Assembly: GCA_948567375.1 (NCBI GenBank)
Contig: OX419762.1
Location: 39,661,034-39,725,033 of the forward strand
DNA: 64,000 nt
DNA from: Lunularia cruciata
Taxonomy: Eukaryota > Streptophyta > Marchantiopsida > Lunulariales > Lunulariaceae
Direction of reading: 5' to 3'
The notes beneath the pieces are model-generated. The model had not been told where the DNA came from. It worked only from the letters and a program-made list of their open reading frames with translations, and did no database searches. Shown piece by piece: positions 1 to 64,000 of the stretch. Positions within the stretch are counted from its first letter, which is position 1. Each line of letters begins with the position of its first letter. Made by a program: the position numbers and the translations under genes.

Positions 1-2326
1 AAATTTGCATAGCAAAATTTTTCTTGAGAGATAACTCTTCCAAGTTGAAAGTTGATCAAGGAAAATATCTTAAGGGCTATTTGCTTGGTACTTTGGCATG
101 CACAAGAATGAAGTTAAATAATAGCACACTGAGTGGTTTCTTACCTGGACATAAGAATATGTTTCTTTCTCCCTAACCAAAGTAGAAAAAATGAACTAAA
201 TTGCACTCTTGAGAAAAGGTGAGGTGTCACAATACCTTGAATAATCTTTTTGACCAATTGTGTTGATGGAACCTTTGTTGAAAATAGTCAGATAAGTAAA
301 TAAAAAAACAAACATTTCAGCTAAATTCACTCCTTTGTGAAGACATATTCCTTAGGGAGAAGGAAGTGATAGAGATTAGAAGAAAGAAGTTAGATATTTG
401 TCTTGAAATATCACTCTCACAACTCAATACTATGTGATTGTGAGTTTCTTTTTTTACACATTTATAATTTTCCTTTTTGGTGAAATTACCTTCTTTTGGG
501 ATTGGTTTTTTCCTAAGAGGTAAAACAAGAAAAAATAAAGAACTATTTAGCTACATCTTCTTTCATATTTGTTTATTTCTCAATTTTACCTTTGTGAGAT
601 TAACAAATTACTTACCAAAGTACTTCATTTTGATCATAAGTGTGTTGTTCCTACACATACCTAATTATTAAAAATAGTTCAATAATTTTATAATAAATAT
701 AGAAAATAATTTTCTATGATCTTATCATTCATTGATTGAAATTTAAATTAGTTTTTTGCAAGTTCTCATGCTTATTTTTCATTTTCAAATAATATATTCA
801 TCAAATAGGAAGCTAGAGAAAATATACTATTTTCTATTTTTCAGCTTTTATATATGGATTTATTTGTGCATATATAATAAAATATGGATTTAATATACTG
901 ATTGCATCTATATAAGATTCAAAAGTTATCTAATATAATCACAAACTTTGACATTGCTTGTGATAATCATAGATAACTGAAAGTTTACAAGTGAAGATCT
1001 TTTATTGTCTAATAAACTTTGAACATAAACTAAAAAGTATGATTGACAATTAGGTTTTGTGATTTAGAATCTAAAATTGCAAACTAATACCCAAGAGTAT
1101 ATATGTTTTTAGTATTCTATCTTCAAATTTTAAACTTCAACCTTTATAAATTTAGTGTCATTGGATTTTACATTCAAAGAATATAAAAATTTATATATTT
1201 TATAAAATAATAATTTTTACAAATTAACCTCAAATCCATAAGCAAAAGGTTTGTGTTGTTCTATATATATATGAATTTATAATTAAAAAATTGTCAATAA
1301 GCCTTGAGTATAAATAATTAATGGCTATTTGAAAGCTTTTATCTCTCAAATACTCCTATATTTAAATTCCATCTGCTTTTAGTATCATTGGATGAAAAAA
1401 TCCAATAGTTCTAACGTTGCAATGATAAATTGAAATTTATATACTAAAATGCTATAAAATAAGGTATCCAAGAGAAATATACTCTCTTTTTTATACTTTC
1501 ACTTCATTTTTGTATGATGTTTTTTATATAAAATTTAAAGAATTTTGTTGTATGAATTAGTTGTTTGAGGTTGATATATTATTATAAGTTGTTATAGCTA
1601 TATATACACTATCTTACCATCTATGGATTTAGTCTACATTATTCCTTATTCATGAGACCTTGATGTTTGATGGAACATAAAGCTATAAGTTGAGACTACC
1701 TACTACCCTTATTCAATATACCTTGATGTTTGATGAAACATAAAGATCATAGAACTTCATAACTGTCAATTATACATCCAAGAAAAATTTATGTTTTCCT
1801 TATTGTACATAACTTACATTTTAGATTGTTTTAGATTTCTAATCATTTGGGATTTATTTATCAGATTTGCACATGTATTTTCATTTATTGTCTAATTTTA
1901 TAATAATAAAAAAATTTCTAGCATAGGGTTTTATTAACTTAATTTTTCATGTATTGTTTTAACCTATTTTTGAAATAAATATATTTAGCTTTAGTGTCCT
2001 TAGAGGTTGTTTAATATGAGAATAAATACACAATCCTAAACAAAACCTAAGATTTCTCATCTTTAAGTGCCAATTTTATATCCATAAAACCTATTTAATA
2101 ATTTAAATGGCAAACCTAGTACATTGCTACTAGTTGATTATTCTTAGCTATATATTCCTAGTGCTTGATACTTAGTGCATAGTCTTGTGTACATTAATTT
2201 ATTAAGGCAATATAAAATAAAAATCTAGATTTAAGATATAAATCTTGATTTCAACTTAGTAATGAGAGAATGACATCTTAGTTTATGCAACTGATCCAAA
2301 CTTTAAACCCTAAAATGTCATTCAAT
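1..2326. other. AT-rich intergenic DNA, no gene seen
   Basis: Very AT-rich with stops in all frames; the only open stretch (477-671) is low-complexity, Phe/Ile-rich and has no family signature. A short direct repeat sits at 1657-1682 and 1720-1745 (both beginning ACCTTGATGTTTGATG). I see no transposon coding motif and no LTR end here. Confidence 0.6.
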
Positions 2327-2875
2327 TGTCATGCGTATATACATCGCTACACAACATACATCGCTGCACAACATACATCTCTGTCAACATCATACACTAT
2401 AGACACATAGCTCACACATAGACTCTAAAGTGTCACAATAATCAGCTCAAATCAACTCAACTCAGATCAATACTTGATCTGTCACTCTATAAATTGCCAA
2501 CAATTGGACATTGATTCCAGTCAAGTCATACCCACTCTAGCTAAGAGAATCCATGTGATGCTCACCGGCCTCTCTCCAACATAGTCAGGCACTCAAAGGC
2601 TCAACATCAGAGAAGTGAGTTCTCTAGAGTTGCACTTCAAAAGTATACCCCTGGACTTGAGCTAGATCTAAAACCCTAACGGTCCCAGTGACAGCACACC
2701 CAACAGTGCAAATGGTGCAAAGTGACGGTGGGCCCCACCATGAAGTCAATATCCTGAACACAAAATCTGACCGTCAAAAAGTAGTCTACGGATAACCACT
2801 AAAATACCTATAATTATTATCACGACAACTCCAATGTCTGAGCAATCTAGATGCAACACTATAAATGGCATGACA
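2327..2875 (+). repeat. Solo LTR, family A
   Basis: A 549-bp unit starting TGTCATGCG and ending GGCATGACA, so it has the TG...CA ends and short inverted termini of an LTR. It is flanked by a 4-bp duplication CAAT (2323-2326 and 2876-2879). It aligns over its whole length with 55168-55721 and, in reverse, with 4277-4670, 10671-10916 and 31020-31320. A TATA-like CTCTATAAATT lies near 2485 in this orientation, but the transcriptional sense is not settled. This copy has an internal duplication of ~20 bp near its start (ACACAACATACATC twice) that the 55168 copy lacks. Several CpG of the 55168 copy are TpG or CpA here, so this copy is probably older. Confidence 0.85.
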
Positions 2876-3303
2876 CAATACATAGTGCAAATATAGCACA
2901 TCCCAAAATAATCAAAATGTTAAAGTGGTGTAAATTAGTGCTTTCTCATTCTTGTATCCTATTAGAGTCTTCTTAGTATTCCATTTTATTATCATCTTAA
3001 TTTATATAAATTATAAAAGAGAGGAAGACTCTTTGAAACTAGAAACTATGATCAAACATACCATAATTATAGAAAAAGGAGTTTTAATCAATAGATATCA
3101 TAATACATGTTTTTAATGTAAAAATAAAATACCTATCTTGGTTAATAAAAGGTTTAAATATTCATGCATCTAGAAGTTTAAATCTCAAGGGGAAATAACA
3201 CTTTTATATGGCAAGGATAAGATATATAATCATAAAAAAATAATCTAATCTTTCAATAAGAAATTATTTCAATCTCATGACTCTATTATATTTTTATGAA
3301 GAT

Positions 3304-3390
3304 AATGATGAATTATATTATTCTAATTGCTTCTTCCTACAAAATGATGAATTATATTATTCTAATGATTAATTGCTTCTTCCCACAAAA
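3304..3390. repeat. Short tandem duplication
   Basis: Two adjacent copies of about 40 bp beginning AATGATGAATTATATT and ending at TTGCTTCTTCC. The second has a 7-bp internal extension. No coding content. Confidence 0.7.
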
Positions 3391-3820
3391 TTCCAAGAAA
3401 TGAAACACTAAAGATAGTTTGCTCCTTGCTAACTACTTTATCCTAGTCCTTTTGTAGAGTCTATATGATATTCAAAAGCATTAAATTATTATAAGTTGCT
3501 TGAGACTCTAACTTTAGTTTAATCTTTATTGCTTGATCAATATAATCAGAGTGAAAAACTTTAAAGTGGCTTTAAAGCAATTATAACTAATAGTTTATGG
3601 TATAGTAATAAACTTGTTTAGCATCTTCCTAAGCAATTATGCCTCCTTATCAAAAAAAATATGTACACACTTAATTGTACTCTCCTTCAATTGGTTTGCA
3701 TATGTGTCAGAATAAAGTTGTAGCTCCCTTTGAACAACTTACTAACCACTTGCAAATTATGAAGTCAAGTTATCATAAATTGGACAACAAATTTGACTTC
3801 CTTATCACCTCTTTCTCTCT

Positions 3821-4040
3821 TTCCCATTCACTAAAAGTACCTATGTTGTGTTTGTATTTCCTTGTACCCAAACCACCTCCTATTGGTCTATTTACTTTAC
3901 CTTTGGAAGGGTGATGTCTCCCAAACCTGCTTTCCATTCACTAAGGTACCTATGTTGTGTTTGCACTTCCTTGTATCCAACCACCTCCTATTGGTCTATT
4001 TACTGTACCTTTAGAAGGGTGATGTCTCTCAAACTTGCTA
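3821..4040. repeat. Tandem duplication, ~110 bp unit, two copies
   Basis: Unit 1 begins at 3821 (CCATTCACTAAAAGTACC) and unit 2 at 3931 (CCATTCACTAAGGTACC). Both run through CCTCCTATTGGTCTATT and GAAGGGTGATGTCTC. Identity is high, with a few substitutions and small indels. The two open frames at 3675-4063 are by-products of this duplication and resemble no protein family I know. Confidence 0.75.
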
Positions 4041-4276
4041 TGAGGTCTCCAAACAAGGGATGATGTATCTCAAACCTCTTATGAGATCTCCAAATAAATT
4101 TCACCTTGGACTTAGACCCCCTTTCCCTTTTAGACTTCAATTCCTCCTAAGGTGAAACAATCTACTTCATTGCCAAGTTGAGTTGGTAAAGTGCTTCCTT
4201 TATAGTAGTTCAAGGTATGATTTCTTGTTGTGCTAATGTAAGGCATACTATCAAGTATCCTTCTCTAGCTTTATAG

Positions 4277-4670
4277 TTTCACAACATTTGTAGCATTGAA
4301 ACTAGTTTGCTCAAACTTTGGAGTGATATAATGTTGGCAATCATAGATATTTTGGTAATTACTCATAAATTATTTGTTGGCGGTCCAATTCCATATTAGT
4401 GTTATGGATCACATGGTGGGACCCACCGTCACTTGCACGATGCCCACCATCAAATGTGCTTTCAATGGCATTGTTAGGCTAAACACCTACATCGAGCAAA
4501 GAGGTATAACTTCAAAGTGTAGCTCCAAAGAGCTCACTTCTTTGGTATTGAGACTTAGAGTTCTTGATTATAGTGGACAAAGGCCGACGAGCGTCACCTA
4601 GAGTCTCTTTGCTAGAGTGTGTTTGGCTTGATTATAATCAATGCTTGATTGTTGGTAAAATGTTAAATGA
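4277..4670 (-). repeat. Diverged LTR-A copy, reverse orientation
   Basis: Reverse-complement relative of the 2327 and 55168 LTRs. Shared landmarks in order include ACATTTGTAGCA, GTCCAATT, CACATGGTGGGACCCACCGTCAC, GAGCTCACTTCT and the GAGCGTCACCT block. It shares TTGTTGGCGGTCCAATT with the copy at 31.2 kb, so the two form a subfamily. Homology fades after about 4670, though the strand may run on to ~4850. It lies immediately upstream of the tandem array and of element D, in the same orientation as the LTR-A pieces at 31.0-31.3 kb, so it could be the old 5' LTR of element D. That link is inference. Confidence 0.65.
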
Positions 4671-4859
4671 AGGATCAAGTAAAATCTAATTTGAATGTAA
4701 TTCAAAGGGAAGAATGAATTGATTACATTAGAGAAGTGAGAGTCTTAGGGAAATCAGGTGCATGACTTGAGTGTATTGGTAGTATCTCTAAGCTTGGCTT
4801 ATCGAGGGTATACTCAATTGTGGTTCTTGATTTCCCTAATAGTGATATGCATTAAAGTC

Positions 4860-7780
4860 TTGTTTGAATTGATGCAGATTCGGAAGTTGGGTAGATAGTG
4901 TGCAAAAATGCTCGCCAAAGTTTTTAGGATTCAACCAATTTGAGACAATGGATATTTGATTTGAGCCCTTGAAGGTGAAATCAAGGTTGATTTGGTACAA
5001 ATTGAGCCTAAATGCAAAATTGAAGATGGATCTGGGAACATATCTCCTCAATTTAGGGATTTGGAGATCCTCATTTTCTCAATTTGGCTTGAGTTGAGAG
5101 TTAGCCAAGATTTGATAGTCAGTCAATTATAACGAAGGTGCATTAGATTGGTAGAAGTTATCCAAATTTGGAGGTCAAGTTGGCGGAGATTGTTGTAGAG
5201 GATATTTGAGTTGGTGAAGTTGTGGATTAAAGAGGATAGGAAGGTCTAAATGGCCAATAAGCCAACCAAATTGTTGAGAATTGAATCAATTTGAGACAAT
5301 GGTATTCAATTTGAGTCCTTAGAGATGAAATCAAGGTTGATTAAGTACTAAGAGGTGAAATCAAGGTTGATTTGGTGCGAATTGGATCCAAAGTGCAAAA
5401 TTGGAGGTGGATTTTAGAACACATCTCTTCGAATTAAGCATTTATCAATTTGAGACAATGGGTATTCAATTTGAGACAATGGGTATTCAATTTGAGTCCT
5501 TAGAGATGAAATCAAGGTTGATTGAGTCTTAAGAGGTGAAATCAAGGTTGATTTGGTGCGAATTGGATCCAAAGTGCAAAATTGGAGGTGGATTTTCGAA
5601 CTTATCTCTTTGAATTAAGCATTTGGAGATTTATATTTTCTCAATTTGGCTCGAGTTGAGAGTTAGCAAAGGGTTTGCTGGTTAGCAAACTGTAGAGAAG
5701 GTGTATTAAATTGATAGAGGTTATCAAGATTCTAAGGTCAAGTTAGTGGAAGTTGTCCAAAGTTGGAGGTTGTCCTAGCTAATGCTTGAATTGGTGAAAC
5801 TGTGGGCTAGAGAGGCTACAAAGGCCTAAAAAGGCCATTAAGCTAGCAAATTTTTTTAGAATTGAATCGATTTGAGATAATGAGTATTCAATTTGAGCGG
5901 TAAGAGGTGAAATCAAAGTTTATTTGGTGCAAAGTGAGTACAAAATACAAAATTGGAGGTAGATTTTGAAACCCATATCCTCAAATTAACAATTTGGAGA
6001 TCCTCATCCTCTTAATTTTGATGGAGTTGAGAGTTAGTAGAAGATTTGGTAATCATCTAACTGTAGAGAAGGTGCTTTTAGATTTGCAAAGGTTATCTAG
6101 ATTTGGTGGTCAAGTTTGCATAGGTTGTCAAGAGTTGGAGGTTGCCCTAGCTAATGCTTAAGTTGGTGAAGCTATGGGCTAAAGAGGATACAAAGGCCTA
6201 GAATGGCTAGTAAGCCAACCAATTTTTTGAGAATTGAATCAATTTGAGATAATGGATATTCAATTTGAGCCATATGAATTGAAATCAAGGTTGATTTGAT
6301 GCAAATTGAGCCTAAAGTGAAAAGTTGGAGGTGGATTTGGGAACCTATCTTTTTGAATTCTAGATTAAGAGATTCTCATCTTATCAATTTGGCTTGAATT
6401 TAGAGTTAGCAAGGGATTTGGTAGTCGGCAAATGGTAGAAAAGGTGTATTAAATTGGCATTGGTTATCTAGATTTGGAGGTCAAGTTAGTGGAGGTTATC
6501 TAGAGTTGGAGGTTGTACTAACTAACGCTCGAGTTGGTGAAGTTTTGGGCTAGAGAGGCTACGACGGCCTAGAAAGGTCAATAAGCCAACCAAAGTTTTG
6601 ATAATTGAGTCAATTGAGATAATGGATATTTAGTTTGAGCACTAAGAGGTGAAATCAAGGTGGATTTGGGATCCCATTTCCTCAAATTAAATATATGGAA
6701 ATCCTTATCCTCTCAATTTGGCTTGAGTTGAGAATAAGCAAAAGATTTGCTGGTCATCTAACTGTAAAGAAGGTGCTTTCAAATTGGCAAAGATTATCTA
6801 AATTTGGAGGTCAAGTTAGCAAAGGTTATTTAGAGTTGGAGGTTTCTCTAGCTAATGCTCAAGTTGGTGAAGTTGTGGGCTAGACATGCTACAAAGGCCT
6901 AGAATGGCTAGTAAGTAAGCAAAATTTGTGAGAACTGAGTCGATTTGAGAGAATAAGTATTCAATTTGAGCCATAGGAGGTGAAATCTAAGTTGATTTTG
7001 TGCAATTTTAGCCCAAAGTGCAAAATTGGAGGTGGATTTGGGAACACATCTCTTCAAATTAGGGATTTGGAGATCTAATCTTCTCAATTGGCTCAAGTTG
7101 AGAGTTAGTGGAGGATTTGATGGTCTGCCAACTATAAAAAAAGGTGCATCATATTAGCAAAGGTTATCTAGATTCAAAAGTTAAGTTTGTGGAGGTTGTC
7201 CAAAGTTGGAAGTCGCTCTAGCTAATGCTTGAGTTGGTGAAGTTGTGGGCTAAAGAGGCTAGGAAGGGCCACTAAGCCAGCTTGGTGGCATAAGGCTAGC
7301 AAGTTTAGATTAATTTTTGGTGGTTTTTGGTAGAGGATTTGGTGGTAAGCCTACTCTAGAAAAGGTGCATTAGATTGGCAAAGGTTTTCTAAATTCAGAA
7401 GTCAAGTTGGCAGAAGTTGTCCAAAGTTGGAGGTTTCCCTAGCTAATGCTTGAGTTGGTTCAGATTGGCGAAGGTTGTCCAAAGTTGGAAGTTGCACTAA
7501 CTTATCCTTGAGTTGGTGAAGGTGTGGGTTAGAGAGGTTACAAAGGCCTAAAAGGGCAAACAAGCATGAGGCTAGCAAGTTTAGATTAATTTTTGGTAGT
7601 TTTTGGAGGAGGATTTGCTAGTCAACCAACTGTAGAGAAGGTGCATCAGATTGGCAAAGGTTGTCTATATTTGGAGGTCAAGATGACAAAGGTTGTCTAT
7701 AGTTGGAGGATGTCCTAGCTAATGCTCGAGTTGGTGTAAGGCTAGCAAGTTTAGATGAATTTTTGGTAGTTTTTAGTCAT
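4860..7780. repeat. Degenerate tandem array, ~350-390 bp unit
   Basis: At least seven diverged units. Anchor motif CAATTTGAGA(C/T)AATGG or a variant recurs near 4938, 5289, 5451, 5476, 5868, 6240, 6612 and 6950. In each unit it is followed by GAAATCAAGGTTGATTTGGT, CAAAATTGGAGGTGGATTT, GAGTTGAGAGTTAGC, AAGGTGCATTAGATTGG and GCTAATGCTTGAGTTGGTGAAG. One unit near 5289-5480 carries a partial internal duplication of ~160 bp. From 7300 to 7780 only the second half of the unit repeats. No unit encodes a recognisable protein. The position between LTR-A and the gag remnant of element D suggests an untranslated leader array, but independent satellite origin is possible. Confidence 0.8.
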
Positions 7781-7822
7781 TATTTGGCAAAATTGCCCAC
7801 CCTTCTAGATTGTGCACAACAA

Positions 7823-7876
7823 GGTTTGAACTCTAAATCTTTGGTTCCTACACAAATGCCCTAGCCAATTAGTCCA
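7823..7876 (-). ncRNA. tRNA-like A/B-box pair, possible SINE head
   Basis: On the minus strand a TGGACTAATTGG block (A-box-like, 7865-7876) is followed 33 nt later by GTTCAAACC (7823-7831), which fits the B-box consensus GWTCRANNC. This order and spacing match the internal RNA polymerase III promoter of tRNAs and tRNA-derived SINEs. I could not define a SINE tail or a target duplication, so it may be only the head of a decayed SINE or a tRNA fossil. Confidence 0.4.
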
Positions 7877-7899
7877 CCTTCACTTATTTTCCTAATGAT

Positions 7900-8600
7900 T
7901 GGTTGACTAAAACTTGTACACATGTAACTTTGGTTAGGAGGCAATTTGATCCCATCCTTGATGATCTTGGTAGTTTAGGAGTAGGTAGATACACTCTTAT
8001 TATGTTAAATGCTAAATGGTGGTAGAGTTAGTCCAAATGGATTAATGAGATGGATTGTTTTGTTTAGACTTCTTGTGATTGGACCTCTATTCTCTACTCT
8101 ATTCTTTATTTTGTTTGTGCACCATGTTTATGTGAGGTGCCCTAACTTTAGAGCGTTGGTGCTCTAGTGTGCTCTTGATAGTGAGGTTGAAGTGATGACC
8201 AACATAATATCTATGTTTCTCTTTGGTGAGGTAGGAAGTGATGATTTGTAGACCATGAAAATGCATGTTGTGATGGTAGTTTATTAATTGCCCTTTCCCC
8301 TAGTGTAGATGTAGTAGTTAGAGCTACATTAGTAAGTGGTGTACAATTGGTGGTAGCACTTGGTAGTGATCCTTGGTGGAGTATTTGTGGTGATTATGGT
8401 TACGATTTAAGTTACATTGTCACGTTGGAGTTCTTTGGAGATTCCAAAGGAGATATTAATGCAATACATAGTGGGTTATACAAAGTGGCACTCAATATCA
8501 ACTTGTATCTAAGGTCCCAATGAGGGAGGAGATTGATTCTAATTTGGAGTTTGATATACGTGTTCAATTGATTCAATTGAGAGTGCACCTAGTGTGCCTG
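7900..8600 (+). other. Leader region of element D
   Basis: No coding signature. A stretch of ~70 bp around 8225-8290 (GGAAGTGATGATTTGTAGACC) is repeated at about 49150-49215, next to repeat E, hinting that both come from related element leaders. Confidence 0.35.
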
Positions 8601-10450
8601 TATCATTATTGTGGGACATGGACAAAATTTAATGGGCCAAAGACCCCAAGCACCACTATGGTATAGTGGGTACCATTGAGTTGGATGGCTTTATCTAAGA
8701 ATTTGATAATTGGTATGATCTACAACAAATGCAATACCCAAATTTGTTCACACCTTTCATGGCATAAAAAGGGTTGTTTCAACTCTTGGAGGGTCCACCA
8801 ATGGGTGACTATCATGAGTTTAAGGGAGCTTACTTGGAGGAGATTGAGCTATAGAGACACTATTGGTCTTTGAAGTACATCTCCATCACTTTAGACTCAA
8901 TTGCTAGGGGTAGATTAATAGTACCTACAAGTTCTAGCTCTAGTAGTGTTGGTCTATCTAGTGGAGATGAACTAGTTGGAGATGGTGCTACTACAAACAG
9001 GAGTAGTACTATAGGAGGTGGTGCAATACTAAGGTTTAACCTCTTGGTGGAGTTCTTCTAGTGCTTGAGGCAAAGCTACCCAAGAGTGCGGATTGACAAG
9101 TTGAGGAACGTAAGAGTTCCAATAGATGGCTAGAAAGAGCCTATGTGAGGCATACACTCGCATGAGATGGCTGCTCAATTTCACTTAGGAAGTTATTGAG
9201 GCCCAAGCAATCCAATTTTGGTATGGGATCCTAGACAAGGATTTGTGACATAGAGTATATGATGTTATGTTGTTACATGCTACCTCACCTACTTTGGCGG
9301 TGGTCTTTAGTTTCATTGGGCACATTGAGCTCAATATGGTGGAGTAGAGAGAAGTGACATCCAGATTTTGTAGGGAGACCTTATCCATAGTTTTTACTTT
9401 TTCTAAAACATAGTAGAGTGCACCACACCATGTTGGCATCCAAGGGCAAAGTGGATAGCCTTGATCTTATCAAGTGAATGGAGGATCTAGTGCAATTAGA
9501 CCACTACCTTCATGTTTAGGTCAATCTCAACAAGTGTGTGGTGGTGTTGCTTGTTGGACTTGTGTTGGACTTTACCAAAAGAGAGAGTGCACTTAGGGCA
9601 ATGGACATGATACCTCCAATGCATCACAGCCAACACAAAGATAGTGTGACCATTTCCATAGATTTGATCACACTAATGACCAATGCTTTGACCTTCACTC
9701 AGAGTTATGGAGTAGTAGGGATGCTACGACATGTGGTAGAAGAGCTCCAAATCATGGAGGATGAGGTGGTAGAGGACTCACACATCATAGGGTTGCAATA
9801 GCTACCCTTGCTTTTGATACAACCATGGCTACTAGAATTGAGCAGTTAGAGCAAAGATTAGCAAAGATTGGCTAGCATTGCCATAGCTCAAAGGGAATCA
9901 AATTCAAGTGTTGAGACTTCCACCTCTTATGTTAGTGATAGAGACATCTTGGACTTTATGTCCAGAGTAGCACAAGTATATGCATCTATTGCAATGACTA
10001 GGAGTGTAGTTTATGCTCCAAAGCCTAGAGGAGCATCAATGGAGTTGGACCCACAAAGAGGAGAGGTTGGTAGGTAGGTCAAACCTCCCTAGTCTTTCAC
10101 ACTCTCTAAGATACTACAGACTTCATCCATACCTCCTAAACATCCTAGTTCATGTGTGGTAGGTGGTGATGGAGTGCATGATGGACTAGATGTTAGTCAA
10201 CCACCTACTGCTACATAAATTAAGTCTAGCACAATGTTGGAGATGGCTCAATTGATTATGCGCTTCCATTTGTTCTCAACCATTGACATATTTACATTAG
10301 GAGTTGACCCAACTCCAATGTTATGGTTGGCTATCACACTTTGTGAGAGTAGGGATGATTTGGTTGTTGCTTCTAGAGCAAAGGTAGTTGATAGTGAGGC
10401 TAACTTGGTTGAGGAGCATGAGATCTATTCAACAACTAGTGGTTTATGGT
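8600..10450 (+). pseudogene. Element D gag-like region, decayed
   Basis: A series of short plus-strand open pieces in alternating frames. Around 9195-9370 the plus strand reads a gag-like helix-rich stretch (fragments IQFWYGILDKDL and VMLLHATSPTLAVV). The following open frame 9538-9801 ends in an acidic stretch, and 9868-10077 and 10234-10452 are Ser/Thr-rich linkers. The N-terminal part (8870-9061) is Ser/Gly-rich, as in disordered gag termini. No intact CCHC zinc knuckle is visible. The assignment rests mainly on position upstream of the protease. It cannot be functional: it has stops and frame changes every 60-90 codons. Confidence 0.45.
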
Positions 10451-10455
10451 AAGCA

Positions 10456-11660
10456 ATAGTAGTTGGGTTGGAGGAGTTACCAACTAGACTTGCCTTTGAG
10501 CAAGCACAATTCACACTTAGAGTTGTCCTATTGGATAAACAAAGGGGGATTTTATATTTAGTAGGACCTTTAGGGAAGGTTTATACATTATAGAGGGTCT
10601 TATTAGACTCTGGTGCGTAGCCTTGTATGTTGGAGAAGGCTATAAATGTTGGTCTTAAGCTACAAAAGATGTGAGCGTCACCTGGATTCTCTATGCTTGA
10701 GTGGGTGTGGCTTGACTGTAATCAATGCCCAATTGTTGGCAGTTTATAGAGTGACAGATCAAGTACTGATCTGAGTTGAGTTGAGTTGAGAGTGGTAAGC
10801 AATCTGATTATTGTGGCACTTTAGAGTCTATGTATGACTTATGTGTGAGTTGTGCTTCTATAGTGTATGTTGTTGACAGCGATGTATGTTGTGTAGCGAT
10901 GTATATATGCACGACACACTATACAACCAACTCAAACATAGGTTTTTAGATGGTAAAATTGATTAGATCACAAGATGGGAGTGAGTGGCTATAAGCACAA
11001 TAGCAAATATAGACAAATAAACTAGGGATATTCACAACATAACCATAATGTCCATGATCACAATGTTACCACAAAACTTTCCCATGTTCCTATAACATTC
11101 TCCAAGTGAAAAGTAATATAATGTAAGTAAGTATCTAGTACTTACTTATCATACCAAAATCTTCCTTAGATATTTCTGACCTCAAATTGGAGGAAAGTCC
11201 AGCAAGAGTCGAGTAAGATTAATCCAAAGGAGGTATTCAATCAAGTTGACCCTAGTTCTACATAGTTTATCACATGTGGAGAGCTCATTGTCAAGATTCA
11301 ACCTAGTCAACCAACTAATAGCTCTATGGTGAAAGCATAAGCCATTGCGATAGTAGTAGAGTCATATGATGTGCTAGTTGGTGGAGTAGTGTTATACTCC
11401 TTGGGTTTCAATTTTGACTATTGGGAAGAGATATCTTCCAATAGACTAGGTTGGCCATCAAGTGATGGATGTATATGTCACCTTCTAGTATAGCAATCTT
11501 GGCTCATTACAATCAGAGACCCTGGCATCAATTTTAAATTTTAGTGGTTTTGTTACCTGGCCTGGTGACTTATTAAAGAGGAATCCCCATGCAGTGGATA
11601 CTCCAATACCAAAAGAGATCACTCAGATTTGGAGTATGATTGAGATCATTGTATCAATCT
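10456..11660 (+). pseudogene. Element D aspartic protease and linker, interrupted
   Basis: The retroviral-type catalytic motif D-S-G-A (LLDSGA) is read at 10600-10617 and followed at once by a stop. Upstream is a KQRGILYLVGPLGKVY-like strand. The frame is lost at 10670, where a truncated LTR-A plus ~250 bp of unrelated DNA intervenes, and protease-like sequence resumes near 11190. Further on a clear block SYDVLVGGVVLYSLGFNF (about 11358-11411) matches the conserved C-terminal half of gypsy proteases (flap and hydrophobic ILG-type segment) and leads into a linker toward the methyltransferase. The enzyme would have cleaved the Gag-Pol polyprotein. It is inactive here. Confidence 0.65.
10671..10916 (-). 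repeat. Truncated LTR-A inside the element D protease
   Basis: Begins abruptly at GAGCGTCACCTGGATTCT and runs to the intact LTR terminus TATATATGCACGACA at 10916, so ~300 bp of the other end are missing. It is very close to the reverse complement of the 55168 copy over this span. DNA from 10917 to ~11190 is not protease-like and includes a small inverted repeat (AAGTAAGTA...TACTTACTT near 11123-11145). It may belong to the same insertion. Confidence 0.8.
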
Positions 11661-11840
11661 TAGATGTTCTTGTGGAGTTTTGAGGAGGCAATATAATAGC
11701 ATGCGGATTAGTTCGTGCAATAGGCTTAAAGTAGAGTCTTTGTACCACTAGAAGACCAATGTGAAGTTGAGCCCTTGGAGCCTATTACCTAGTCATCTTT
11801 GGATACCACACTCATTGCTTGGTAGTAACCAATAGAGGAA

Positions 11841-12660
11841 GTATGTTTATTAGAGTTTTTAGTAAGATTAGCACTAGACTAGCTATGATACTATAGGTAG
11901 GTATACGAGTACAAAGTACTTGTATGTGGAGAGAGATGAGATTGTTAGGCAAGTCTCTCTACATCATGTGGCACACTTGGCCTATTGATATCCAAAGTTA
12001 TTACCAATGTCAATAGTTAGGGGTTACTAAAAGATTCTACTAGCATACATTTCCTTGTTAGTGACCTAGAATTTGGAGAGATATGGTCCCATTCATTTGG
12101 TGATTTTTGGATGGCCATGTCATGGACATACCCATGTTGGCCAAGGTGAGGGTCTACATGATCTCCATTTTGGTGTGTTTTGGAAGATTTTACATAAACT
12201 ATGACATCTCCAAGTTCATCAATCCATTTTCTAGCCTACATTTTGGAGAATGTCCCTTTGATAAGTGATCCTTGTACACGGGTGGTGGTAAGTACACATC
12301 AAGTCCATTCCTAGATTGGACCTGTCAAGTTGTTGGAAGCTAGAGTGGGATCACAAGCTCATTATCTTCATCTTTGATGGAAAAACCTACTACCTAGAGA
12401 GGTTATACAACATGCTTATGATGGGATTCAATGACTAGACCACCTTATTGTTGATTGCATTTTGGATGTTAGGCACCAATCTCAAATTGTGGTAGTAGCT
12501 AATAGGTCATCTATGGCAATGGTGAACCTTTTTGGACAGCCCAAAGCCACTTTACACACACTTATGAGTTTCCTAAGCTCCTAGCTTTTTGAGAGGGAGG
12601 TCATGGACATGGGACTCAAAATTACAATAGTTGGTGGCACCTAATGCTGATGAGAGTGAG
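11841..12660 (+). pseudogene. Cytosine-5 DNA methyltransferase domain captured by element D, decayed
   Basis: C5-methyltransferases move a methyl group from S-adenosylmethionine to cytosine. In one frame from 11917 to ~12175, with three stops, I read LYVERDE (11920-11940), the strand GPIHLVIFGWPCHGH and then VGQGEGLHDLHFGVFWKIL. GWPCHGH (12109-12129) is motif IV, where the catalytic Cys of PCQ is kept but Gln is His. After a frameshift, YILENVPLISDP (from ~12237) carries motif VI (ENV, 12246-12254), and GSQAHYLHL (from 12347) fits motif VIII. A degenerate motif I-like LLEFLVRLALD precedes at 11847. The domain continues into NRSSMAMVNLFGQP and breaks at 12660, where a solo LTR entered; QAMGF resumes the frame at 18848. 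Length and motif order fit a complete catalytic domain. Stops show it is inactive. Confidence 0.8.
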
Positions 12661-13070
12661 TGTAATACCATTAGTTAGACACATTATCTAAAGGTGAACA
12701 TTGGTTTAGTAACATCTAGAAGGATGTTATAAGGATGCTATATATGATAGACTAAGTAGATTAGATAGAGGTGTCACCAAAAGAGTACTTCTACTAAGAG
12801 GGTAAGAGCCAAAAATAGCTTGAAAACTTTAGAGCCAATTTTGAAGGCCTAAACAAATGAATTAGGTCTCAAAAAGGATTCCTTGATATCATGAGAGGGG
12901 AATGGCTAGCCTTTCCTCCCCCTTGTTTGTCTCATCAAGAGCTTTCTGACAGTACCTCAACCATGCTATTTTGAGATTCCTATAGAAAGATTCCCTAAAG
13001 ATTCCCTTTAGTCAAAATTGGTTGACTAACCAAATAGGACAAGAATTGACATGTCACCCATGCAAGCAAC

Positions 13071-13075
13071 TAATC
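13071..13075. repeat. Copia target-site duplication TAATC (left)
   Basis: TAATC directly before the left LTR; the matching copy is at 18646-18650. The sequences outside the two copies join to the same LTR-B sequence that is uninterrupted near 30215-30220. Confidence 0.9.
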
Positions 13076-13540
13076 TGATGACAACCTTTCTTCCTAGTCT
13101 TTGAAGTAGATGGTCTATCCTCAATCATTTTGACTTCTTATGTATCAAACATCCTAGCACTCAGCTTTCCCAATCTCACCTGAGTAGACACTCTTGATTG
13201 CACTCAACAATACTCAACTCACTCTCTCTCAGAGCCTTCAAAGATAGTACACAGCAACACTCATGCAACATGAAAGGTACCCCAATGGTAAGCAGCATAG
13301 AACACACCTAAAACAAGGTACAAGGTGTTGGGAATAACCCTTGTATGAGAACTTGACAAAACAAGAGCAGAAACCATTGTTAAATACACATAAGCAAACC
13401 CTAGAGGGTTGCTTTGCATGACCTTAATTAGGGCTACACCCTCTCTTTACCCTAAGTATATTTAGTAGAGTTTCTAGAGGAATGTAACAAAGCCCTCAAA
13501 GTAGAGAAGTCACTAAACTAGAGATTAACTAAATCTAACA
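13076..13540 (-). repeat. Copia 3' LTR
   Basis: On the minus strand it runs TGTTAGATTTAG...GGTTGTCATCA, 465 bp. It aligns with 18164-18645; the other copy has a duplicated AATTAGGGTTTGC stretch of ~20 bp. Confidence 0.92.
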
Positions 13541-13549
13541 CTCCCACTT
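13541..13549 (-). promoter_or_regulatory. Copia polypurine tract
   Basis: Minus strand AAGTGGGAG directly abuts the 3' LTR start TGTTAGATT, the usual plus-strand primer site for reverse transcription. Confidence 0.85.
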
Positions 13550-13640
13550 AATGAGAGTTTAGGACAATTCCTATTTCTACTCCACATTTTATGTGTTTAT
13601 CTTTAGGTAGTGCCTTTGTAAACACATATGTTGTCATCTC

Positions 13641-14270
13641 CTATGTAGGACAATAAACTAACTTCACAACATTCTCCTTTTCTTTCTCCTTTACAAATCT
13701 TCTTTTAATCTCAATGTGCTTAGTCCTTGGGTGATGTACAAGATTTTTGCTGAGTGTTATACTTCTTGTATTGTCACAGTACAATATAGTAGGACTTTCT
13801 TGCTCAAAACCCAGCTCCTTAAGAAGTCTCCTACTGCAGATGACTTCTTGAGTAGCATTTGAGGCAGCCATAAATTCTGCCTCAATAGTAGACAGTGCAA
13901 CAGATGTTTGTTGTTTACTATGCCAACTGATTGCTCCACCACTAAGCATGATTACATTTCCACTAGTTGATCTGCTATTATCTATGTCATCTCCGCAACT
14001 AGCATTTGTATATGCTTCAAGTTTAGAAGCAAGTATGTTCCCTTGCTTTTTGTACTCCAAGAATGCATCTTGAGTACCCTTTAAGTACATGAATACTCTC
14101 TTTATACCTTTCTAATGTACTTGTGTAGGGTTGCTAGTATATCTAGCTAGTGCTCCCATTGCATAGCATATATTTGGTCTTGTACAGACCATGATAAACA
14201 TTAGAGAACCAAGAGCACTCTGATACAACACTTTGTCACAGAGATTCACCTCCCCATCTATGATTCTATT
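13641..14270 (-). pseudogene. Copia RNase H domain
   Basis: The 149-codon open part (13641-14090) reads RSTSGNVIMLSGGAISW, VALSTIEAEFMAAS, YCDNTRSITLSKN and HHPRTKHIEIKRRF. This gives the copia RNase H block with the acidic E of EAEF, D of YCDN and the H of the TKHIEI segment. The first catalytic Asp is altered (YTNASCGDD in place of a D-x-D start). Upstream, 14100-14270 continues with LGSLMFIMVCTRPN and CYAMGALARYTSNP, the conserved connection region, with one stop. This enzyme degrades the RNA of the RNA-DNA hybrid during reverse transcription. Confidence 0.9.
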
Positions 14271-14284
14271 GTGCTTTCACGAGG

Positions 14285-14675
14285 TCCTTTTCATGAACTT
14301 TGACTTTCCAATATTGTCTTCTCCCATGGGCTTCCAATATTATGAGATTTCAATCTCTCAGTCCTCCCAATTGATCCCTTTATGACAACTCTATACTCAT
14401 AGTTTTAATCTGTGCGCGACTGAATTCTACAAATGTTCCGCAACTCCACTCTATTTCAAGTATCACCACCCAATCTTACATTCTAATTGAAAATCTTTAG
14501 CACAACTGAGACCAAATCAATCCTCTAATCCAATTCAATGCCCCGCACTTGCAATGTTGAGGCGTCAAAGACAAGCTTCACCTTACAAAGCAAACCCGAA
14601 GTGAAATTCTTGAAAACGACCAAATCCGATGGATCTGTTGAGATGCTCAACTGATACGTGCAGCCAAAATTGAAC
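14285..14675 (-). other. Foreign insert in the copia pol gene
   Basis: Copia sequence stops after NPISTPLD near 14690 and resumes at the connection region near 14270. The ~390 bp between are slightly more GC-rich and give no copia similarity. On the minus strand 14530-14675 is open for 48 codons (begins NFGCTYQLSISTDPSDLVVF) with sensible amino-acid composition, then stops accumulate. I do not recognise it. It could be a captured host exon or a piece of another repeat. Confidence 0.5.
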
Positions 14676-14689
14676 ATACCATGCAAGAT

Positions 14690-15480
14690 CAAGAGGTGTA
14701 GAGATAGGATTTGCCTCTATCATCTAATACTTAGCTAGTATGGATCTCACATATTGTGGTTGACTGATCCTGATCTAGATCCATCTTGCTTCTCTGTCTT
14801 TGCTCACTTTGATTCCCAAAATGAGTTTTATAGGACCAAGGACAGTCATCTCAAAACCAAAGCACAAGAAATCTATCACTCCTTTGATAGATTCACTGTT
14901 CTCCAACAGTAATAGATCATCTACATATGCAGCTATGTATACATCATCTCTAGTATACACACTCATGTTAGAATCTGCTTGTTTGAAATCGTGCTCTCTC
15001 AAGTATGAATCTAGTTTCTCATACTAGGCTCTAGGAGCTTGCTTAATACCATATAAAGCCTTCTTAAGCAAGCATAATTTTCCTTTGCCTTCAATATATC
15101 CATCTAGAACATCCATGTAGATAGTCTCTTCAAATCTCCATTTAGAAAGGTTGTTTTCACATCTAACTGCTTGCTTCCGAATCTCTCTCTTTGCTGCAAG
15201 AGCTAGAAGCATGTGAATAGATCCATACTTGGCAATTGGTGCAAAAATTTTGGAATAATCTATTGATGCTTTCTGATTGAAGCCCTTTGCAACAAGTCTT
15301 GCCTTGTACTTCATTCTTAGCTCCATGTTTGACCCTAAAAACCCATTTACAGCCAATTGCTTTCCTACTTGGTGGTAAGTCATCTAGTACCCATGTACCA
15401 TTAGTCTGAAGAGACTTCTTCTCTTCTGCTATAGCCAACTCCCACTGACTCAAATCTGGTCTGAGCATAGCTTCTTGTAG
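14690..15480 (-). pseudogene. Copia reverse transcriptase
   Basis: Minus-strand pieces in three frames. First WELAIAEEKKSLQTNGTWVL and IGCKWVFRVKHG (15468 downward), then after a frameshift YKARLVAKGFNQ, IDYSKIFAPIAKY and LKKALYGIKQAPRA, then VYIAAYVDDLLLL with the catalytic YVDD at 14916-14927, and GPIKLILGIKV. This is the full conserved copia RT block. The active-site YVDD is intact, but the frameshift near 15300 and the stop after KQAPRA prevent translation. Confidence 0.95.
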
Positions 15481-15879
15481 AGTTTTGGGATCACAATCTT
15501 CATGATAGATGTAAGTTCATCTAACATCTCTTATGATAAAAAGCCAAGTCTATCAATAGGTTTTCTATCTCTCTGTGATCTTCTTGGCTTTGTGCCCAAA
15601 ACTTTCATGTCATCTCTTGACATCTCTCGAATCTCACTCATAGATTCTTCATTTGCAGTCTATTTCTGGGAGTCATCTTCTATAGTATCAGGATCAAAAA
15701 CTATAGTTTTTATATGCCTTCTTTGGTACACCTTCAGACTCTCCTTTGGTGAACCATCAAATTCAGGTAGAGATTTCTCTTCTGATAATTGATCTGGAAA
15801 ACTGACTTTGCGGCTTGGGAAGATAGGTTGATCAGGCTGATCAAACTGATCAGCTTGCTTTTGCAACTCATCATTGTTC

Positions 15880-17203
15880 TCAGTCTAAGTCCTCAATTCA
15901 TCAAAGAGTACATCTCTACTTTTGATGATCTGTCCAGACTTAGGATTGTACAAAATATATCCTTTCAGTCCCTCTTCATATTCTACAAAGAGCATTCTCC
16001 TCAGCCATCTTTGTGAACTTCTTCCTTTTCTCCTTGGGAATATGAACATAGGCAGGACATCCAAAAACTTTCAAAGCTAAAAGATTAGGTTTCTTACCAC
16101 TCCAACATTATTCAAGGAGTTCTTCCTTGTGATGTGGTACCATTGATATTTCTAAGGTAATTTGTAGTGCTAATTGCAGCACCCCAAAACTTTCTCTCCA
16201 ACTTGGCATGTTGAAGCATGGCCAATGCTTTGTCCAGCAATGTCCTATTCAACCTTTCTACAACTCCATTTTGTGCAGGATTGTCTTTGGCAGAACAGTC
16301 AAGGAGAATTCATTTCTCTGATAGAAAAGAGAGGAATTCCTCATTCTTGTACTCTTTGCCTCCATTTGTTCTCAATTGCTTGACTTTCCTCTCCCTCTGC
16401 AACTCAGCCATGGCTACAAACTTCTGGAATCTTTGCAGCACTTCATCCTTGCTTTTCATGAGATAGATAAAGCTCTTTCTACTATAATCATCCACAAAGG
16501 AAATATAGTAGGATGCTCCACTCAATGACTTCTCAGTCATGTATCCCCATACATCAGAATGTACAACATCTATAAGACCAGAAGCTCTAGATGAAGATTT
16601 CTTGGGGATAGGAGCCTTGTGTGCCTTACCTTCTACACATCCAATGCAGAACTTGAGTTTTCCTTTGGGATCCAATTTCAACCCATCTACTACCTTCTCT
16701 AAAGCATATAGGTTTTGCACTAACAAGTGCCCTAACCTCAAATGCCACAAATGGATATCATTTCTATTTTCAGCTACCAATGCAGAATCAGAACAATCAA
16801 CTTCCACCAACTTGAACAGCTTCCCTTTGGCAGTGCCATATCCAAGGACCAGCTCTCCTTTCTTCAAATTGCATTGATTTCTGTTTCTCTCAAACAGAAT
16901 ATCCACATCATGCTCCATGAGGCAATGTACTAATATCAAGTCCTTGGTGTAATCTAGAACATAGAGCACATCTTCCAAATAGCTCTTACAAGAACTTGTG
17001 TTAGATCTTCCCATGAAGGCAATAGGAACTTTACCAGGTCCTAATACTGGATTCAAAATCCCAAATCCACAACCAACACTCTTGGGAATCTTCGTAGGTT
17101 GAAGAGTTGAGAATAGCTCCTTTTGGTAACAAATATGAGAGGTGGCTCCAAAATCCAAGAACCATCCAAAATTGTTTGTGGACAATTGCAATTCTGCCAA
17201 CAT
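15880..17203 (-). pseudogene. Copia protease and integrase
   Basis: The open frame 16310-17203 (297 codons) begins in the protease: LDFGATSH at about 17160-17135, where the usual LDSGATSH has Ser changed to Phe next to the catalytic Asp. It continues with the GAG-pre-integrase zinc finger (H154, H159, C186, C189: HLRLGH ... CIGC) and the integrase core (HSDVWG with D217; FVDDYSRKSFIYL). The second catalytic region reads RTNGGKEYKN, lacking the Asp of the usual DNGGE. The frame breaks at 16310; NRTLLDKALAML and KFWGAAIS continue it to ~16150, then ALKVFGCPAYVH near 16050. Frameshifts and the lost Asp make it inactive. Confidence 0.93.
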
Positions 17204-17338
17204 TCCATAGTCTAGGTCTTCTACTGAGTACCCTTCCTTATTGCTTTCTATCTCATTGCACTCCTCTGTGTTGTAAGTTGAACTTGCAGATTTTTGACCT
17301 TTTACTGGTTGAGGTTCCTTGCCTACCTTCTTCAGCTC

Positions 17339-18130
17339 TCATTCTCTCCTTTCTCCTCTCTTGAGACATATAGGTGCAACATGACCTTTCTCATGACAGA
17401 AATAACAAATCATGTTATCAACACTACTAACTCCTTTACCAAATTTACTCACTCTGGATTGCTTTGGTTTTCTCACTCTTCTATTTAGCACTCTCCTTGA
17501 CCAAGAAGAAGCACTAAACAGAGCAGAATCTCCCAAATCATTAAACTTCATCTTTAGGTCCTCTTTATCTCTGCTAAACACCAGCAATCTGTTTATCACA
17601 TAATCCCATGTGACAACTTCAACTGGTAGAAATTTTAGTGCTACTTTGATAGGCTAGTAGCTTGGAGTGAGAGTCTTCAAGAGATAGTTGATCTCATATT
17701 TCTCTACAAGGGGACACCCATCTTCCTTGACACTCTTGAAGACCTTTTGTAACTTTGACAAGTGCAAAGTAAAGTCTTCACCATCTTCTAGTTTAGTGTT
17801 CCATATCCCATCCCATATCCTACTAGAACTTTCCAGCCTCTCAACAAAGTAAAATTTCTTGAGTTTGTGCCACATCTCCCAACTCCAAGCATAAGTGTCT
17901 ACTAGGTCTGTGACTGGCTCTTTCATAGCCCTTAGTTTAAACCTCCTAGTAGTAGAGTGCTTGATTCTCTACTCCTTGTTGGACTCAAGCTCATCTATAT
18001 CATGAGCTTCTAATGGCAAGTCTAAACAATCATAGGATGATAAACCCTAGTTGTCTAGGATACACTTCACATTCAAAGCACCGGCTTTGTAATTAGTGTT
18101 TCCCAATTTCTCTAGCTCTTTGAGTTCTCC
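17339..18130 (-). pseudogene. Copia gag with CCHC zinc knuckle
   Basis: Minus-strand pieces: a start-proximal segment (SPLGLIGELKELEKLGNTNY, near 18140), a helical capsid-like part (17654-17926; WHKLKKFYFVERL, LKTLTPSY) and the nucleocapsid part (17339-17599) with CYFCHEKGHVAPIC at 17366-17407. The last is a complete C-x2-C-x4-H-x4-C knuckle. Stops separate the pieces. Confidence 0.85.
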
Positions 18131-18163
18131 TATCAATCCCAATGGTGATTCTGGGTCATAACC

Positions 18164-18645
18164 TAATAAGAACCTTTCTTCCTAGTCTTTGAAGTAGATG
18201 ATCTATCCTCAATCATTCTGACTTCTTATGAATTAGACATTCTAGTACTCAGCTTTCTCAGTCTCACCAGAGTAGACACTCCTGATTACACTCAGCAAAA
18301 AATATTCAACTCACTCTCTCTTAGAGCCTTCAAAGATAGTACAAAACAACACTCATGTAGCATGAAAGGTACCCCAATGGTACGCAACATAGAATACACC
18401 TAAAACAAGGTACAAAACATGACCATTGTATGAGAACTTGACAAAACAAGAGCAGAAATTACTCTTAAATACACATAAGCAAACCCTAGAGGGTTGCTTT
18501 GCAATTAGGGTTTGCAATTACTAGAGACCCTAATTAGGGTTGCGCCCCCTCTTTACCCTAAGTGTATTTAGCAGAGTTTCTAGAGGAATGTAACAAAGCC
18601 CTTAAAGCAGAGAAGTCACTAACTAGAGATTAACTAAATCTAACA
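18164..18645 (-). repeat. Copia 5' LTR
   Basis: 482 bp, minus-strand start TGTTAGATTTAG at 18645. Its inner end reads GGTTCTTATTA rather than the GGTTGTCATCA of the other LTR, so it has decayed. A convincing tRNA primer site could not be read next to it. Confidence 0.9.
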
Positions 18646-18650
18646 TAATC
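18646..18650. repeat. Copia target-site duplication TAATC (right)
   Basis: Exact match to 13071-13075. Confidence 0.9.
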
Positions 18651-18842
18651 TAAGGATGGAGCTTGCTCATAGATCACCAATCCATGTAGGTGATCCAAAG
18701 ATGGAGCTTCTTTTGAAGAAATCTTCTTTGTTATATAATAAAGACAAGATGCTCCTTTGGGACATCAGAGTACTAAGTGTGATGCTTCATGTTTCTTCTC
18801 TTGTGTTTCTCTTAGAAGTTCTCCTATCCTTGGAACATTACA

Positions 18843-18890
18843 AGGAGCAGGCAATGGGTTTTTTTATTGATATTATTGCTATTATAGTGA
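18843..18890 (+). pseudogene. Methyltransferase domain, continuation of element D
   Basis: Directly after LTR-B the plus strand reads QAMGFFIDIIAIIVRSEGF, in frame with the ...DESE end of the piece left of 12660 once one target duplicate is removed. Homology gives way to repeat E within ~50 bp. Confidence 0.6.
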
Positions 18891-20205
18891 GGTCAGAGGG
18901 CTTTCAAGGAATGAAGACTATGGTTGGAAAGAAAGCTAACATGCTACAATTTGGTGATAGAAAATAGATGATTTGAGTAGATTCTTTTTGGGGGGGAAGA
19001 ATATGATCGATTAAATTAAGGGAGATAGAATTCATACCCATGAGCACAAAATTGCAATTTGGAGAACTTCATGAAATATTTTCATGATTTGTCATGGGGT
19101 TGGAAAGAAGACAAATTGTTTGTAGTGTTGATTACAAATGTTTTTTAGTTTTGGATCAACTTCAAATCAGATCTAGTTGATTGAAGTTGGTGCTTTTGGG
19201 ATGTAAGGTGTTGGAGAAGAGCTGATGATTAGGTTTGGAGTTTTGGTCATTCCCCAAGTTGTGGTTTGAGTCACCTTATGAAAATTTCTAGTGTTGTTGG
19301 TGGTTAGGTTTTGCACCTCTATGTGAAGGTTTCATGCAAATTCCTGGAAAGGAGAATTCAAGGTCTTGGATCAAGAATACTTGGGCCTATAGAGCTTACA
19401 AGTTAGCCCAACTCAAGAATTAATCCATATCTAGGGATTGGGGTTGGATTAGGCCATCAAACTCTGCAGAGGATTAGATAAAGGCACAACTAGCTACTTT
19501 AGAAAATTTTCTTGGCTCTAGGTCCATGGAGAGCGAGAGTTGATGCAACAAGTTCTATTGAAAATACTATCATAAGCTCAATAGAGCAATTCTATCTTCA
19601 ATCATGATAGAATGGCAATTCTCCTATTTTTGTGACTGTGATTGAGGATTTTAGATTGGTGGAATGTTTATGAGGATCAATTTTATCTCTAATTCAGAAA
19701 TCTGGAGAAAAGTTGCCAAGAACCAGGAGCAAACACTAAATTAGGGTGAAAATTACAAGAAACTAGCCAAGCTTGAGAGCTTGTCAAGGGAGCTATAGTG
19801 ATCAGATTGTAGCTTATGTCATATCATTGGAAGGCTTTTCTCACAGGCTTTCCATTGACTCCTAAAACCCTTGAATCAAGTTCACAAAAAAAGTTATATT
19901 TATATGAGTTGCATAGAGTTTTCCCCATAAAAAATATATAGAAGTTCTCCACTTGGATTAGAAGTGGGTTGAAATCTGAAGAACAGATTGGAAGAGGCTT
20001 GGATTACATGTTGAAATTAGCTTGATGATAGAGCAAGAAGGTTCTAAAGCTTTTTTTTTACAAGAGCATAAAGTGTTTTTTTTCAATTCTTGTGGTCTAT
20101 GCTTGTATGCTTGTTTGTACGCCCAGTTTGCTTGGACTATGCACAACCTCTAATCCATAAGCTCTATAGCTAGGCACTCTGTGTGTTCCCAAAGAGAGAA
20201 AGGAC
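18885..20205 (+). repeat. Dispersed repeat E, copy 1
   Basis: About 1.3 kb aligned with 47800-49380. Shared landmarks: GATTTGAGTAG, GAATTCATACCCA, GATCAATTGAAG-like, TTTAGAGTTTTGGTTGC-like, TCAAGAATTGATCCATATCTAG, CTTGTCAAGGGAGCT, ATCCATAAGCT and CCAAAGAGAGAAAGG. No protein family is encoded. It replaces the N-terminal part of the element D reverse transcriptase, so it probably inserted with a deletion. Its ends lack clear TG...CA termini, so its class is unknown. Confidence 0.7.
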
Positions 20206-20214
20206 AATTACAAT

Positions 20215-20740
20215 AATGGTAAAGATGTATTATATTAGTGGAGGTTCTTACCATTTGGGTTAAAGAATGTTCTTGCCAAGTTCTAGAGTGTCATGAACAA
20301 GATCTTGGTAAGATCAGATTTTGCTCAATGTCATATTGATAAAAAATTTGTTTATAGCATTATTGTGGAGGAGCATGAAAGACACTTGTTGGAGGTGCTT
20401 GAGAGGTTGATATATCATGGACTCAAACTACATCATGAGAATTGTAGATTCTTCCATGAGTAGGTTGAGTATTTGAGTCACACTATCTATCATTGAAGAC
20501 TTGGTGTTTAGTAGACCAAGGTGGATGTTATTGCACATATTCCTTGGTGTATAGATGTGAGCAAAGTATGAGCATTCCTTGGGTTGGAAAAATTTTATCT
20601 TCAAAATGTAAGAGGATATAATGCCATTTCCAAGGCTTTGACAAAGTTGACCAAGCTTACACATGAGTGATGTTGGGGAGATGAGCAAGAGAGAGCTTTT
20701 ATAGAGCTCAAGGAGACATTTGTCATTTGCTCAAGCTTGA
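20215..20740 (+). pseudogene. Element D reverse transcriptase (C-terminal half)
   Basis: Plus strand reads LPFGLKNVLAKF (near 20250), then IDKKFVYSIIVEEHERHLL, LERLIYHGLKLHHENCRFFH and VEYLSHTIYH, then FLGLEKFYLQNV. This is the palm/thumb region of a gypsy reverse transcriptase. The catalytic Y-x-D-D site reads HIDKK, so one essential Asp is lost. The fingers part before LPFG is missing, replaced by repeat E. Confidence 0.85.
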
Positions 20741-21172
20741 CATTTTCTCACTATTCTTAGGAGACCAATTAGAGGTTGACCATTCCAGGTTCATATTGAT
20801 TGGAGTATGTTGGAGCTTGGAGCAATGCTCACCAAGTAGGATGATTAGAAGAAGGAGTTTGTGGTGGCCTATGCTAATCACTCCAAAAATTCAGCAGAAG
20901 TGAAGTATAGTTCATTTGAGGGAAAGTGCTTGGCAATAGTATGTGGAATAGCACATTTTTTATGTTACCTATTACCACTTCATTCTCATCACTGATCATC
21001 AACCATTGAAGGAGTTTGACGAGCTTTCAAGGAAGTTTGCATGATGGGCTTTGATACAAGAGTATGATTTTATAATTATTCATAGACCTAGAGTGGTGAA
21101 TTGTGATGCAAATGGGTTGAGTAGAAACCCATGTCCCATATAGCAAGATCAAACTGGAGCATGTTGGCATGG
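20740..21172 (+). pseudogene. Element D RNase H
   Basis: Pieces HIDWSMLELGAML (near 20800), KEFVVAYANHSKNSAEVKYS, FEGKCLAIVCGIAHF, TDHQPLKEF in a shifted frame (about 20994), then IQEYDFIIIHRP and VNCDANGLSRNP just before 21130. The order and motifs are those of gypsy RNase H. It is cut at 21172 by insertion of chromovirus B. Confidence 0.85.
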
Positions 21173-21740
21173 TGTAATATTCCAAGGATAGGAGAACCCT
21201 CAAGAGAAACACAAGGTTTCATCTCTCAATACTCCAATGCTCCAAAGGAGCACATTGTCTTAATTATATAACAAAGAAGATCCATTCAAAGGGAGTTCCA
21301 CCTTTGGATCAAATACATGGATTGGTGACATCTCAGCAAGCTCTACCCTTAGATTAGTTGCATGTATTGGTGACATATTAATCCTTGTCCAATCTGGTTG
21401 GTCAAACACGTTTGATCGGAGAGAATCTTTGGAAACTCTTCTTATAAGAAGTTTAAAATAGCATGGATGAGGTACCATTGGAAAGCTCTCATGATACAAA
21501 CAAGGGAGGAGAAGGAAATGCTATTTCTCCCTAAGAGAAGAATTTTTCACTTTTCAAGGCTTAATTCATCTATTTATGTCTCCAAAATTGGCTCTAAAGT
21601 TTTCAAGGTGTCTTTGACCTCTATCTTATTATGAAAGTACTCTTTTGGTGACACCTCCAACTGATCTACTTAGACCATCATATTTAACATCCCTCTAGAT
21701 ATTACTAAGCCAATTTTCACCTCCAGATAATATGTCTAGC
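21173..21740 (-). repeat. Chromovirus B outer (third) LTR
   Basis: 568 bp, same orientation as the adjacent LTR. The junction reads AACATTATAGCTAGACATATT on the minus strand, so the last bases of one LTR and the first ~11 of the next have been lost. It contains a TATATAATAAAG TATA-like block as in the other copies. Confidence 0.88.
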
Positions 21741-22319
21741 TATAATGTTCTGAGGACAAGAGAACCCCCAAGAGAAAACCCAAAAGAAGAAACACAAAGC
21801 TTCACACTCAAAACTCCAAAAGAGCACCTTGTCTTTATTATATAGCAAAGAGAATTCCCTCAATGGAAACTCCACTCTTGGATCAGATACATGGATTGGT
21901 GATATGTCATTGAGATCTACCCTTAGATTAGTTGCATGCATGGGTGACATGTTGATTTTGATCCTATCTGGTTGGTTAAACAAACTTTGACCAGAGGAAG
22001 TTTTCCTATAGGAATCTCAAAATCACATGGGTGAGGTATCATTGGAAAGCTCTTGCCGAGAAAAAAAGAAGGGAGGGGAGGCAAGCTTCTTCTTTTTCTA
22101 CAAGTATGTACTGACATTTTTTAGGTCTACTTCATCCGTTTAGGCCTCCAAAATTAGCTCTGAAGTTTTTAGACTATTTTTTACTCTACCTTATTAGTAG
22201 AAGTACTTTTCTGGTGATATCTTTATCAGATGTACTTAGTCCATCATATATAATATCCTTCTAGATGTTACCAAGCCAATTTTCACCTCTAGATAATATG
22301 TCTAGCTATTGGTATTACA
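21741..22319 (-). repeat. Chromovirus B 3' LTR
   Basis: 579 bp, minus-strand start TGTAATACCAATAGC at 22319, directly after the polypurine tract. Confidence 0.92.
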
Positions 22320-22336
22320 AATCTCCCCCCTTTTAA
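22320..22336 (-). promoter_or_regulatory. Chromovirus B polypurine tract
   Basis: Minus strand AAAAGGGGGGAGATT abuts the LTR start. Confidence 0.88.
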
Positions 22337-22397
22337 GATGCAATATCCTTGTTGCAAATTTGTTAATCAAAAGATTTCACTTACACTAGTGCATAGG

Positions 22398-22640
22398 TCA
22401 AGTTGGTTGTTGGCTCCCATGTTGTCTCATATATTGGGTACACTTTCCACTACACAAGATATTTTGCACATGGATGGTGAGTACCACGGATGCATTTTTG
22501 GAGAATGCATTTGACTTCATATTCCTCCGTGCCATCAATGAGTGTTGGACAAGGTCAAATGTCTTGTATGGAAGGAAAATGAGGTAGTTGGAGGGCATAA
22601 TTTTTATAGTAAGGAAACATGGAATGTCGGATGGATCTTC
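22398..22640 (-). pseudogene. Chromovirus B chromodomain
   Basis: At the C-terminus of integrase the minus strand reads EEYEVKCILQKCI (near 22530), then KYLVxWKVYPIYETTWEP with W-K and TTWEP. These are the hallmark strands and the aromatic W-K-x-Y / W-E-P blocks of the integrase-linked chromodomain, which targets insertion to chromatin. One stop interrupts it. Confidence 0.8.
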
Positions 22641-23822
22641 ATATATGGCAGTAGCTCAAGGTGAAAAGCAACTATGCAGATTTTATGAAGAATCAAAATA
22701 GGCCCAATAAAATGACACTTGAGCTTACAAGGGCCAAATAACATGAGGTTGGTTGTTAATAGCTAGACTTGATCCTCAACATTGAACTCCATGTGTTGAT
22801 GGTGTGCATTTGCATATTATTTCTATCAATTTTGGGCAATTTGCATCGTGTGCTTGTAGTTTTCCACACCTTGTTGGATTCTAGAAACAAAAATGTTGAT
22901 AGCATCAACCTTGGTAGCCATTGGATGGATCTTCATCAAGCTCAAATTTGTGAAAGGATGCTCTTTATACATGAGGAAGAATAGTGTGACTTATGTGGAT
23001 GCATTCACTGAATTGTTGTAAGCAAATTCCACCGGTGGAAGTAAGGTGTCCCACCTCTCTTGCTCATCTAAGGTGAAGCCTCGGAGCATATTTTCAATAG
23101 TGCAATTAGCTTGCTTTGTTTGTCCATCAGTTCATGGATAGTAAGCTGAGGACATGGCCACTTTGGTTTTGAGGAAACCAATGAGTGTTCTCTAAAACAA
23201 ATTAGTGAATTGAGTGCATTAGTGATGAGTACTCAAGACAAGCCATGGTGAGAAAAAAGACTACATCTAAGTACAATTGAGCTAGTTGTGGAGCAATCAT
23301 GTCCTTGGTGGTAGGACACACATGAATCATTTTGCTAATTTGATCAACAAAGACTATTATGGAGTCAAATCCTAAGGTGGTCTTGGGCAATTCACAAACC
23401 AGATCCATGTTTACAAGTTCCCAATGTTGTGTAGGAATGGAGAGGGGTTGAAAGAGTCCTATGGGAGCTTGGTTAGAAGCTTTATTTTTTTGATAGAGTA
23501 GGTAGCTCCAAATATATTTCATCACATTGTTGCTCATCTTGGGTGAATAATAATGGCATTTGACTACATCCAAGGTCTTGTCCACTCCAACATGACCTAC
23601 AATAGCGGAATCATGACATTTTGCTGAGATGGTGGTTCTTATGTCCATTGCATCCAGAATCCACAACATGCCATGATGAAAGGTGAGTCTTTGAGTGTTG
23701 GTGATGTCTTTGGATGATTGATCTCCTACAAATTGTGGATCATTTTTTGTAGCAACAAGCATCCATGGCCAAAATTTAGGGTTTATCTTGACCTTTACCA
23801 CTAGATTGTTTACCATCGGCAT
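22640..23822 (-). pseudogene. Chromovirus B integrase
   Basis: The open piece 23202-23822 holds the zinc finger start HDSAIVGHVGVDKT, but the two Cys positions read SYLLYQ, so zinc binding is lost. The core follows (ELVNMDLVCELPKT with the first Asp; FDSIIVFVDQISKM). After a frameshift the second Asp region is changed to Asn-like, then TDGQTKQANCTIENMLRGF is clear near 23115-23060. The C-terminal GPY-type region (KIHPTFHVSLL) precedes the chromodomain. Confidence 0.9.
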
Positions 23823-24007
23823 TCATGCAATGTACCTACAAGTTGCTTCTTGCCTTCCTCGTATGTGATTGTCATGTTGAAACATTATCTCTACTTTGCA
23901 CACCAAATTTTTTGATGAGATAGATCTTTCTTTGTCTTGAGGTAGACTAGAGGTTTGTGGTCTATCTCCACTACAAATACCTTCTCACCAAGATAGTGCT
24001 TCCAATA

Positions 24008-24482
24008 TATAATAATATGGAGTTTAGCAATAAAGTTAATCAAGGCTAATAAAGTAGCAAATGTGCTAAATTAGTCTAGAATATTCTAGAAGTATCTAGG
24101 AAGCTACTTGTTATCCTCCTAAGTATTAGGTAACATGCATCCCAAGTGGCAACTTCTAGGCAGAAATTTCTTGGGAAGCTTCACGACTAGCTTAGCTTGC
24201 ACCCCAAGTAGGTAGCTTCTAGAAGCTTCTAACTAGCTTTGCTTGCACGCCAAGTAGGTGGTCTCTAGAAGCAAGCTTCTTTAGAAGCTTCCAAATTAAC
24301 TTGGCTTGCACTCCAAGAAAGAGGCTCAAGGAAGCTTCTTGAAAAGCTTCTCAAGAGTCTTGTATGCTCCTTATAAATACCAAAGCCGAGGCTCATGCTA
24401 GGCATTTGGATTTTCCCACACTCAAGTGTCCCAATGTGATCTTCTATTCTATTATTTTCCTCCTCGGTCTTGGTCTTTTACA
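24008..24482 (+). repeat. Solo LTR-F in the RNase H of chromovirus B
   Basis: 475 bp, starting TATAATAATATGG (first G of TG mutated) and ending GGTCTTTTACA. Target duplication CAATA/CAATG on the two sides. It aligns with LTR copies at 43466, 50485 (reverse), 53549 and 58348. TATAAATA at 24372-24379 with several GAAGCTTC palindromes upstream. Confidence 0.9.
24079..24091 (+). promoter_or_regulatory. Heat-shock element in LTR-F
   Basis: GAATATTCTAGAA is a perfect three-unit GAAnnTTCnnGAA site. A second perfect site TTCTAGAAGCTTC lies at 24217-24229. Both are upstream of the TATA box. Confidence 0.6.
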
Positions 24483-25756
24483 CAATGCTTGGTTGCAAGG
24501 ACAATGACCCGCTCTTCTTGTTTGATGGTATGATAGTTGTGTTTTACTGATAAAAACTTTTGAGAAAAATATGCAATTGGGTATATATCAATATGCAATA
24601 TACATCTATCATGCCACTCTTGTTGTATGACTACTCCTATTGTTACACCTGATGCATCTATAGCCAACTTGATCAGACATTTTGGGTTATACCATTTCAA
24701 GATTGGTGCATGTAGTGATGTATCTTTCAATTATTGAAAAGCCAATTCTTGTGGTTCTCCACATCCACTTCTTCCCCTTGCCTAGAAGTGTTGTTAGAGG
24801 TTGTGCAACCTTGAAAAATTCCCTGAAAAATTGATGATAGAACCCCGTCAATCCCAAGAAGCTCTTGAGTTGAGTTTGATCTTCTAGAGCACTCCATTTT
24901 TGAATGACCTCTATTTTATCTATTAGCAATTGGATACCTTTTTCAATTACTCTATGCCCCAAGTAGTCTACTTCCAACTTGCCAAACTTGAACTTTGAAA
25001 TTTTGGCATACAGATAATTTTGTCATAGAATTTGGAGGACTTCTTGTAGATGTTGCTTGTGTCCAATCACCATTCCATTGTAGAGTAAGATGTTGTCTAG
25101 GAAGATGGTAGCAGATTTATCCAAGTATAGATGAAATACATCATTCATCAAACTCATGAAAGTGGTTGGTGCATTGGTGATGCCAAATGGCATCATTAGG
25201 TACTCAAAGTGGCCATACTTGTTCAAAAATCATTTTTGTGTATGTATTCCTCCACAATCCGGATTTGGTGTAACCACTTGGTACATCAAGCTTAGTGAAG
25301 TGTTTTTCCTTGTTGAGTTGATCAAATAGGTCATCCATGCCTGGTAAGGGTATTTGTTCTTTGTTTTTTGTTGATTTAGGCCTTAATAGTCAATGCACAT
25401 GTGCATTGTATTGTCCTTCTTCATCACAAACAAGATAGGAGCTCCATATGGTGATACGTTGGGTTGGAGAAACCTCGTTTGCAGCATATCCTAAATTTGA
25501 GCCTTTACACTCTTTCAACTCATGAGGTGATAGATGATATAGGGCCTTACAAAAAGGTGTCTTCCTTAGAAATATCTCAATTTTGTGATCTACTCTCCTT
25601 TTTGGTGGTAATCTTGAGGGTAGATCATCTTGGAAGACATCTTGAAACTCATTGATGACATCTTTCAATTTCTCAAGAATTTGTAAATCAAGTTGTGCAC
25701 CTTGGATTTCTCTTATTAGACCCATGAAACAATTATCTTATAGATAATTCTTGTCC

Positions 25757-25990
25757 CTATGACATAGAGAGGCAATTCTTGCTTATGTGATCCTTCTTTA
25801 ATCCCAATGATCTTCTGTTTGCAGTTCTTGCTACTTTCTCTCTCCAATCAACCAAAAGGTTGTATTGCTCCATCCATGGTATGCCTAGGATTGCATCATA
25901 ACAAGCTAATTGTATCACTCGCCACTTAATTGCTTCTTGATACTCTCCTAAAGAGAGTATTAACTTTCTAATTAGCAACTCAATCCTCTT
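25757..25990 (-). pseudogene. Chromovirus B protease (C-terminal part)
   Basis: YDAILGIPWMEQYNLLVDW near 25905-25850 is the conserved C-terminal ILG-x-PW-type block of gypsy proteases. The N-terminal part with the D-T/S-G motif is not readable. Confidence 0.75.
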
Positions 25991-26186
25991 TGTTTGCCAA
26001 TTAGGTAGCTCTAATTTTTCATTCTCATCCTTTTATAGATCCATCTTCAAACCTCTTGCAATAGAGTGTCTAGCAATGCTTTGACATGATTGCCTTCTAG
26101 GACTCCATTAATGACAATCAATATTGAGTTTGTCTTCCTTGATCTTTGTGCACTTGTCCTTTTTCTCTCCTTGCTTTTTTTCTTCT

Positions 26187-27330
26187 TTATTGAGCCAATA
26201 AGACCATGAGGTACATGTATTGGCAATCTTTGTTTTCCAATGAGATTTTTTTTCCATCTTTCTTTTCAATTTGTCTCTCCATGTTGTTCAAAGATTGCTT
26301 GCATGGAGACCAAGGACTTCCTAAGAGATGAGCATGGCAATTCTTGGCTATGTGTCCAACTCGGCCGCAATTGCATAAGAAAGTTATTTTTTGCTTGAGT
26401 CCCTTCCCCTCATGGGACTCCATCTCTACCTTCTTTTCCTCGTCTTCCTTATCCTTGGAGTGGTTAGGCTCCTTGGTCTCAAAATTGAATGTTGTCTAAT
26501 TCTATAGGAATTGGTCCACCAAAATGGTGTGTTTCAACCCCATAATGTTGAGTTGGGACTACTCTTTCACCTCCTCCAAGTGCCCTTGCTATTCTTTGAG
26601 TGCAAGCAATGGCTTCAAAAATAGTGCAAGGATTTTGTACCATTACTTTTTGGTGAATTTATTCTCTTAACCCTCGTTTGAAATTGTCTAAAGCTTTTGG
26701 ACTCATGTTGGTTATTTGGACTTGTAGATCAAGAAATGCCTCCATGTACTCTTGTACATTGTTCTCTACTTCAACCCTCATAGTTGGGTTTGGGCCATCT
26801 ACATGGAATCCACGAATTGGAAGTTCTTTAGCAGCCCTTCCTTACATTGCTATCCAATTGACCTCTCTTCCTTTTGCCAACATTGTACATTCCCAAGCAT
26901 CATACCATATGAATGTTTTATCAATCAAGTACCCACATGCAAACATGCATGTAGAATGATCAATGATCTTGATGATCAATGATAAAAGTATCAATTCATT
27001 CTTGAAACCTAGTTCTCTACTACTCCCATGGAATGTTGCTCCTTGTAAGGCTCAATATGGCATGTCTTCTTCATCCATAGCAACAATGTGGCTTCAATGT
27101 TGACCGGGGTCGGTGTCATTGGCATGAGTAACTCTCTAGATACTTTAGCTACTAATATTAGGTTTTGAGACAATTCTCCTTCTTGCATTGCATGATCATT
27201 CTTGAAAGTATATACTTGATTTTTCAATGCCTCCATGGTCATCTTGATTTCCCAAAACTTGTTCAACATCCCCTACATTCCTTGCATCAAATCCTATAAT
27301 TGTAGTTCAATGATTCCAACACATGCTAAA
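26187..27330 (-). pseudogene. Chromovirus B gag
   Basis: Capsid-like text KELPIRGFHVDGPNP and VQEYMEAFLDLQVQITNM (26850-26690), then LDNFKRGLRE and the nucleocapsid piece CNCGRVGHIAKNC (about 26380-26340). The knuckle has C-x1-C spacing, so one Cys position is displaced relative to C-x2-C-x4-H-x4-C. The start-proximal open piece is 27009-27269. Stops occur throughout. Confidence 0.8.
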
Positions 27331-27375
27331 GCTCAAATGCTACTTCCTACTTCAATAGACAATTAATATGATCAC

Positions 27376-27753
27376 TTAGGAGGGAGTAAGGACTATTGGG
27401 ATTTTAGAAGCTATCACTAGTTGATAATATTCCTCACCAAAATTATGGACTATGAAATCACTAAACATCACTTTCAGTCTAACCACATAATAAATCTCTA
27501 CTTGAGTGTTGAAAGAGAGAGGAGTTGGTATATTCAGATCCATCATAACAAAATATAGATTTTTAAATCCCACTCTTTGTTCTATATCACTACAGGTAGA
27601 ATCATTAAGTTTGGTGAATTCATCACTATATCTATGAACTTTGTGCCAAAATGGTAAACAAGATATTCTCTCACTTGCTCTTGTTGGATATACATAATGT
27701 TGAGGTAGAATGGATTCAAGAACAAAAAGCAGGGTGCAAGAGATTGTCCTCAA
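27376..27753 (-). CDS. Unassigned 125-codon frame between primer site and gag of chromovirus B
   Basis: Begins MRTISCTLLF and ends with VIASKIPIVLTPS. It lies in the leader between the tRNA primer site and gag. The frame is also open upstream of its Met into the primer-site region. I recognise no domain. It may be a decayed N-terminal extension of gag, a leader protein, or chance. Confidence 0.3.
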   Translation of the reverse strand: MRTISCTLLFVLESILPQHYVYPTRASERISCLPFWHKVHRYSDEFTKLNDSTCSDIEQRVGFKNLYFVMMDLNIPTPLSFNTQVEIYYVVRLKVMFSDFIVHNFGEEYYQLVIASKIPIVLTPS

Positions 27754-27891
27754 AGAGCCTCCATCCCATCCTTTCTCTAAAACACTCCTAATCTATCAAT
27801 TTCATTATAGTTTCTCTCCTCAAAATTACTCAATCTCAATAGCTCATGTTCCTCCAAGAGGGGTGATCCACTCTCTTGAACTAAAATGTCT

Positions 27892-27903
27892 GCTCTGATA
27901 CCA
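27892..27903 (-). promoter_or_regulatory. Primer binding site, initiator tRNA-Met type
   Basis: Minus strand TGGTATCAGAGC one base inside the 5' LTR end, the classic plant retrotransposon site complementary to the 3' end of initiator tRNA-Met. Confidence 0.95.
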
Positions 27904-27904
27904 T

Positions 27905-28501
27905 TGTAATATTTTGAGAACAAGAGAACCTTCAAGAGAAAACCTAGAAGAAAAAACACAAAGCTTCACACTTAAAACTCTGATGCCTCAAAAGAGCACC
28001 TTGTCTTTAATATATAACAACAAGGATTCACTCAAACAAAGCTTCACCTTTGGATCAAATACATGGATTGGTGACATGTTAGTGAGTTCTACTTTTAGAT
28101 TAGTTGCATGCATGTGTGACATGTTGGTTATAGGTTGGTCAAACAAGCTTTGGTTTGAGGGAATTTCTAAGGAATCTTCTTATGAGAATCTCAAAATTGC
28201 ATGGATGAGGTACCGTTGGAAAGCTCTTGTTGAGACAAACAAGGGGGAAGGAAGGCCAGCCTTTTCTCTTTCCAAGGGGATATTGTACATATTTTTGAGG
28301 ACTAATTCATCCATTTAGGCCTCTAAAGTTTTTGTGCTATTTTTGGCTTTTACTCTATTATTAGAAGTACTCTTTTGGTGATACTCCTATTTGATCTACT
28401 CAGTCAATCATATAAAACATCCTTCCAAATATTACCAAGCCAATTTTGACCTCTAGATAATATATCTAGCTATTAGTATTAGACTAGCTAATGGTATTAC
28501 A
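27905..28501 (-). repeat. Chromovirus B 5' LTR
   Basis: 597 bp, minus-strand start TGTAATACCATTAGC at 28501, end AAAATATTACA at 27905. It has a short internal duplication of the CTAGCTAATGG/TAGCTATTAGTATT start region. Confidence 0.92.
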
Positions 28502-28506
28502 CATGG

Positions 28507-29640
28507 TGAGACATATGAGGAGATGTTGCTAGGTTGGCATGCATCTTCCTTGCTATGTATATTTTCTAAGGCCTTGGTGGTATCTCTCTTGACACATACA
28601 AGAAGAGTTGTTGAGGTCACATATCCAAAGGGTGTAGATATTGGTACAGGTCAACAAGACATTCATGATGATGTCTTAGTGATGGATTATCTTTGCATTG
28701 GTGTTGTGGGTGGCATAGTTGTTGCCAAAGGACAGAGGCCGTGTTCTTGATTCAGCCATGCAGTTTAGATTGGATGGTAGATACCTTCTTTGTGTATGTG
28801 AGATGGTAGAGTGCAAGTAATATCATTTCCATCGTAGAAACCACAATTGATACATCATGCTTAAGGAGTTAGGACATTTTGGAGTAAAGCATAATGGCTT
28901 ACTCCAAAGTCATTATTGGTGGTGCGGTATGAAGACAAATCTATAGTATTTTATTGCTAGATGTGTGGTCTGTGACCAAGTGAGAGCATCATTTAATACT
29001 CTTGCTCCACAATTACACCCATTACTTATCCTAGATTTGGGTTACCATTGGAGTTTGGATTTTGTTGGACCTTTATTGTTGACTATGAGACATCATCCGT
29101 ATGTTTTGGTTATGGTAGAGCACTTCTCCAAGTAGATTGAGTTGGTGGTACTTCTTGACAAGTCCAATGAAGGAACAACTTACTCAATTTTGGATTGGGT
29201 TCTTAGTCATTTTAGTACACAAGTTGAGGTTTTGACCAATCAAGGTATAAAGTTCTTGGAAGAGTTTTAGATCTTGTGAGACAAGGCCTGGATTGATCAT
29301 CATACTAACCTATTGAGATCACCTTGAGGCAAATGGCTTAGCAGAGAGAGTGGATAGACGGTGAAGAGAGGATTGTCTAAGTATGGTTTGCAAAAGACCA
29401 CTTAGGAGATTGGGATCTTTAGTTATCTTGGTTGGTCATGGGTTATTGCTTCAGCCGGCAAGCCTCCTTAGCATCCTTCTCTCCTTACTTTCTAGTCTAA
29501 AGATGAGATCCAAATTTACCTACATACATTTATTTTGATGTTACTATAGTTTTGGACTTGGATGATCTATACATATGGATGAGTGCATGTTCTCAATGAA
29601 CAGAGATCTTTTAGAGAGTGATGCCAATGGCCTTGAGAAC
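28507..29640 (+). pseudogene. Element D integrase
   Basis: Element D resumes here. The zinc finger reads LGHFGVKHNGLL ... HYWWCGM ... ARCVVCDQVRASFN (28868-28995), with H and both Cys present. The core reads WSLDFVGPLLLT (first Asp) and YVLVMVEHFSK. The second catalytic region is VEVLTNQGIKFLEEF, where the usual TDQG has Asn for Asp. Further on DWDLxLSWLVMGYCFSRQA and LASFSPY are the C-terminal part. Integrase inserts the cDNA into host DNA. Stops and the D-to-N change mark it as dead. Confidence 0.9.
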
Positions 29641-29643
29641 TTA

Positions 29644-30399
29644 TGTAATACCAATAGCTAGATAAATGATCTAGAGATGAAATTTGCTTTGGTAACATCT
29701 GGAAGGATGTTATACATGATGGACTAAATAGATAAGCTAGAGGTTTCACCAAAAGAGTACTTCTACTAATAGACCAAAAATCAAAACATGCTTGGAAACT
29801 TTAAAATCAATAACTAGGCATATGATCTAGAGGTGAAACTTGGGGTGGTGACATTTGGAAGGATGTTAGACATGATGGAGAACGTAGATCAGATAGAAGT
29901 ATCACCAAAAGAGCACTTCTACTAATAGGGTAGAAGCCAAAATAGGCCTGGAAACTTCAAAGGCAATTTTGGAGGCCCAAACGGATGAATTAGGCCTTGA
30001 AAATGTGTCGAGTGTCTCCCCTATGGAAGAGAGTTTGGCCTTCCTTCCCTCCTATTTTGTCTCACCAAGAGCGTTCCAACAATTCCTCACCCATGTGATT
30101 TTTAGATTCCTACAAGAAGATTCCCTAAATCATTTCCTTTAGTCAAAGCCTATTGACCAACCAGATGGGACCAGGACCAACATATCACCCATCCAAGCAA
30201 GTAATCTAAGGGTGGAACTTGCTGACAGATCACCTATCCATGTACCTAATCTTATGGTAGAGCTTCCTTGGAGGAGATCCTCCTTGGCTATATAATAAAG
30301 AGAATGTGCTCCTTTGGGGCATCGGAGGATTGAGTGTGAAATTTTTGTTTTCTCTCTGGTATCTCTCTTGAAGAGTTCTCTTGTCCTTGGAGTATTACA
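29644..30399 (+). repeat. Solo LTR-B inside element D integrase C-terminus
   Basis: 756 bp from TGTAATACCAATAGC to GGAGTATTACA. It is longer than other copies because its first ~175 bp are duplicated (second start near 29820). Flanks ACTTA (29639-29643) and ACTAA (30400-30404) look like a 5-bp duplication with one change. TATATAATAAAG near 30290. Confidence 0.88.
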
Positions 30400-30900
30400 A
30401 CTAAGAGATTACTCATCATAGGGATACCTTATGCTATGCTACTATTTGAGGAGGAGGTTATAGACCCTTGATCCATCAATTTCATCCAAGTGATTATGTA
30501 TATCTATGGTAGATTGCACCGATGACACTTGATGTTACTATAGTTGCATTATCTTGAGAGTGAGTGAGGTTTTGTCTTCTAGAGTCCTTGTGTTGGAAGG
30601 ACGTAATGGTGTTGTTTGGAGGATCATATGCACAATTTTGCACCATGCTACTTCCCAAACATTGATGACATTTTAGACCCAAGCTTGGCACTTGTAGGTG
30701 CAGGCTTGCAGTGTATGTTATATGGCCCTTTGGATGGAGTTGCTATTATGTTGGTGTGTGATAGTTGTTCAAGAGAATGGCATATGGTTTGTTTGACTCT
30801 CTCCTCATGGTGGTTCTTCAAGGATAGTGGTTATGTCTTAGATGTACTTGACTTCTAGCTAGTTCATCCTTTATGTGGTATAGATTGGAGATAGGAAACT
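30400..30900 (+). pseudogene. Element D C-terminal region with PHD finger
   Basis: After LTR-B the polyprotein continues: ITHHRDTLCYATI, then HQFHPSDYVYL (typical post-integrase PGDYVYL strand), then open frame 30616-30858. This holds a PHD-type zinc finger: C33-x2-(Y36), LVCDSC (C48, C51), WHMVC (H56, C59), followed in the neighbouring frame by WLCLRC at 30828-30845 (W, C, C). The C4HC3 pattern is complete except that the second Cys is Tyr, with one frameshift before the last pair. PHD fingers read histone H3 tails. Location at the Pol C-terminus parallels where chromoviruses carry a chromodomain. Confidence 0.78.
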
Positions 30901-31019
30901 AACAATAGGGCTCAATAGTGCCCGGCCTCCTGATCTTTTCCCACCATAGGGCATACCATATACTTGGAATAGATGGCTATTTGGAATTAGAGGGACCTAA
31001 CCACCAATTAGGAGGGAGA

Positions 31020-31320
31020 TTATGGCCCTTTAGAATTCATGTATGACTTATGTATGAGTTGTCTTTCTATAGTGTATGATGTTGACATGGATACATGTTG
31101 TGTAGTAATGTATATATGCATGACAACTATCATGACATTTGTAGCACTTAAGCTAGTTTGCTTGGATGCTAGAGTGATAGTGTTGCTAGTCATAGGTATT
31201 TGGGTAGTTACTCATGAACTACTTGTTGGCGGTCCAATTTCATGTTATGGTTATTGATCACATGGTGGGGCCCATTATCACTTGCACCATTCACACCATT
31301 GGATGTGCCTATTCTATTTT
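31020..31320 (-). repeat. Two LTR-A ends joined head to tail
   Basis: 31020-31125 is the terminal ~105 bp of LTR-A in reverse orientation, ending ATGCATGACA. After two bases (AC) a second LTR-A begins at 31128 (TATCATGACATTTG) and runs to about 31320 (CACATGGTGGGGCCC). The join resembles an LTR-LTR junction. It lies just beyond the PHD finger of element D and may represent remains of its 3' LTR. Confidence 0.75.
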
Positions 31321-34300
31321 GCTTCCTTGGAGGTGATTTTTTCTTTGAAATAGAAATTGTAAATGTTCCCTTGTTGGTTTTGGCCTTAGCCTCTATTTTC
31401 AATTTAAGGTTGACTTCTTGCTAGCCTTTAACTTTTTGTGCACCTTAGTGCTCTTGAAATTCAATATTCTCAAAAATCTCTAAAAGTCTAATCTGATAAA
31501 AAATCTCTTATAGAATTTTATAACAAGCATTAGTAACTTGGGAGGTAGTTAGGAAGACTCATCTCAATGCACCTCCCTTATATATCCTTTAAAATCTTGG
31601 ACATGTATTCTCCATAGTATATAGTCTCACCTTCCCAACCCTTGTGTAAGAAAAGGTGTTCTAAAACAAAGGTAAGTGAGTAGGATGGCTAGATACTATT
31701 CATGAAACATACAGCAAAGATTGCTCTCTTGGGGTTTAGGTAGTACTCATGGTTGGGTATATTGCTATCATGTACCATGCTAATTTCTAAGGTTTAATCA
31801 AGTTCAACCTTCAATTCTTCCATCCCACTATCTCACACACAAATTTAGACTTGAGCTCAACTTTGGATCTCCAAAGAGCTCTAGCATATACTTTGGCTAT
31901 ATAGACACTAGGGCTTCCAAAATACTATCAAAACCAAGCTCCTTTAGTTTCACTACTAGCTTGATGGCTTGACACTCCTAGTTAAAGTTGAAGAAAATTA
32001 ACCCTAATCTATCTAAGTCTCCTTGAAGTGCATCTTTGAAGGGACAAAATGGCATTGGTATGCATATCTTTTGGTAAACCATTTCTCTACTTATCAAGTA
32101 GAGAGGGTTGGGTAGGATTCCATAGTTCTTGGGTATCTATTATACTGCTTTGATTTTTGCAACTCAACCATAGCTTTGGAGTTGTGTTTGGTTTAAAAAA
32201 GAGCATTTGCTTTCAAAAAGGAGAGCATTAATTGCTCTTTTTTGAACAATCATCTACAAAAATGATCTAATTAACTGCATTTGTCCAAGTTCAAAGTCTA
32301 TCACAATATTAAAGAAGAGAATATTGAGAAATGAAGGCAAAGTCTTTGATATTTTGAGTTTTGATCCCACTTTTCCTTTTTGCTCACTTAGTGAGCAAAG
32401 AGAACCTCCTTGACACTCCACTTTCCAAGATTTGTCTATCATGCATTTTAGGTGTGCACAAAAAAATCTATTATCAAATGCTTTGGCAGTCCTAATTTTT
32501 CATTTATCCTGTTCCTGACAAGTATATCTAATTTCTTGATTTCAAGCATTATCTTCATAGGTACAATCATCCAATGATGTCGTCTTCCAATCCATGTGTC
32601 CTCATTTGATAAAATTTGGATTTAACACCCCACTTTGGGTGAAGTAAGTACTTTGGATGTCAATATAATCTTGACTATTTGAGCAAACTTGTCATTCTCA
32701 TAGTGACTCTCAAACCACAAAATAATTGTAAACATGTGGCACTTGGATTGTCTAATTATCCTTATTAGCAAAACTTTGTGCCTATGATGTATTCTTTAGA
32801 TCTAAGGAAGTCTTTATATTCCCCTTCTCCTTGTTACACATAAGTCCTTTGCATTGCCATTGCAGTACAAGAAACCCTTCAGTTTTTCCATTATTCCCAA
32901 GAAATATCACTTCTAATGAACGTTAGTCCTAAGAATTCTACTTTTGGTCTACCTATCCAAACGTGATTTTGACACTCAAACTCTGATTTTTCTTCTAATA
33001 AGCTCATCCATTCTCCTCACTACTATTATCAACTTAGATACATCTAAAAATCAACCTTTTGAAGATCCTAAGTATCAGATAAGATTATCCAAGATTGATA
33101 TCATATGATAATAGTATATAGCTCTTTAAATTTGATTTCAATAAAAAAAGCAACATAAAATAACCTTTCTATTACCTTAAAAAAATTATGTCCTGAGCTT
33201 CTAGACCAAAATCCTTATTTTTTTGGTTTTATATCCCTGATGCTTTAGAAATCAATTCTATTAATGTATATATTCTTAAATATCCTTTCAAGGTACTTGT
33301 ATTTGCGAACCATTTGCCATATTTTTTTTGTTTGTAGCATCTTATAGCTAACTTAACTAATTCAATCTTCTTGTAAAACATTGCAAAAACTATCTATAAA
33401 CTTTTGAGATAAACTTAAACATAGTTGAGTGCTTAGCACAAGGTTACACTTAGACATCTCAAAAAAATAGAATTTCTGTTAAATTTAATTACTAATAATA
33501 TTTAAGAGTTGAAAATTAAAAGTAAATCAATAAATTATCTAATTAATAAATTAATAATACATTTACAAGCAGACCGTGAATTTTCATTTTAGTTATTAGC
33601 ATCTATTTTTTTAAATAAGTATTTATTATCCGATTTTTAATATAATTTTTTTTAAACTTTCAAACACTTAATATATAAAAATCGTAATTTATATTGTAAG
33701 ATCCAAATTATTTAAGTTATAAACCTAAATAAATCTTATAAATGATTGAATCAGAGATATTTTGCGGGGTGCAATGTCTTTTTTAAATATCAAGCTAATC
33801 ATATAGGCCTTGTATTATCAATAATCTTTACAGAAATTGAATCAATCTGAGATATTAAGCAATTTTATAGTTTTCTTAGTTAGTCTAATCTAATTTTATA
33901 GTTTTCTTAGTTTATAGTCTAGAGTTTCCTGACTTTCAATATTGCCATGAAAAGTTTGGATCTACCAATTACAGAACGTGATATTGAAACGAAAGAAATT
34001 TTAAACACTTGTGGGTGTACCATGGCAGTTTGTGTAGGAGGTCCTTAAGCCTAAATTAGTTCTTGATCACTAGTTATTGGTTTGTTGCCGGTTCCCATGA
34101 AATGGCTCGTCCACCCCCTCAATTGAAAGGAAATTCTCGTATTCTTTTCCTTGAAATAAAAGCTGGAACTTTGTAGATCCGGAAAATCGCCTATGAACCG
34201 TAGAATTCTATCATATATATATACAAAACTCCTATTATTATTTTGTTTTAAATAATAAATATGTATATCATCTTATGTTTATTGTGCAATTTATATAGAA
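31321..34300. other. AT-rich DNA without assignable gene
   Basis: Stops in all frames. Minus strand near 32250-32440 has a weak integrase-like hint that I could not confirm. 33000-34000 is very AT-rich with no open frame. Confidence 0.5.
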
Positions 34301-36495
34301 ATTGTTTTTACTTGAATTGGGAATAAGAGAGTAAAACGACTTTTCTTACCATTTCCCAGCAGTGAATGGACACAAAGGAAAAGAATTCCGTCGTCACCCG
34401 ATGGATGTGCTTTAGATACAGTGACGGCCAGTCTCCCTATCAATTTAGATTAACAGTTAGAAGATGAATGGTCAGATCCGAGGGTTTGGTCGTGGCTGGT
34501 GTTTTCCTTGTCTTTATATGTGTACTCTGAAGGTTTGATTTCTAAGGACTCTAGCCCAAAGTTCGAAACCTGATTACTTGGAATGTTGACTTAAAATTCC
34601 GAGGCCAACATATTTTCAGGACGGGAAGAGTGACTATAGTCAAAGTGCAAAAATATTCCCAAACTCAACATATTTCAACAACGGGAGGGTGGGAATAATC
34701 GTATCGCAGGATTGGGAAATTTTTGCGCTACGAAAAGTTAATCCGAATATGTTTCGAAAGATTGGAATATGGAAGTAAGGGCCGACGCTTCGAACTTCGG
34801 GGATTCGGCTTATGCAACGCCATCCAAGCCCCTGAAGTCCAAAGCCTTGACCCGAAATTCCAGACTCCAATTAGCAAATCTTTGGTATCTTTTTAATACA
34901 GGTTGCGCATTTCGGAGCTCGAATTTTTCGGGCAGCTATATTACAGTGCATTACTCTCTGATTACCGCTAGTTTCAAAAGATATGAACGTTGTCGAGAGG
35001 CTTGCCACGGCAGCCAAATCGAGAAACATCTGTGACACTCAAGTGGATTGTACGATAGATAGATGAAATCTATATCTATAATATAAAATCCGTATCTTGT
35101 TAAAACATTATGGATAATGAATTGTTTCGGTCAATTCTACTGACAAAAGCGTTGCTTGCCAAGTCAGATCCATCACTGCCAGCTAATATAAGCCTGGTGA
35201 CAGCTTAGTAACAGGTGGCGATAAGGGATACTGTTAACTCTTTGTGCCAATCTCGAGTACCGTTAAATCCATCCCTCTCTGTTTATGTCACTGACAAAGT
35301 CACCGCACGATATAACTATGGCATTGCGATTAAGAGTCAATCTCAAAGAGGAGATATTTCTAAACGGATATTTCATGCATTGAACCTTCAAACTTCCAGT
35401 ACAAGTTCTCTGTGACGTGGAAGGTTATTCACATCCGTGATGCACACCATTCGTCGTAGCACTCATGGTTATGTCCGGTTAAAGTCACAATATTGACCAG
35501 GTTCTAATGTTCTTGAATCACGACTCAAGAACCCCCCAACAGCTAACTGCATGTCGTCGCATCTACGCCGTAGCTCAAGAATCAGTTCAGTTACTGTGAC
35601 ACACCCATGACGTGCGAACGTGCGTTCGTTCTTGGACACATGGTTCGCTCACCGTTCTCCTACTCTGTCCTATTCCCGGCTAAAGAATGAACCGCCGGGC
35701 TCCAACCGCCCATTTGGAATCTTTGTTGTTTTTCAAATTGATTCGATAAAACACGTCTGTTCCATACCCACAGAAACTCAAAAGGACTCGAAATTTTTTG
35801 GAACGGGGGTGACTTTAGTTGGACTGACGGCGTTTCGTTCCCTACATGGAAATCTGAGTCAAAGTTGGCTCATTGCGGTGTTGATAGGGGAAGTTTTCAG
35901 TAACGGACTCAGTGAAGCAACGCCACTCATTATTCTTTCCAGGACACAAAACGTGCTAAGACGAACAGCATTCTGAGTCCGTCCAAAACCGGTAATCATT
36001 AACTTGGTTTTAAATCAGCGCCAAGACACTTCATTGCCCTCGTTGTCTTGATGCCTCGGCGTAGAAACGTCGAGAGGTGGGCGTCGACTAAAGCCCATCA
36101 CGATGCTTGGAATTATCTACAGAACAGGTCCACAGTTCTCGGCTGCGTGGAGTCCACCATCAGTTTTGCGTAGGATCTCTGTTGGTTAACTCACGAGAGG
36201 ACCGTTTAGTTACTTGAACTGAGGAAGAGTGATGCAATGCAACTGTAGTTCCTGAGTTTGAAAACTAATGTGATATCTTTGCAAACTTTTTGACTACGTT
36301 TCCCAATCCGTCACTGTCTATAGGATTTGTTCCTAAACTAAGTATGTGTATGGCAGATGATGCCAAATTACTACTTCGTAATCTTTTCAGGAATATCTCT
36401 TCGATTGCCAGAAATGCCAGAAGATAGAAAGCAGAGGAAGTTTCTTGATCAACGAGGTCAATCACGGTATTCAACCAGATAAGGACATTATCGTC

Positions 36496-36533
36496 TGCGA
36501 ATTATCACAAGTATTCGCTTGTGATAATTCGCA
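36496..36533. repeat. Perfect 16-bp inverted repeat (hairpin)
   Basis: TGCGAATTATCACAAG (36496-36511) and its exact reverse complement (36518-36533) flank a 6-nt loop TATTCG. No T-run follows, so this is not a standard terminator. Confidence 0.9.
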
Positions 36534-36858
36534 AACATCCGCTTAATATCTGCTTGTATCACTAAAATATCCGCGTCTTGCTTCCTAATTATCTTTGACT
36601 TCATTCTCTACTATTTCATTCACACCCCTTTTGTTTATCTACTGGTAACTGAATCCCATATATAAGTATCAAATGTAAATTCGATTTTACTTTTTCCTAA
36701 TCTGAACATATGAATGTTCGCCTCTCCTCATGTTTTCCCTTGGACTTTGATAGATCAGATTCTTCGTTTCCATCCATGGCACCTCTTTCCTGAATTGAAC
36801 ATGCCCCGGAAAATGAAATTTTGACCTTGAGATAGCAACGCCCCGAAGCTCCACCGTT

Positions 36859-36866
36859 CTATAAAG
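36859..36866 (+). promoter_or_regulatory. Possible TATA box
   Basis: CTATAAAG 89 bp upstream of the ATG at 36955, a plausible promoter spacing for a plant gene. No transcript evidence. Confidence 0.25.
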
Positions 36867-36954
36867 CTCCTGGCTGTTTCAAACAAAATATGTTTCTTCA
36901 CGATTCCAATTTTCATCGTATAGTTTCAAATGCAGTACTGTAGTCGCGACTTAA

Positions 36955-37176
36955 ATGCCACAAGAAGGCGAAGAGAAAGACCACGCCAATCTATACCAAA
37001 AGGAAACAAGGAAAAGTACAAATAAAAGGGGCAAAGTTGATGCGAATGAAGATTTGACAGTAGAGATCAAAGTATTCAATCCTTATTTGGATGTTAGAGC
37101 ACTCTGTTGTGAATATCGGTCAATCCACAATGGGGAATCAAAGCTTGTAGTCTGCCAGTATTTGAAAGATCAGTGA
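36955..37176 (+). CDS. Hypothetical 73-residue protein
   Basis: Open frame with a Lys/Glu-rich N-terminal third (MPQEGEEKDHANLYQKETRK) and a more ordered C-terminal half with two Cys (RALCCEYR). A TATA-like box precedes it, and an E2F-like GCGCGCCAAA lies downstream at 37262-37271. I know no family it belongs to. Chance occurrence in this GC-richer block is quite possible. Confidence 0.2.
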   Translation: MPQEGEEKDHANLYQKETRKSTNKRGKVDANEDLTVEIKVFNPYLDVRALCCEYRSIHNGESKLVVCQYLKDQ

Positions 37177-40100
37177 AAGTATCGTATGTAAGTACTGAAC
37201 TGATAATCATGACTTTCCTTCACCTCACCTTCGTGTCCATAGTTCCAGAGGTTTGATTACAGCGCGCCAAATTTTGACAATTCAACACTTGAATAATTGC
37301 ATTAGTACGGGAATTATCTCTATCCCACTACAGTTGCTGGGCAAATTCAAGCCATCAACCTGGCGGGAGGAACGGCAGGCACGGCAGCATCACTCGCTAG
37401 ATCTATAACACGTCGACAAGAATGCAGCCGCGCGACTGGAACCAGCGAGTTCCGCGGCCGTCTGTAAAACACCTCCTCCCAACGACGGCCGGTTTTAAAA
37501 CTTTGTGCAGGGGAACAGGGCCGCAAACCGGCCATGATGTGAAAATTTGTACAGCTCGGAACCGCACACCACAGATTCTGTATATAGTCTGTTCAGAAAT
37601 GTGTTTCAGCTCGTTCCCTTTTCACACACTGGATTTATAGTTTATGACACCACGTTGCTGGAACTCGCGATTTAGACGGACAAAAGAACTCAGGACTTCT
37701 AGCAAGTTCAATCGCAAAGCTCGCGCTTCGAAAGAACTGAGGGAAGAACTCACTCTAAGCTCCTAAACTCTTCTGCAATTGGAGCACCCCGGAACAAACA
37801 AATTTAACCAAACCATACCTTGCGCGAACTACGAGATTCACGACACAACTGCCAAGGAATTCAAGAGAGCTTCTCATGCAATACACCAAGCTCAAATTGA
37901 CCTTGAGAAACATAGGTATTGCAACTAGTGGGTACCAGTAGATCCAAGCGACGAGGTTCCGCGGAGATGGCTACGGCTGTGACTTGGCAACTCATGAGAG
38001 CAAGCTCCAAAGTTTGTGGTAGAGTGTTGACAAGAGTAGCGAACTGATCATCTAAGAAAGCGAGAATACAAGATATGCACGACAAGTTGTACCAAAAAAC
38101 AAAAAAAAACAGCTTTTGAAAACAGGAAACAATTCCACCTATCACTTTGATAACATAAATCTGGTGATACATACAAATTCAACGTGTAGGCTGAATTAAT
38201 CCTAAACGTAAAATTTGAATATTTCCAGAAAACCACACGAACTTATTTAGCTTGGAGATATAGGTCAATTTCTTATGGTCAAACTGAGTTCACATCGATA
38301 GGACCCACCTACGGAATTTATTTGCCCGTGTTTATTTCTTTCAAGAAACTGGCGAACTAAACCCCCAGTATATCTTTCTGTGTTCGGGGCAAAGTATTAA
38401 GCTACCACGAATCTGTCAGCCTCAGAGGCCCTTTCCGTCAACAGGAATGTAGCAGACGGGTTCGGGAAAAGAACAGCATTGCAAAGTCACTCGATCGTGA
38501 AGAAGTTCCGATATGGGAAGTCGGTGCGCCGAGTTCGCAGTTGCCAGAAAGTTGCTTTCACAGGCGAAAAGTTTGAAGTGTGGGTTACGAGTCGCTTCGG
38601 GTCATTCGTAAATTTCATTCCCCTGCGGTAAGTCGATCCAGACGTTCTCTCATCAGCAGTGACTCTTTTGTATAATTCACGACCCGTTTGCGACATTAAA
38701 AAATACTTATAATATATTGAAATGCAAGTGGTTTAAACTTGGTGCCTATAATTCAAGGGCACATGGTTTCTTATTGGTTATGATCCCACGATTTGAGCTC
38801 AGCGGAAATCCCTTATATTTAAAGCTTTTCTGAGAATTTCAAATCCAGCCGACTTCAAACTGACCTGCTGGGTAGTAGTCCCCAACTGCCAATACACAAT
38901 CCTCTCGTTTGACACGTAGGAAACTTGTCAAATGACACTGACAGATTCACCTTGCAGTTTTTCGGTGGCCGGCAAAGAGTCGTCATCTCTGCAGAGGGAA
39001 AAAACTGTCGCATTGACAATTTGCCACCGGTTCTGCCACGTTGGCAGCCCATGGAGCTGTCCTTTTGTCGTCCTTTAGGTTTACTTTAGACGCTAAACCT
39101 CGGTGAACGCCTTCCTGAGCGGCGAGCACCGCAAGGTGAAGAAGGACTCGAACAACCGTAGAGATTAGTACGTCTACCTCCATGAACTAATATGTCCGTA
39201 GCTAACTACATGATCGTGTGGTCGATTCAAGATGTCATCACTTTTAGTGGGTTGATCTGGGTGATGAATTACAGTAGCTAAAGCCACTCTCTTGGCGAGA
39301 AGAGAACCAGTAGCAGCACACCCGTTCACCACTCTAGTGTCGTCCCCGCCCCTGATCTGAATGCAGCACCTTTCAAAGCGAAGGATATAATCATCGTAGT
39401 GCAGTATGTGAGAGACTTATAAGTTTATGTCGACAAATATTCGTTGATCGGGTTCAAAACGTCAGGTGATAAATTAGAGGTGTTCCGTCCCAATTTTGAA
39501 CCCACACCAGGCATTAAGTCTTTCGTGAGGGAAGCTTGCGACAAGACTCTAGAATACTAATTTTGATGAGTCGTCCGGATTCCATCCAATCGAAAGTAGA
39601 ACTCTTACGGTCTCTTGGGTAGGTTGACTATTGAAATTAGAGGCACCGGGGTTCCTCAACCTTTCCCCATGAATGTGTTTAACTGAACCACTGAACTGGC
39701 TATCAGACACTACTATCGATGGAACTTTCCCGGTATCTGTAAGCTTCAATAAATCACCTTATCCAGAAGTCTCGCAATAAGAAAACAAATTATGGTCATC
39801 CCATGTGGTTACGAGTGAGTCAGGAAGAGATTTTTCCAGTTCGCACGCAGTGGCTCGCAGCGAGAGCACAACCATGCGGCGTAATGGCGCTTTCTCCACG
39901 ATATCGTTGACAAATCCCACTTTTCTTTCGACCGAATCAACTTTTTGGCTTATTTTGTTCATGGAAAGTAGGGACAAGACATTTGTTCGCAAGAAAATCC
40001 TACGTTCCGCCGTTCTGAGGACGTAGCACCAATCATTTTCGAGAATGCCACCACCACCGCTCTAGATCCGGTCGTCATTCATCCAAGAGGGCGCTTATCT

Positions 40101-41040
40101 TGAGGCAAGCCAAAGTACGCTACTAACTCTTCTTCGACAAATCTCGTCGTGGTTCCTACAGCAAATACGGCGCCAATCTGAATTGAACGGGTAGAATCAG
40201 GTGGGCCTGGCCTCCGCTTAAATCCTCTTGCCTTCACTTGGCATGGGGAATGGAGATCAGTAGATTCTGTCTACACGTGGTCGCTTGTGAGTGACGACGA
40301 CTTAGAACTGACCTACAACATCGATACCTGAAAAACCATCTAAAGCAGCCTGGCCTGTATAACAGCATACTAAACATATCACCACCGCTTCCAACCACGT
40401 CTTTCTCCGGGAAGAAGAAATATCTGAGAGAAGTTGGATAAGAAGATATTCGTAGGGCTTTGAAGAACCTAGATCGAAACAAAGCACCAATGCAGTGAGA
40501 GCCTGGCAACATGCGTCCACATCTACCGCACCCAGAAATGAAGCCCTGCTACTGAACAATAAAGTGCTCCCACTACGAGGCAGTGAAAGTTGACCGAAAC
40601 TTGTTGGATTTGCGATCATTGGAGCGGTTGTACTGCGATTGTTCATAGAGAAACAGATATGCAGAGACCACCAACGTGCCGCTTTTTTCTCTCTAACAGG
40701 GATCGACCCGATACGTGTCTCTTTTCACTTCCAAGGTATTACCCAATGATGTGCCGATCCCTCAGATGACTAGGAGGAGAAGGAAACAGGGAGTTGCGTA
40801 GAATCTGAAAAGATTCCTTTCTGACGACAGCTCGATTTCGCCCCTCACACTCACATACAGTGGCAGTTTGAAAAGAGAGTTTGGTTATACTGCCGATAAG
40901 GGAGTCCACTCCAAACTTACATAAACGATCGTTGATCAGGGACAATTTGCTTCCGGTATCCTTAAAACGTTTCGAGGAACACATTGAGTGACGGGAGGAG
41001 ATACAGAAGAGAGAAGGTGGACGTGAGAGGAATTTTGTGA

Positions 41041-43465
41041 AATATGTAATTCTCTTAGTTTCTCAATTTTGGTCCGTAAATTGAAGTCCATGGAAAATTC
41101 AATAATAAAATAAAAGGAAATTTGAATTACATGGAATCGAGCAAACTTAGATTATTTAGTGTACTGAACGATTCTTCAATATAGATATTAGTTTGGTATG
41201 AGAGTGAAAGGATATTGAGGGATGACTATAATATAGATATTAGTTAGTCTGAGAAGGTTGAGAGTTTTTTGTTAAATTATTTTTAATACCCTTATTCTAT
41301 TGAAATCTAGGTTGAAGATTATATATATAGATCTTCTACTGAAAATTTGAAGATTGTAGACATGAGAATTATAATCAAGAAGGTTTATGGTTTTAAGTTT
41401 TGAGTGTTAACATCTTGCTTACCTTTGAAAGAAGATTGTCGCCTACTTTATTACCTACTTTATAGTAGTAGTGTAGGTAGTGCAGTCAGATGACGGACGG
41501 GGATAGGATGATAGATAAGGATGATGTATATCTTCTCGGGTTTTGTTTACCTTGTGCATGATGCATGGGGCTTACCCTAGTTTACTCATCATACCTTCTC
41601 GGGTTTTGTTCACCCTGTGCATGATGCATGGAGTTTACCTTAGTTTACTCATATAATTTGTAGGGGATGTGAACTTGATATAGTTAGTTTTGTAGATACG
41701 AGGAGATGTAAGATAGAATTTTTTGTGTATTATTATTAGTTTTTGGTTAACTCTAGCTTTTACTTTCTCATCTAAGATTACTTCAAATGGCACAAGATAT
41801 ATCATATATCAGACATATGTGCGAAAGATGCATAAGGTTTAAGGCTCCTTGGGATGCCATAAACCTTGGCTCCACCACGTCATATTGTTGACAGGGATTA
41901 CATATATTACAACCATCAATAATTACACATACTACATCAATCCCATCATTAATCATATTGTGTATATAGATCAAGTTGAGGGAATGGTTAGCATCCTAGG
42001 CAGGTTATATTTAGGGGCTTTTCTGACAAGTTTATCATGTGCATCTCTATTCTAAATGCTTCCCTATTCATTCCAAGATGAAGCTAGACAACCCTATATA
42101 ACCCTTGCTTGATCAATTGATCAATTTGTACTTGATCCCTTAGATAAGTAAGCATGGTTCTTGATTCTCTTACTCATATAATAATATCTTTGTTTTACTA
42201 GAGTGAGGCATAGAAAGCTAAGAGAATGATTGCTAGATTTCACATATTTTGGGTTGAGGATTGTGATATTTGAGGTGCATACTTTAAGAGATAGTTTAAT
42301 AACTAATATGTTACAAACATATAGGATACTAGATCAAGCTAGAGATTATGATAGAGAAAGCCAAGTTCCACAAAAAAAATTCTGAGGCTAGTCTCATTGA
42401 TGGATTATTTCCTCTTTATGCTTAATATATCCTCTACAAAGAAAATGAGTCATATTAAAAATCTTGGACTATTAAATTGAGGAGTTAATATGCCTTGATA
42501 GATCTTGTTTTACTTATGCATTGTGTATAGCTCCATGCCTCTCCTTTTTAGGCTTTTCAGGGCTTTTTATGCTTATCTAAGAGATTATTTCCAACCAAAT
42601 TATTACATTCTTGGTATTATGGAGTCATTCAATATGGATATAACAAAAGCAAGAAGGAATTTCATACATCAATTAGTCAAGTGCTAGATGTTAATTAACT
42701 CCTTGTGATGGAATATAATACAAGGAGTACTAGACTGATTGCTATTTGGGCGGTCTTATTGAGTCTTGTTATCCATACTATTGTTTTCTTGAACATGATT
42801 TCAATGCAATGCTTTATTCACATCAATTTGGAGTTGCTAAATTGGGAAGTTATGAGGTAATATCTCTTGGCATTAGAGCACTCTCAGATTTGTGCATAAA
42901 TTAAACTGTCATAAAGGTGAATGTCTCAACATCCGTCTGTAAGACAATGAAAACATGTTTGAGCATCCCTCATAATAGGATCATAAGAGTCTTTGGTGAT
43001 ATCATTGGACCAAGGAATTTTTTAGTGCGTAACAAAGAACTTGTCACGTAGATAGACATCTTTACTAATATTTTGTGGAGTAGGTTTGATGAGAAGATGG
43101 TACTTGTAATATTCTTGGATAATTATGCACTCTTGGTACCTTTGCTTTCCTCTTGATTTTTGGTTGTTGAGAACCACTCTTAGTGATATATGTAATGGTG
43201 GTGGAAGAGAGATCATTTTCTCCACAAGTACTACTATTGTGACAAAAGAGAGATGGTTTGTCTCTTCAGCACATGATGATATTCCGCTGCCTCTTTGCCT
43301 TTTATTGGACCAAATATTTGCAGTCTTCCTTGACAGACCAATAGTTTCAACAAGCTCTACATTCTTTTTAGTTGACCCATCTATTCCTTGTGCTACTAAG
43401 ACATATATTTACTCTTGCTTTGGCAAGGGTGTAGGCCCTTGGATCCTAGCTTGACCTTGCGATAG
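41041..43465. other. AT-rich DNA, no gene seen
   Basis: A clear tandem duplication of a ~62-bp unit (CTTCTCGGGTTTTGTT...TTTACTCAT) lies at 41531-41653. Open frames near 43022-43454 on both strands show no known domain. Confidence 0.5.
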
Positions 43466-43862
43466 TATAATAATGTAGAGTTAACAAAAGCTAAATATAG
43501 CTAACAAGTCATAGAATTAGCATATAGCCAAGCAACTTTACAAATGTTCTAGAAGTATCCAAGAAGCTTCTTGGTGAGAATCTTTTAGGAACTTTCCAAG
43601 GGTTGAGTAACTTGTATGCCATGTTGATGGCTAACTTACCTTTTATGCCCAATAAATGGCTAGCTTAGCTTGCACAAAAAGTAAGGCAACTTCTAGAGGG
43701 AACCTTCCTTAGAAAGTTCTTGCTAGCCTTGTACCAAGGTTCCCTATAAGTACCACAGCCCAAGCTCAGGCTAGGCATTTGGGGTTTCTCTCACTTGAGA
43801 ATTCCAATGTAATATTCCACTTTGATCTTCCATTCTCTTATTTCTCTCCTTAGTCGTTTACA
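43466..43862 (+). repeat. LTR-F copy (solo or partial)
   Basis: 397 bp starting TATAATAATGTAGAG and ending GTCGTTTACA. It shares TGTTCTAGAAGTATCC, CTAGCTTAGCTTGCAC, CCCTATAAGTACC and GGCTAGGCATTTGG with other copies. No target duplication found, and the HSE is partly eroded. Confidence 0.82.
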
Positions 43863-46800
43863 AATAAGGTAGTTTACATCAACTACGTTTTCTTTAGCAA
43901 TAAGATGTTATTTAGGTTTGGTCTACCCATATGAATCTTCATTACTCACTTACAAGTATGGTTCTACCTTAGGTGTAAAAGAGGTCTATATGACTTGTTG
44001 TACTTTAGGAAGATTAAGGATAGTTACCTATATGGCCATTATAGATATAATGTTTGTAATAGCACAAGAGAGTGTACATTTTACTTGGAGAGGGAGAGTA
44101 TTGATATGTGTAGTATAAGTAATATGAATTAGGGTAAACGTGTACATGGTTGGAGACAATCAAGTGACAAAAGTAGATAATGTGGTTATGGATCCCATGT
44201 GCAACTCAGTTTTGGAAGGAGTGATTACACATCCTCCTAGATGGTACCAAGAGGAAAAAGAGATAGTAGTCAATATCTCCAAGTATAAGGGTATGTTGTA
44301 AGGTCATCACTTGATTCCATTAGCCTTGGACTTATATGGAGTTAGCATTTAAGCTTAAACAATGTTAAATATATTTTTCAAGGATCATATGAGAACTTAC
44401 TTTACTAAAAAAAGGTATCATTTTCAATTTATTGTAGCTTAGTTCAAATAGTGGATGTTTATGCTCTATAGAGAGCTTAATCTGGTGCAATCTTAGGAGA
44501 GCAATCACACTAGGTGATACTTTGCTGAATGCTTGAGTTATGCATATACCATTTGACTAACATAGCTTAGACATTCTATTTTAGGTAAATTAGATATATT
44601 CCTTGTTCAATACTAATAATTCTTAGCTTGATTTTCTTATAGATTTATCTTTATTTGGTAAGTATTGTCTTTCATATCCTTCTTTTTATCCTATATGTCT
44701 TGCATCCTCACTAAACCATTAAAACTAATCAAACATATGGATATCACTAACCTAATATAATATATTTTATAGTGATCCTATACCATTATAAGCAAGCAAG
44801 CAAGCAAATATATTGATATAACTAACCTAGTGTAAATATATTGTAGTGATATATCTTGTAGGATGGTTTTTATCCTCTACTATTATCTTACAAAAATTAT
44901 CTTTTTGGGGCACAATGTATGAGTAATCTAGAGAGAACAAATTGCATGAGTAATTTAAGAGAAGAACTAATTTTTAGTGCTCTAAACACATCAAGTATAG
45001 GACAAGACCAATTCCTAATGTATAAAACACTCCATGTATATCTATATAAAAGATAAAATCTCCTTCTATCCAATATGATAAGTTCTTATAATAGTCTCAC
45101 AAATATATTATACTTTAGGTGTCCCTATATGATTTTCTACAATAGAGGAATAAATAGATTATTTGCCATATTTAGATATCCTTTTCTTATATATTTATGT
45201 TAGTTGCCAAAGTCTAACATTCAATAAGGACAACAAGTGACCATTTTTCATACGCTTATACATATGCATCCTGTATGAAAACACCCCACTCTTTACAGTA
45301 TGTTAAAGAAAATTTTAAATCATCATCCTATTTGTGCATAGATTTTTTAGCATAGCACATTGGTTTCATAAGTTTACTTCTTTCCCATCTTGAGGATAGA
45401 TGGTATAAGAGTTTAATGCATCACTTTAACCATTATATCCACCAGAAAGGATATGGTTATTTTTCATCATGTAAAAGAAAATACATTTAGCACATAAGAT
45501 GAATCACATTCTCTCCACTTCAAGCACATACTCTTCTATGCCATTAAAATACAATAACCATGCTTATAGCATAGTAAGAAATGCAAACAACTTATCAAAC
45601 TCCTACTTTATTGTACTACTAAAGATATTTTTTCCTAGATAGCACCTTATAATAATATCATTTGAAAAATTCCCTTGACTTTTAAAAAGATACAATCCAT
45701 GCTCACATATAATAAAAGAAACTATGTCTAGTGAAATGATTTTGATAGTGGCCTCTACTAATGATATTATAAGTGCTTCACTTTAAAGGACATCTTACTG
45801 ACCCACCAGATCAATACCCACTCTCTCTTGCCAACCAAAAGTAAATCTTCTATGCTTAAAATACAAATAAAAAGAAAATGGAAAAAACAGACCAATTTTA
45901 GCCAATATATTTGATATAAATATTATATTTTAACTGAAATAAAGCAATTTATGGTTAAGCCAAGCATACGTCTATCTCAATATAAAAATATATTGGCAAG
46001 GAAAATCAAGCAAAATTAGTCTATGGACAAGTAAGAATATATTTTATCCATTCAGTTCTATATTTATAAAAGTCCAAATCCAAGAGGAAAAAAAGAGAGT
46101 ATAGAAGGAAAGAGATAGACCAAAATGAAATAAACTTCAATTGTAATAGATGATAGATACACGAGGCCAAGACTTGTTATTTACAAAAAGCTTGGAGAGA
46201 TCTATTGTCTTCCAAGGAGAGTGTGTGAGGAAGATGTTGGATGTCCTTAAGGAGATCAAGTTCATGTTGTGTGTACAAGCTATGGTGGCATGGTTCTGTA
46301 TTACATGGCTGACGCTTATTCTTAACTTAAAAACAAAGTTGTTATGGCCAATTATGGGATTATTATGACCCATAAGGGCATTTCAAGAATGAACATGACT
46401 AGAATCATACATTAGGGCATTTGAATAATGCCTTTTTAGCTCCATGTAAAAACCCCATAAAATTTTTAATGGGTACTCAAGAAACTATTAACAAGTCCAA
46501 GGCGGTGGGGTACTCATAAAATTTATGGGTGACCACCCATTGCCATAAATTATTTATATGAACTCAAAATCATGACCCATGAAAATTTATATTTATGGGT
46601 GACCTAATTAATCAAAACCACTTGTTCTTCACTAACTAATTAATCATCCTTTGCTTGTCAATTAGTGCTTTTGCTTTTGCCTATGCATGGGCTAATTTAT
46701 AAATAGAGCACATTTGAATGTAAGTGGAGTATATTTGAAGTGGTCAAATTTTAGCATGAATGAGTAGTTCTCATCTTGAATCACTTGCTATATGATGTGG

Positions 46801-47799
46801 GCATGATGTGGTTGATTTCAACATAAAAAGGATGTGAAAATGTGTTGAATTGGGTGGAAATAACATCCTAGCCACATTTATTTTGATGTGTGTGATAAAA
46901 TGATACATTGTAACTAGTTTTTTCTTGATATAAATCTCTTTGCACAAAATCTCTTTGCATGAGCACTTTGTAGAAATTGCTAGAAGATTTGAGCATGTCA
47001 TGATAAGTGTTTTCAAAGCAGATCATTGCATAAATGTTTTACTCTTCAAGGGAGAGTGAGGGTAAGGGGCTGAATTTGGACACTTAAGGGGTAAATTTTG
47101 AAACCGTCAAGTCAACAACACAAGAGGGCAAGGACAAGGCACTATATTTGAGACCAATTGTCATGTTGTGGTTTTCATAGCCCATGAAAAAGGAAGTTAA
47201 TGTGGTTTATCTCCATAAAGTTGGAGTAGATTGTATGACAGATCCCATGGTCAAGCTATTACCATGGAAGCAATCTATGCCATTTAAGTGATTGGCCATG
47301 TGGATTATGATTGTGTTATTTTTGAGGGCTTTGATGTATATATATGGTGGAGATTTGATAGACTAGTGTGTTTTAGTTTTAGGAGTCTTGAGTGGGAGGA
47401 GTACATTAAGAGTGAGAGTTGTAGCAAAGGTGGTCACTAGAGCATTAGACAAAGCATTTGAGCAAGAGAAGTTACATGCTCTCAAATCCTTTTCTCATTT
47501 GTGTTCAAATTCTACACCATGACCACTTATGGGATTGGATGGTGGCACGTTTTGGAGCAACATTCATGAGTCTATGATGAAGAATCCAGATCCAATTTTT
47601 CTTTAGATGATTACTTATGAGTAGGTCTAGTACTCATATTTAGGTGGTCTTGTAGGAAAAGGAATTAATCTTGTTTAAGAGCTTCAAGGTGGAGTTATGG
47701 GGTCCATTTCTAAAAAAGAAAAAGTGAAGTGATAAAATTATAAGTGTTTAGGTCCCAATATGGAAATTCTAGAGTTCTTTGAAAATTGAGGGCATTAAG
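43863..47799. other. AT-rich DNA, no assignable gene
   Basis: No conserved domain in any frame. Short open frames at 43918-44118 and 46137-46373 carry no family signature. 46380-46600 has repeated TTTATGGGT-type words. Confidence 0.5.
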
Positions 47800-49380
47800 G
47801 AAGGGCATTCAAGAAGAGAGGACCACGTTGGAGAGAGAAATTGACAAGCTATAAAGTGAAGATAAAAACCATGAGATTTGAGTAGTTTTTTTATGGTAAG
47901 TTAGTTTTTTGAGTGGGTTAGGATCAATTGAAGCATAGCAAGTTGAATTCATACCCACATGAACAAATTGGAGGATCTTAAGAGTTCTCTCATATCTTTT
48001 TGTGATCTATCAATAGGCTTAGAGACAAGAAAAGTGCTCATTGTGTTGCTTTTAAGACATTTCATGTCTAAGTTGATATCAAATATGATCTGATCAATTG
48101 AAGTTAGAGCATTGGAAATCAAATTATTGAGTAGAAGATTATGATCAAGTTTAGAGTTTTGGTTGCTTCTCAATATCTGGTTTGAACTAGCTTATTATGG
48201 TTTTCTATATAGTTGGTGGTAAGATCTTGCATCTTTATGCAACGATTTCATGTGAATTTCTTAAATTGAGAATTTAGGGTCTTGAATCAAGCATACATGG
48301 GTTTATAGAGCTCACAAGTTAGCTTTGCTCAAGAATTGATCCATATCTAGAGACTAGGGTTGGATTGATCCATCAAAATTGTTTTCTTAAATTAAAACTT
48401 CATAGAATTTTTAACAATGGCATGAAAAAATATTACATAAATTTTTGTTGGCTCAAAAATTATAGAGAGTGAGAGCGGATGCAACCAACTCCATTGAAAA
48501 TATTAGTGTAATATATTGAACATTTCTACCTCCAATCATAATTAAATGTCAATTTTTCCACTTTGGTTACTATGATTGAAGACTTTAGGTTGCTAGAGTG
48601 GTTGTTAGGATCATGATTACCTTTGAGCTAAAAATATCATGAAAATTGCAAAGAATAAAGAGCAAACTCTCAATTAGGGATTTCAAAATTAAGGTTGAAA
48701 CAACAAAAATCTAGCCAAGTTTGAGATCTTGTCAAGGGAGCTGTAGTAGTTAGATTGAGGCTTGCTTTACATAATTGGAAAGCTTATCTTATAGGATTTT
48801 TATTGAGTTCTAAAAAATCCAAATCAAAGCCACAAGAAATTTTTTATTTCCATTTGAGTTTCAAACAGATTTACCCATCAAAAGGCATAGAACTTCCCTA
48901 CTTGGAGTGCAAATTGGATTAAAAATTGGAGTACATATTGGTTGAAACTTGATGTACATATTGAAATCAACTTGTGGATAGAGCAAGGGGCTCTAAAGCT
49001 GATTTATACCAAAAGGATAAAGATTTGTTGCTTAATTTTGTGTGTTTGGATACTCTCCAGGCTTGCATGCTTGATTATATGCTTAGTTGGCTTGGATTGG
49101 TATGCATTCATTGCACTTAGGTTCTTCATTGTAGGCATATTTGTATTTCTTATTGGTAAGGTTGGAAGTGATGACTAGTAGACCATGAGTGCATGTTGTG
49201 ATGATAGATTAGGCTGCTTTTTACTCTTCTACCTGATAGCAAGAATGCTAGAAATAGAATTAGAAGGTCTAGGTGATTGGGAACATAATTTTGCTCAAAA
49301 TATTAGTTTCAAGTTTACACAAAAGCTTTGATCCATAAGCTTTATAGCTCTAAGTGTGTTTCCAAAGAGAGAAAGGTGAA
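47800..49380 (+). repeat. Dispersed repeat E, copy 2
   Basis: Aligns with 18885-20205. It carries ~200 bp near 49100-49300 that the other copy lacks, part of which (AAGTGATGACTAGTAGACCATGA) matches the leader of element D at about 8235. Non-coding as far as I can read. Confidence 0.7.
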
Positions 49381-50484
49381 GTACACCATGGCCATGGAGT
49401 GGAGGGATGAAGAGTGTAGATGATTTCTCATTCAAAAAGAGAAAAAATTGGAGAGTGAGCAAAAAGGAGAGGATAGAGTTGAGAAAGTGAAGGTAAAGAG
49501 AGTGCCACAAGAAAAGCTTTGTTGAGCTAAAAGATGAGGAAGTCACAATAAAGCTATAGCCATGATAAAAGCTATTTGCTTAGGTAAGAGAAGTGCATGG
49601 AGAGAAATGTCATGAGTGATTACTTATATTTGGATGCTATTGAGTGCCTTGAGAGAAATCTATTGAATGGGTTGAAAATAAATAAAAAAGAAGAAGAAAA
49701 AAGGATAGCATTTTGATTGTGTGTGAATTTTGTTTGAGTGGCTAAAAATAAAAACAAATAAGGGTGCCCCAAGAGAAAACTATTGGGTGGGATGACAAGA
49801 AAAACAAAAATTCAAGATAGCATTTATTTTGATTTCTATATGAGTGACTGATAAGAAAAAAAAGAAATTTGCTATTTTCAAATTTGCAGGGAGATCTAGA
49901 ATAGAGAAAGAGTGAGGAAGAAATGTTAAGGGTACACTAACAAGAAATATAGTTAGAAGAGAGGAAAGCATCTTATTACTAGAAGATATGAAAGTGTTGA
50001 ACCATAGAGGAGCATCAAAGGGTTGAGAATACACTTAAAAAATGTATAACATCTCAAGAGTAGGGGAGTGGAGGGTTTGATATAAAAGTGTGATGAGTAG
50101 AGTAGCATGAATGATGAATTTTGAGGGTCTTTGGAAAGGAAAATGTTGATGACCAATGGATATCCAACCAAGAGTAGCAAGGAGAACCAATATCCATCCA
50201 AGTGTGAAGAAGTCCATCCAAGCAAGAGAAGAGATATCCATCTTATAGTGTCAAGAAGCATCAATCTGTATCATTATTGTCCATATCCATAATAATTTCT
50301 AGCCCAAAGGAGAAAAGAGATATCCATCCTGTAGTGGCATGAAGTTTTAGAATAGAGGAGTCACAAGTCACAAACACTAAAAGCTTCAAAAGATTGACCA
50401 AGAGTGCTTCATAAGAGCTTCAGTTTGAGAGTGTTGAGGAGCATCAAAGGACACATAACATGCCTTGGGCGAGTGTACAAGAGA
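49381..50484. other. Purine-rich non-coding stretch
   Basis: Strong purine bias (GA-rich on plus strand), so long minus-strand open frames arise with Ser/Leu/Phe-rich content; I treat them as chance. AGAGATATCCATC recurs near 50230 and 50318 as part of a diverged direct repeat. Confidence 0.5.
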
Positions 50485-50928
50485 TGTTAAAGACAAAGGA
50501 GAGAAATAAGAGAATGGAAGACCAAAGTGAAAGATCACATTGGGACTCTTGAATGAGGGAAACTCTAAATACCTAGCATGAGCTTGGGCTTTGGTATTTA
50601 TAGGGAACATACAAGGTTCTTGGGAAGCTTCTCAAGAAGCTTCCCAAAAGCCACCTTTTTAGAGTGCAAGCTAAGCTAATCGAGAAGCTTCTCAAAAAAA
50701 TTCATTCAAGAAGCCACCTACTTGGTGTGCAAGCTAAGCTAGCCATGAAGCTTTCCAAGAAGCTTCCTCCTAGAAGTTGCCTACTTGGCATACAAGTTAC
50801 TCAATACTTGCAAGGTACCAAGAAGCTTCTTAGGTGCTTCTATAATATTCCTATAATCTTGGCTAATTTGGTCTATTTGCTACTTTGGTAGTCTTGATTA
50901 ACTCTTCTATAAGCTCTATATTTTTACA
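50485..50928 (-). repeat. LTR-F copy, reverse orientation
   Basis: 444 bp, minus-strand start TGTAAAAATATAGAG at 50928 and end GTCTTTAACA at 50485. CCCTATAAATACC TATA region and many GAAGCTTC palindromes. Flanks AGAGA and AGAAG are only a weak target duplication. Confidence 0.85.
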
Positions 50929-51239
50929 AGAAGAATTGAGTAAGGAAATCAAAAGGAGTCTGCAACATAAAATCTTGCAATGGCAAGGTGAGATTGAATG
51001 GAAGATTGATAGTGAAAGTAAGGTTGGATTGTTGGAATTTGTGGAAGAGGAGGAATGTGGTTTAGAATATTCTTGCATGATGAATGAAATTTGCTTTTAA
51101 GATGGTGGAACTTTGCCAATTCACCTTGATATTTGGTGGATGGGGTATAAATTGGATGCCAAAGTGATTTTATGTCCATGCTATTCAAGAATTTAGATCC
51201 ATTCCACTTCAAACAATTGATGGGAATGGATGTGGTATT

Positions 51240-51720
51240 CTCTTTTACTTTGTTGGAGCTTGTGAAAGATCATTAGATTTTTAAGGATAATATAGCATTA
51301 GGGAAGCAAAACCCAATCTAGATCCTGCTTGTAGTAGCTCTTGATAGGTTTGATCACAATGAGAATGGTGGATATATAGTACAAGGGACCAAGTTGTGGA
51401 GTATTAGCTTTGGCTCCACTACACATTTCATTGAGAGAGTGATCATTGCTATTTTAGCTAATCTTGCAAAAGAGGTGGTACGGCCGGATAAAGAGGAAAG
51501 AGATAGAATTTTTTTAGTACTTGGATTAAATATCTTTCTCAAATGTGTATGCTCAGTGGATGGAACTCTATTTCATTAGCCAAATGACCCAAAATTGACG
51601 GAGAGATATGCTTTAGTAAAAAAGGCTTATATTCCATCAATAGACAAGTAATATGTGATGACATGAGGAGAGTAATTCATTTTACTAGTGGTAAGAGGTT
51701 CTAATTTATGGAAAGGCACT
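51240..51720 (+). pseudogene. PIF/Harbinger-type transposase remnant
   Basis: Plus strand reads LVKDHxIFKDNIAL, then VALDRFDHNENGGYI, FGSTTHFIERVIIAILANLA and VVRPDKEERDRI, then CVCSVDGTLF (near 51545-51575; the VDGT Asp is the first catalytic residue of the DDE nuclease) and, one frame over, RQVICDDMRRVIHFTSGKRF (about 51640-51700). Order and motifs match the DDE_Tnp_4 family: helical part, F-VDGT block, then the second strand VICD. One stop near 51320 and frameshifts break it; the third acidic residue is not visible. The terminal inverted repeats and the DNA-binding partner were not found. Confidence 0.75.
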
Positions 51721-53327
51721 TGAGTTGTGATTGATAGCTTTGGCTCTCAATATATCTCCAAATTCTTAAGAGGTTCAACTTTATGCAAAGGCCATAGAGT
51801 TGTGATTGATAGCTTTGGCTCTTAGTTTTTAGGAAGTGCTATCTCTAGTTATTTAGGGAGTGCCAAGAAAATCTACTATTTTAATGCTCACCAATGCTGT
51901 ATTTTAATATTAATGCTCACCTCATTTCTCTCATCTTGTGTTGTGCTTAGTATTGCTCACCATTTTCCTTTTTGCTATTGTGCATAGGGATGCATAGTTC
52001 TTGCCATGACATAACATGTTTGAAGAAGTCACCTTTGTTGAATAATTTGAATCTATAAGGTATCAATAACTCATTTGAACAACACTAATATCTATTAAGA
52101 AATTAAGGATATGTTCCTATGAGCCATTTGGTACTACTTTTAAAGCATCATGTGGTGAGGATGTTGTAGATTTTAATAAATATATGGCACGGAGGCGAGT
52201 AGTCAATGAGCATTATATAGGAATTTTAAAAAGTTTAAAAAGAATTTTAAAAAGAATTTTAAAATTAAGTAGTCAATGAGCCTTGTATAGGAATTTTAAA
52301 AAGTAGATGGCATTCCTTGAGGGAAATAAGGGCTTAATTCAAAGGTGACAAAGGTAGAAATTGGTATATTCTAAGATGGATAAGTGTTTATGTCATCTTA
52401 AATAAATTTTCAATAAATATAGCCAATACATAAAGAGGATAATGGGAACATGAGGAGCATGGAGAGAAGAATACCAAGTAAGGCACCAAGCTGCCAAAAT
52501 ATACCAGGGGCAGATACTCATTTACATGGCTGTGAAGAACCAAAGCTAGAAGTAGTGAATACTTGTCTTTTTTTTCATAGAAAAACTGGATTTTGAACCC
52601 CCAAGGATAGACTAAGAGAAAAAAACCTCAAGTTGATTTTTGGGAACAATGTAATGTCTATATTTGAATATTTATATTCAAAAGAGATTGTATGGAAAGA
52701 GACGTAGATGTCTATCCAAATAATTTCTTCATGTGTGTCCTTTCTTATATAGAAAAACACTATATTTGCATGACTCTTATTAATAATCATGAGGTGATCA
52801 TTTTTTTAATGTGGGGGTTTTAGGCTATGGTTTTGATGTATTAATGTACTAAGAGACTTAGTCTTGGACTCATAAACAAGGTTCCATTGATTGATGGAGT
52901 GGTCGTTGTCATATAGAGAGCATTTATTGGTGGGGAGTCCTTATTATAAGGAGAATAGGTCTCTAGAGAAAAATTGGACACCAAGTGACACCCCTCAAAC
53001 CTACTCATTTCTTGAACCAACCTATACCTACTTATCTATATAGATATATCTTTGATTGAAGTCTCTACATATATATTTCCCTTTTTGGAATTAATAATTG
53101 TAGAAAGAGAGTATAGAAATATGCAAATATATTTATATATGAAGGAAATTTAGGTGCACTCACATTGAGAGAATAGATATATGTAAATATATCTATAACT
53201 CATTGAAGTTTAGGTGCATATTTCTCATAGTATTATATTAATTAAGCATCAAGAGTTTAATGGGTGTACATGAATCTCACAGTAGTATGTTAAGCATTAG
53301 GAGTTGTACATGCTCAAGAGTGGGATA
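51721..53327. other. AT-rich DNA with short direct repeats
   Basis: GAGTTGTGATTGATAGCTTTGGCTCT-like words recur at about 51722 and 51797. Another direct repeat, AGTCAATGAGC...TATAGGAATTTTAAAAAGT, lies at 52199-52232 and 52269-52302. No gene. Confidence 0.6.
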
Positions 53328-53554
53328 TTTAGGAGTTAGATGAGTGGTTTGCCTTAGAGCAAAAGCAAATTATGGGCTCCATCAAGAGGAAAAGCTACAA
53401 GGGGCACAAATGTGAGTGGAATCAAGTGGAACAAAGAGCAAAGGGAGAGTGCATAGTTTATGGCAAGAGCCCAAGCCCAGTGGATCCAGATCAGATTTGT
53501 AATAATATGGATCTAGCATACAAGTTAGAAGAAGCTAATGAGCTATTATGTTAA
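53328..53554 (+). CDS. Unassigned open fragment cut by chromovirus F
   Basis: Open for about 75 codons including DEWFALEQKQIMGSIKRK, CEWNQVEQRAKGECIVYG and DPDQICNNMDLAYKLEEA, with a hydrophilic, normal protein-like composition. The only in-frame stop is TAA of the TGTTAA that starts the LTR at 53549, so the frame was open up to the insertion point. Family unknown; it may be a host exon or part of another element. Confidence 0.35.
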
Positions 53555-53933
53555 GCTAAGTATAGCAAAAGTAAGTAGAACTAACCTAAGAATGTACTAG
53601 AAGCATCAAGGAAGTTTGTGGGTAGAATATTCTAGAAGCACCCAAGAAGCTTCTTGGTGATAAGCTTTTAGGAATTTTCCAAGGGAAGAGTATCTTGTAT
53701 GCCAAGCTAATGGCTAGCTTAGCTTGTATGCCAAGTAAATGGCCAGCTTAGCTTGCACTCCAAGTAAAGTGGCTCCTAGAAAGAACCTTCCTTGGGATCC
53801 TTGTACCTAAGTTACCTATAAATACATGAGCCAAGCTCAAGCTAGGCATTTGGAATTCCATTCACTTGAGAGCTCCAATGTGATCTATCACTTTGGTCTT
53901 CTATTCTCCAATTTCTTTCCTTATTCTTTTACA
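53549..53933 (+). repeat. Chromovirus F 5' LTR
   Basis: 385 bp, TGTTAAGCTAAG to CTTTTACA. TATAAATA at 53817-53824. Confidence 0.88.
53625..53637 (+). promoter_or_regulatory. Heat-shock element in 5' LTR-F
   Basis: GAATATTCTAGAA, a perfect GAAnnTTCnnGAA site about 180 bp upstream of TATAAATA. Confidence 0.6.
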
Positions 53934-53939
53934 AGATCA

Positions 53940-54130
53940 ATGTGCACATTGTTCTCAAATCTCAAAAAGGCTTATTGTAGAGAGGACAAGGAAAGATTGT
54001 GAAAAATGGTGGTTGTTTTTATTGTCAGCAGATTGGACATCACATTGTTGAATGTCCACTCAAGAATGGGAAATCTCAATAAATTGCCCAAATGGAGGTT
54101 GTGGAGCAAAATGATCAAGAAAACAAGGAA
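53940..54130 (+). pseudogene. Chromovirus F gag remnant (zinc knuckle)
   Basis: CFYCQQIGHHIVEC (54014-54055) is an intact C-x2-C-x4-H-x4-C nucleocapsid knuckle followed by PLKNGKSQ. The capsid-coding part is absent. Confidence 0.85.
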
Positions 54131-54302
54131 TCCTAGCAAGAGATTTTAAGCCACCTATTGAGAACTTGATTGGTTCCAATGGGATTGAAATCTCAACCTA
54201 TGCAAGTTTGCTACATTGGCAAGGTACAATATTTGATTGTGGCTGTAGGATTTTGATTGATTTTGGTTGATTTTGGAATTTTTGATTTTGGAAGTTTAGA
54301 TT

Positions 54303-54554
54303 TTGGTTGCTAATTGCATGTTTATGCAATTAGAAAAGAAATTGGGTATTCCTATCAAGCCAATAATTGGAAGTAGATTGATGATTGTGGATGGTGGAAA
54401 GGGTTCTGCATTTTGTACCTTACATCTTGTTACCTTCGAGATTGAGAAGGAGTATTTGGAGTGTATAAGGTTTGTAGTGGCACCTCTACACTATGATATC
54501 ATTCTAGGACTCCCATGGCTTAAACATCAGAATGTTGAATTTAATTGGACCTGA
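54303..54554 (+). pseudogene. Chromovirus F protease
   Basis: Open 83 codons ending with LHYDIILGLPWLKHQNVEF, the conserved C-terminal block of gypsy proteases. Upstream, IVDGGKGSAFCTL carries the flap-side strand. The catalytic D-S/T-G would lie in front and is not clearly preserved. Confidence 0.8.
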
Positions 54555-54602
54555 CAAAAAATTCAAGTACAACACCAAAGTAGGAATTTCTGATTAGATT
54601 AT

Positions 54603-55058
54603 TTGGTACCTTTGAGTAAGACACCTAAGAATAGTCAGTCCCAAGATGGGAAGTTTGTAACAAAAGCAGCCATAGAGCAAGCTTTAAAAGAGATGAAGTC
54701 CCAAGATGAGAAGTTTGTCAAGAAAGCAACCATAGAGCAAGCCTTGAAGGAAGATAAGTCACTAGATGGGAATTTTGTTAGTGGAGCAACTATAGAGCAA
54801 GCTTTGGAAGAAGATAAGTCTATTTTTGCGGTGTGGATCAAACCGATTGCACAAGAAGAATCTGAGGAGAGTCAAGAGCCTCATCAAGCAATGGTTAATC
54901 AAATAGTTCAGGAGTTTGTGGATGTATTTCTAGATAATCTACCAAAGGGATTACCTTCTTATCATGATATGCCTTTCAAGATTGAGTTATTACCAAGGAG
55001 TACTCCAATGAGTAGACCAATCTATCGACTCTCACCAAAGGAGTTAGAGGAGTTGTGA
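54603..55058 (+). pseudogene. Chromovirus F linker and reverse transcriptase N-terminus
   Basis: 151 codons. Residues 15-74 are three tandem 20-residue units built on D-G/E-x-F-V-x-x-A-x-I-E-Q-A-L-x-E (54645-54824). Then VQEFVDVFLDNLPKGLP, MPFKIELLPRSTP and RPIYRLSPKELEEL are the standard start of gypsy RT. Stop at 55056. Confidence 0.85.
54645..54824 (+). repeat. Three tandem 60-bp coding repeats
   Basis: Units start at 54645, 54705 and 54765. Each encodes a variant of FV-x-x-A-x-IEQALKE. Frame is kept across all three. Confidence 0.9.
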
Positions 55059-55059
55059 A

Positions 55060-56440
55060 TAACACTTACGGAGTTGTTGGAGAAGGATTTCACATGACAT
55101 AATACATCTTCTTGTGGAGCATTGGTATTATTTGTTCCAAAGAAGGATGGAGGACTTCATCTTTATTGTCGTGCGTATATACATCGCTACACAACATACA
55201 TTGCTGTCAACATCATACACTATAGAAACACAACTCACACATAAGTCATACATAGACTCTAAAGTGCCACAATAATCAGATTGCTTAACACTCTCAACTC
55301 AACTCAACTCAGATCAGTACTTGATCTGTCACTCTATAAACTGCCAACAACTGGGCACTAATTACAATCAAGCCACACCCACTCAAGCATAGAGAATCCA
55401 GGTGACGCTCGCCGGCCTCTGTCCACCATAGCCAGGAACTCGAAGGCTCAACATCAGAGAAGTGAGCTCTCTGGAGCTCACTTCAAAACTATACCCCCTG
55501 GACTTGAGCTAGCACTGAAACCCTAACGGTCTTGCTGACGGCACACTTGACGGTGCAAACGGTGCAAAGTGACGGTGGGCCCTACCGTGAAGTCAGTACC
55601 CTGAACACCAAATCTGACCATCAGAAAGTAGTCTCTGAGATACTACTAAAATAACTCTAACTACTATCATTGGAACTCCAATGTCCGAGTAGCTAGATGC
55701 GGAACTACAAATGGCATGACATTATATTGATTATTATGTGCTCAATAAAAAAATAGTGAAGAATGCATACCCCTTGCCTTGAATTGATGACTTGCTTGAT
55801 CAATTGAGTGGAGCACAATACTCCTCCAAGTTGGTTCTTTGTAGTGGCTATTGGTAAATCCTTATTGATAGGAAGGATGTATAAAAGGTTACTTTTTGCA
55901 CAAGGTATGGACATTTTGAGTGGAGAGTTTGCCTTTTAGGCTCACTAATGCTCCAACAATCTTCATGGATCAAATGCATTGGGTGTTGGATGGACTGTTG
56001 GATTGGTACGTAGTGGTATTCTTGGATGACATCTTAATCTCTAGCAAGATAGAGGAAGGAGATACAAATCATGTATAAGAAGTCCTAAGATGACTATGTC
56101 AATGGAAGTTTTATTGCAAGAAGTCAAAGTCTACCTTTTGGTAGAAAGGAGTTACCTTCTTGGATCACAAGATCTCATCGAAGAGGATCAAGATGGAAGA
56201 GGAGAAAGTCAAGAGCATCATTGATTGGCCTACTATAAAGGATGCTATAGAAGTACAAGCATTTAATGGATTGGCTAGTTTTTACCGATGGTTCATCCAT
56301 TACTATGCTCATGTAGCTGCACCATTCTCTTAGGGAAGAAGTTGAGCTTTCAATGGACCAACAAGTACAGTGAAGCATTCCAAAAGCTGAAACATATGGT
56401 TTCTTGAAGACCAATTCTTCAATATATGATCCTCTACTAT
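55060..56440 (+). pseudogene. Chromovirus F reverse transcriptase, split by LTR-A
   Basis: Left of the insert: FVPKKDGGLHLY. Right of it, with LTR-A and one TTAT removed, the frame runs on as IDYYVLNKKIVKNAYPLP. The pieces FRLTNAPTIFMDQM, VVVFLDDILISS (catalytic FLDD at 56019-56030) and VQAFNGLASFYRWFI follow with frameshifts between them. This is the full palm and thumb of a gypsy RT. Confidence 0.92.
55168..55721 (+). repeat. Solo LTR-A inside the reverse transcriptase
   Basis: 554 bp TGTCGTGCG...GGCATGACA with a 4-bp duplication TTAT (55164-55167, 55722-55725). It is CpG-rich compared with other copies, hence the youngest of the family in this window. The RT frame resumes exactly when it and one TTAT are removed. 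Confidence 0.93.
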
Positions 56441-56900
56441 CATGTGTGGTTGATTTTCATGCTTCTAACTTTGCAATTGGAGTTGTGTTGCAACAAGAAT
56501 TCACAAATGGATTGCATCCCATTGCCTTTGTGTCTCGTAGACTCAATACAACGGAAAGGAATTTCTTTGCTTAGGAACAAGAAAAATATGTGATGGTATA
56601 TGCCACCAAGGTATGGAGGCATTATATCTTGGAGAAACAAGTGGTCATGCAAACTGATCACAAATCCTTGATACAGACATTACATTTGGAACACATGAAG
56701 AGTCAACATCCTTGATGGGAGGAACAACTACAATTGTTTGACATCAAACTTGAGTACAAACCCAATCAATTCCATGTCATCCTTGATGCCCTATCACAAC
56801 AACCTGATTCAGAGTCTCTTCCTCTCATGACGGCGGCAATTACAATGGTGTCAATCAACTTCAAAGTCCAAACCAAGTTTAGGATAACTTTACAAAAAGA
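56440..56900 (+). pseudogene. Chromovirus F RNase H
   Basis: VDFHASNFAIGVVLQQEF (from 56451), LHPIAFVSRRLNTTERNFFA, VYATKVWRHYILEKQ and TDHKSLIQTL, then FDIKLEYKPNQFHVILDALS. The first Asp of the usual D-A-S start reads HAS, so the active site is damaged. Stops near 56575 and 56716. Confidence 0.9.
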
Positions 56901-57830
56901 TCCATTCTTTCATATGATACAAGGTCATCTTGCAGCATGCAACAAGGAGTACAACACCTTCTCCTTCAAGGAAAGCTTTCTATTCCATGAGAATCTGATC
57001 TATGTTCCAACCAAAGGTGATCTCCGACTTGTGCGCCTTCAAGAAGCCCATGATATACTAATTGCTGGTCACGTGGGTGTGGACAAGACCTTGGGTACCC
57101 TCCAACGCCAATGGTAGTAGCTCAACATGGTACAAGATGTTCAAGAGTTTGTCTGATTGTATGAGAGCTGCCAACGCAACAAGGCCAATAACCAAAAACC
57201 AAGTGGACTCCTTCAACCACTCCCCATTCCATCTACTTATTGGAAACATGTGAGCTTAGATCTCATCACCTCCTTGCTCAAGACAAAACAAGGTCACACA
57301 ACAACTGTGGTGTTTATGGATAAGCTTAATAAGAGAATCCATTTGGCACCAATAGTTGATACGGTGGATGCTTGAACCTTGGTGCAGATATACTTTTACA
57401 ATGTATTCAAGCATCATGGGCTGCCTCTTGTACTCAATTCCAATAGTGATCCTCGCTTCACTAGAAAGTTTTTGCAAGCACTCTTCTAGATACTCAACAC
57501 CAAGCTTGTTTGTCCATGGTCTATCATGCTCAAACTAATGGAAAAATTGAATGTGAAAATTGCACCTCAGAGGATATGCTTTGTGCCTTTATCAATTTTT
57601 ACCATACCAATTGTGATGAGTGTCTTGCAGCTATGGAGTTTGCATACAATAATCCAAGTAGGCAAGCACCAGATTCTCTCCTTTTTCCTCAATTTTGGCC
57701 AAGATCCCCTTGTTCCAAATTCCCTTCTAGCTCCTCCTCCATCTCATGTCCCTCATACTTCAACCTTCTTGACCACCATATCCAATCCCTCCAACAAGCC
57801 AAATCTCACCTCCTTGTTGCCCAAAATTGT
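56900..57830 (+). pseudogene. Chromovirus F integrase
   Basis: Zinc finger HDILIAGHVGVDKTL then YESCQRNKANNQ (one Cys missing), core VSLDLITSLLKTKQGHTTTV with the first Asp and FMDKLNKRIHLAP. The second catalytic segment is VLNSNSDPRF in place of a V-S-D-R-D-P motif. HAQTNGKIECEN and FAYNNPSRQAPDSL follow in the next frame. Integrase inserts the cDNA; this copy has several stops. Confidence 0.9.
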
Positions 57831-58280
57831 CAAAACAATATGCAAACCACCATCATCTTGATCTCACCTTTCAAGTTGGCAATAAAGTCATGCTCTTGTC
57901 TAGTAATCTACCCCTCCCACTTGATACCCAAGTCCATAAACTTGCTCCTAATTGGATAGGACTCTTTGAGATCACACAAATCATTTCTCTTGTTGCTTGT
58001 CGACTTACCTTGCCTTGTCATATGCACATCCACCATGTCTTTCATATTTCCAAGTTGAAACCCTTTTTCCATAATCCATCTTCTTTTTCCTCTCATGTCC
58101 AGCCTCCTCCTCCTCCTATCCCTATCAACAATCATGAGGAATATGAAAATTTATCATATCCTTGCATGTCGCCACATTCAAAAATGTAGTCAACAACATA
58201 CGGAGTATAGGGTCCTTGGAAAGGGTATCTACTTCATGATGCCACATGGGAACCTCTTTCTCATCTCTCTAGAATGTAAA
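57827..58280 (+). pseudogene. Chromovirus F integrase C-terminus and chromodomain
   Basis: VGNKVMLLSSNLPL, LAPNWIGLFEI, IHHVFHISKLKPF (the GPY/F-type module), then ILACRHIQKC, PWKGYLLHDATWEPLSHL in a shifted frame (about 58211-58265). W-K-G-Y and D-A-T-W-E-P are diagnostic of the chromodomain that steers integration to heterochromatin. Confidence 0.9.
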
Positions 58281-58334
58281 AATGACCATCAAGGAGTTTG
58301 AAGCTTCAATTGTGACGAGTGCGTCACCAACTAG

Positions 58335-58347
58335 CGGTGGGAAAATA
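58335..58347 (+). promoter_or_regulatory. Chromovirus F polypurine tract
   Basis: GCGGTGGGAAAATA immediately precedes the 3' LTR start TGTAAAAATATGG. Confidence 0.7.
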
Positions 58348-58695
58348 TGTAAAAATATGGAGTTTAGCAACAATATAGTTAGGGCTAAAAAAATAGAAAA
58401 TAGGCCAAATTAGCCTAGAATATTCTAGAAGTATCTAAGAAGCTTCTTAGGAAGCTTTTTGGTTAGCTCAGCTTCTAAGTAAGTAGCTTTTAGAAGGAAG
58501 CATCTAGAAGCATCTAACTAGCTCAGCTTGCAAGCCAAGTAGGCAGTTTCTAGAAGAAAGCTTCTCAAGAACCTTGTATGTTCTCTATAAATACCATTAA
58601 CAAATTTCATGCTAGGCATTCAGAGTTTTGCTCATTCAAGTGTCCCAATGTGATATTCCATTATCTTATTTCTATCCAATCTTGGGTCTTTTACA
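58348..58695 (+). repeat. Chromovirus F 3' LTR
   Basis: 348 bp, ending GGGTCTTTTACA. TATAAATA at 58586-58593. Confidence 0.92.
58418..58430 (+). promoter_or_regulatory. Heat-shock element in 3' LTR-F
   Basis: GAATATTCTAGAA, same site and position as in the copies at 24079 and 53625. Confidence 0.6.
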
Positions 58696-61300
58696 AGCGA
58701 TGAATTGAGTTGGGGTGATGTTGGCCCGATACCAAAGGGAAGAACCTTGATGACATCAACCTAAAGAAGAACAAAGTCAATCACAAATGTGCAAGTCAAT
58801 AAAGAAACAAGTCAATCATAAACACTTTATCACAATTCATTCAATCACATACTTGGATAGCAAGTTCCACGTTCCATAGGTTACAAGTATGCAAAAAGGT
58901 TATATTCCCGTAACCCCACAAACTCGCTTCACTAATTGTTACTTGAACACCGCTTGCCACTTCAAACCAAGTAACACATCCATGGTCTTGCACTCTCACT
59001 TGCCACTTCTATAGTCAAGCAACAATCAATCTTCCTTGCATTGCAACACTAATCATTCTCACTTGAATTGACACTTGTATACACTATAGGATCACTACTA
59101 AAACTCTCCATTGGGAGAAAGGTTGGAGGGGGATTAATCATTGGTTGTCAAAGAGTAAACTCAATATACTCATAATTTTGATTGATGCTTTGTCACTTTT
59201 GCCAATTTTGGTATCATAAAATGATATCTCTTTGATTTAGCCTCTCTTTCTTTGATCCTCTTTTTCTCCACCTTTGAATTCAATAAAATAATTTTTACTT
59301 CTTCCACTAATTTTACCTTCTCCATTTTGCCATCTTGTTAACATGCAACTTCTTCATTTTTGCCATCTTGTGAGATTCAATTTTGGACAACTTACACCCT
59401 TCTCAGACTTCCATTGCTGCAATTTTCAATTTTGTAAAATTTGAAAAATCCTCCTTAAAATCTGCAATTATGGAAGAGGAAGGTGTCTTCACATGACCAA
59501 CTTTTCTGCACTCTCGTTCCCCATCTTGTTCACCTTCTACCTCTTCTCTCTCTCCGCCTCCTCTCATGTTTGAGGTTCCTCTTTAGTAGGTGTCCTTGGT
59601 GGTGAGGGAAAATCTTGTGGTCTAGAGGGTTTGACAAGAAGAACATCAACTCTCTTCCTCTTGAATGATGGCCATCCTATGTGCATGGTCCTTGACCAAT
59701 TGGTTCTTGGGTACTAGGAATAGAGAAACCTTGGGAATGCAATGATAGTTGGCAATTGGTTCTTGTATCGGGTGCATTATTGGTCCACTCTTCTATTTGT
59801 TGCTCCAATGAAACAAAACATCCCCATTTGTCATCTATGATCATGTTTGAAAATTCATTTTCCATAGCTAGATTTACAAGGGCGGGAGGGAGGTTAGGGA
59901 GAATATTAGCTCTATGGCCAAAATATGGCCAAATAGCAAATCCATTCTTCCATAATGCATCCATTGATGATTCAACTTATCTTCAATTGTTCTCCATCCT
60001 TGCTTTAGTTCCTTCTTGGTAAGCCCTTCACTTGTGCACTTGTCTTTCCAATTCCATGGTTCTTTGTTTGAGGCCATATATTGAGCTTACTTTTTGTATA
60101 ATCTCTCTCCAATCATGGATTTAGGTGGCCATATAATTAAATAGCCATCCATTGTGGCCATATAACTAAATGACCACCCATCTCTCCCTTGTATGGCTTG
60201 ATGGGGTCTTCTCATCCTTCATGTTTTCTATGTTGTCGTCTTTTTCTCCTTTTATAACTAAATGGTGTATTTTTTTGAATAGATTTGCCCAAAATGCTCT
60301 GGGTCCTCAAGATAATCCAATATTTGACCATAATGGTGCAAAACTATTTTGAACCTGTCCTTCTCCTTGTCCTTGTTTACACAATTCATCCATTGCCTTT
60401 GAAGAACCCTGTGAAAGATATGCCTGGTGCACCAAAGACCATGTTCAAAAGGTGTTGAAATCCAAAAATTGATGTAAGAGGGAGAATGAAAGCCTCTGAC
60501 TCGATAGAATATAATCACTAAGAGAGAATAAAATCTTGAGACTCTAGTGGAATAGAATTTGTCCACAAGAGAGATGGAACATTGGCCTCAACAAGCAAGA
60601 AACCTATGTTTTCCATATATGTGGTATCAAATATGGAAAACATAGGTTCTTGCTTGCTAGAAACCTATGTTTTCCATATTTGATACCACATACAAAATTG
60701 CAAAGGCAACATATGATAATTATGATTCTCTCCTACTTCCCCCAAATTTGGATTCACTGTATCTCTTGGTGTCTAAATTCTTCTTCCATAGATTTCTAGC
60801 TTGCATCGATGTCTCACATCACTACATCACTTCTGCAAAGATTTCTAGGCGTCTAAATTCTGCATAGATTTCTAGCTCTAGCTTGCATCTATATATCATG
60901 TCACTATATCTCTGGCACCTATAGATTTCTATTTAGGTTGGCGTGCACATCAATGTCACTCTTGGCACCCAAGCAATTCTAATTCAACCAAACACCTCTC
61001 ATTTGAACTTGGACATGAAACTAAAAAATATAGCATCTAAAAACTAGCATGCACTGTCCTCCAAGGGAAAACAATTCATGAAATTAGCACATATAGAATC
61101 TTAGATTTTAGAATTTGAGGTGAAACTTAGCAACTACCGGGTACATTCTGAACATCCTAAGGAGCGAGGCAAGTTTCAATTCAGATCATACCTACAAGTC
61201 TCCTCTAGTCTCCATTTAGTTACACGTATCATTTTCTTGGATGTTAGCACTTTCTCTTATCAATGAATTAATTGATGTCACGGATGTATATAAACAGAGG
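58696..61300. other. Unassigned DNA
   Basis: No domain in any frame. The first 69 bp after the LTR are open on the plus strand (SDELSWGDVGPIPKG), possibly the other flank of the fragment at 53328. A ~37-bp duplication (GTGGCCATATAA...TAAAT) lies at 60126-60172. Degenerate repeats of AGATTTCTAG(C/G) type occur at 60770-60945. Confidence 0.45.
60591..60692. repeat. Three-armed palindrome
   Basis: Arm 2 (60618-60648) and arm 3 (60662-60692) are exact 31-bp inverted copies. Arm 1, from ~60591, is also an inverted copy of the middle segment with one extra base (AACCTATGTTTTCCATAT shared). So one unit occurs in forward, reverse, forward order within ~100 bp. Confidence 0.9.
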
Positions 61301-62850
61301 GCTGTAAAATCTGTCGGTCTAAAACCTTCCGGAAATGGCGCATAGAGCTCTTTTTATACCCATAAATCTTTTTTCGAACATTTCCTTTTAGTTATTTTAT
61401 CGGGTAGAAGAAATGTTTTCACGAGTACATCTCGTCACCGCTATAAAGTGTTATTGAAACCCCCTATTCATTTCTAGACTGAATTCTCTTTTATGGATAC
61501 CCAAAATTCCTTTTACGGATGTCCATATTCTACGACTAAGTATCCTTCGTTTTTAGAACTGGAAAACCCCCATCTTGCTCTCGCTTCAACCGAGGACAAT
61601 GAATTATTCAAGCCTTCTCCTTATCTTGGCTTTGAGACGAGTCTATCGTATCATTCCATTTTTAACGTACTCACGACGCCCAAGTGTATAGACGTTGTTG
61701 GGTGTTTAGTTGCACAATTTGATCTGTGTGCGACTTTTTGAAAGTCAAATTCCATGGACTTCCCAAACTGATTGGAGAATCGGAATATGTAATGGTTTTC
61801 AACCTCACAATTATAATACTCTGCCTCGCTTAATTTTCTGGAGAAATCTGAGGAGAAGAAAACTAAGGAGGGGAAAGAGGCTCTGACACGCAGAATTTGC
61901 ATGCTTGGACGTATTGGGTCTTAGAGTGAAATCCGAATAACTGTAACGTCCAAAGAAGCCATCTCAATAAATGAAATGAACTTATCCAATCGACAACTTT
62001 TTCCTCGTATTAGTCCGTTAACTTTAATTCACTTATTGTTCATTTAGTAGTAAAGAAAGATGTGAATTGTACGAGGAGTTTTGCTCCCGTCCCAAAGTCC
62101 TCTCATTCATGATACACATGTTTGAATCTCCATTCCCTTCGTCCACTGATCGAGTAGATTTCTTGTGGCTTAGCTCCATTTTACCTATTTTGTCTCACCC
62201 TTGTACGGCTTGACGGGGTCTTCCCATCCTTCGCTCTTTTTTGTACGCGGTCGCCCTTTCCCCTTCCGCTGATCGGTTTAGGACCTTATGCTACTTACAG
62301 TAGGTTACCTACTATGCTTTCTGAAGGATCATTCCCGGTTTCTGTTATAAATCTACAAATGAGCATGAAACCGTCATAATGGAAGATAGTACCTGGGTCA
62401 CTCTTTTGCATCCAAATCGGTGGGGAATTGCTGTTTATTGACCACCGAGTTGTTGAGATGTCAATGAAAATGTCATTAATTTTCGATCTATCTGCTGCAC
62501 CCATGTTCCTCATGGAAGCACTCGAGGAGTGCTTTCTACAGGAGCTTGTTATCATGCTGTGGTCTTTGTTTCTTTTTCTATAATGTCCCGTATCTTGCTA
62601 TAGGATCTACCCGTTAGGTAGTTGCATGGTATCATATTATGAACAGTCAAGAATGGATATCTGGAGGATACATTCGGTTTCTCCAAAGCTCTTTTTATTA
62701 TACCTAGGTTTCTTCATGTGATGATCATGCAGCTGAAAATCAAGAGAAACATTTGGGAAAGGGAATGTCTACCACAGAGCGAGCAAATTCAAAGGCTGAA
62801 CCCATGTTAGACCAGCCCAGAATTCCCTTTAGGTTGAAAGTGGAAATTCC
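61301..62850. other. Moderately GC-rich unassigned DNA
   Basis: CpG becomes common again. Open frames 61493-61741 (+) and 62295-62555 (-) have no recognised domain. 62191-62265 is related to 60181-60251, with TpG in the latter at CpG of the former. Confidence 0.45.
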
Positions 62851-64000
62851 TTACACAATTGCCATTCCTTCCTCAACATGTAGGGCCATGGCGGCATAGA
62901 GTGTTAATAAATGCAGAAATTCGATAATAAGTGAGGTGATGTCCCAACGTTTAACTGCCCCCAACGTTACCATTTCGACGGCTCGTCTTTTAACCTCTCT
63001 CAACGGGCAGTCGTAACTCTGCCGTTGATGTGGACATTTATACGCCCGTCCGGCTTCGCCGTTACCGTTGGAACAGTTCTGACCGAGGCGTGGAGGGTCT
63101 AGCCGGGAGGGAATAGGGAATGAATGCCTGATCCGTGGGGCCGGGTAGTGGGCAGGCAAGAAAGGAAGGTAAGCAGTTCTACTGGGTCTACAGAAGGATG
63201 CAAACGACAAGCCGGGGCACACGAGAAAGTTTTCCCCAATCCGGACTAGAGTCGCAGATTCTCCGGGGATCAAGAACGCTGGAGGAAAACCGGGTTCAAA
63301 ACCGCGCTCGAAACGACAGAGGTATTAGATCGGCGGCTGCAAGTAACCTCATCCGAGTAAGACTGTGAACGGAATACATGTTCGTACGATGAGAGCGCTT
63401 CCGGCACGGAACGGGGGGCGGGGTGGGACATTGAAACCCGACGCCTCTTCCGGCTCAGCTTGTCCATTCTCCTCCGCCTGCGGCGAGTGCAGTGTGGTGA
63501 ACCAAGACCTTGTATGGTCTTTTCCGTCGGCTCGGGGTGGCCAGACCCAGTTTTCCCTCTCCCACAGTCTCGTCGTAAACCCTCACATCTCTTCACTAAA
63601 CCCTCACTGTCTCGTCCTCCGCCTGCTCCTGGTTTTCGGTGCTGCCTTGTCGAGCTTCTCCGTCGTGTGGGCGGGCGAGAGGGAGTACTTCTCTACAGTA
63701 CTACTTTATTGCCTGAGCGCCTCTCGGGTTTCTTGATATACGTCTCCAGTATGATGGTCCACTAAGCAGAGCGAGTGATGAGTTGAGCCAGCCTCAAGGT
63801 AGTCTGTCTGTTTGTTTGTTTCATCAGAGGTTACATTACTTGCCTTCACTTCTTCCCCTGCTTCTGTTTCTTCATCGGAGGTGGTGCTACTTACTGGTAG
63901 TGTTGTTGGAGCGGGCCGTTTCCCTTCATATTTTCGCTCGGTGCTTGGCCTTCGCTATCTTTCCCTTTTGCCATCAAGCTACTGTTATCTCCTTCTGACC
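62850..64000 (+). promoter_or_regulatory. CpG-rich block, probable promoter/5' leader of a gene beyond the window
   Basis: High GC and CpG from 62.9 kb, with CT-rich plus strand from 63.4 kb to the end, as in plant promoters and 5' leaders. AAACCCTCA occurs twice (63577-63585, 63598-63606), one base off the telo-box AAACCCTAA seen near starts of translation-related genes. Overlapping open frames (63365-63736, 63460-63765, 62851-63273 minus) have no known domain and are likely composition effects. The direction is inferred from strand bias and could be wrong. Confidence 0.4.

Follow-up and report, generated by a model that had tools for sequence, protein, structure and literature searches.

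A DNMT3-type cytosine methyltransferase domain in a decayed Ty3/gypsy element

Background

In plants, cytosine methylation is directed chiefly at retrotransposons. A retrotransposon with a de novo methyltransferase of its own raises the question of why a parasite should set the very mark by which it is silenced. The question is posed here by a window of 64,000 nucleotides (the whole stretch of DNA analyzed), in which the initial annotation, made from the sequence alone, had placed a C5-cytosine methyltransferase (MTase) between the protease and the reverse transcriptase (RT) of a Ty3/gypsy element. It remarked that such enzymes have been reported in retrotransposons of some algae and protists. 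Retrotransposon DNMTs are known from Klebsormidium and Symbiodinium (PMC5890265).

The methyltransferase domain

Sequence comparison identifies positions 11834-12660 as a decayed DNMT3-type C5-cytosine MTase inside a Ty3/gypsy element, between its protease and RT. The domain lies on the plus strand and is broken into four reading-frame blocks. The first (11834-11911, frame 2) corresponds to the motif I region, which is lost: RVFSK stands where the family has ELFGG. Both tblastn with two relatives (P0016 at 11831-11914 and P0017 at 11828-11914, 38-39% identity) and alignment A2 agree on this region. The second block (11911-12225, frame 1) extends from a motif II-like segment to motif IV, retains the catalytic Cys in GWPCHGH and shows 50% identity to P0001 (MARPO_0091s0058 from Marchantia polymorpha). 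The third (12231-12593, frame 3) contains motif VI (ENV), a decayed motif VIII and the target-recognition region, while the fourth (12595-12660, frame 1, PNADESE) is the piece preceding motif IX/X, with 41-71% identity in the relatives covering it (tblastn). Translation recovers all three motifs named in the initial annotation in the order given there (GWPCHGH in frame 1, then YILENVP and GSQAHYLHL in frame 3), together with the catalytic Cys, in a domain longer than had been noted. In the alignment they correspond to GWPCQGH, YILENVP and GSRAHRPRL of the family, which we take to be motifs IV, VI and VIII, respectively.

The MTase in the window is recognizable mainly via its relatives. A search with all Pfam profiles, including PF00145, the check that the initial annotation had proposed, yields no MTase match in the raw frames, the separate pieces or the joined reading (0 families); by that test alone the MTase claim would fall, and it is carried by more sensitive ones. 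A profile of the relatives only (alignment A1, window left out; PF00145 is present in 11 of its 11 members) scores 104.7 bits at about 12222-12593 and 96.6 bits at 11911-12225, while the best of 100 order-1 Markov windows reached 10.9 bits and 99 of them gave no match. For a 56-residue frame-1 piece (12070-12237), the 12 best PDB matches are all DNMT3B (E 0.0018 to 0.018), aligned around the catalytic Cys. The frame-3 piece found no methyltransferase in PDB, only enolase-type chance matches (E 0.07 and worse); in the protein search, its sole match out of 120 candidates is P0001 (54% identity, E 5.5e-29).

The domain had also been described as continuing in frame across a nested LTR at 12661/18842. 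The LTR is present, but as a solo LTR that is itself broken by a copia element. As to the continuation, a short and weak one (18843-18898, plus strand, EQAMGF...) was located: positions 18842-18898 align to the relatives with 42% identity over 19 residues (tblastn, 1.5-kb search, E 0.083), and the junction reads PNADESE / EQAMGF, compared with PNADERERAMGF in the family. The proposed continuation thus holds for a short stretch; motif X was not found.

Architecture of the element

Remnants of Gag, protease, MTase, RT, RNase H, integrase and a PHD finger are located on one plus strand at 8594-30798, collinear with the relatives (tblastn), and contain the Ty3/gypsy order of gag, protease, RT, RNase H and integrase. 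The gag region (8594-9863) is decayed and distributed over several frames; Marchantia P0002, P0003, P0018 and P0027 align over 8594/8636-9863 with 37-50% identity, mostly 41-45%. It is followed by the gag-protease linker and the first part of the aspartic protease (9862-10683, LLDSGA at ~10600-10617; 31-35% identity to P0003, P0005 and P0001). A later insertion (10684-11265), visible as a gap in the relatives' alignment, splits the protease; positions 10673-10916 are 96% identical to 55167-55410 in inverted orientation (self-blastn). The rest of the protease and the linker to the MTase occupy 11266-11855, where P0001 and P0002 align at 11266-11490, 11495-11668 and 11670-11855 (38-44%). With the protease matches at 10219-10683 and 11266-11490 upstream and the RT downstream, the location of the MTase between the two is borne out.

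The RT (20212-20724; RVT_1 2e-8, profile positions 107-205 only; 53% identity to P0014) lacks its first part and precedes RNase H (20753-21170; RT_RNaseH_2 7.1e-13; 54-64% identity to P0001). The pol linker and the integrase (H2C2 and core) at 28625-29650 are covered by P0001 (28625-28790) and by ORF2 of the contig L001, described below (54% over 28863-29390 and 46% over 29408-29650). The C-terminal part of the integrase (30399-30610, 57-60% identity to L001 ORF2) follows a nested LTR, and a remnant of a C-terminal PHD finger (30622-30798) matches residues 961-1018 of the same ORF (51%). In the Pfam search RVT_1 and RNase H exceed the cut-off, Integrase_H2C2 (E 3.9e-4) and rve (E 0.0074) remain below it, and there is no PHD match in the window itself. 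No direct repeat pair bracketing 8594-30798 was seen, and the element's own LTRs were not found within the window (self-blastn); Rfam and tRNA searches of the window returned nothing. A tandem-like array with a unit of ~370 bp (4910-7774, self-blastn) is located just upstream of the gag and may belong to the 5' region of the element.

Nested insertions

The gaps in the element are insertions that arrived later, so that the MTase element predates them. The MTase is interrupted by the solo LTR (12661-18842; TGTAAT...ATTACA; weak target-site duplication, GTGAG / AGGAG), which matches LTRs at 21173-22317, 27904-28485 and 29644-30403 (self-blastn) and is divided into 12661-13075 and 18651-18842. 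The dividing insertion is a minus-strand Ty1/copia element (13076-18645; LTRs at about 13076-13540 and 18159-18645, K2P 0.107) flanked by a perfect target duplication of 5 bp (TAATC, 13071-13075 and 18646-18650). Where the first part of the RT should be, there is a repeat (19162-20212), 69-77% identical to 48079-49096 and 49320-49385 (self-blastn); 19162-20212 and 48079-49385 constitute two copies of one repeat of about 1.0-1.3 kb. A nested solo LTR (21173-21743) and a minus-strand gypsy element (LTRs at 21743-22317 and 27907-28481, K2P 0.226) together fill 21173-28485, and another nested LTR is found in the integrase region (29644-30403, self-blastn).

The repeat landscape of the window is deeply nested, old and AT-rich (GC 0.374), which might point to a plant with a large genome, for example a fern or a gymnosperm; that the host is a plant is suggested by the genome type and by the named relatives. 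It also contains a palindrome-like inverted repeat at 60578-60692 (79-92%, self-blastn). A stretch of ~7 kb (34001-41000) with sharp edges has a CpG observed/expected ratio (o/e) of 0.89-1.02 per kb and GC of 0.39-0.48, against mostly 0-0.3 o/e in the flanking repeats; it may represent organelle DNA, a recent insertion or a locus free of methylation, and its scanned part (35001-39990) contains no Pfam domain. A second CpG-rich stretch is located at 61001-64000 (o/e 0.71-0.89, GC up to 0.54 at the window end), with no Pfam match in 59101-64000.

Relatives of the element

The search with P0001 found 27 proteins (7988 candidates scored), and that with A2 found 173, of which 120 are listed (7998 scored); both scored the candidates sharing most words. 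Named sources among the matches listed are M. polymorpha, M. paleacea, Calypogeia fissa, Riccia sorocarpa, Sphagnum fallax, S. troendelagicum, S. tenellum and the charophyte Closterium; most relatives with a name are proteins of retrotransposon type from Marchantia, Calypogeia or Sphagnum. One match (P0049) is labelled as an Obscuribacterales bin; many of those listed, including the two best of the A2 search, are contigs without a name. Vascular plants are absent from the named sources of the 27 P0001 matches and of the 120 listed out of 173 A2 matches, and no K. nitens sequence occurs among the named matches listed.

The relatives carry the same domain in the same place. Single proteins combine these domains in the order of the window: gag, protease and MTase in P0002; protease, MTase, RT and RNase H in P0001 and P0014 (PF00145, RVT_1 and RNase H in P0001). 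The MTase had been described as part of the element before the nested insertions, and these proteins support this. Full-length relatives contain motifs I, IV, VI, VIII and X in the canonical unpermuted order; the window has I (ruined), IV, VI and VIII (ruined), likewise in order.

For the MTase tree, 148 profile-matching proteins were considered and 82 were dropped (fewer than 235 profile positions or scattered), which left 66 domains and the window. The window is placed in a clade of 28 rows with Calypogeia, Marchantia and Sphagnum (support 100/99); its branch is long (0.73), so that its exact place inside the clade is unsure. In a second arrangement, the MTase is located between RNase H and integrase (P0023 and P0024, both with a PHD finger after the integrase). 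Two partial proteins, P0025 with RT, RNase H and MTase and P0026 with MTase, integrase and PHD, agree with this order; both were flagged as possibly false neighbors in the MTase tree. The two positions may go back to a shift of the domain within one lineage or to two separate captures. An RT tree of 9 rows splits the MTase-bearing elements from the two other gypsy elements of the window (99/98).

A whole element is encoded by L001. It was the only relative among 54 pattern matches in GTDB, a scan from which records of the genome containing the window may have been excluded; among 81 pattern matches in IMG/VR there was no relative. L001 is a 9285-base contig labelled as a cyanobacterial (Synechococcales) metagenome bin, with identical 127-base ends, as if assembled circular. 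As it encodes a whole gypsy element, the cyanobacterial label is almost surely due to mis-binning; L001 and P0049, which share a clade in the MTase tree, are probably eukaryotic contigs mis-binned into bacterial genomes. ORF1 of L001 (1162 residues) encodes a gag in which two CCHC boxes were seen by eye, a protease whose Asp_protease_2 match stays below cut-off and, close to the end of the ORF, the MTase. It is followed by an in-frame TAG CAA TCA and by ORF2, which encodes RT, RNase H, integrase and a PHD finger (residues 990-1034, E 4.3e-10). This stop context, seen in one contig, L001, presumably matches the leaky-stop pattern of tobamoviruses.

Seven of the 13 homologs inspected (P0003, P0009, P0010, P0011, P0012, P0019 and P0020) end 77-162 residues past motif X without RT, although some of these ends may be contig ends or gene-model cuts. 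Of the others, P0006 ends sooner, P0002 and P0004 do not contain the search string, and P0005, P0008 and P0021 continue into RT-like sequence. Together with P0001 and P0014, in which MTase and RT are fused, these three show that not all annotated proteins have the ORF split. It nevertheless seems fairly probable that the MTase is encoded together with Gag in ORF1.

Between L001 and Marchantia, identity is 42-49% in the MTase, 24-32% in gag-protease and 58-67% in RT. The better conservation of the MTase than of gag-protease, being a comparison of identities and not of dN/dS, fits purifying selection.

Decay of the copy in the window

The copy of the MTase element in the window is dead, owing to frameshifts, stops, nested insertions and the loss of the motif I Gly-Gly and of the motif VIII arginines. 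The catalytic Cys and ENV are kept; the catalytic residues as a set are not intact, and the MTase is a pseudogene. The window still has the consensus residue in 120 of the 197 columns on which at least 80% of 29 relatives agree. Arginine was hit hard (3/20 kept, versus 117/177 for all other residues), and 12 of the 17 changes lead to His, Gln, Cys or a stop, as expected from the decay of methylated CG codons. For the MTase element the CpG o/e amounts to 0.098, and to 0.063 within its MTase part; the nested copia has 0.095, the other gypsy element 0.122 and the solo LTR 0. The region was likely heavily methylated.

A signature of self-methylation in the form of CpG depletion was considered and rejected, since the MTase element is no different from the neighboring elements; CpG loss that is alike in both gives no pointer to the element's own enzyme. 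The suggestion that the element could write methylation on its own or host DNA does not apply to the present state of this copy; for the lineage, such an ability is proposed on the basis of its relatives.

Possible role of the enzyme

The stretch 8594-30798 is almost certainly the dead, heavily interrupted remnant of a Ty3/gypsy lineage with an unpermuted DNMT3-type MTase and a PHD finger. For the whole explanation, in which identity is combined with expression and mechanism, we estimate a probability of roughly 0.6. The MTase would be made as the C-terminal part of a Gag-protease-MTase polyprotein, to which RT, RNase H, integrase and PHD would be added via readthrough of a leaky UAG. Produced in excess over RT, it would be abundant in virus-like particles and, once released by the protease, would methylate the new cDNA or the fresh insertion de novo; this methylation step is held tentatively, at somewhat below even odds. 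We infer a use to the element: the copy would enter the host already methylated, as host-like DNA, and would therefore be tolerated. The PHD finger on the integrase would steer insertion by reading histone tails. The location of the MTase on the Gag side and of the PHD finger on the integrase suggests separate writer and reader jobs in one element. As the family is present in Marchantia, which is grown as a laboratory plant, the question is testable by genetics.

Alternatively, the MTase might serve restraint, silencing sibling copies or rival elements by methylation, lowering the copy number and sparing the host. A slowed retrotransposition rate benefiting the host is raised by de Mendoza et al. 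(PMC5890265, available part of the text), the catalytic residues are conserved in the relatives, and the elements measured in the window are as CpG-poor as heavily methylated DNA would be. However, the CpG poverty is alike in elements without an MTase and is explained by host enzymes, and this alternative is considered unlikely.

DNMT3A/B rank first in PDB sequence searches with the frame-1 piece of the window, the P0001 domain and the A1 profile; fold searches with a predicted Calypogeia domain place DNMT3 first, the predicted fold being like that of DNMT3A/B. The MTase is thus classified, by sequence and predicted structure, as an unpermuted DNMT3-type enzyme. DRM was rejected, as the motif order is canonical and not permuted; when the A1 profile is compared with DRM2 chains, only profile positions 2-127 align, to the C-terminal part of the chain. 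An action on RNA (the element RNA or its tRNA primer) instead of DNA would suit an enzyme placed with the RNA-binding Gag, whose CCHC boxes were noted in L001, and the Klebsormidium gypsy enzyme gave no methylation in a yeast DNA assay, a result called inconclusive by its authors (PMC5890265, available part of the text). However, the A1 profile matches DNMT3A/B at 1.3e-20 and tRNA-type C5 enzymes at no better than 3.7e-6, a wide gap that makes an RNA target improbable.

Still less probable is the retention of the domain as a catalytically idle, nucleic-acid-binding part. Two of the 66 domains in the tree have Tyr in place of the catalytic Cys, and a few lack this or other residues, as might be expected of an idle domain or simply of dead copies; against this, the Cys is found in 61 domains, the Glu and Asn of ENV in 64 and 65, and motif VIII retains its three arginines in 44, 58 and 61 domains, respectively. 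Finally, the chance arrival of a host DNMT3 fragment between the halves of an unrelated gypsy element, a scenario that the window alone is too decayed and interrupted to rule out given four frame blocks and several nested insertions, is refuted by the collinear relatives (the single proteins P0002, P0001 and P0014 and the whole element in L001) and by the place of the window MTase within the element family, and is scarcely credible.

Beyond the preferred reading of the element as a carrier of its own DNMT3-type enzyme, a wider proposal may be made with caution, its chances being a little short of even: one ancient streptophyte gypsy lineage, equipped with DNMT3 and PHD, may have been kept throughout the history of land plants, both in bryophytes and in a vascular plant with a large genome, to which the window would belong, with the enzyme expressed at the Gag level via a leaky stop, so that each particle would have its own de novo methylation machinery. 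If true, this single-lineage proposal would overturn the published view that land plants such as tracheophytes lack such elements.

Comparison with known systems

Among known systems, KnitGypsy-Dnmt3 from the charophyte Klebsormidium nitens is likewise a Gypsy LTR element with an unrearranged DNMT3-type domain, and it is under purifying selection by its authors' Ka/Ks (PMC5890265, available part of the text). By its description there, the DNMT lies inside the Pol ORF, whereas the MTase of L001 and several homologs forms the end of the Gag-protease ORF and precedes RT; in the window this boundary is lost. Its host is an alga, while the present family occurs in liverworts and mosses, and the words PHD, readthrough and moss are absent from the text of PMC5890265. 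SymbioDIRS-Dnmt3, active on CG in yeast, and SymbioLINE-Dnmt from Symbiodinium are also retrotransposon-encoded C5 DNMTs but belong to the DIRS and LINE classes of dinoflagellates and are independent captures according to the authors (same source). The roles offered by de Mendoza et al. 2018 are self-recognition, protection from editing and slowed retrotransposition (PMC5890265); the present data do not decide among them.

Cellular plant DNMT3 (PpDNMT3b; Yaari et al. 2019, PMC6453930, available part) is of the same enzyme family, with the unpermuted motif order, and is likely the ultimate source of the element MTase. By description it differs in its DUF3444 domain, the element MTase being joined to gag, pol and PHD. 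The cellular enzyme persists in gymnosperms and was not detected in angiosperms (same part of PMC6453930), so a source enzyme existed outside flowering plants. A comparable capture by Ty3/gypsy, of an epitranscriptomic enzyme domain, is the AlkB m6A demethylase domain of orchid gypsy elements, with another enzyme and another host group; the word DNMT is absent from the available part of that text (PMC9289625).

A review states, in its available part, that such elements are not present in land plants (PMC6338049), which the proteins of Marchantia, Calypogeia and Sphagnum contradict. No report of a DNMT-bearing gypsy element in land plants was met in the openly licensed literature, in the parts available (including PMC9516144, PMC8566409, PMC8616336, PMC12344493, PMC9289625, PMC9033089 and PMC6453930), which is not proof of absence. 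Apparently new in comparison with these systems are the land-plant family, the PHD finger and the terminal position of the MTase in the Gag-protease ORF.
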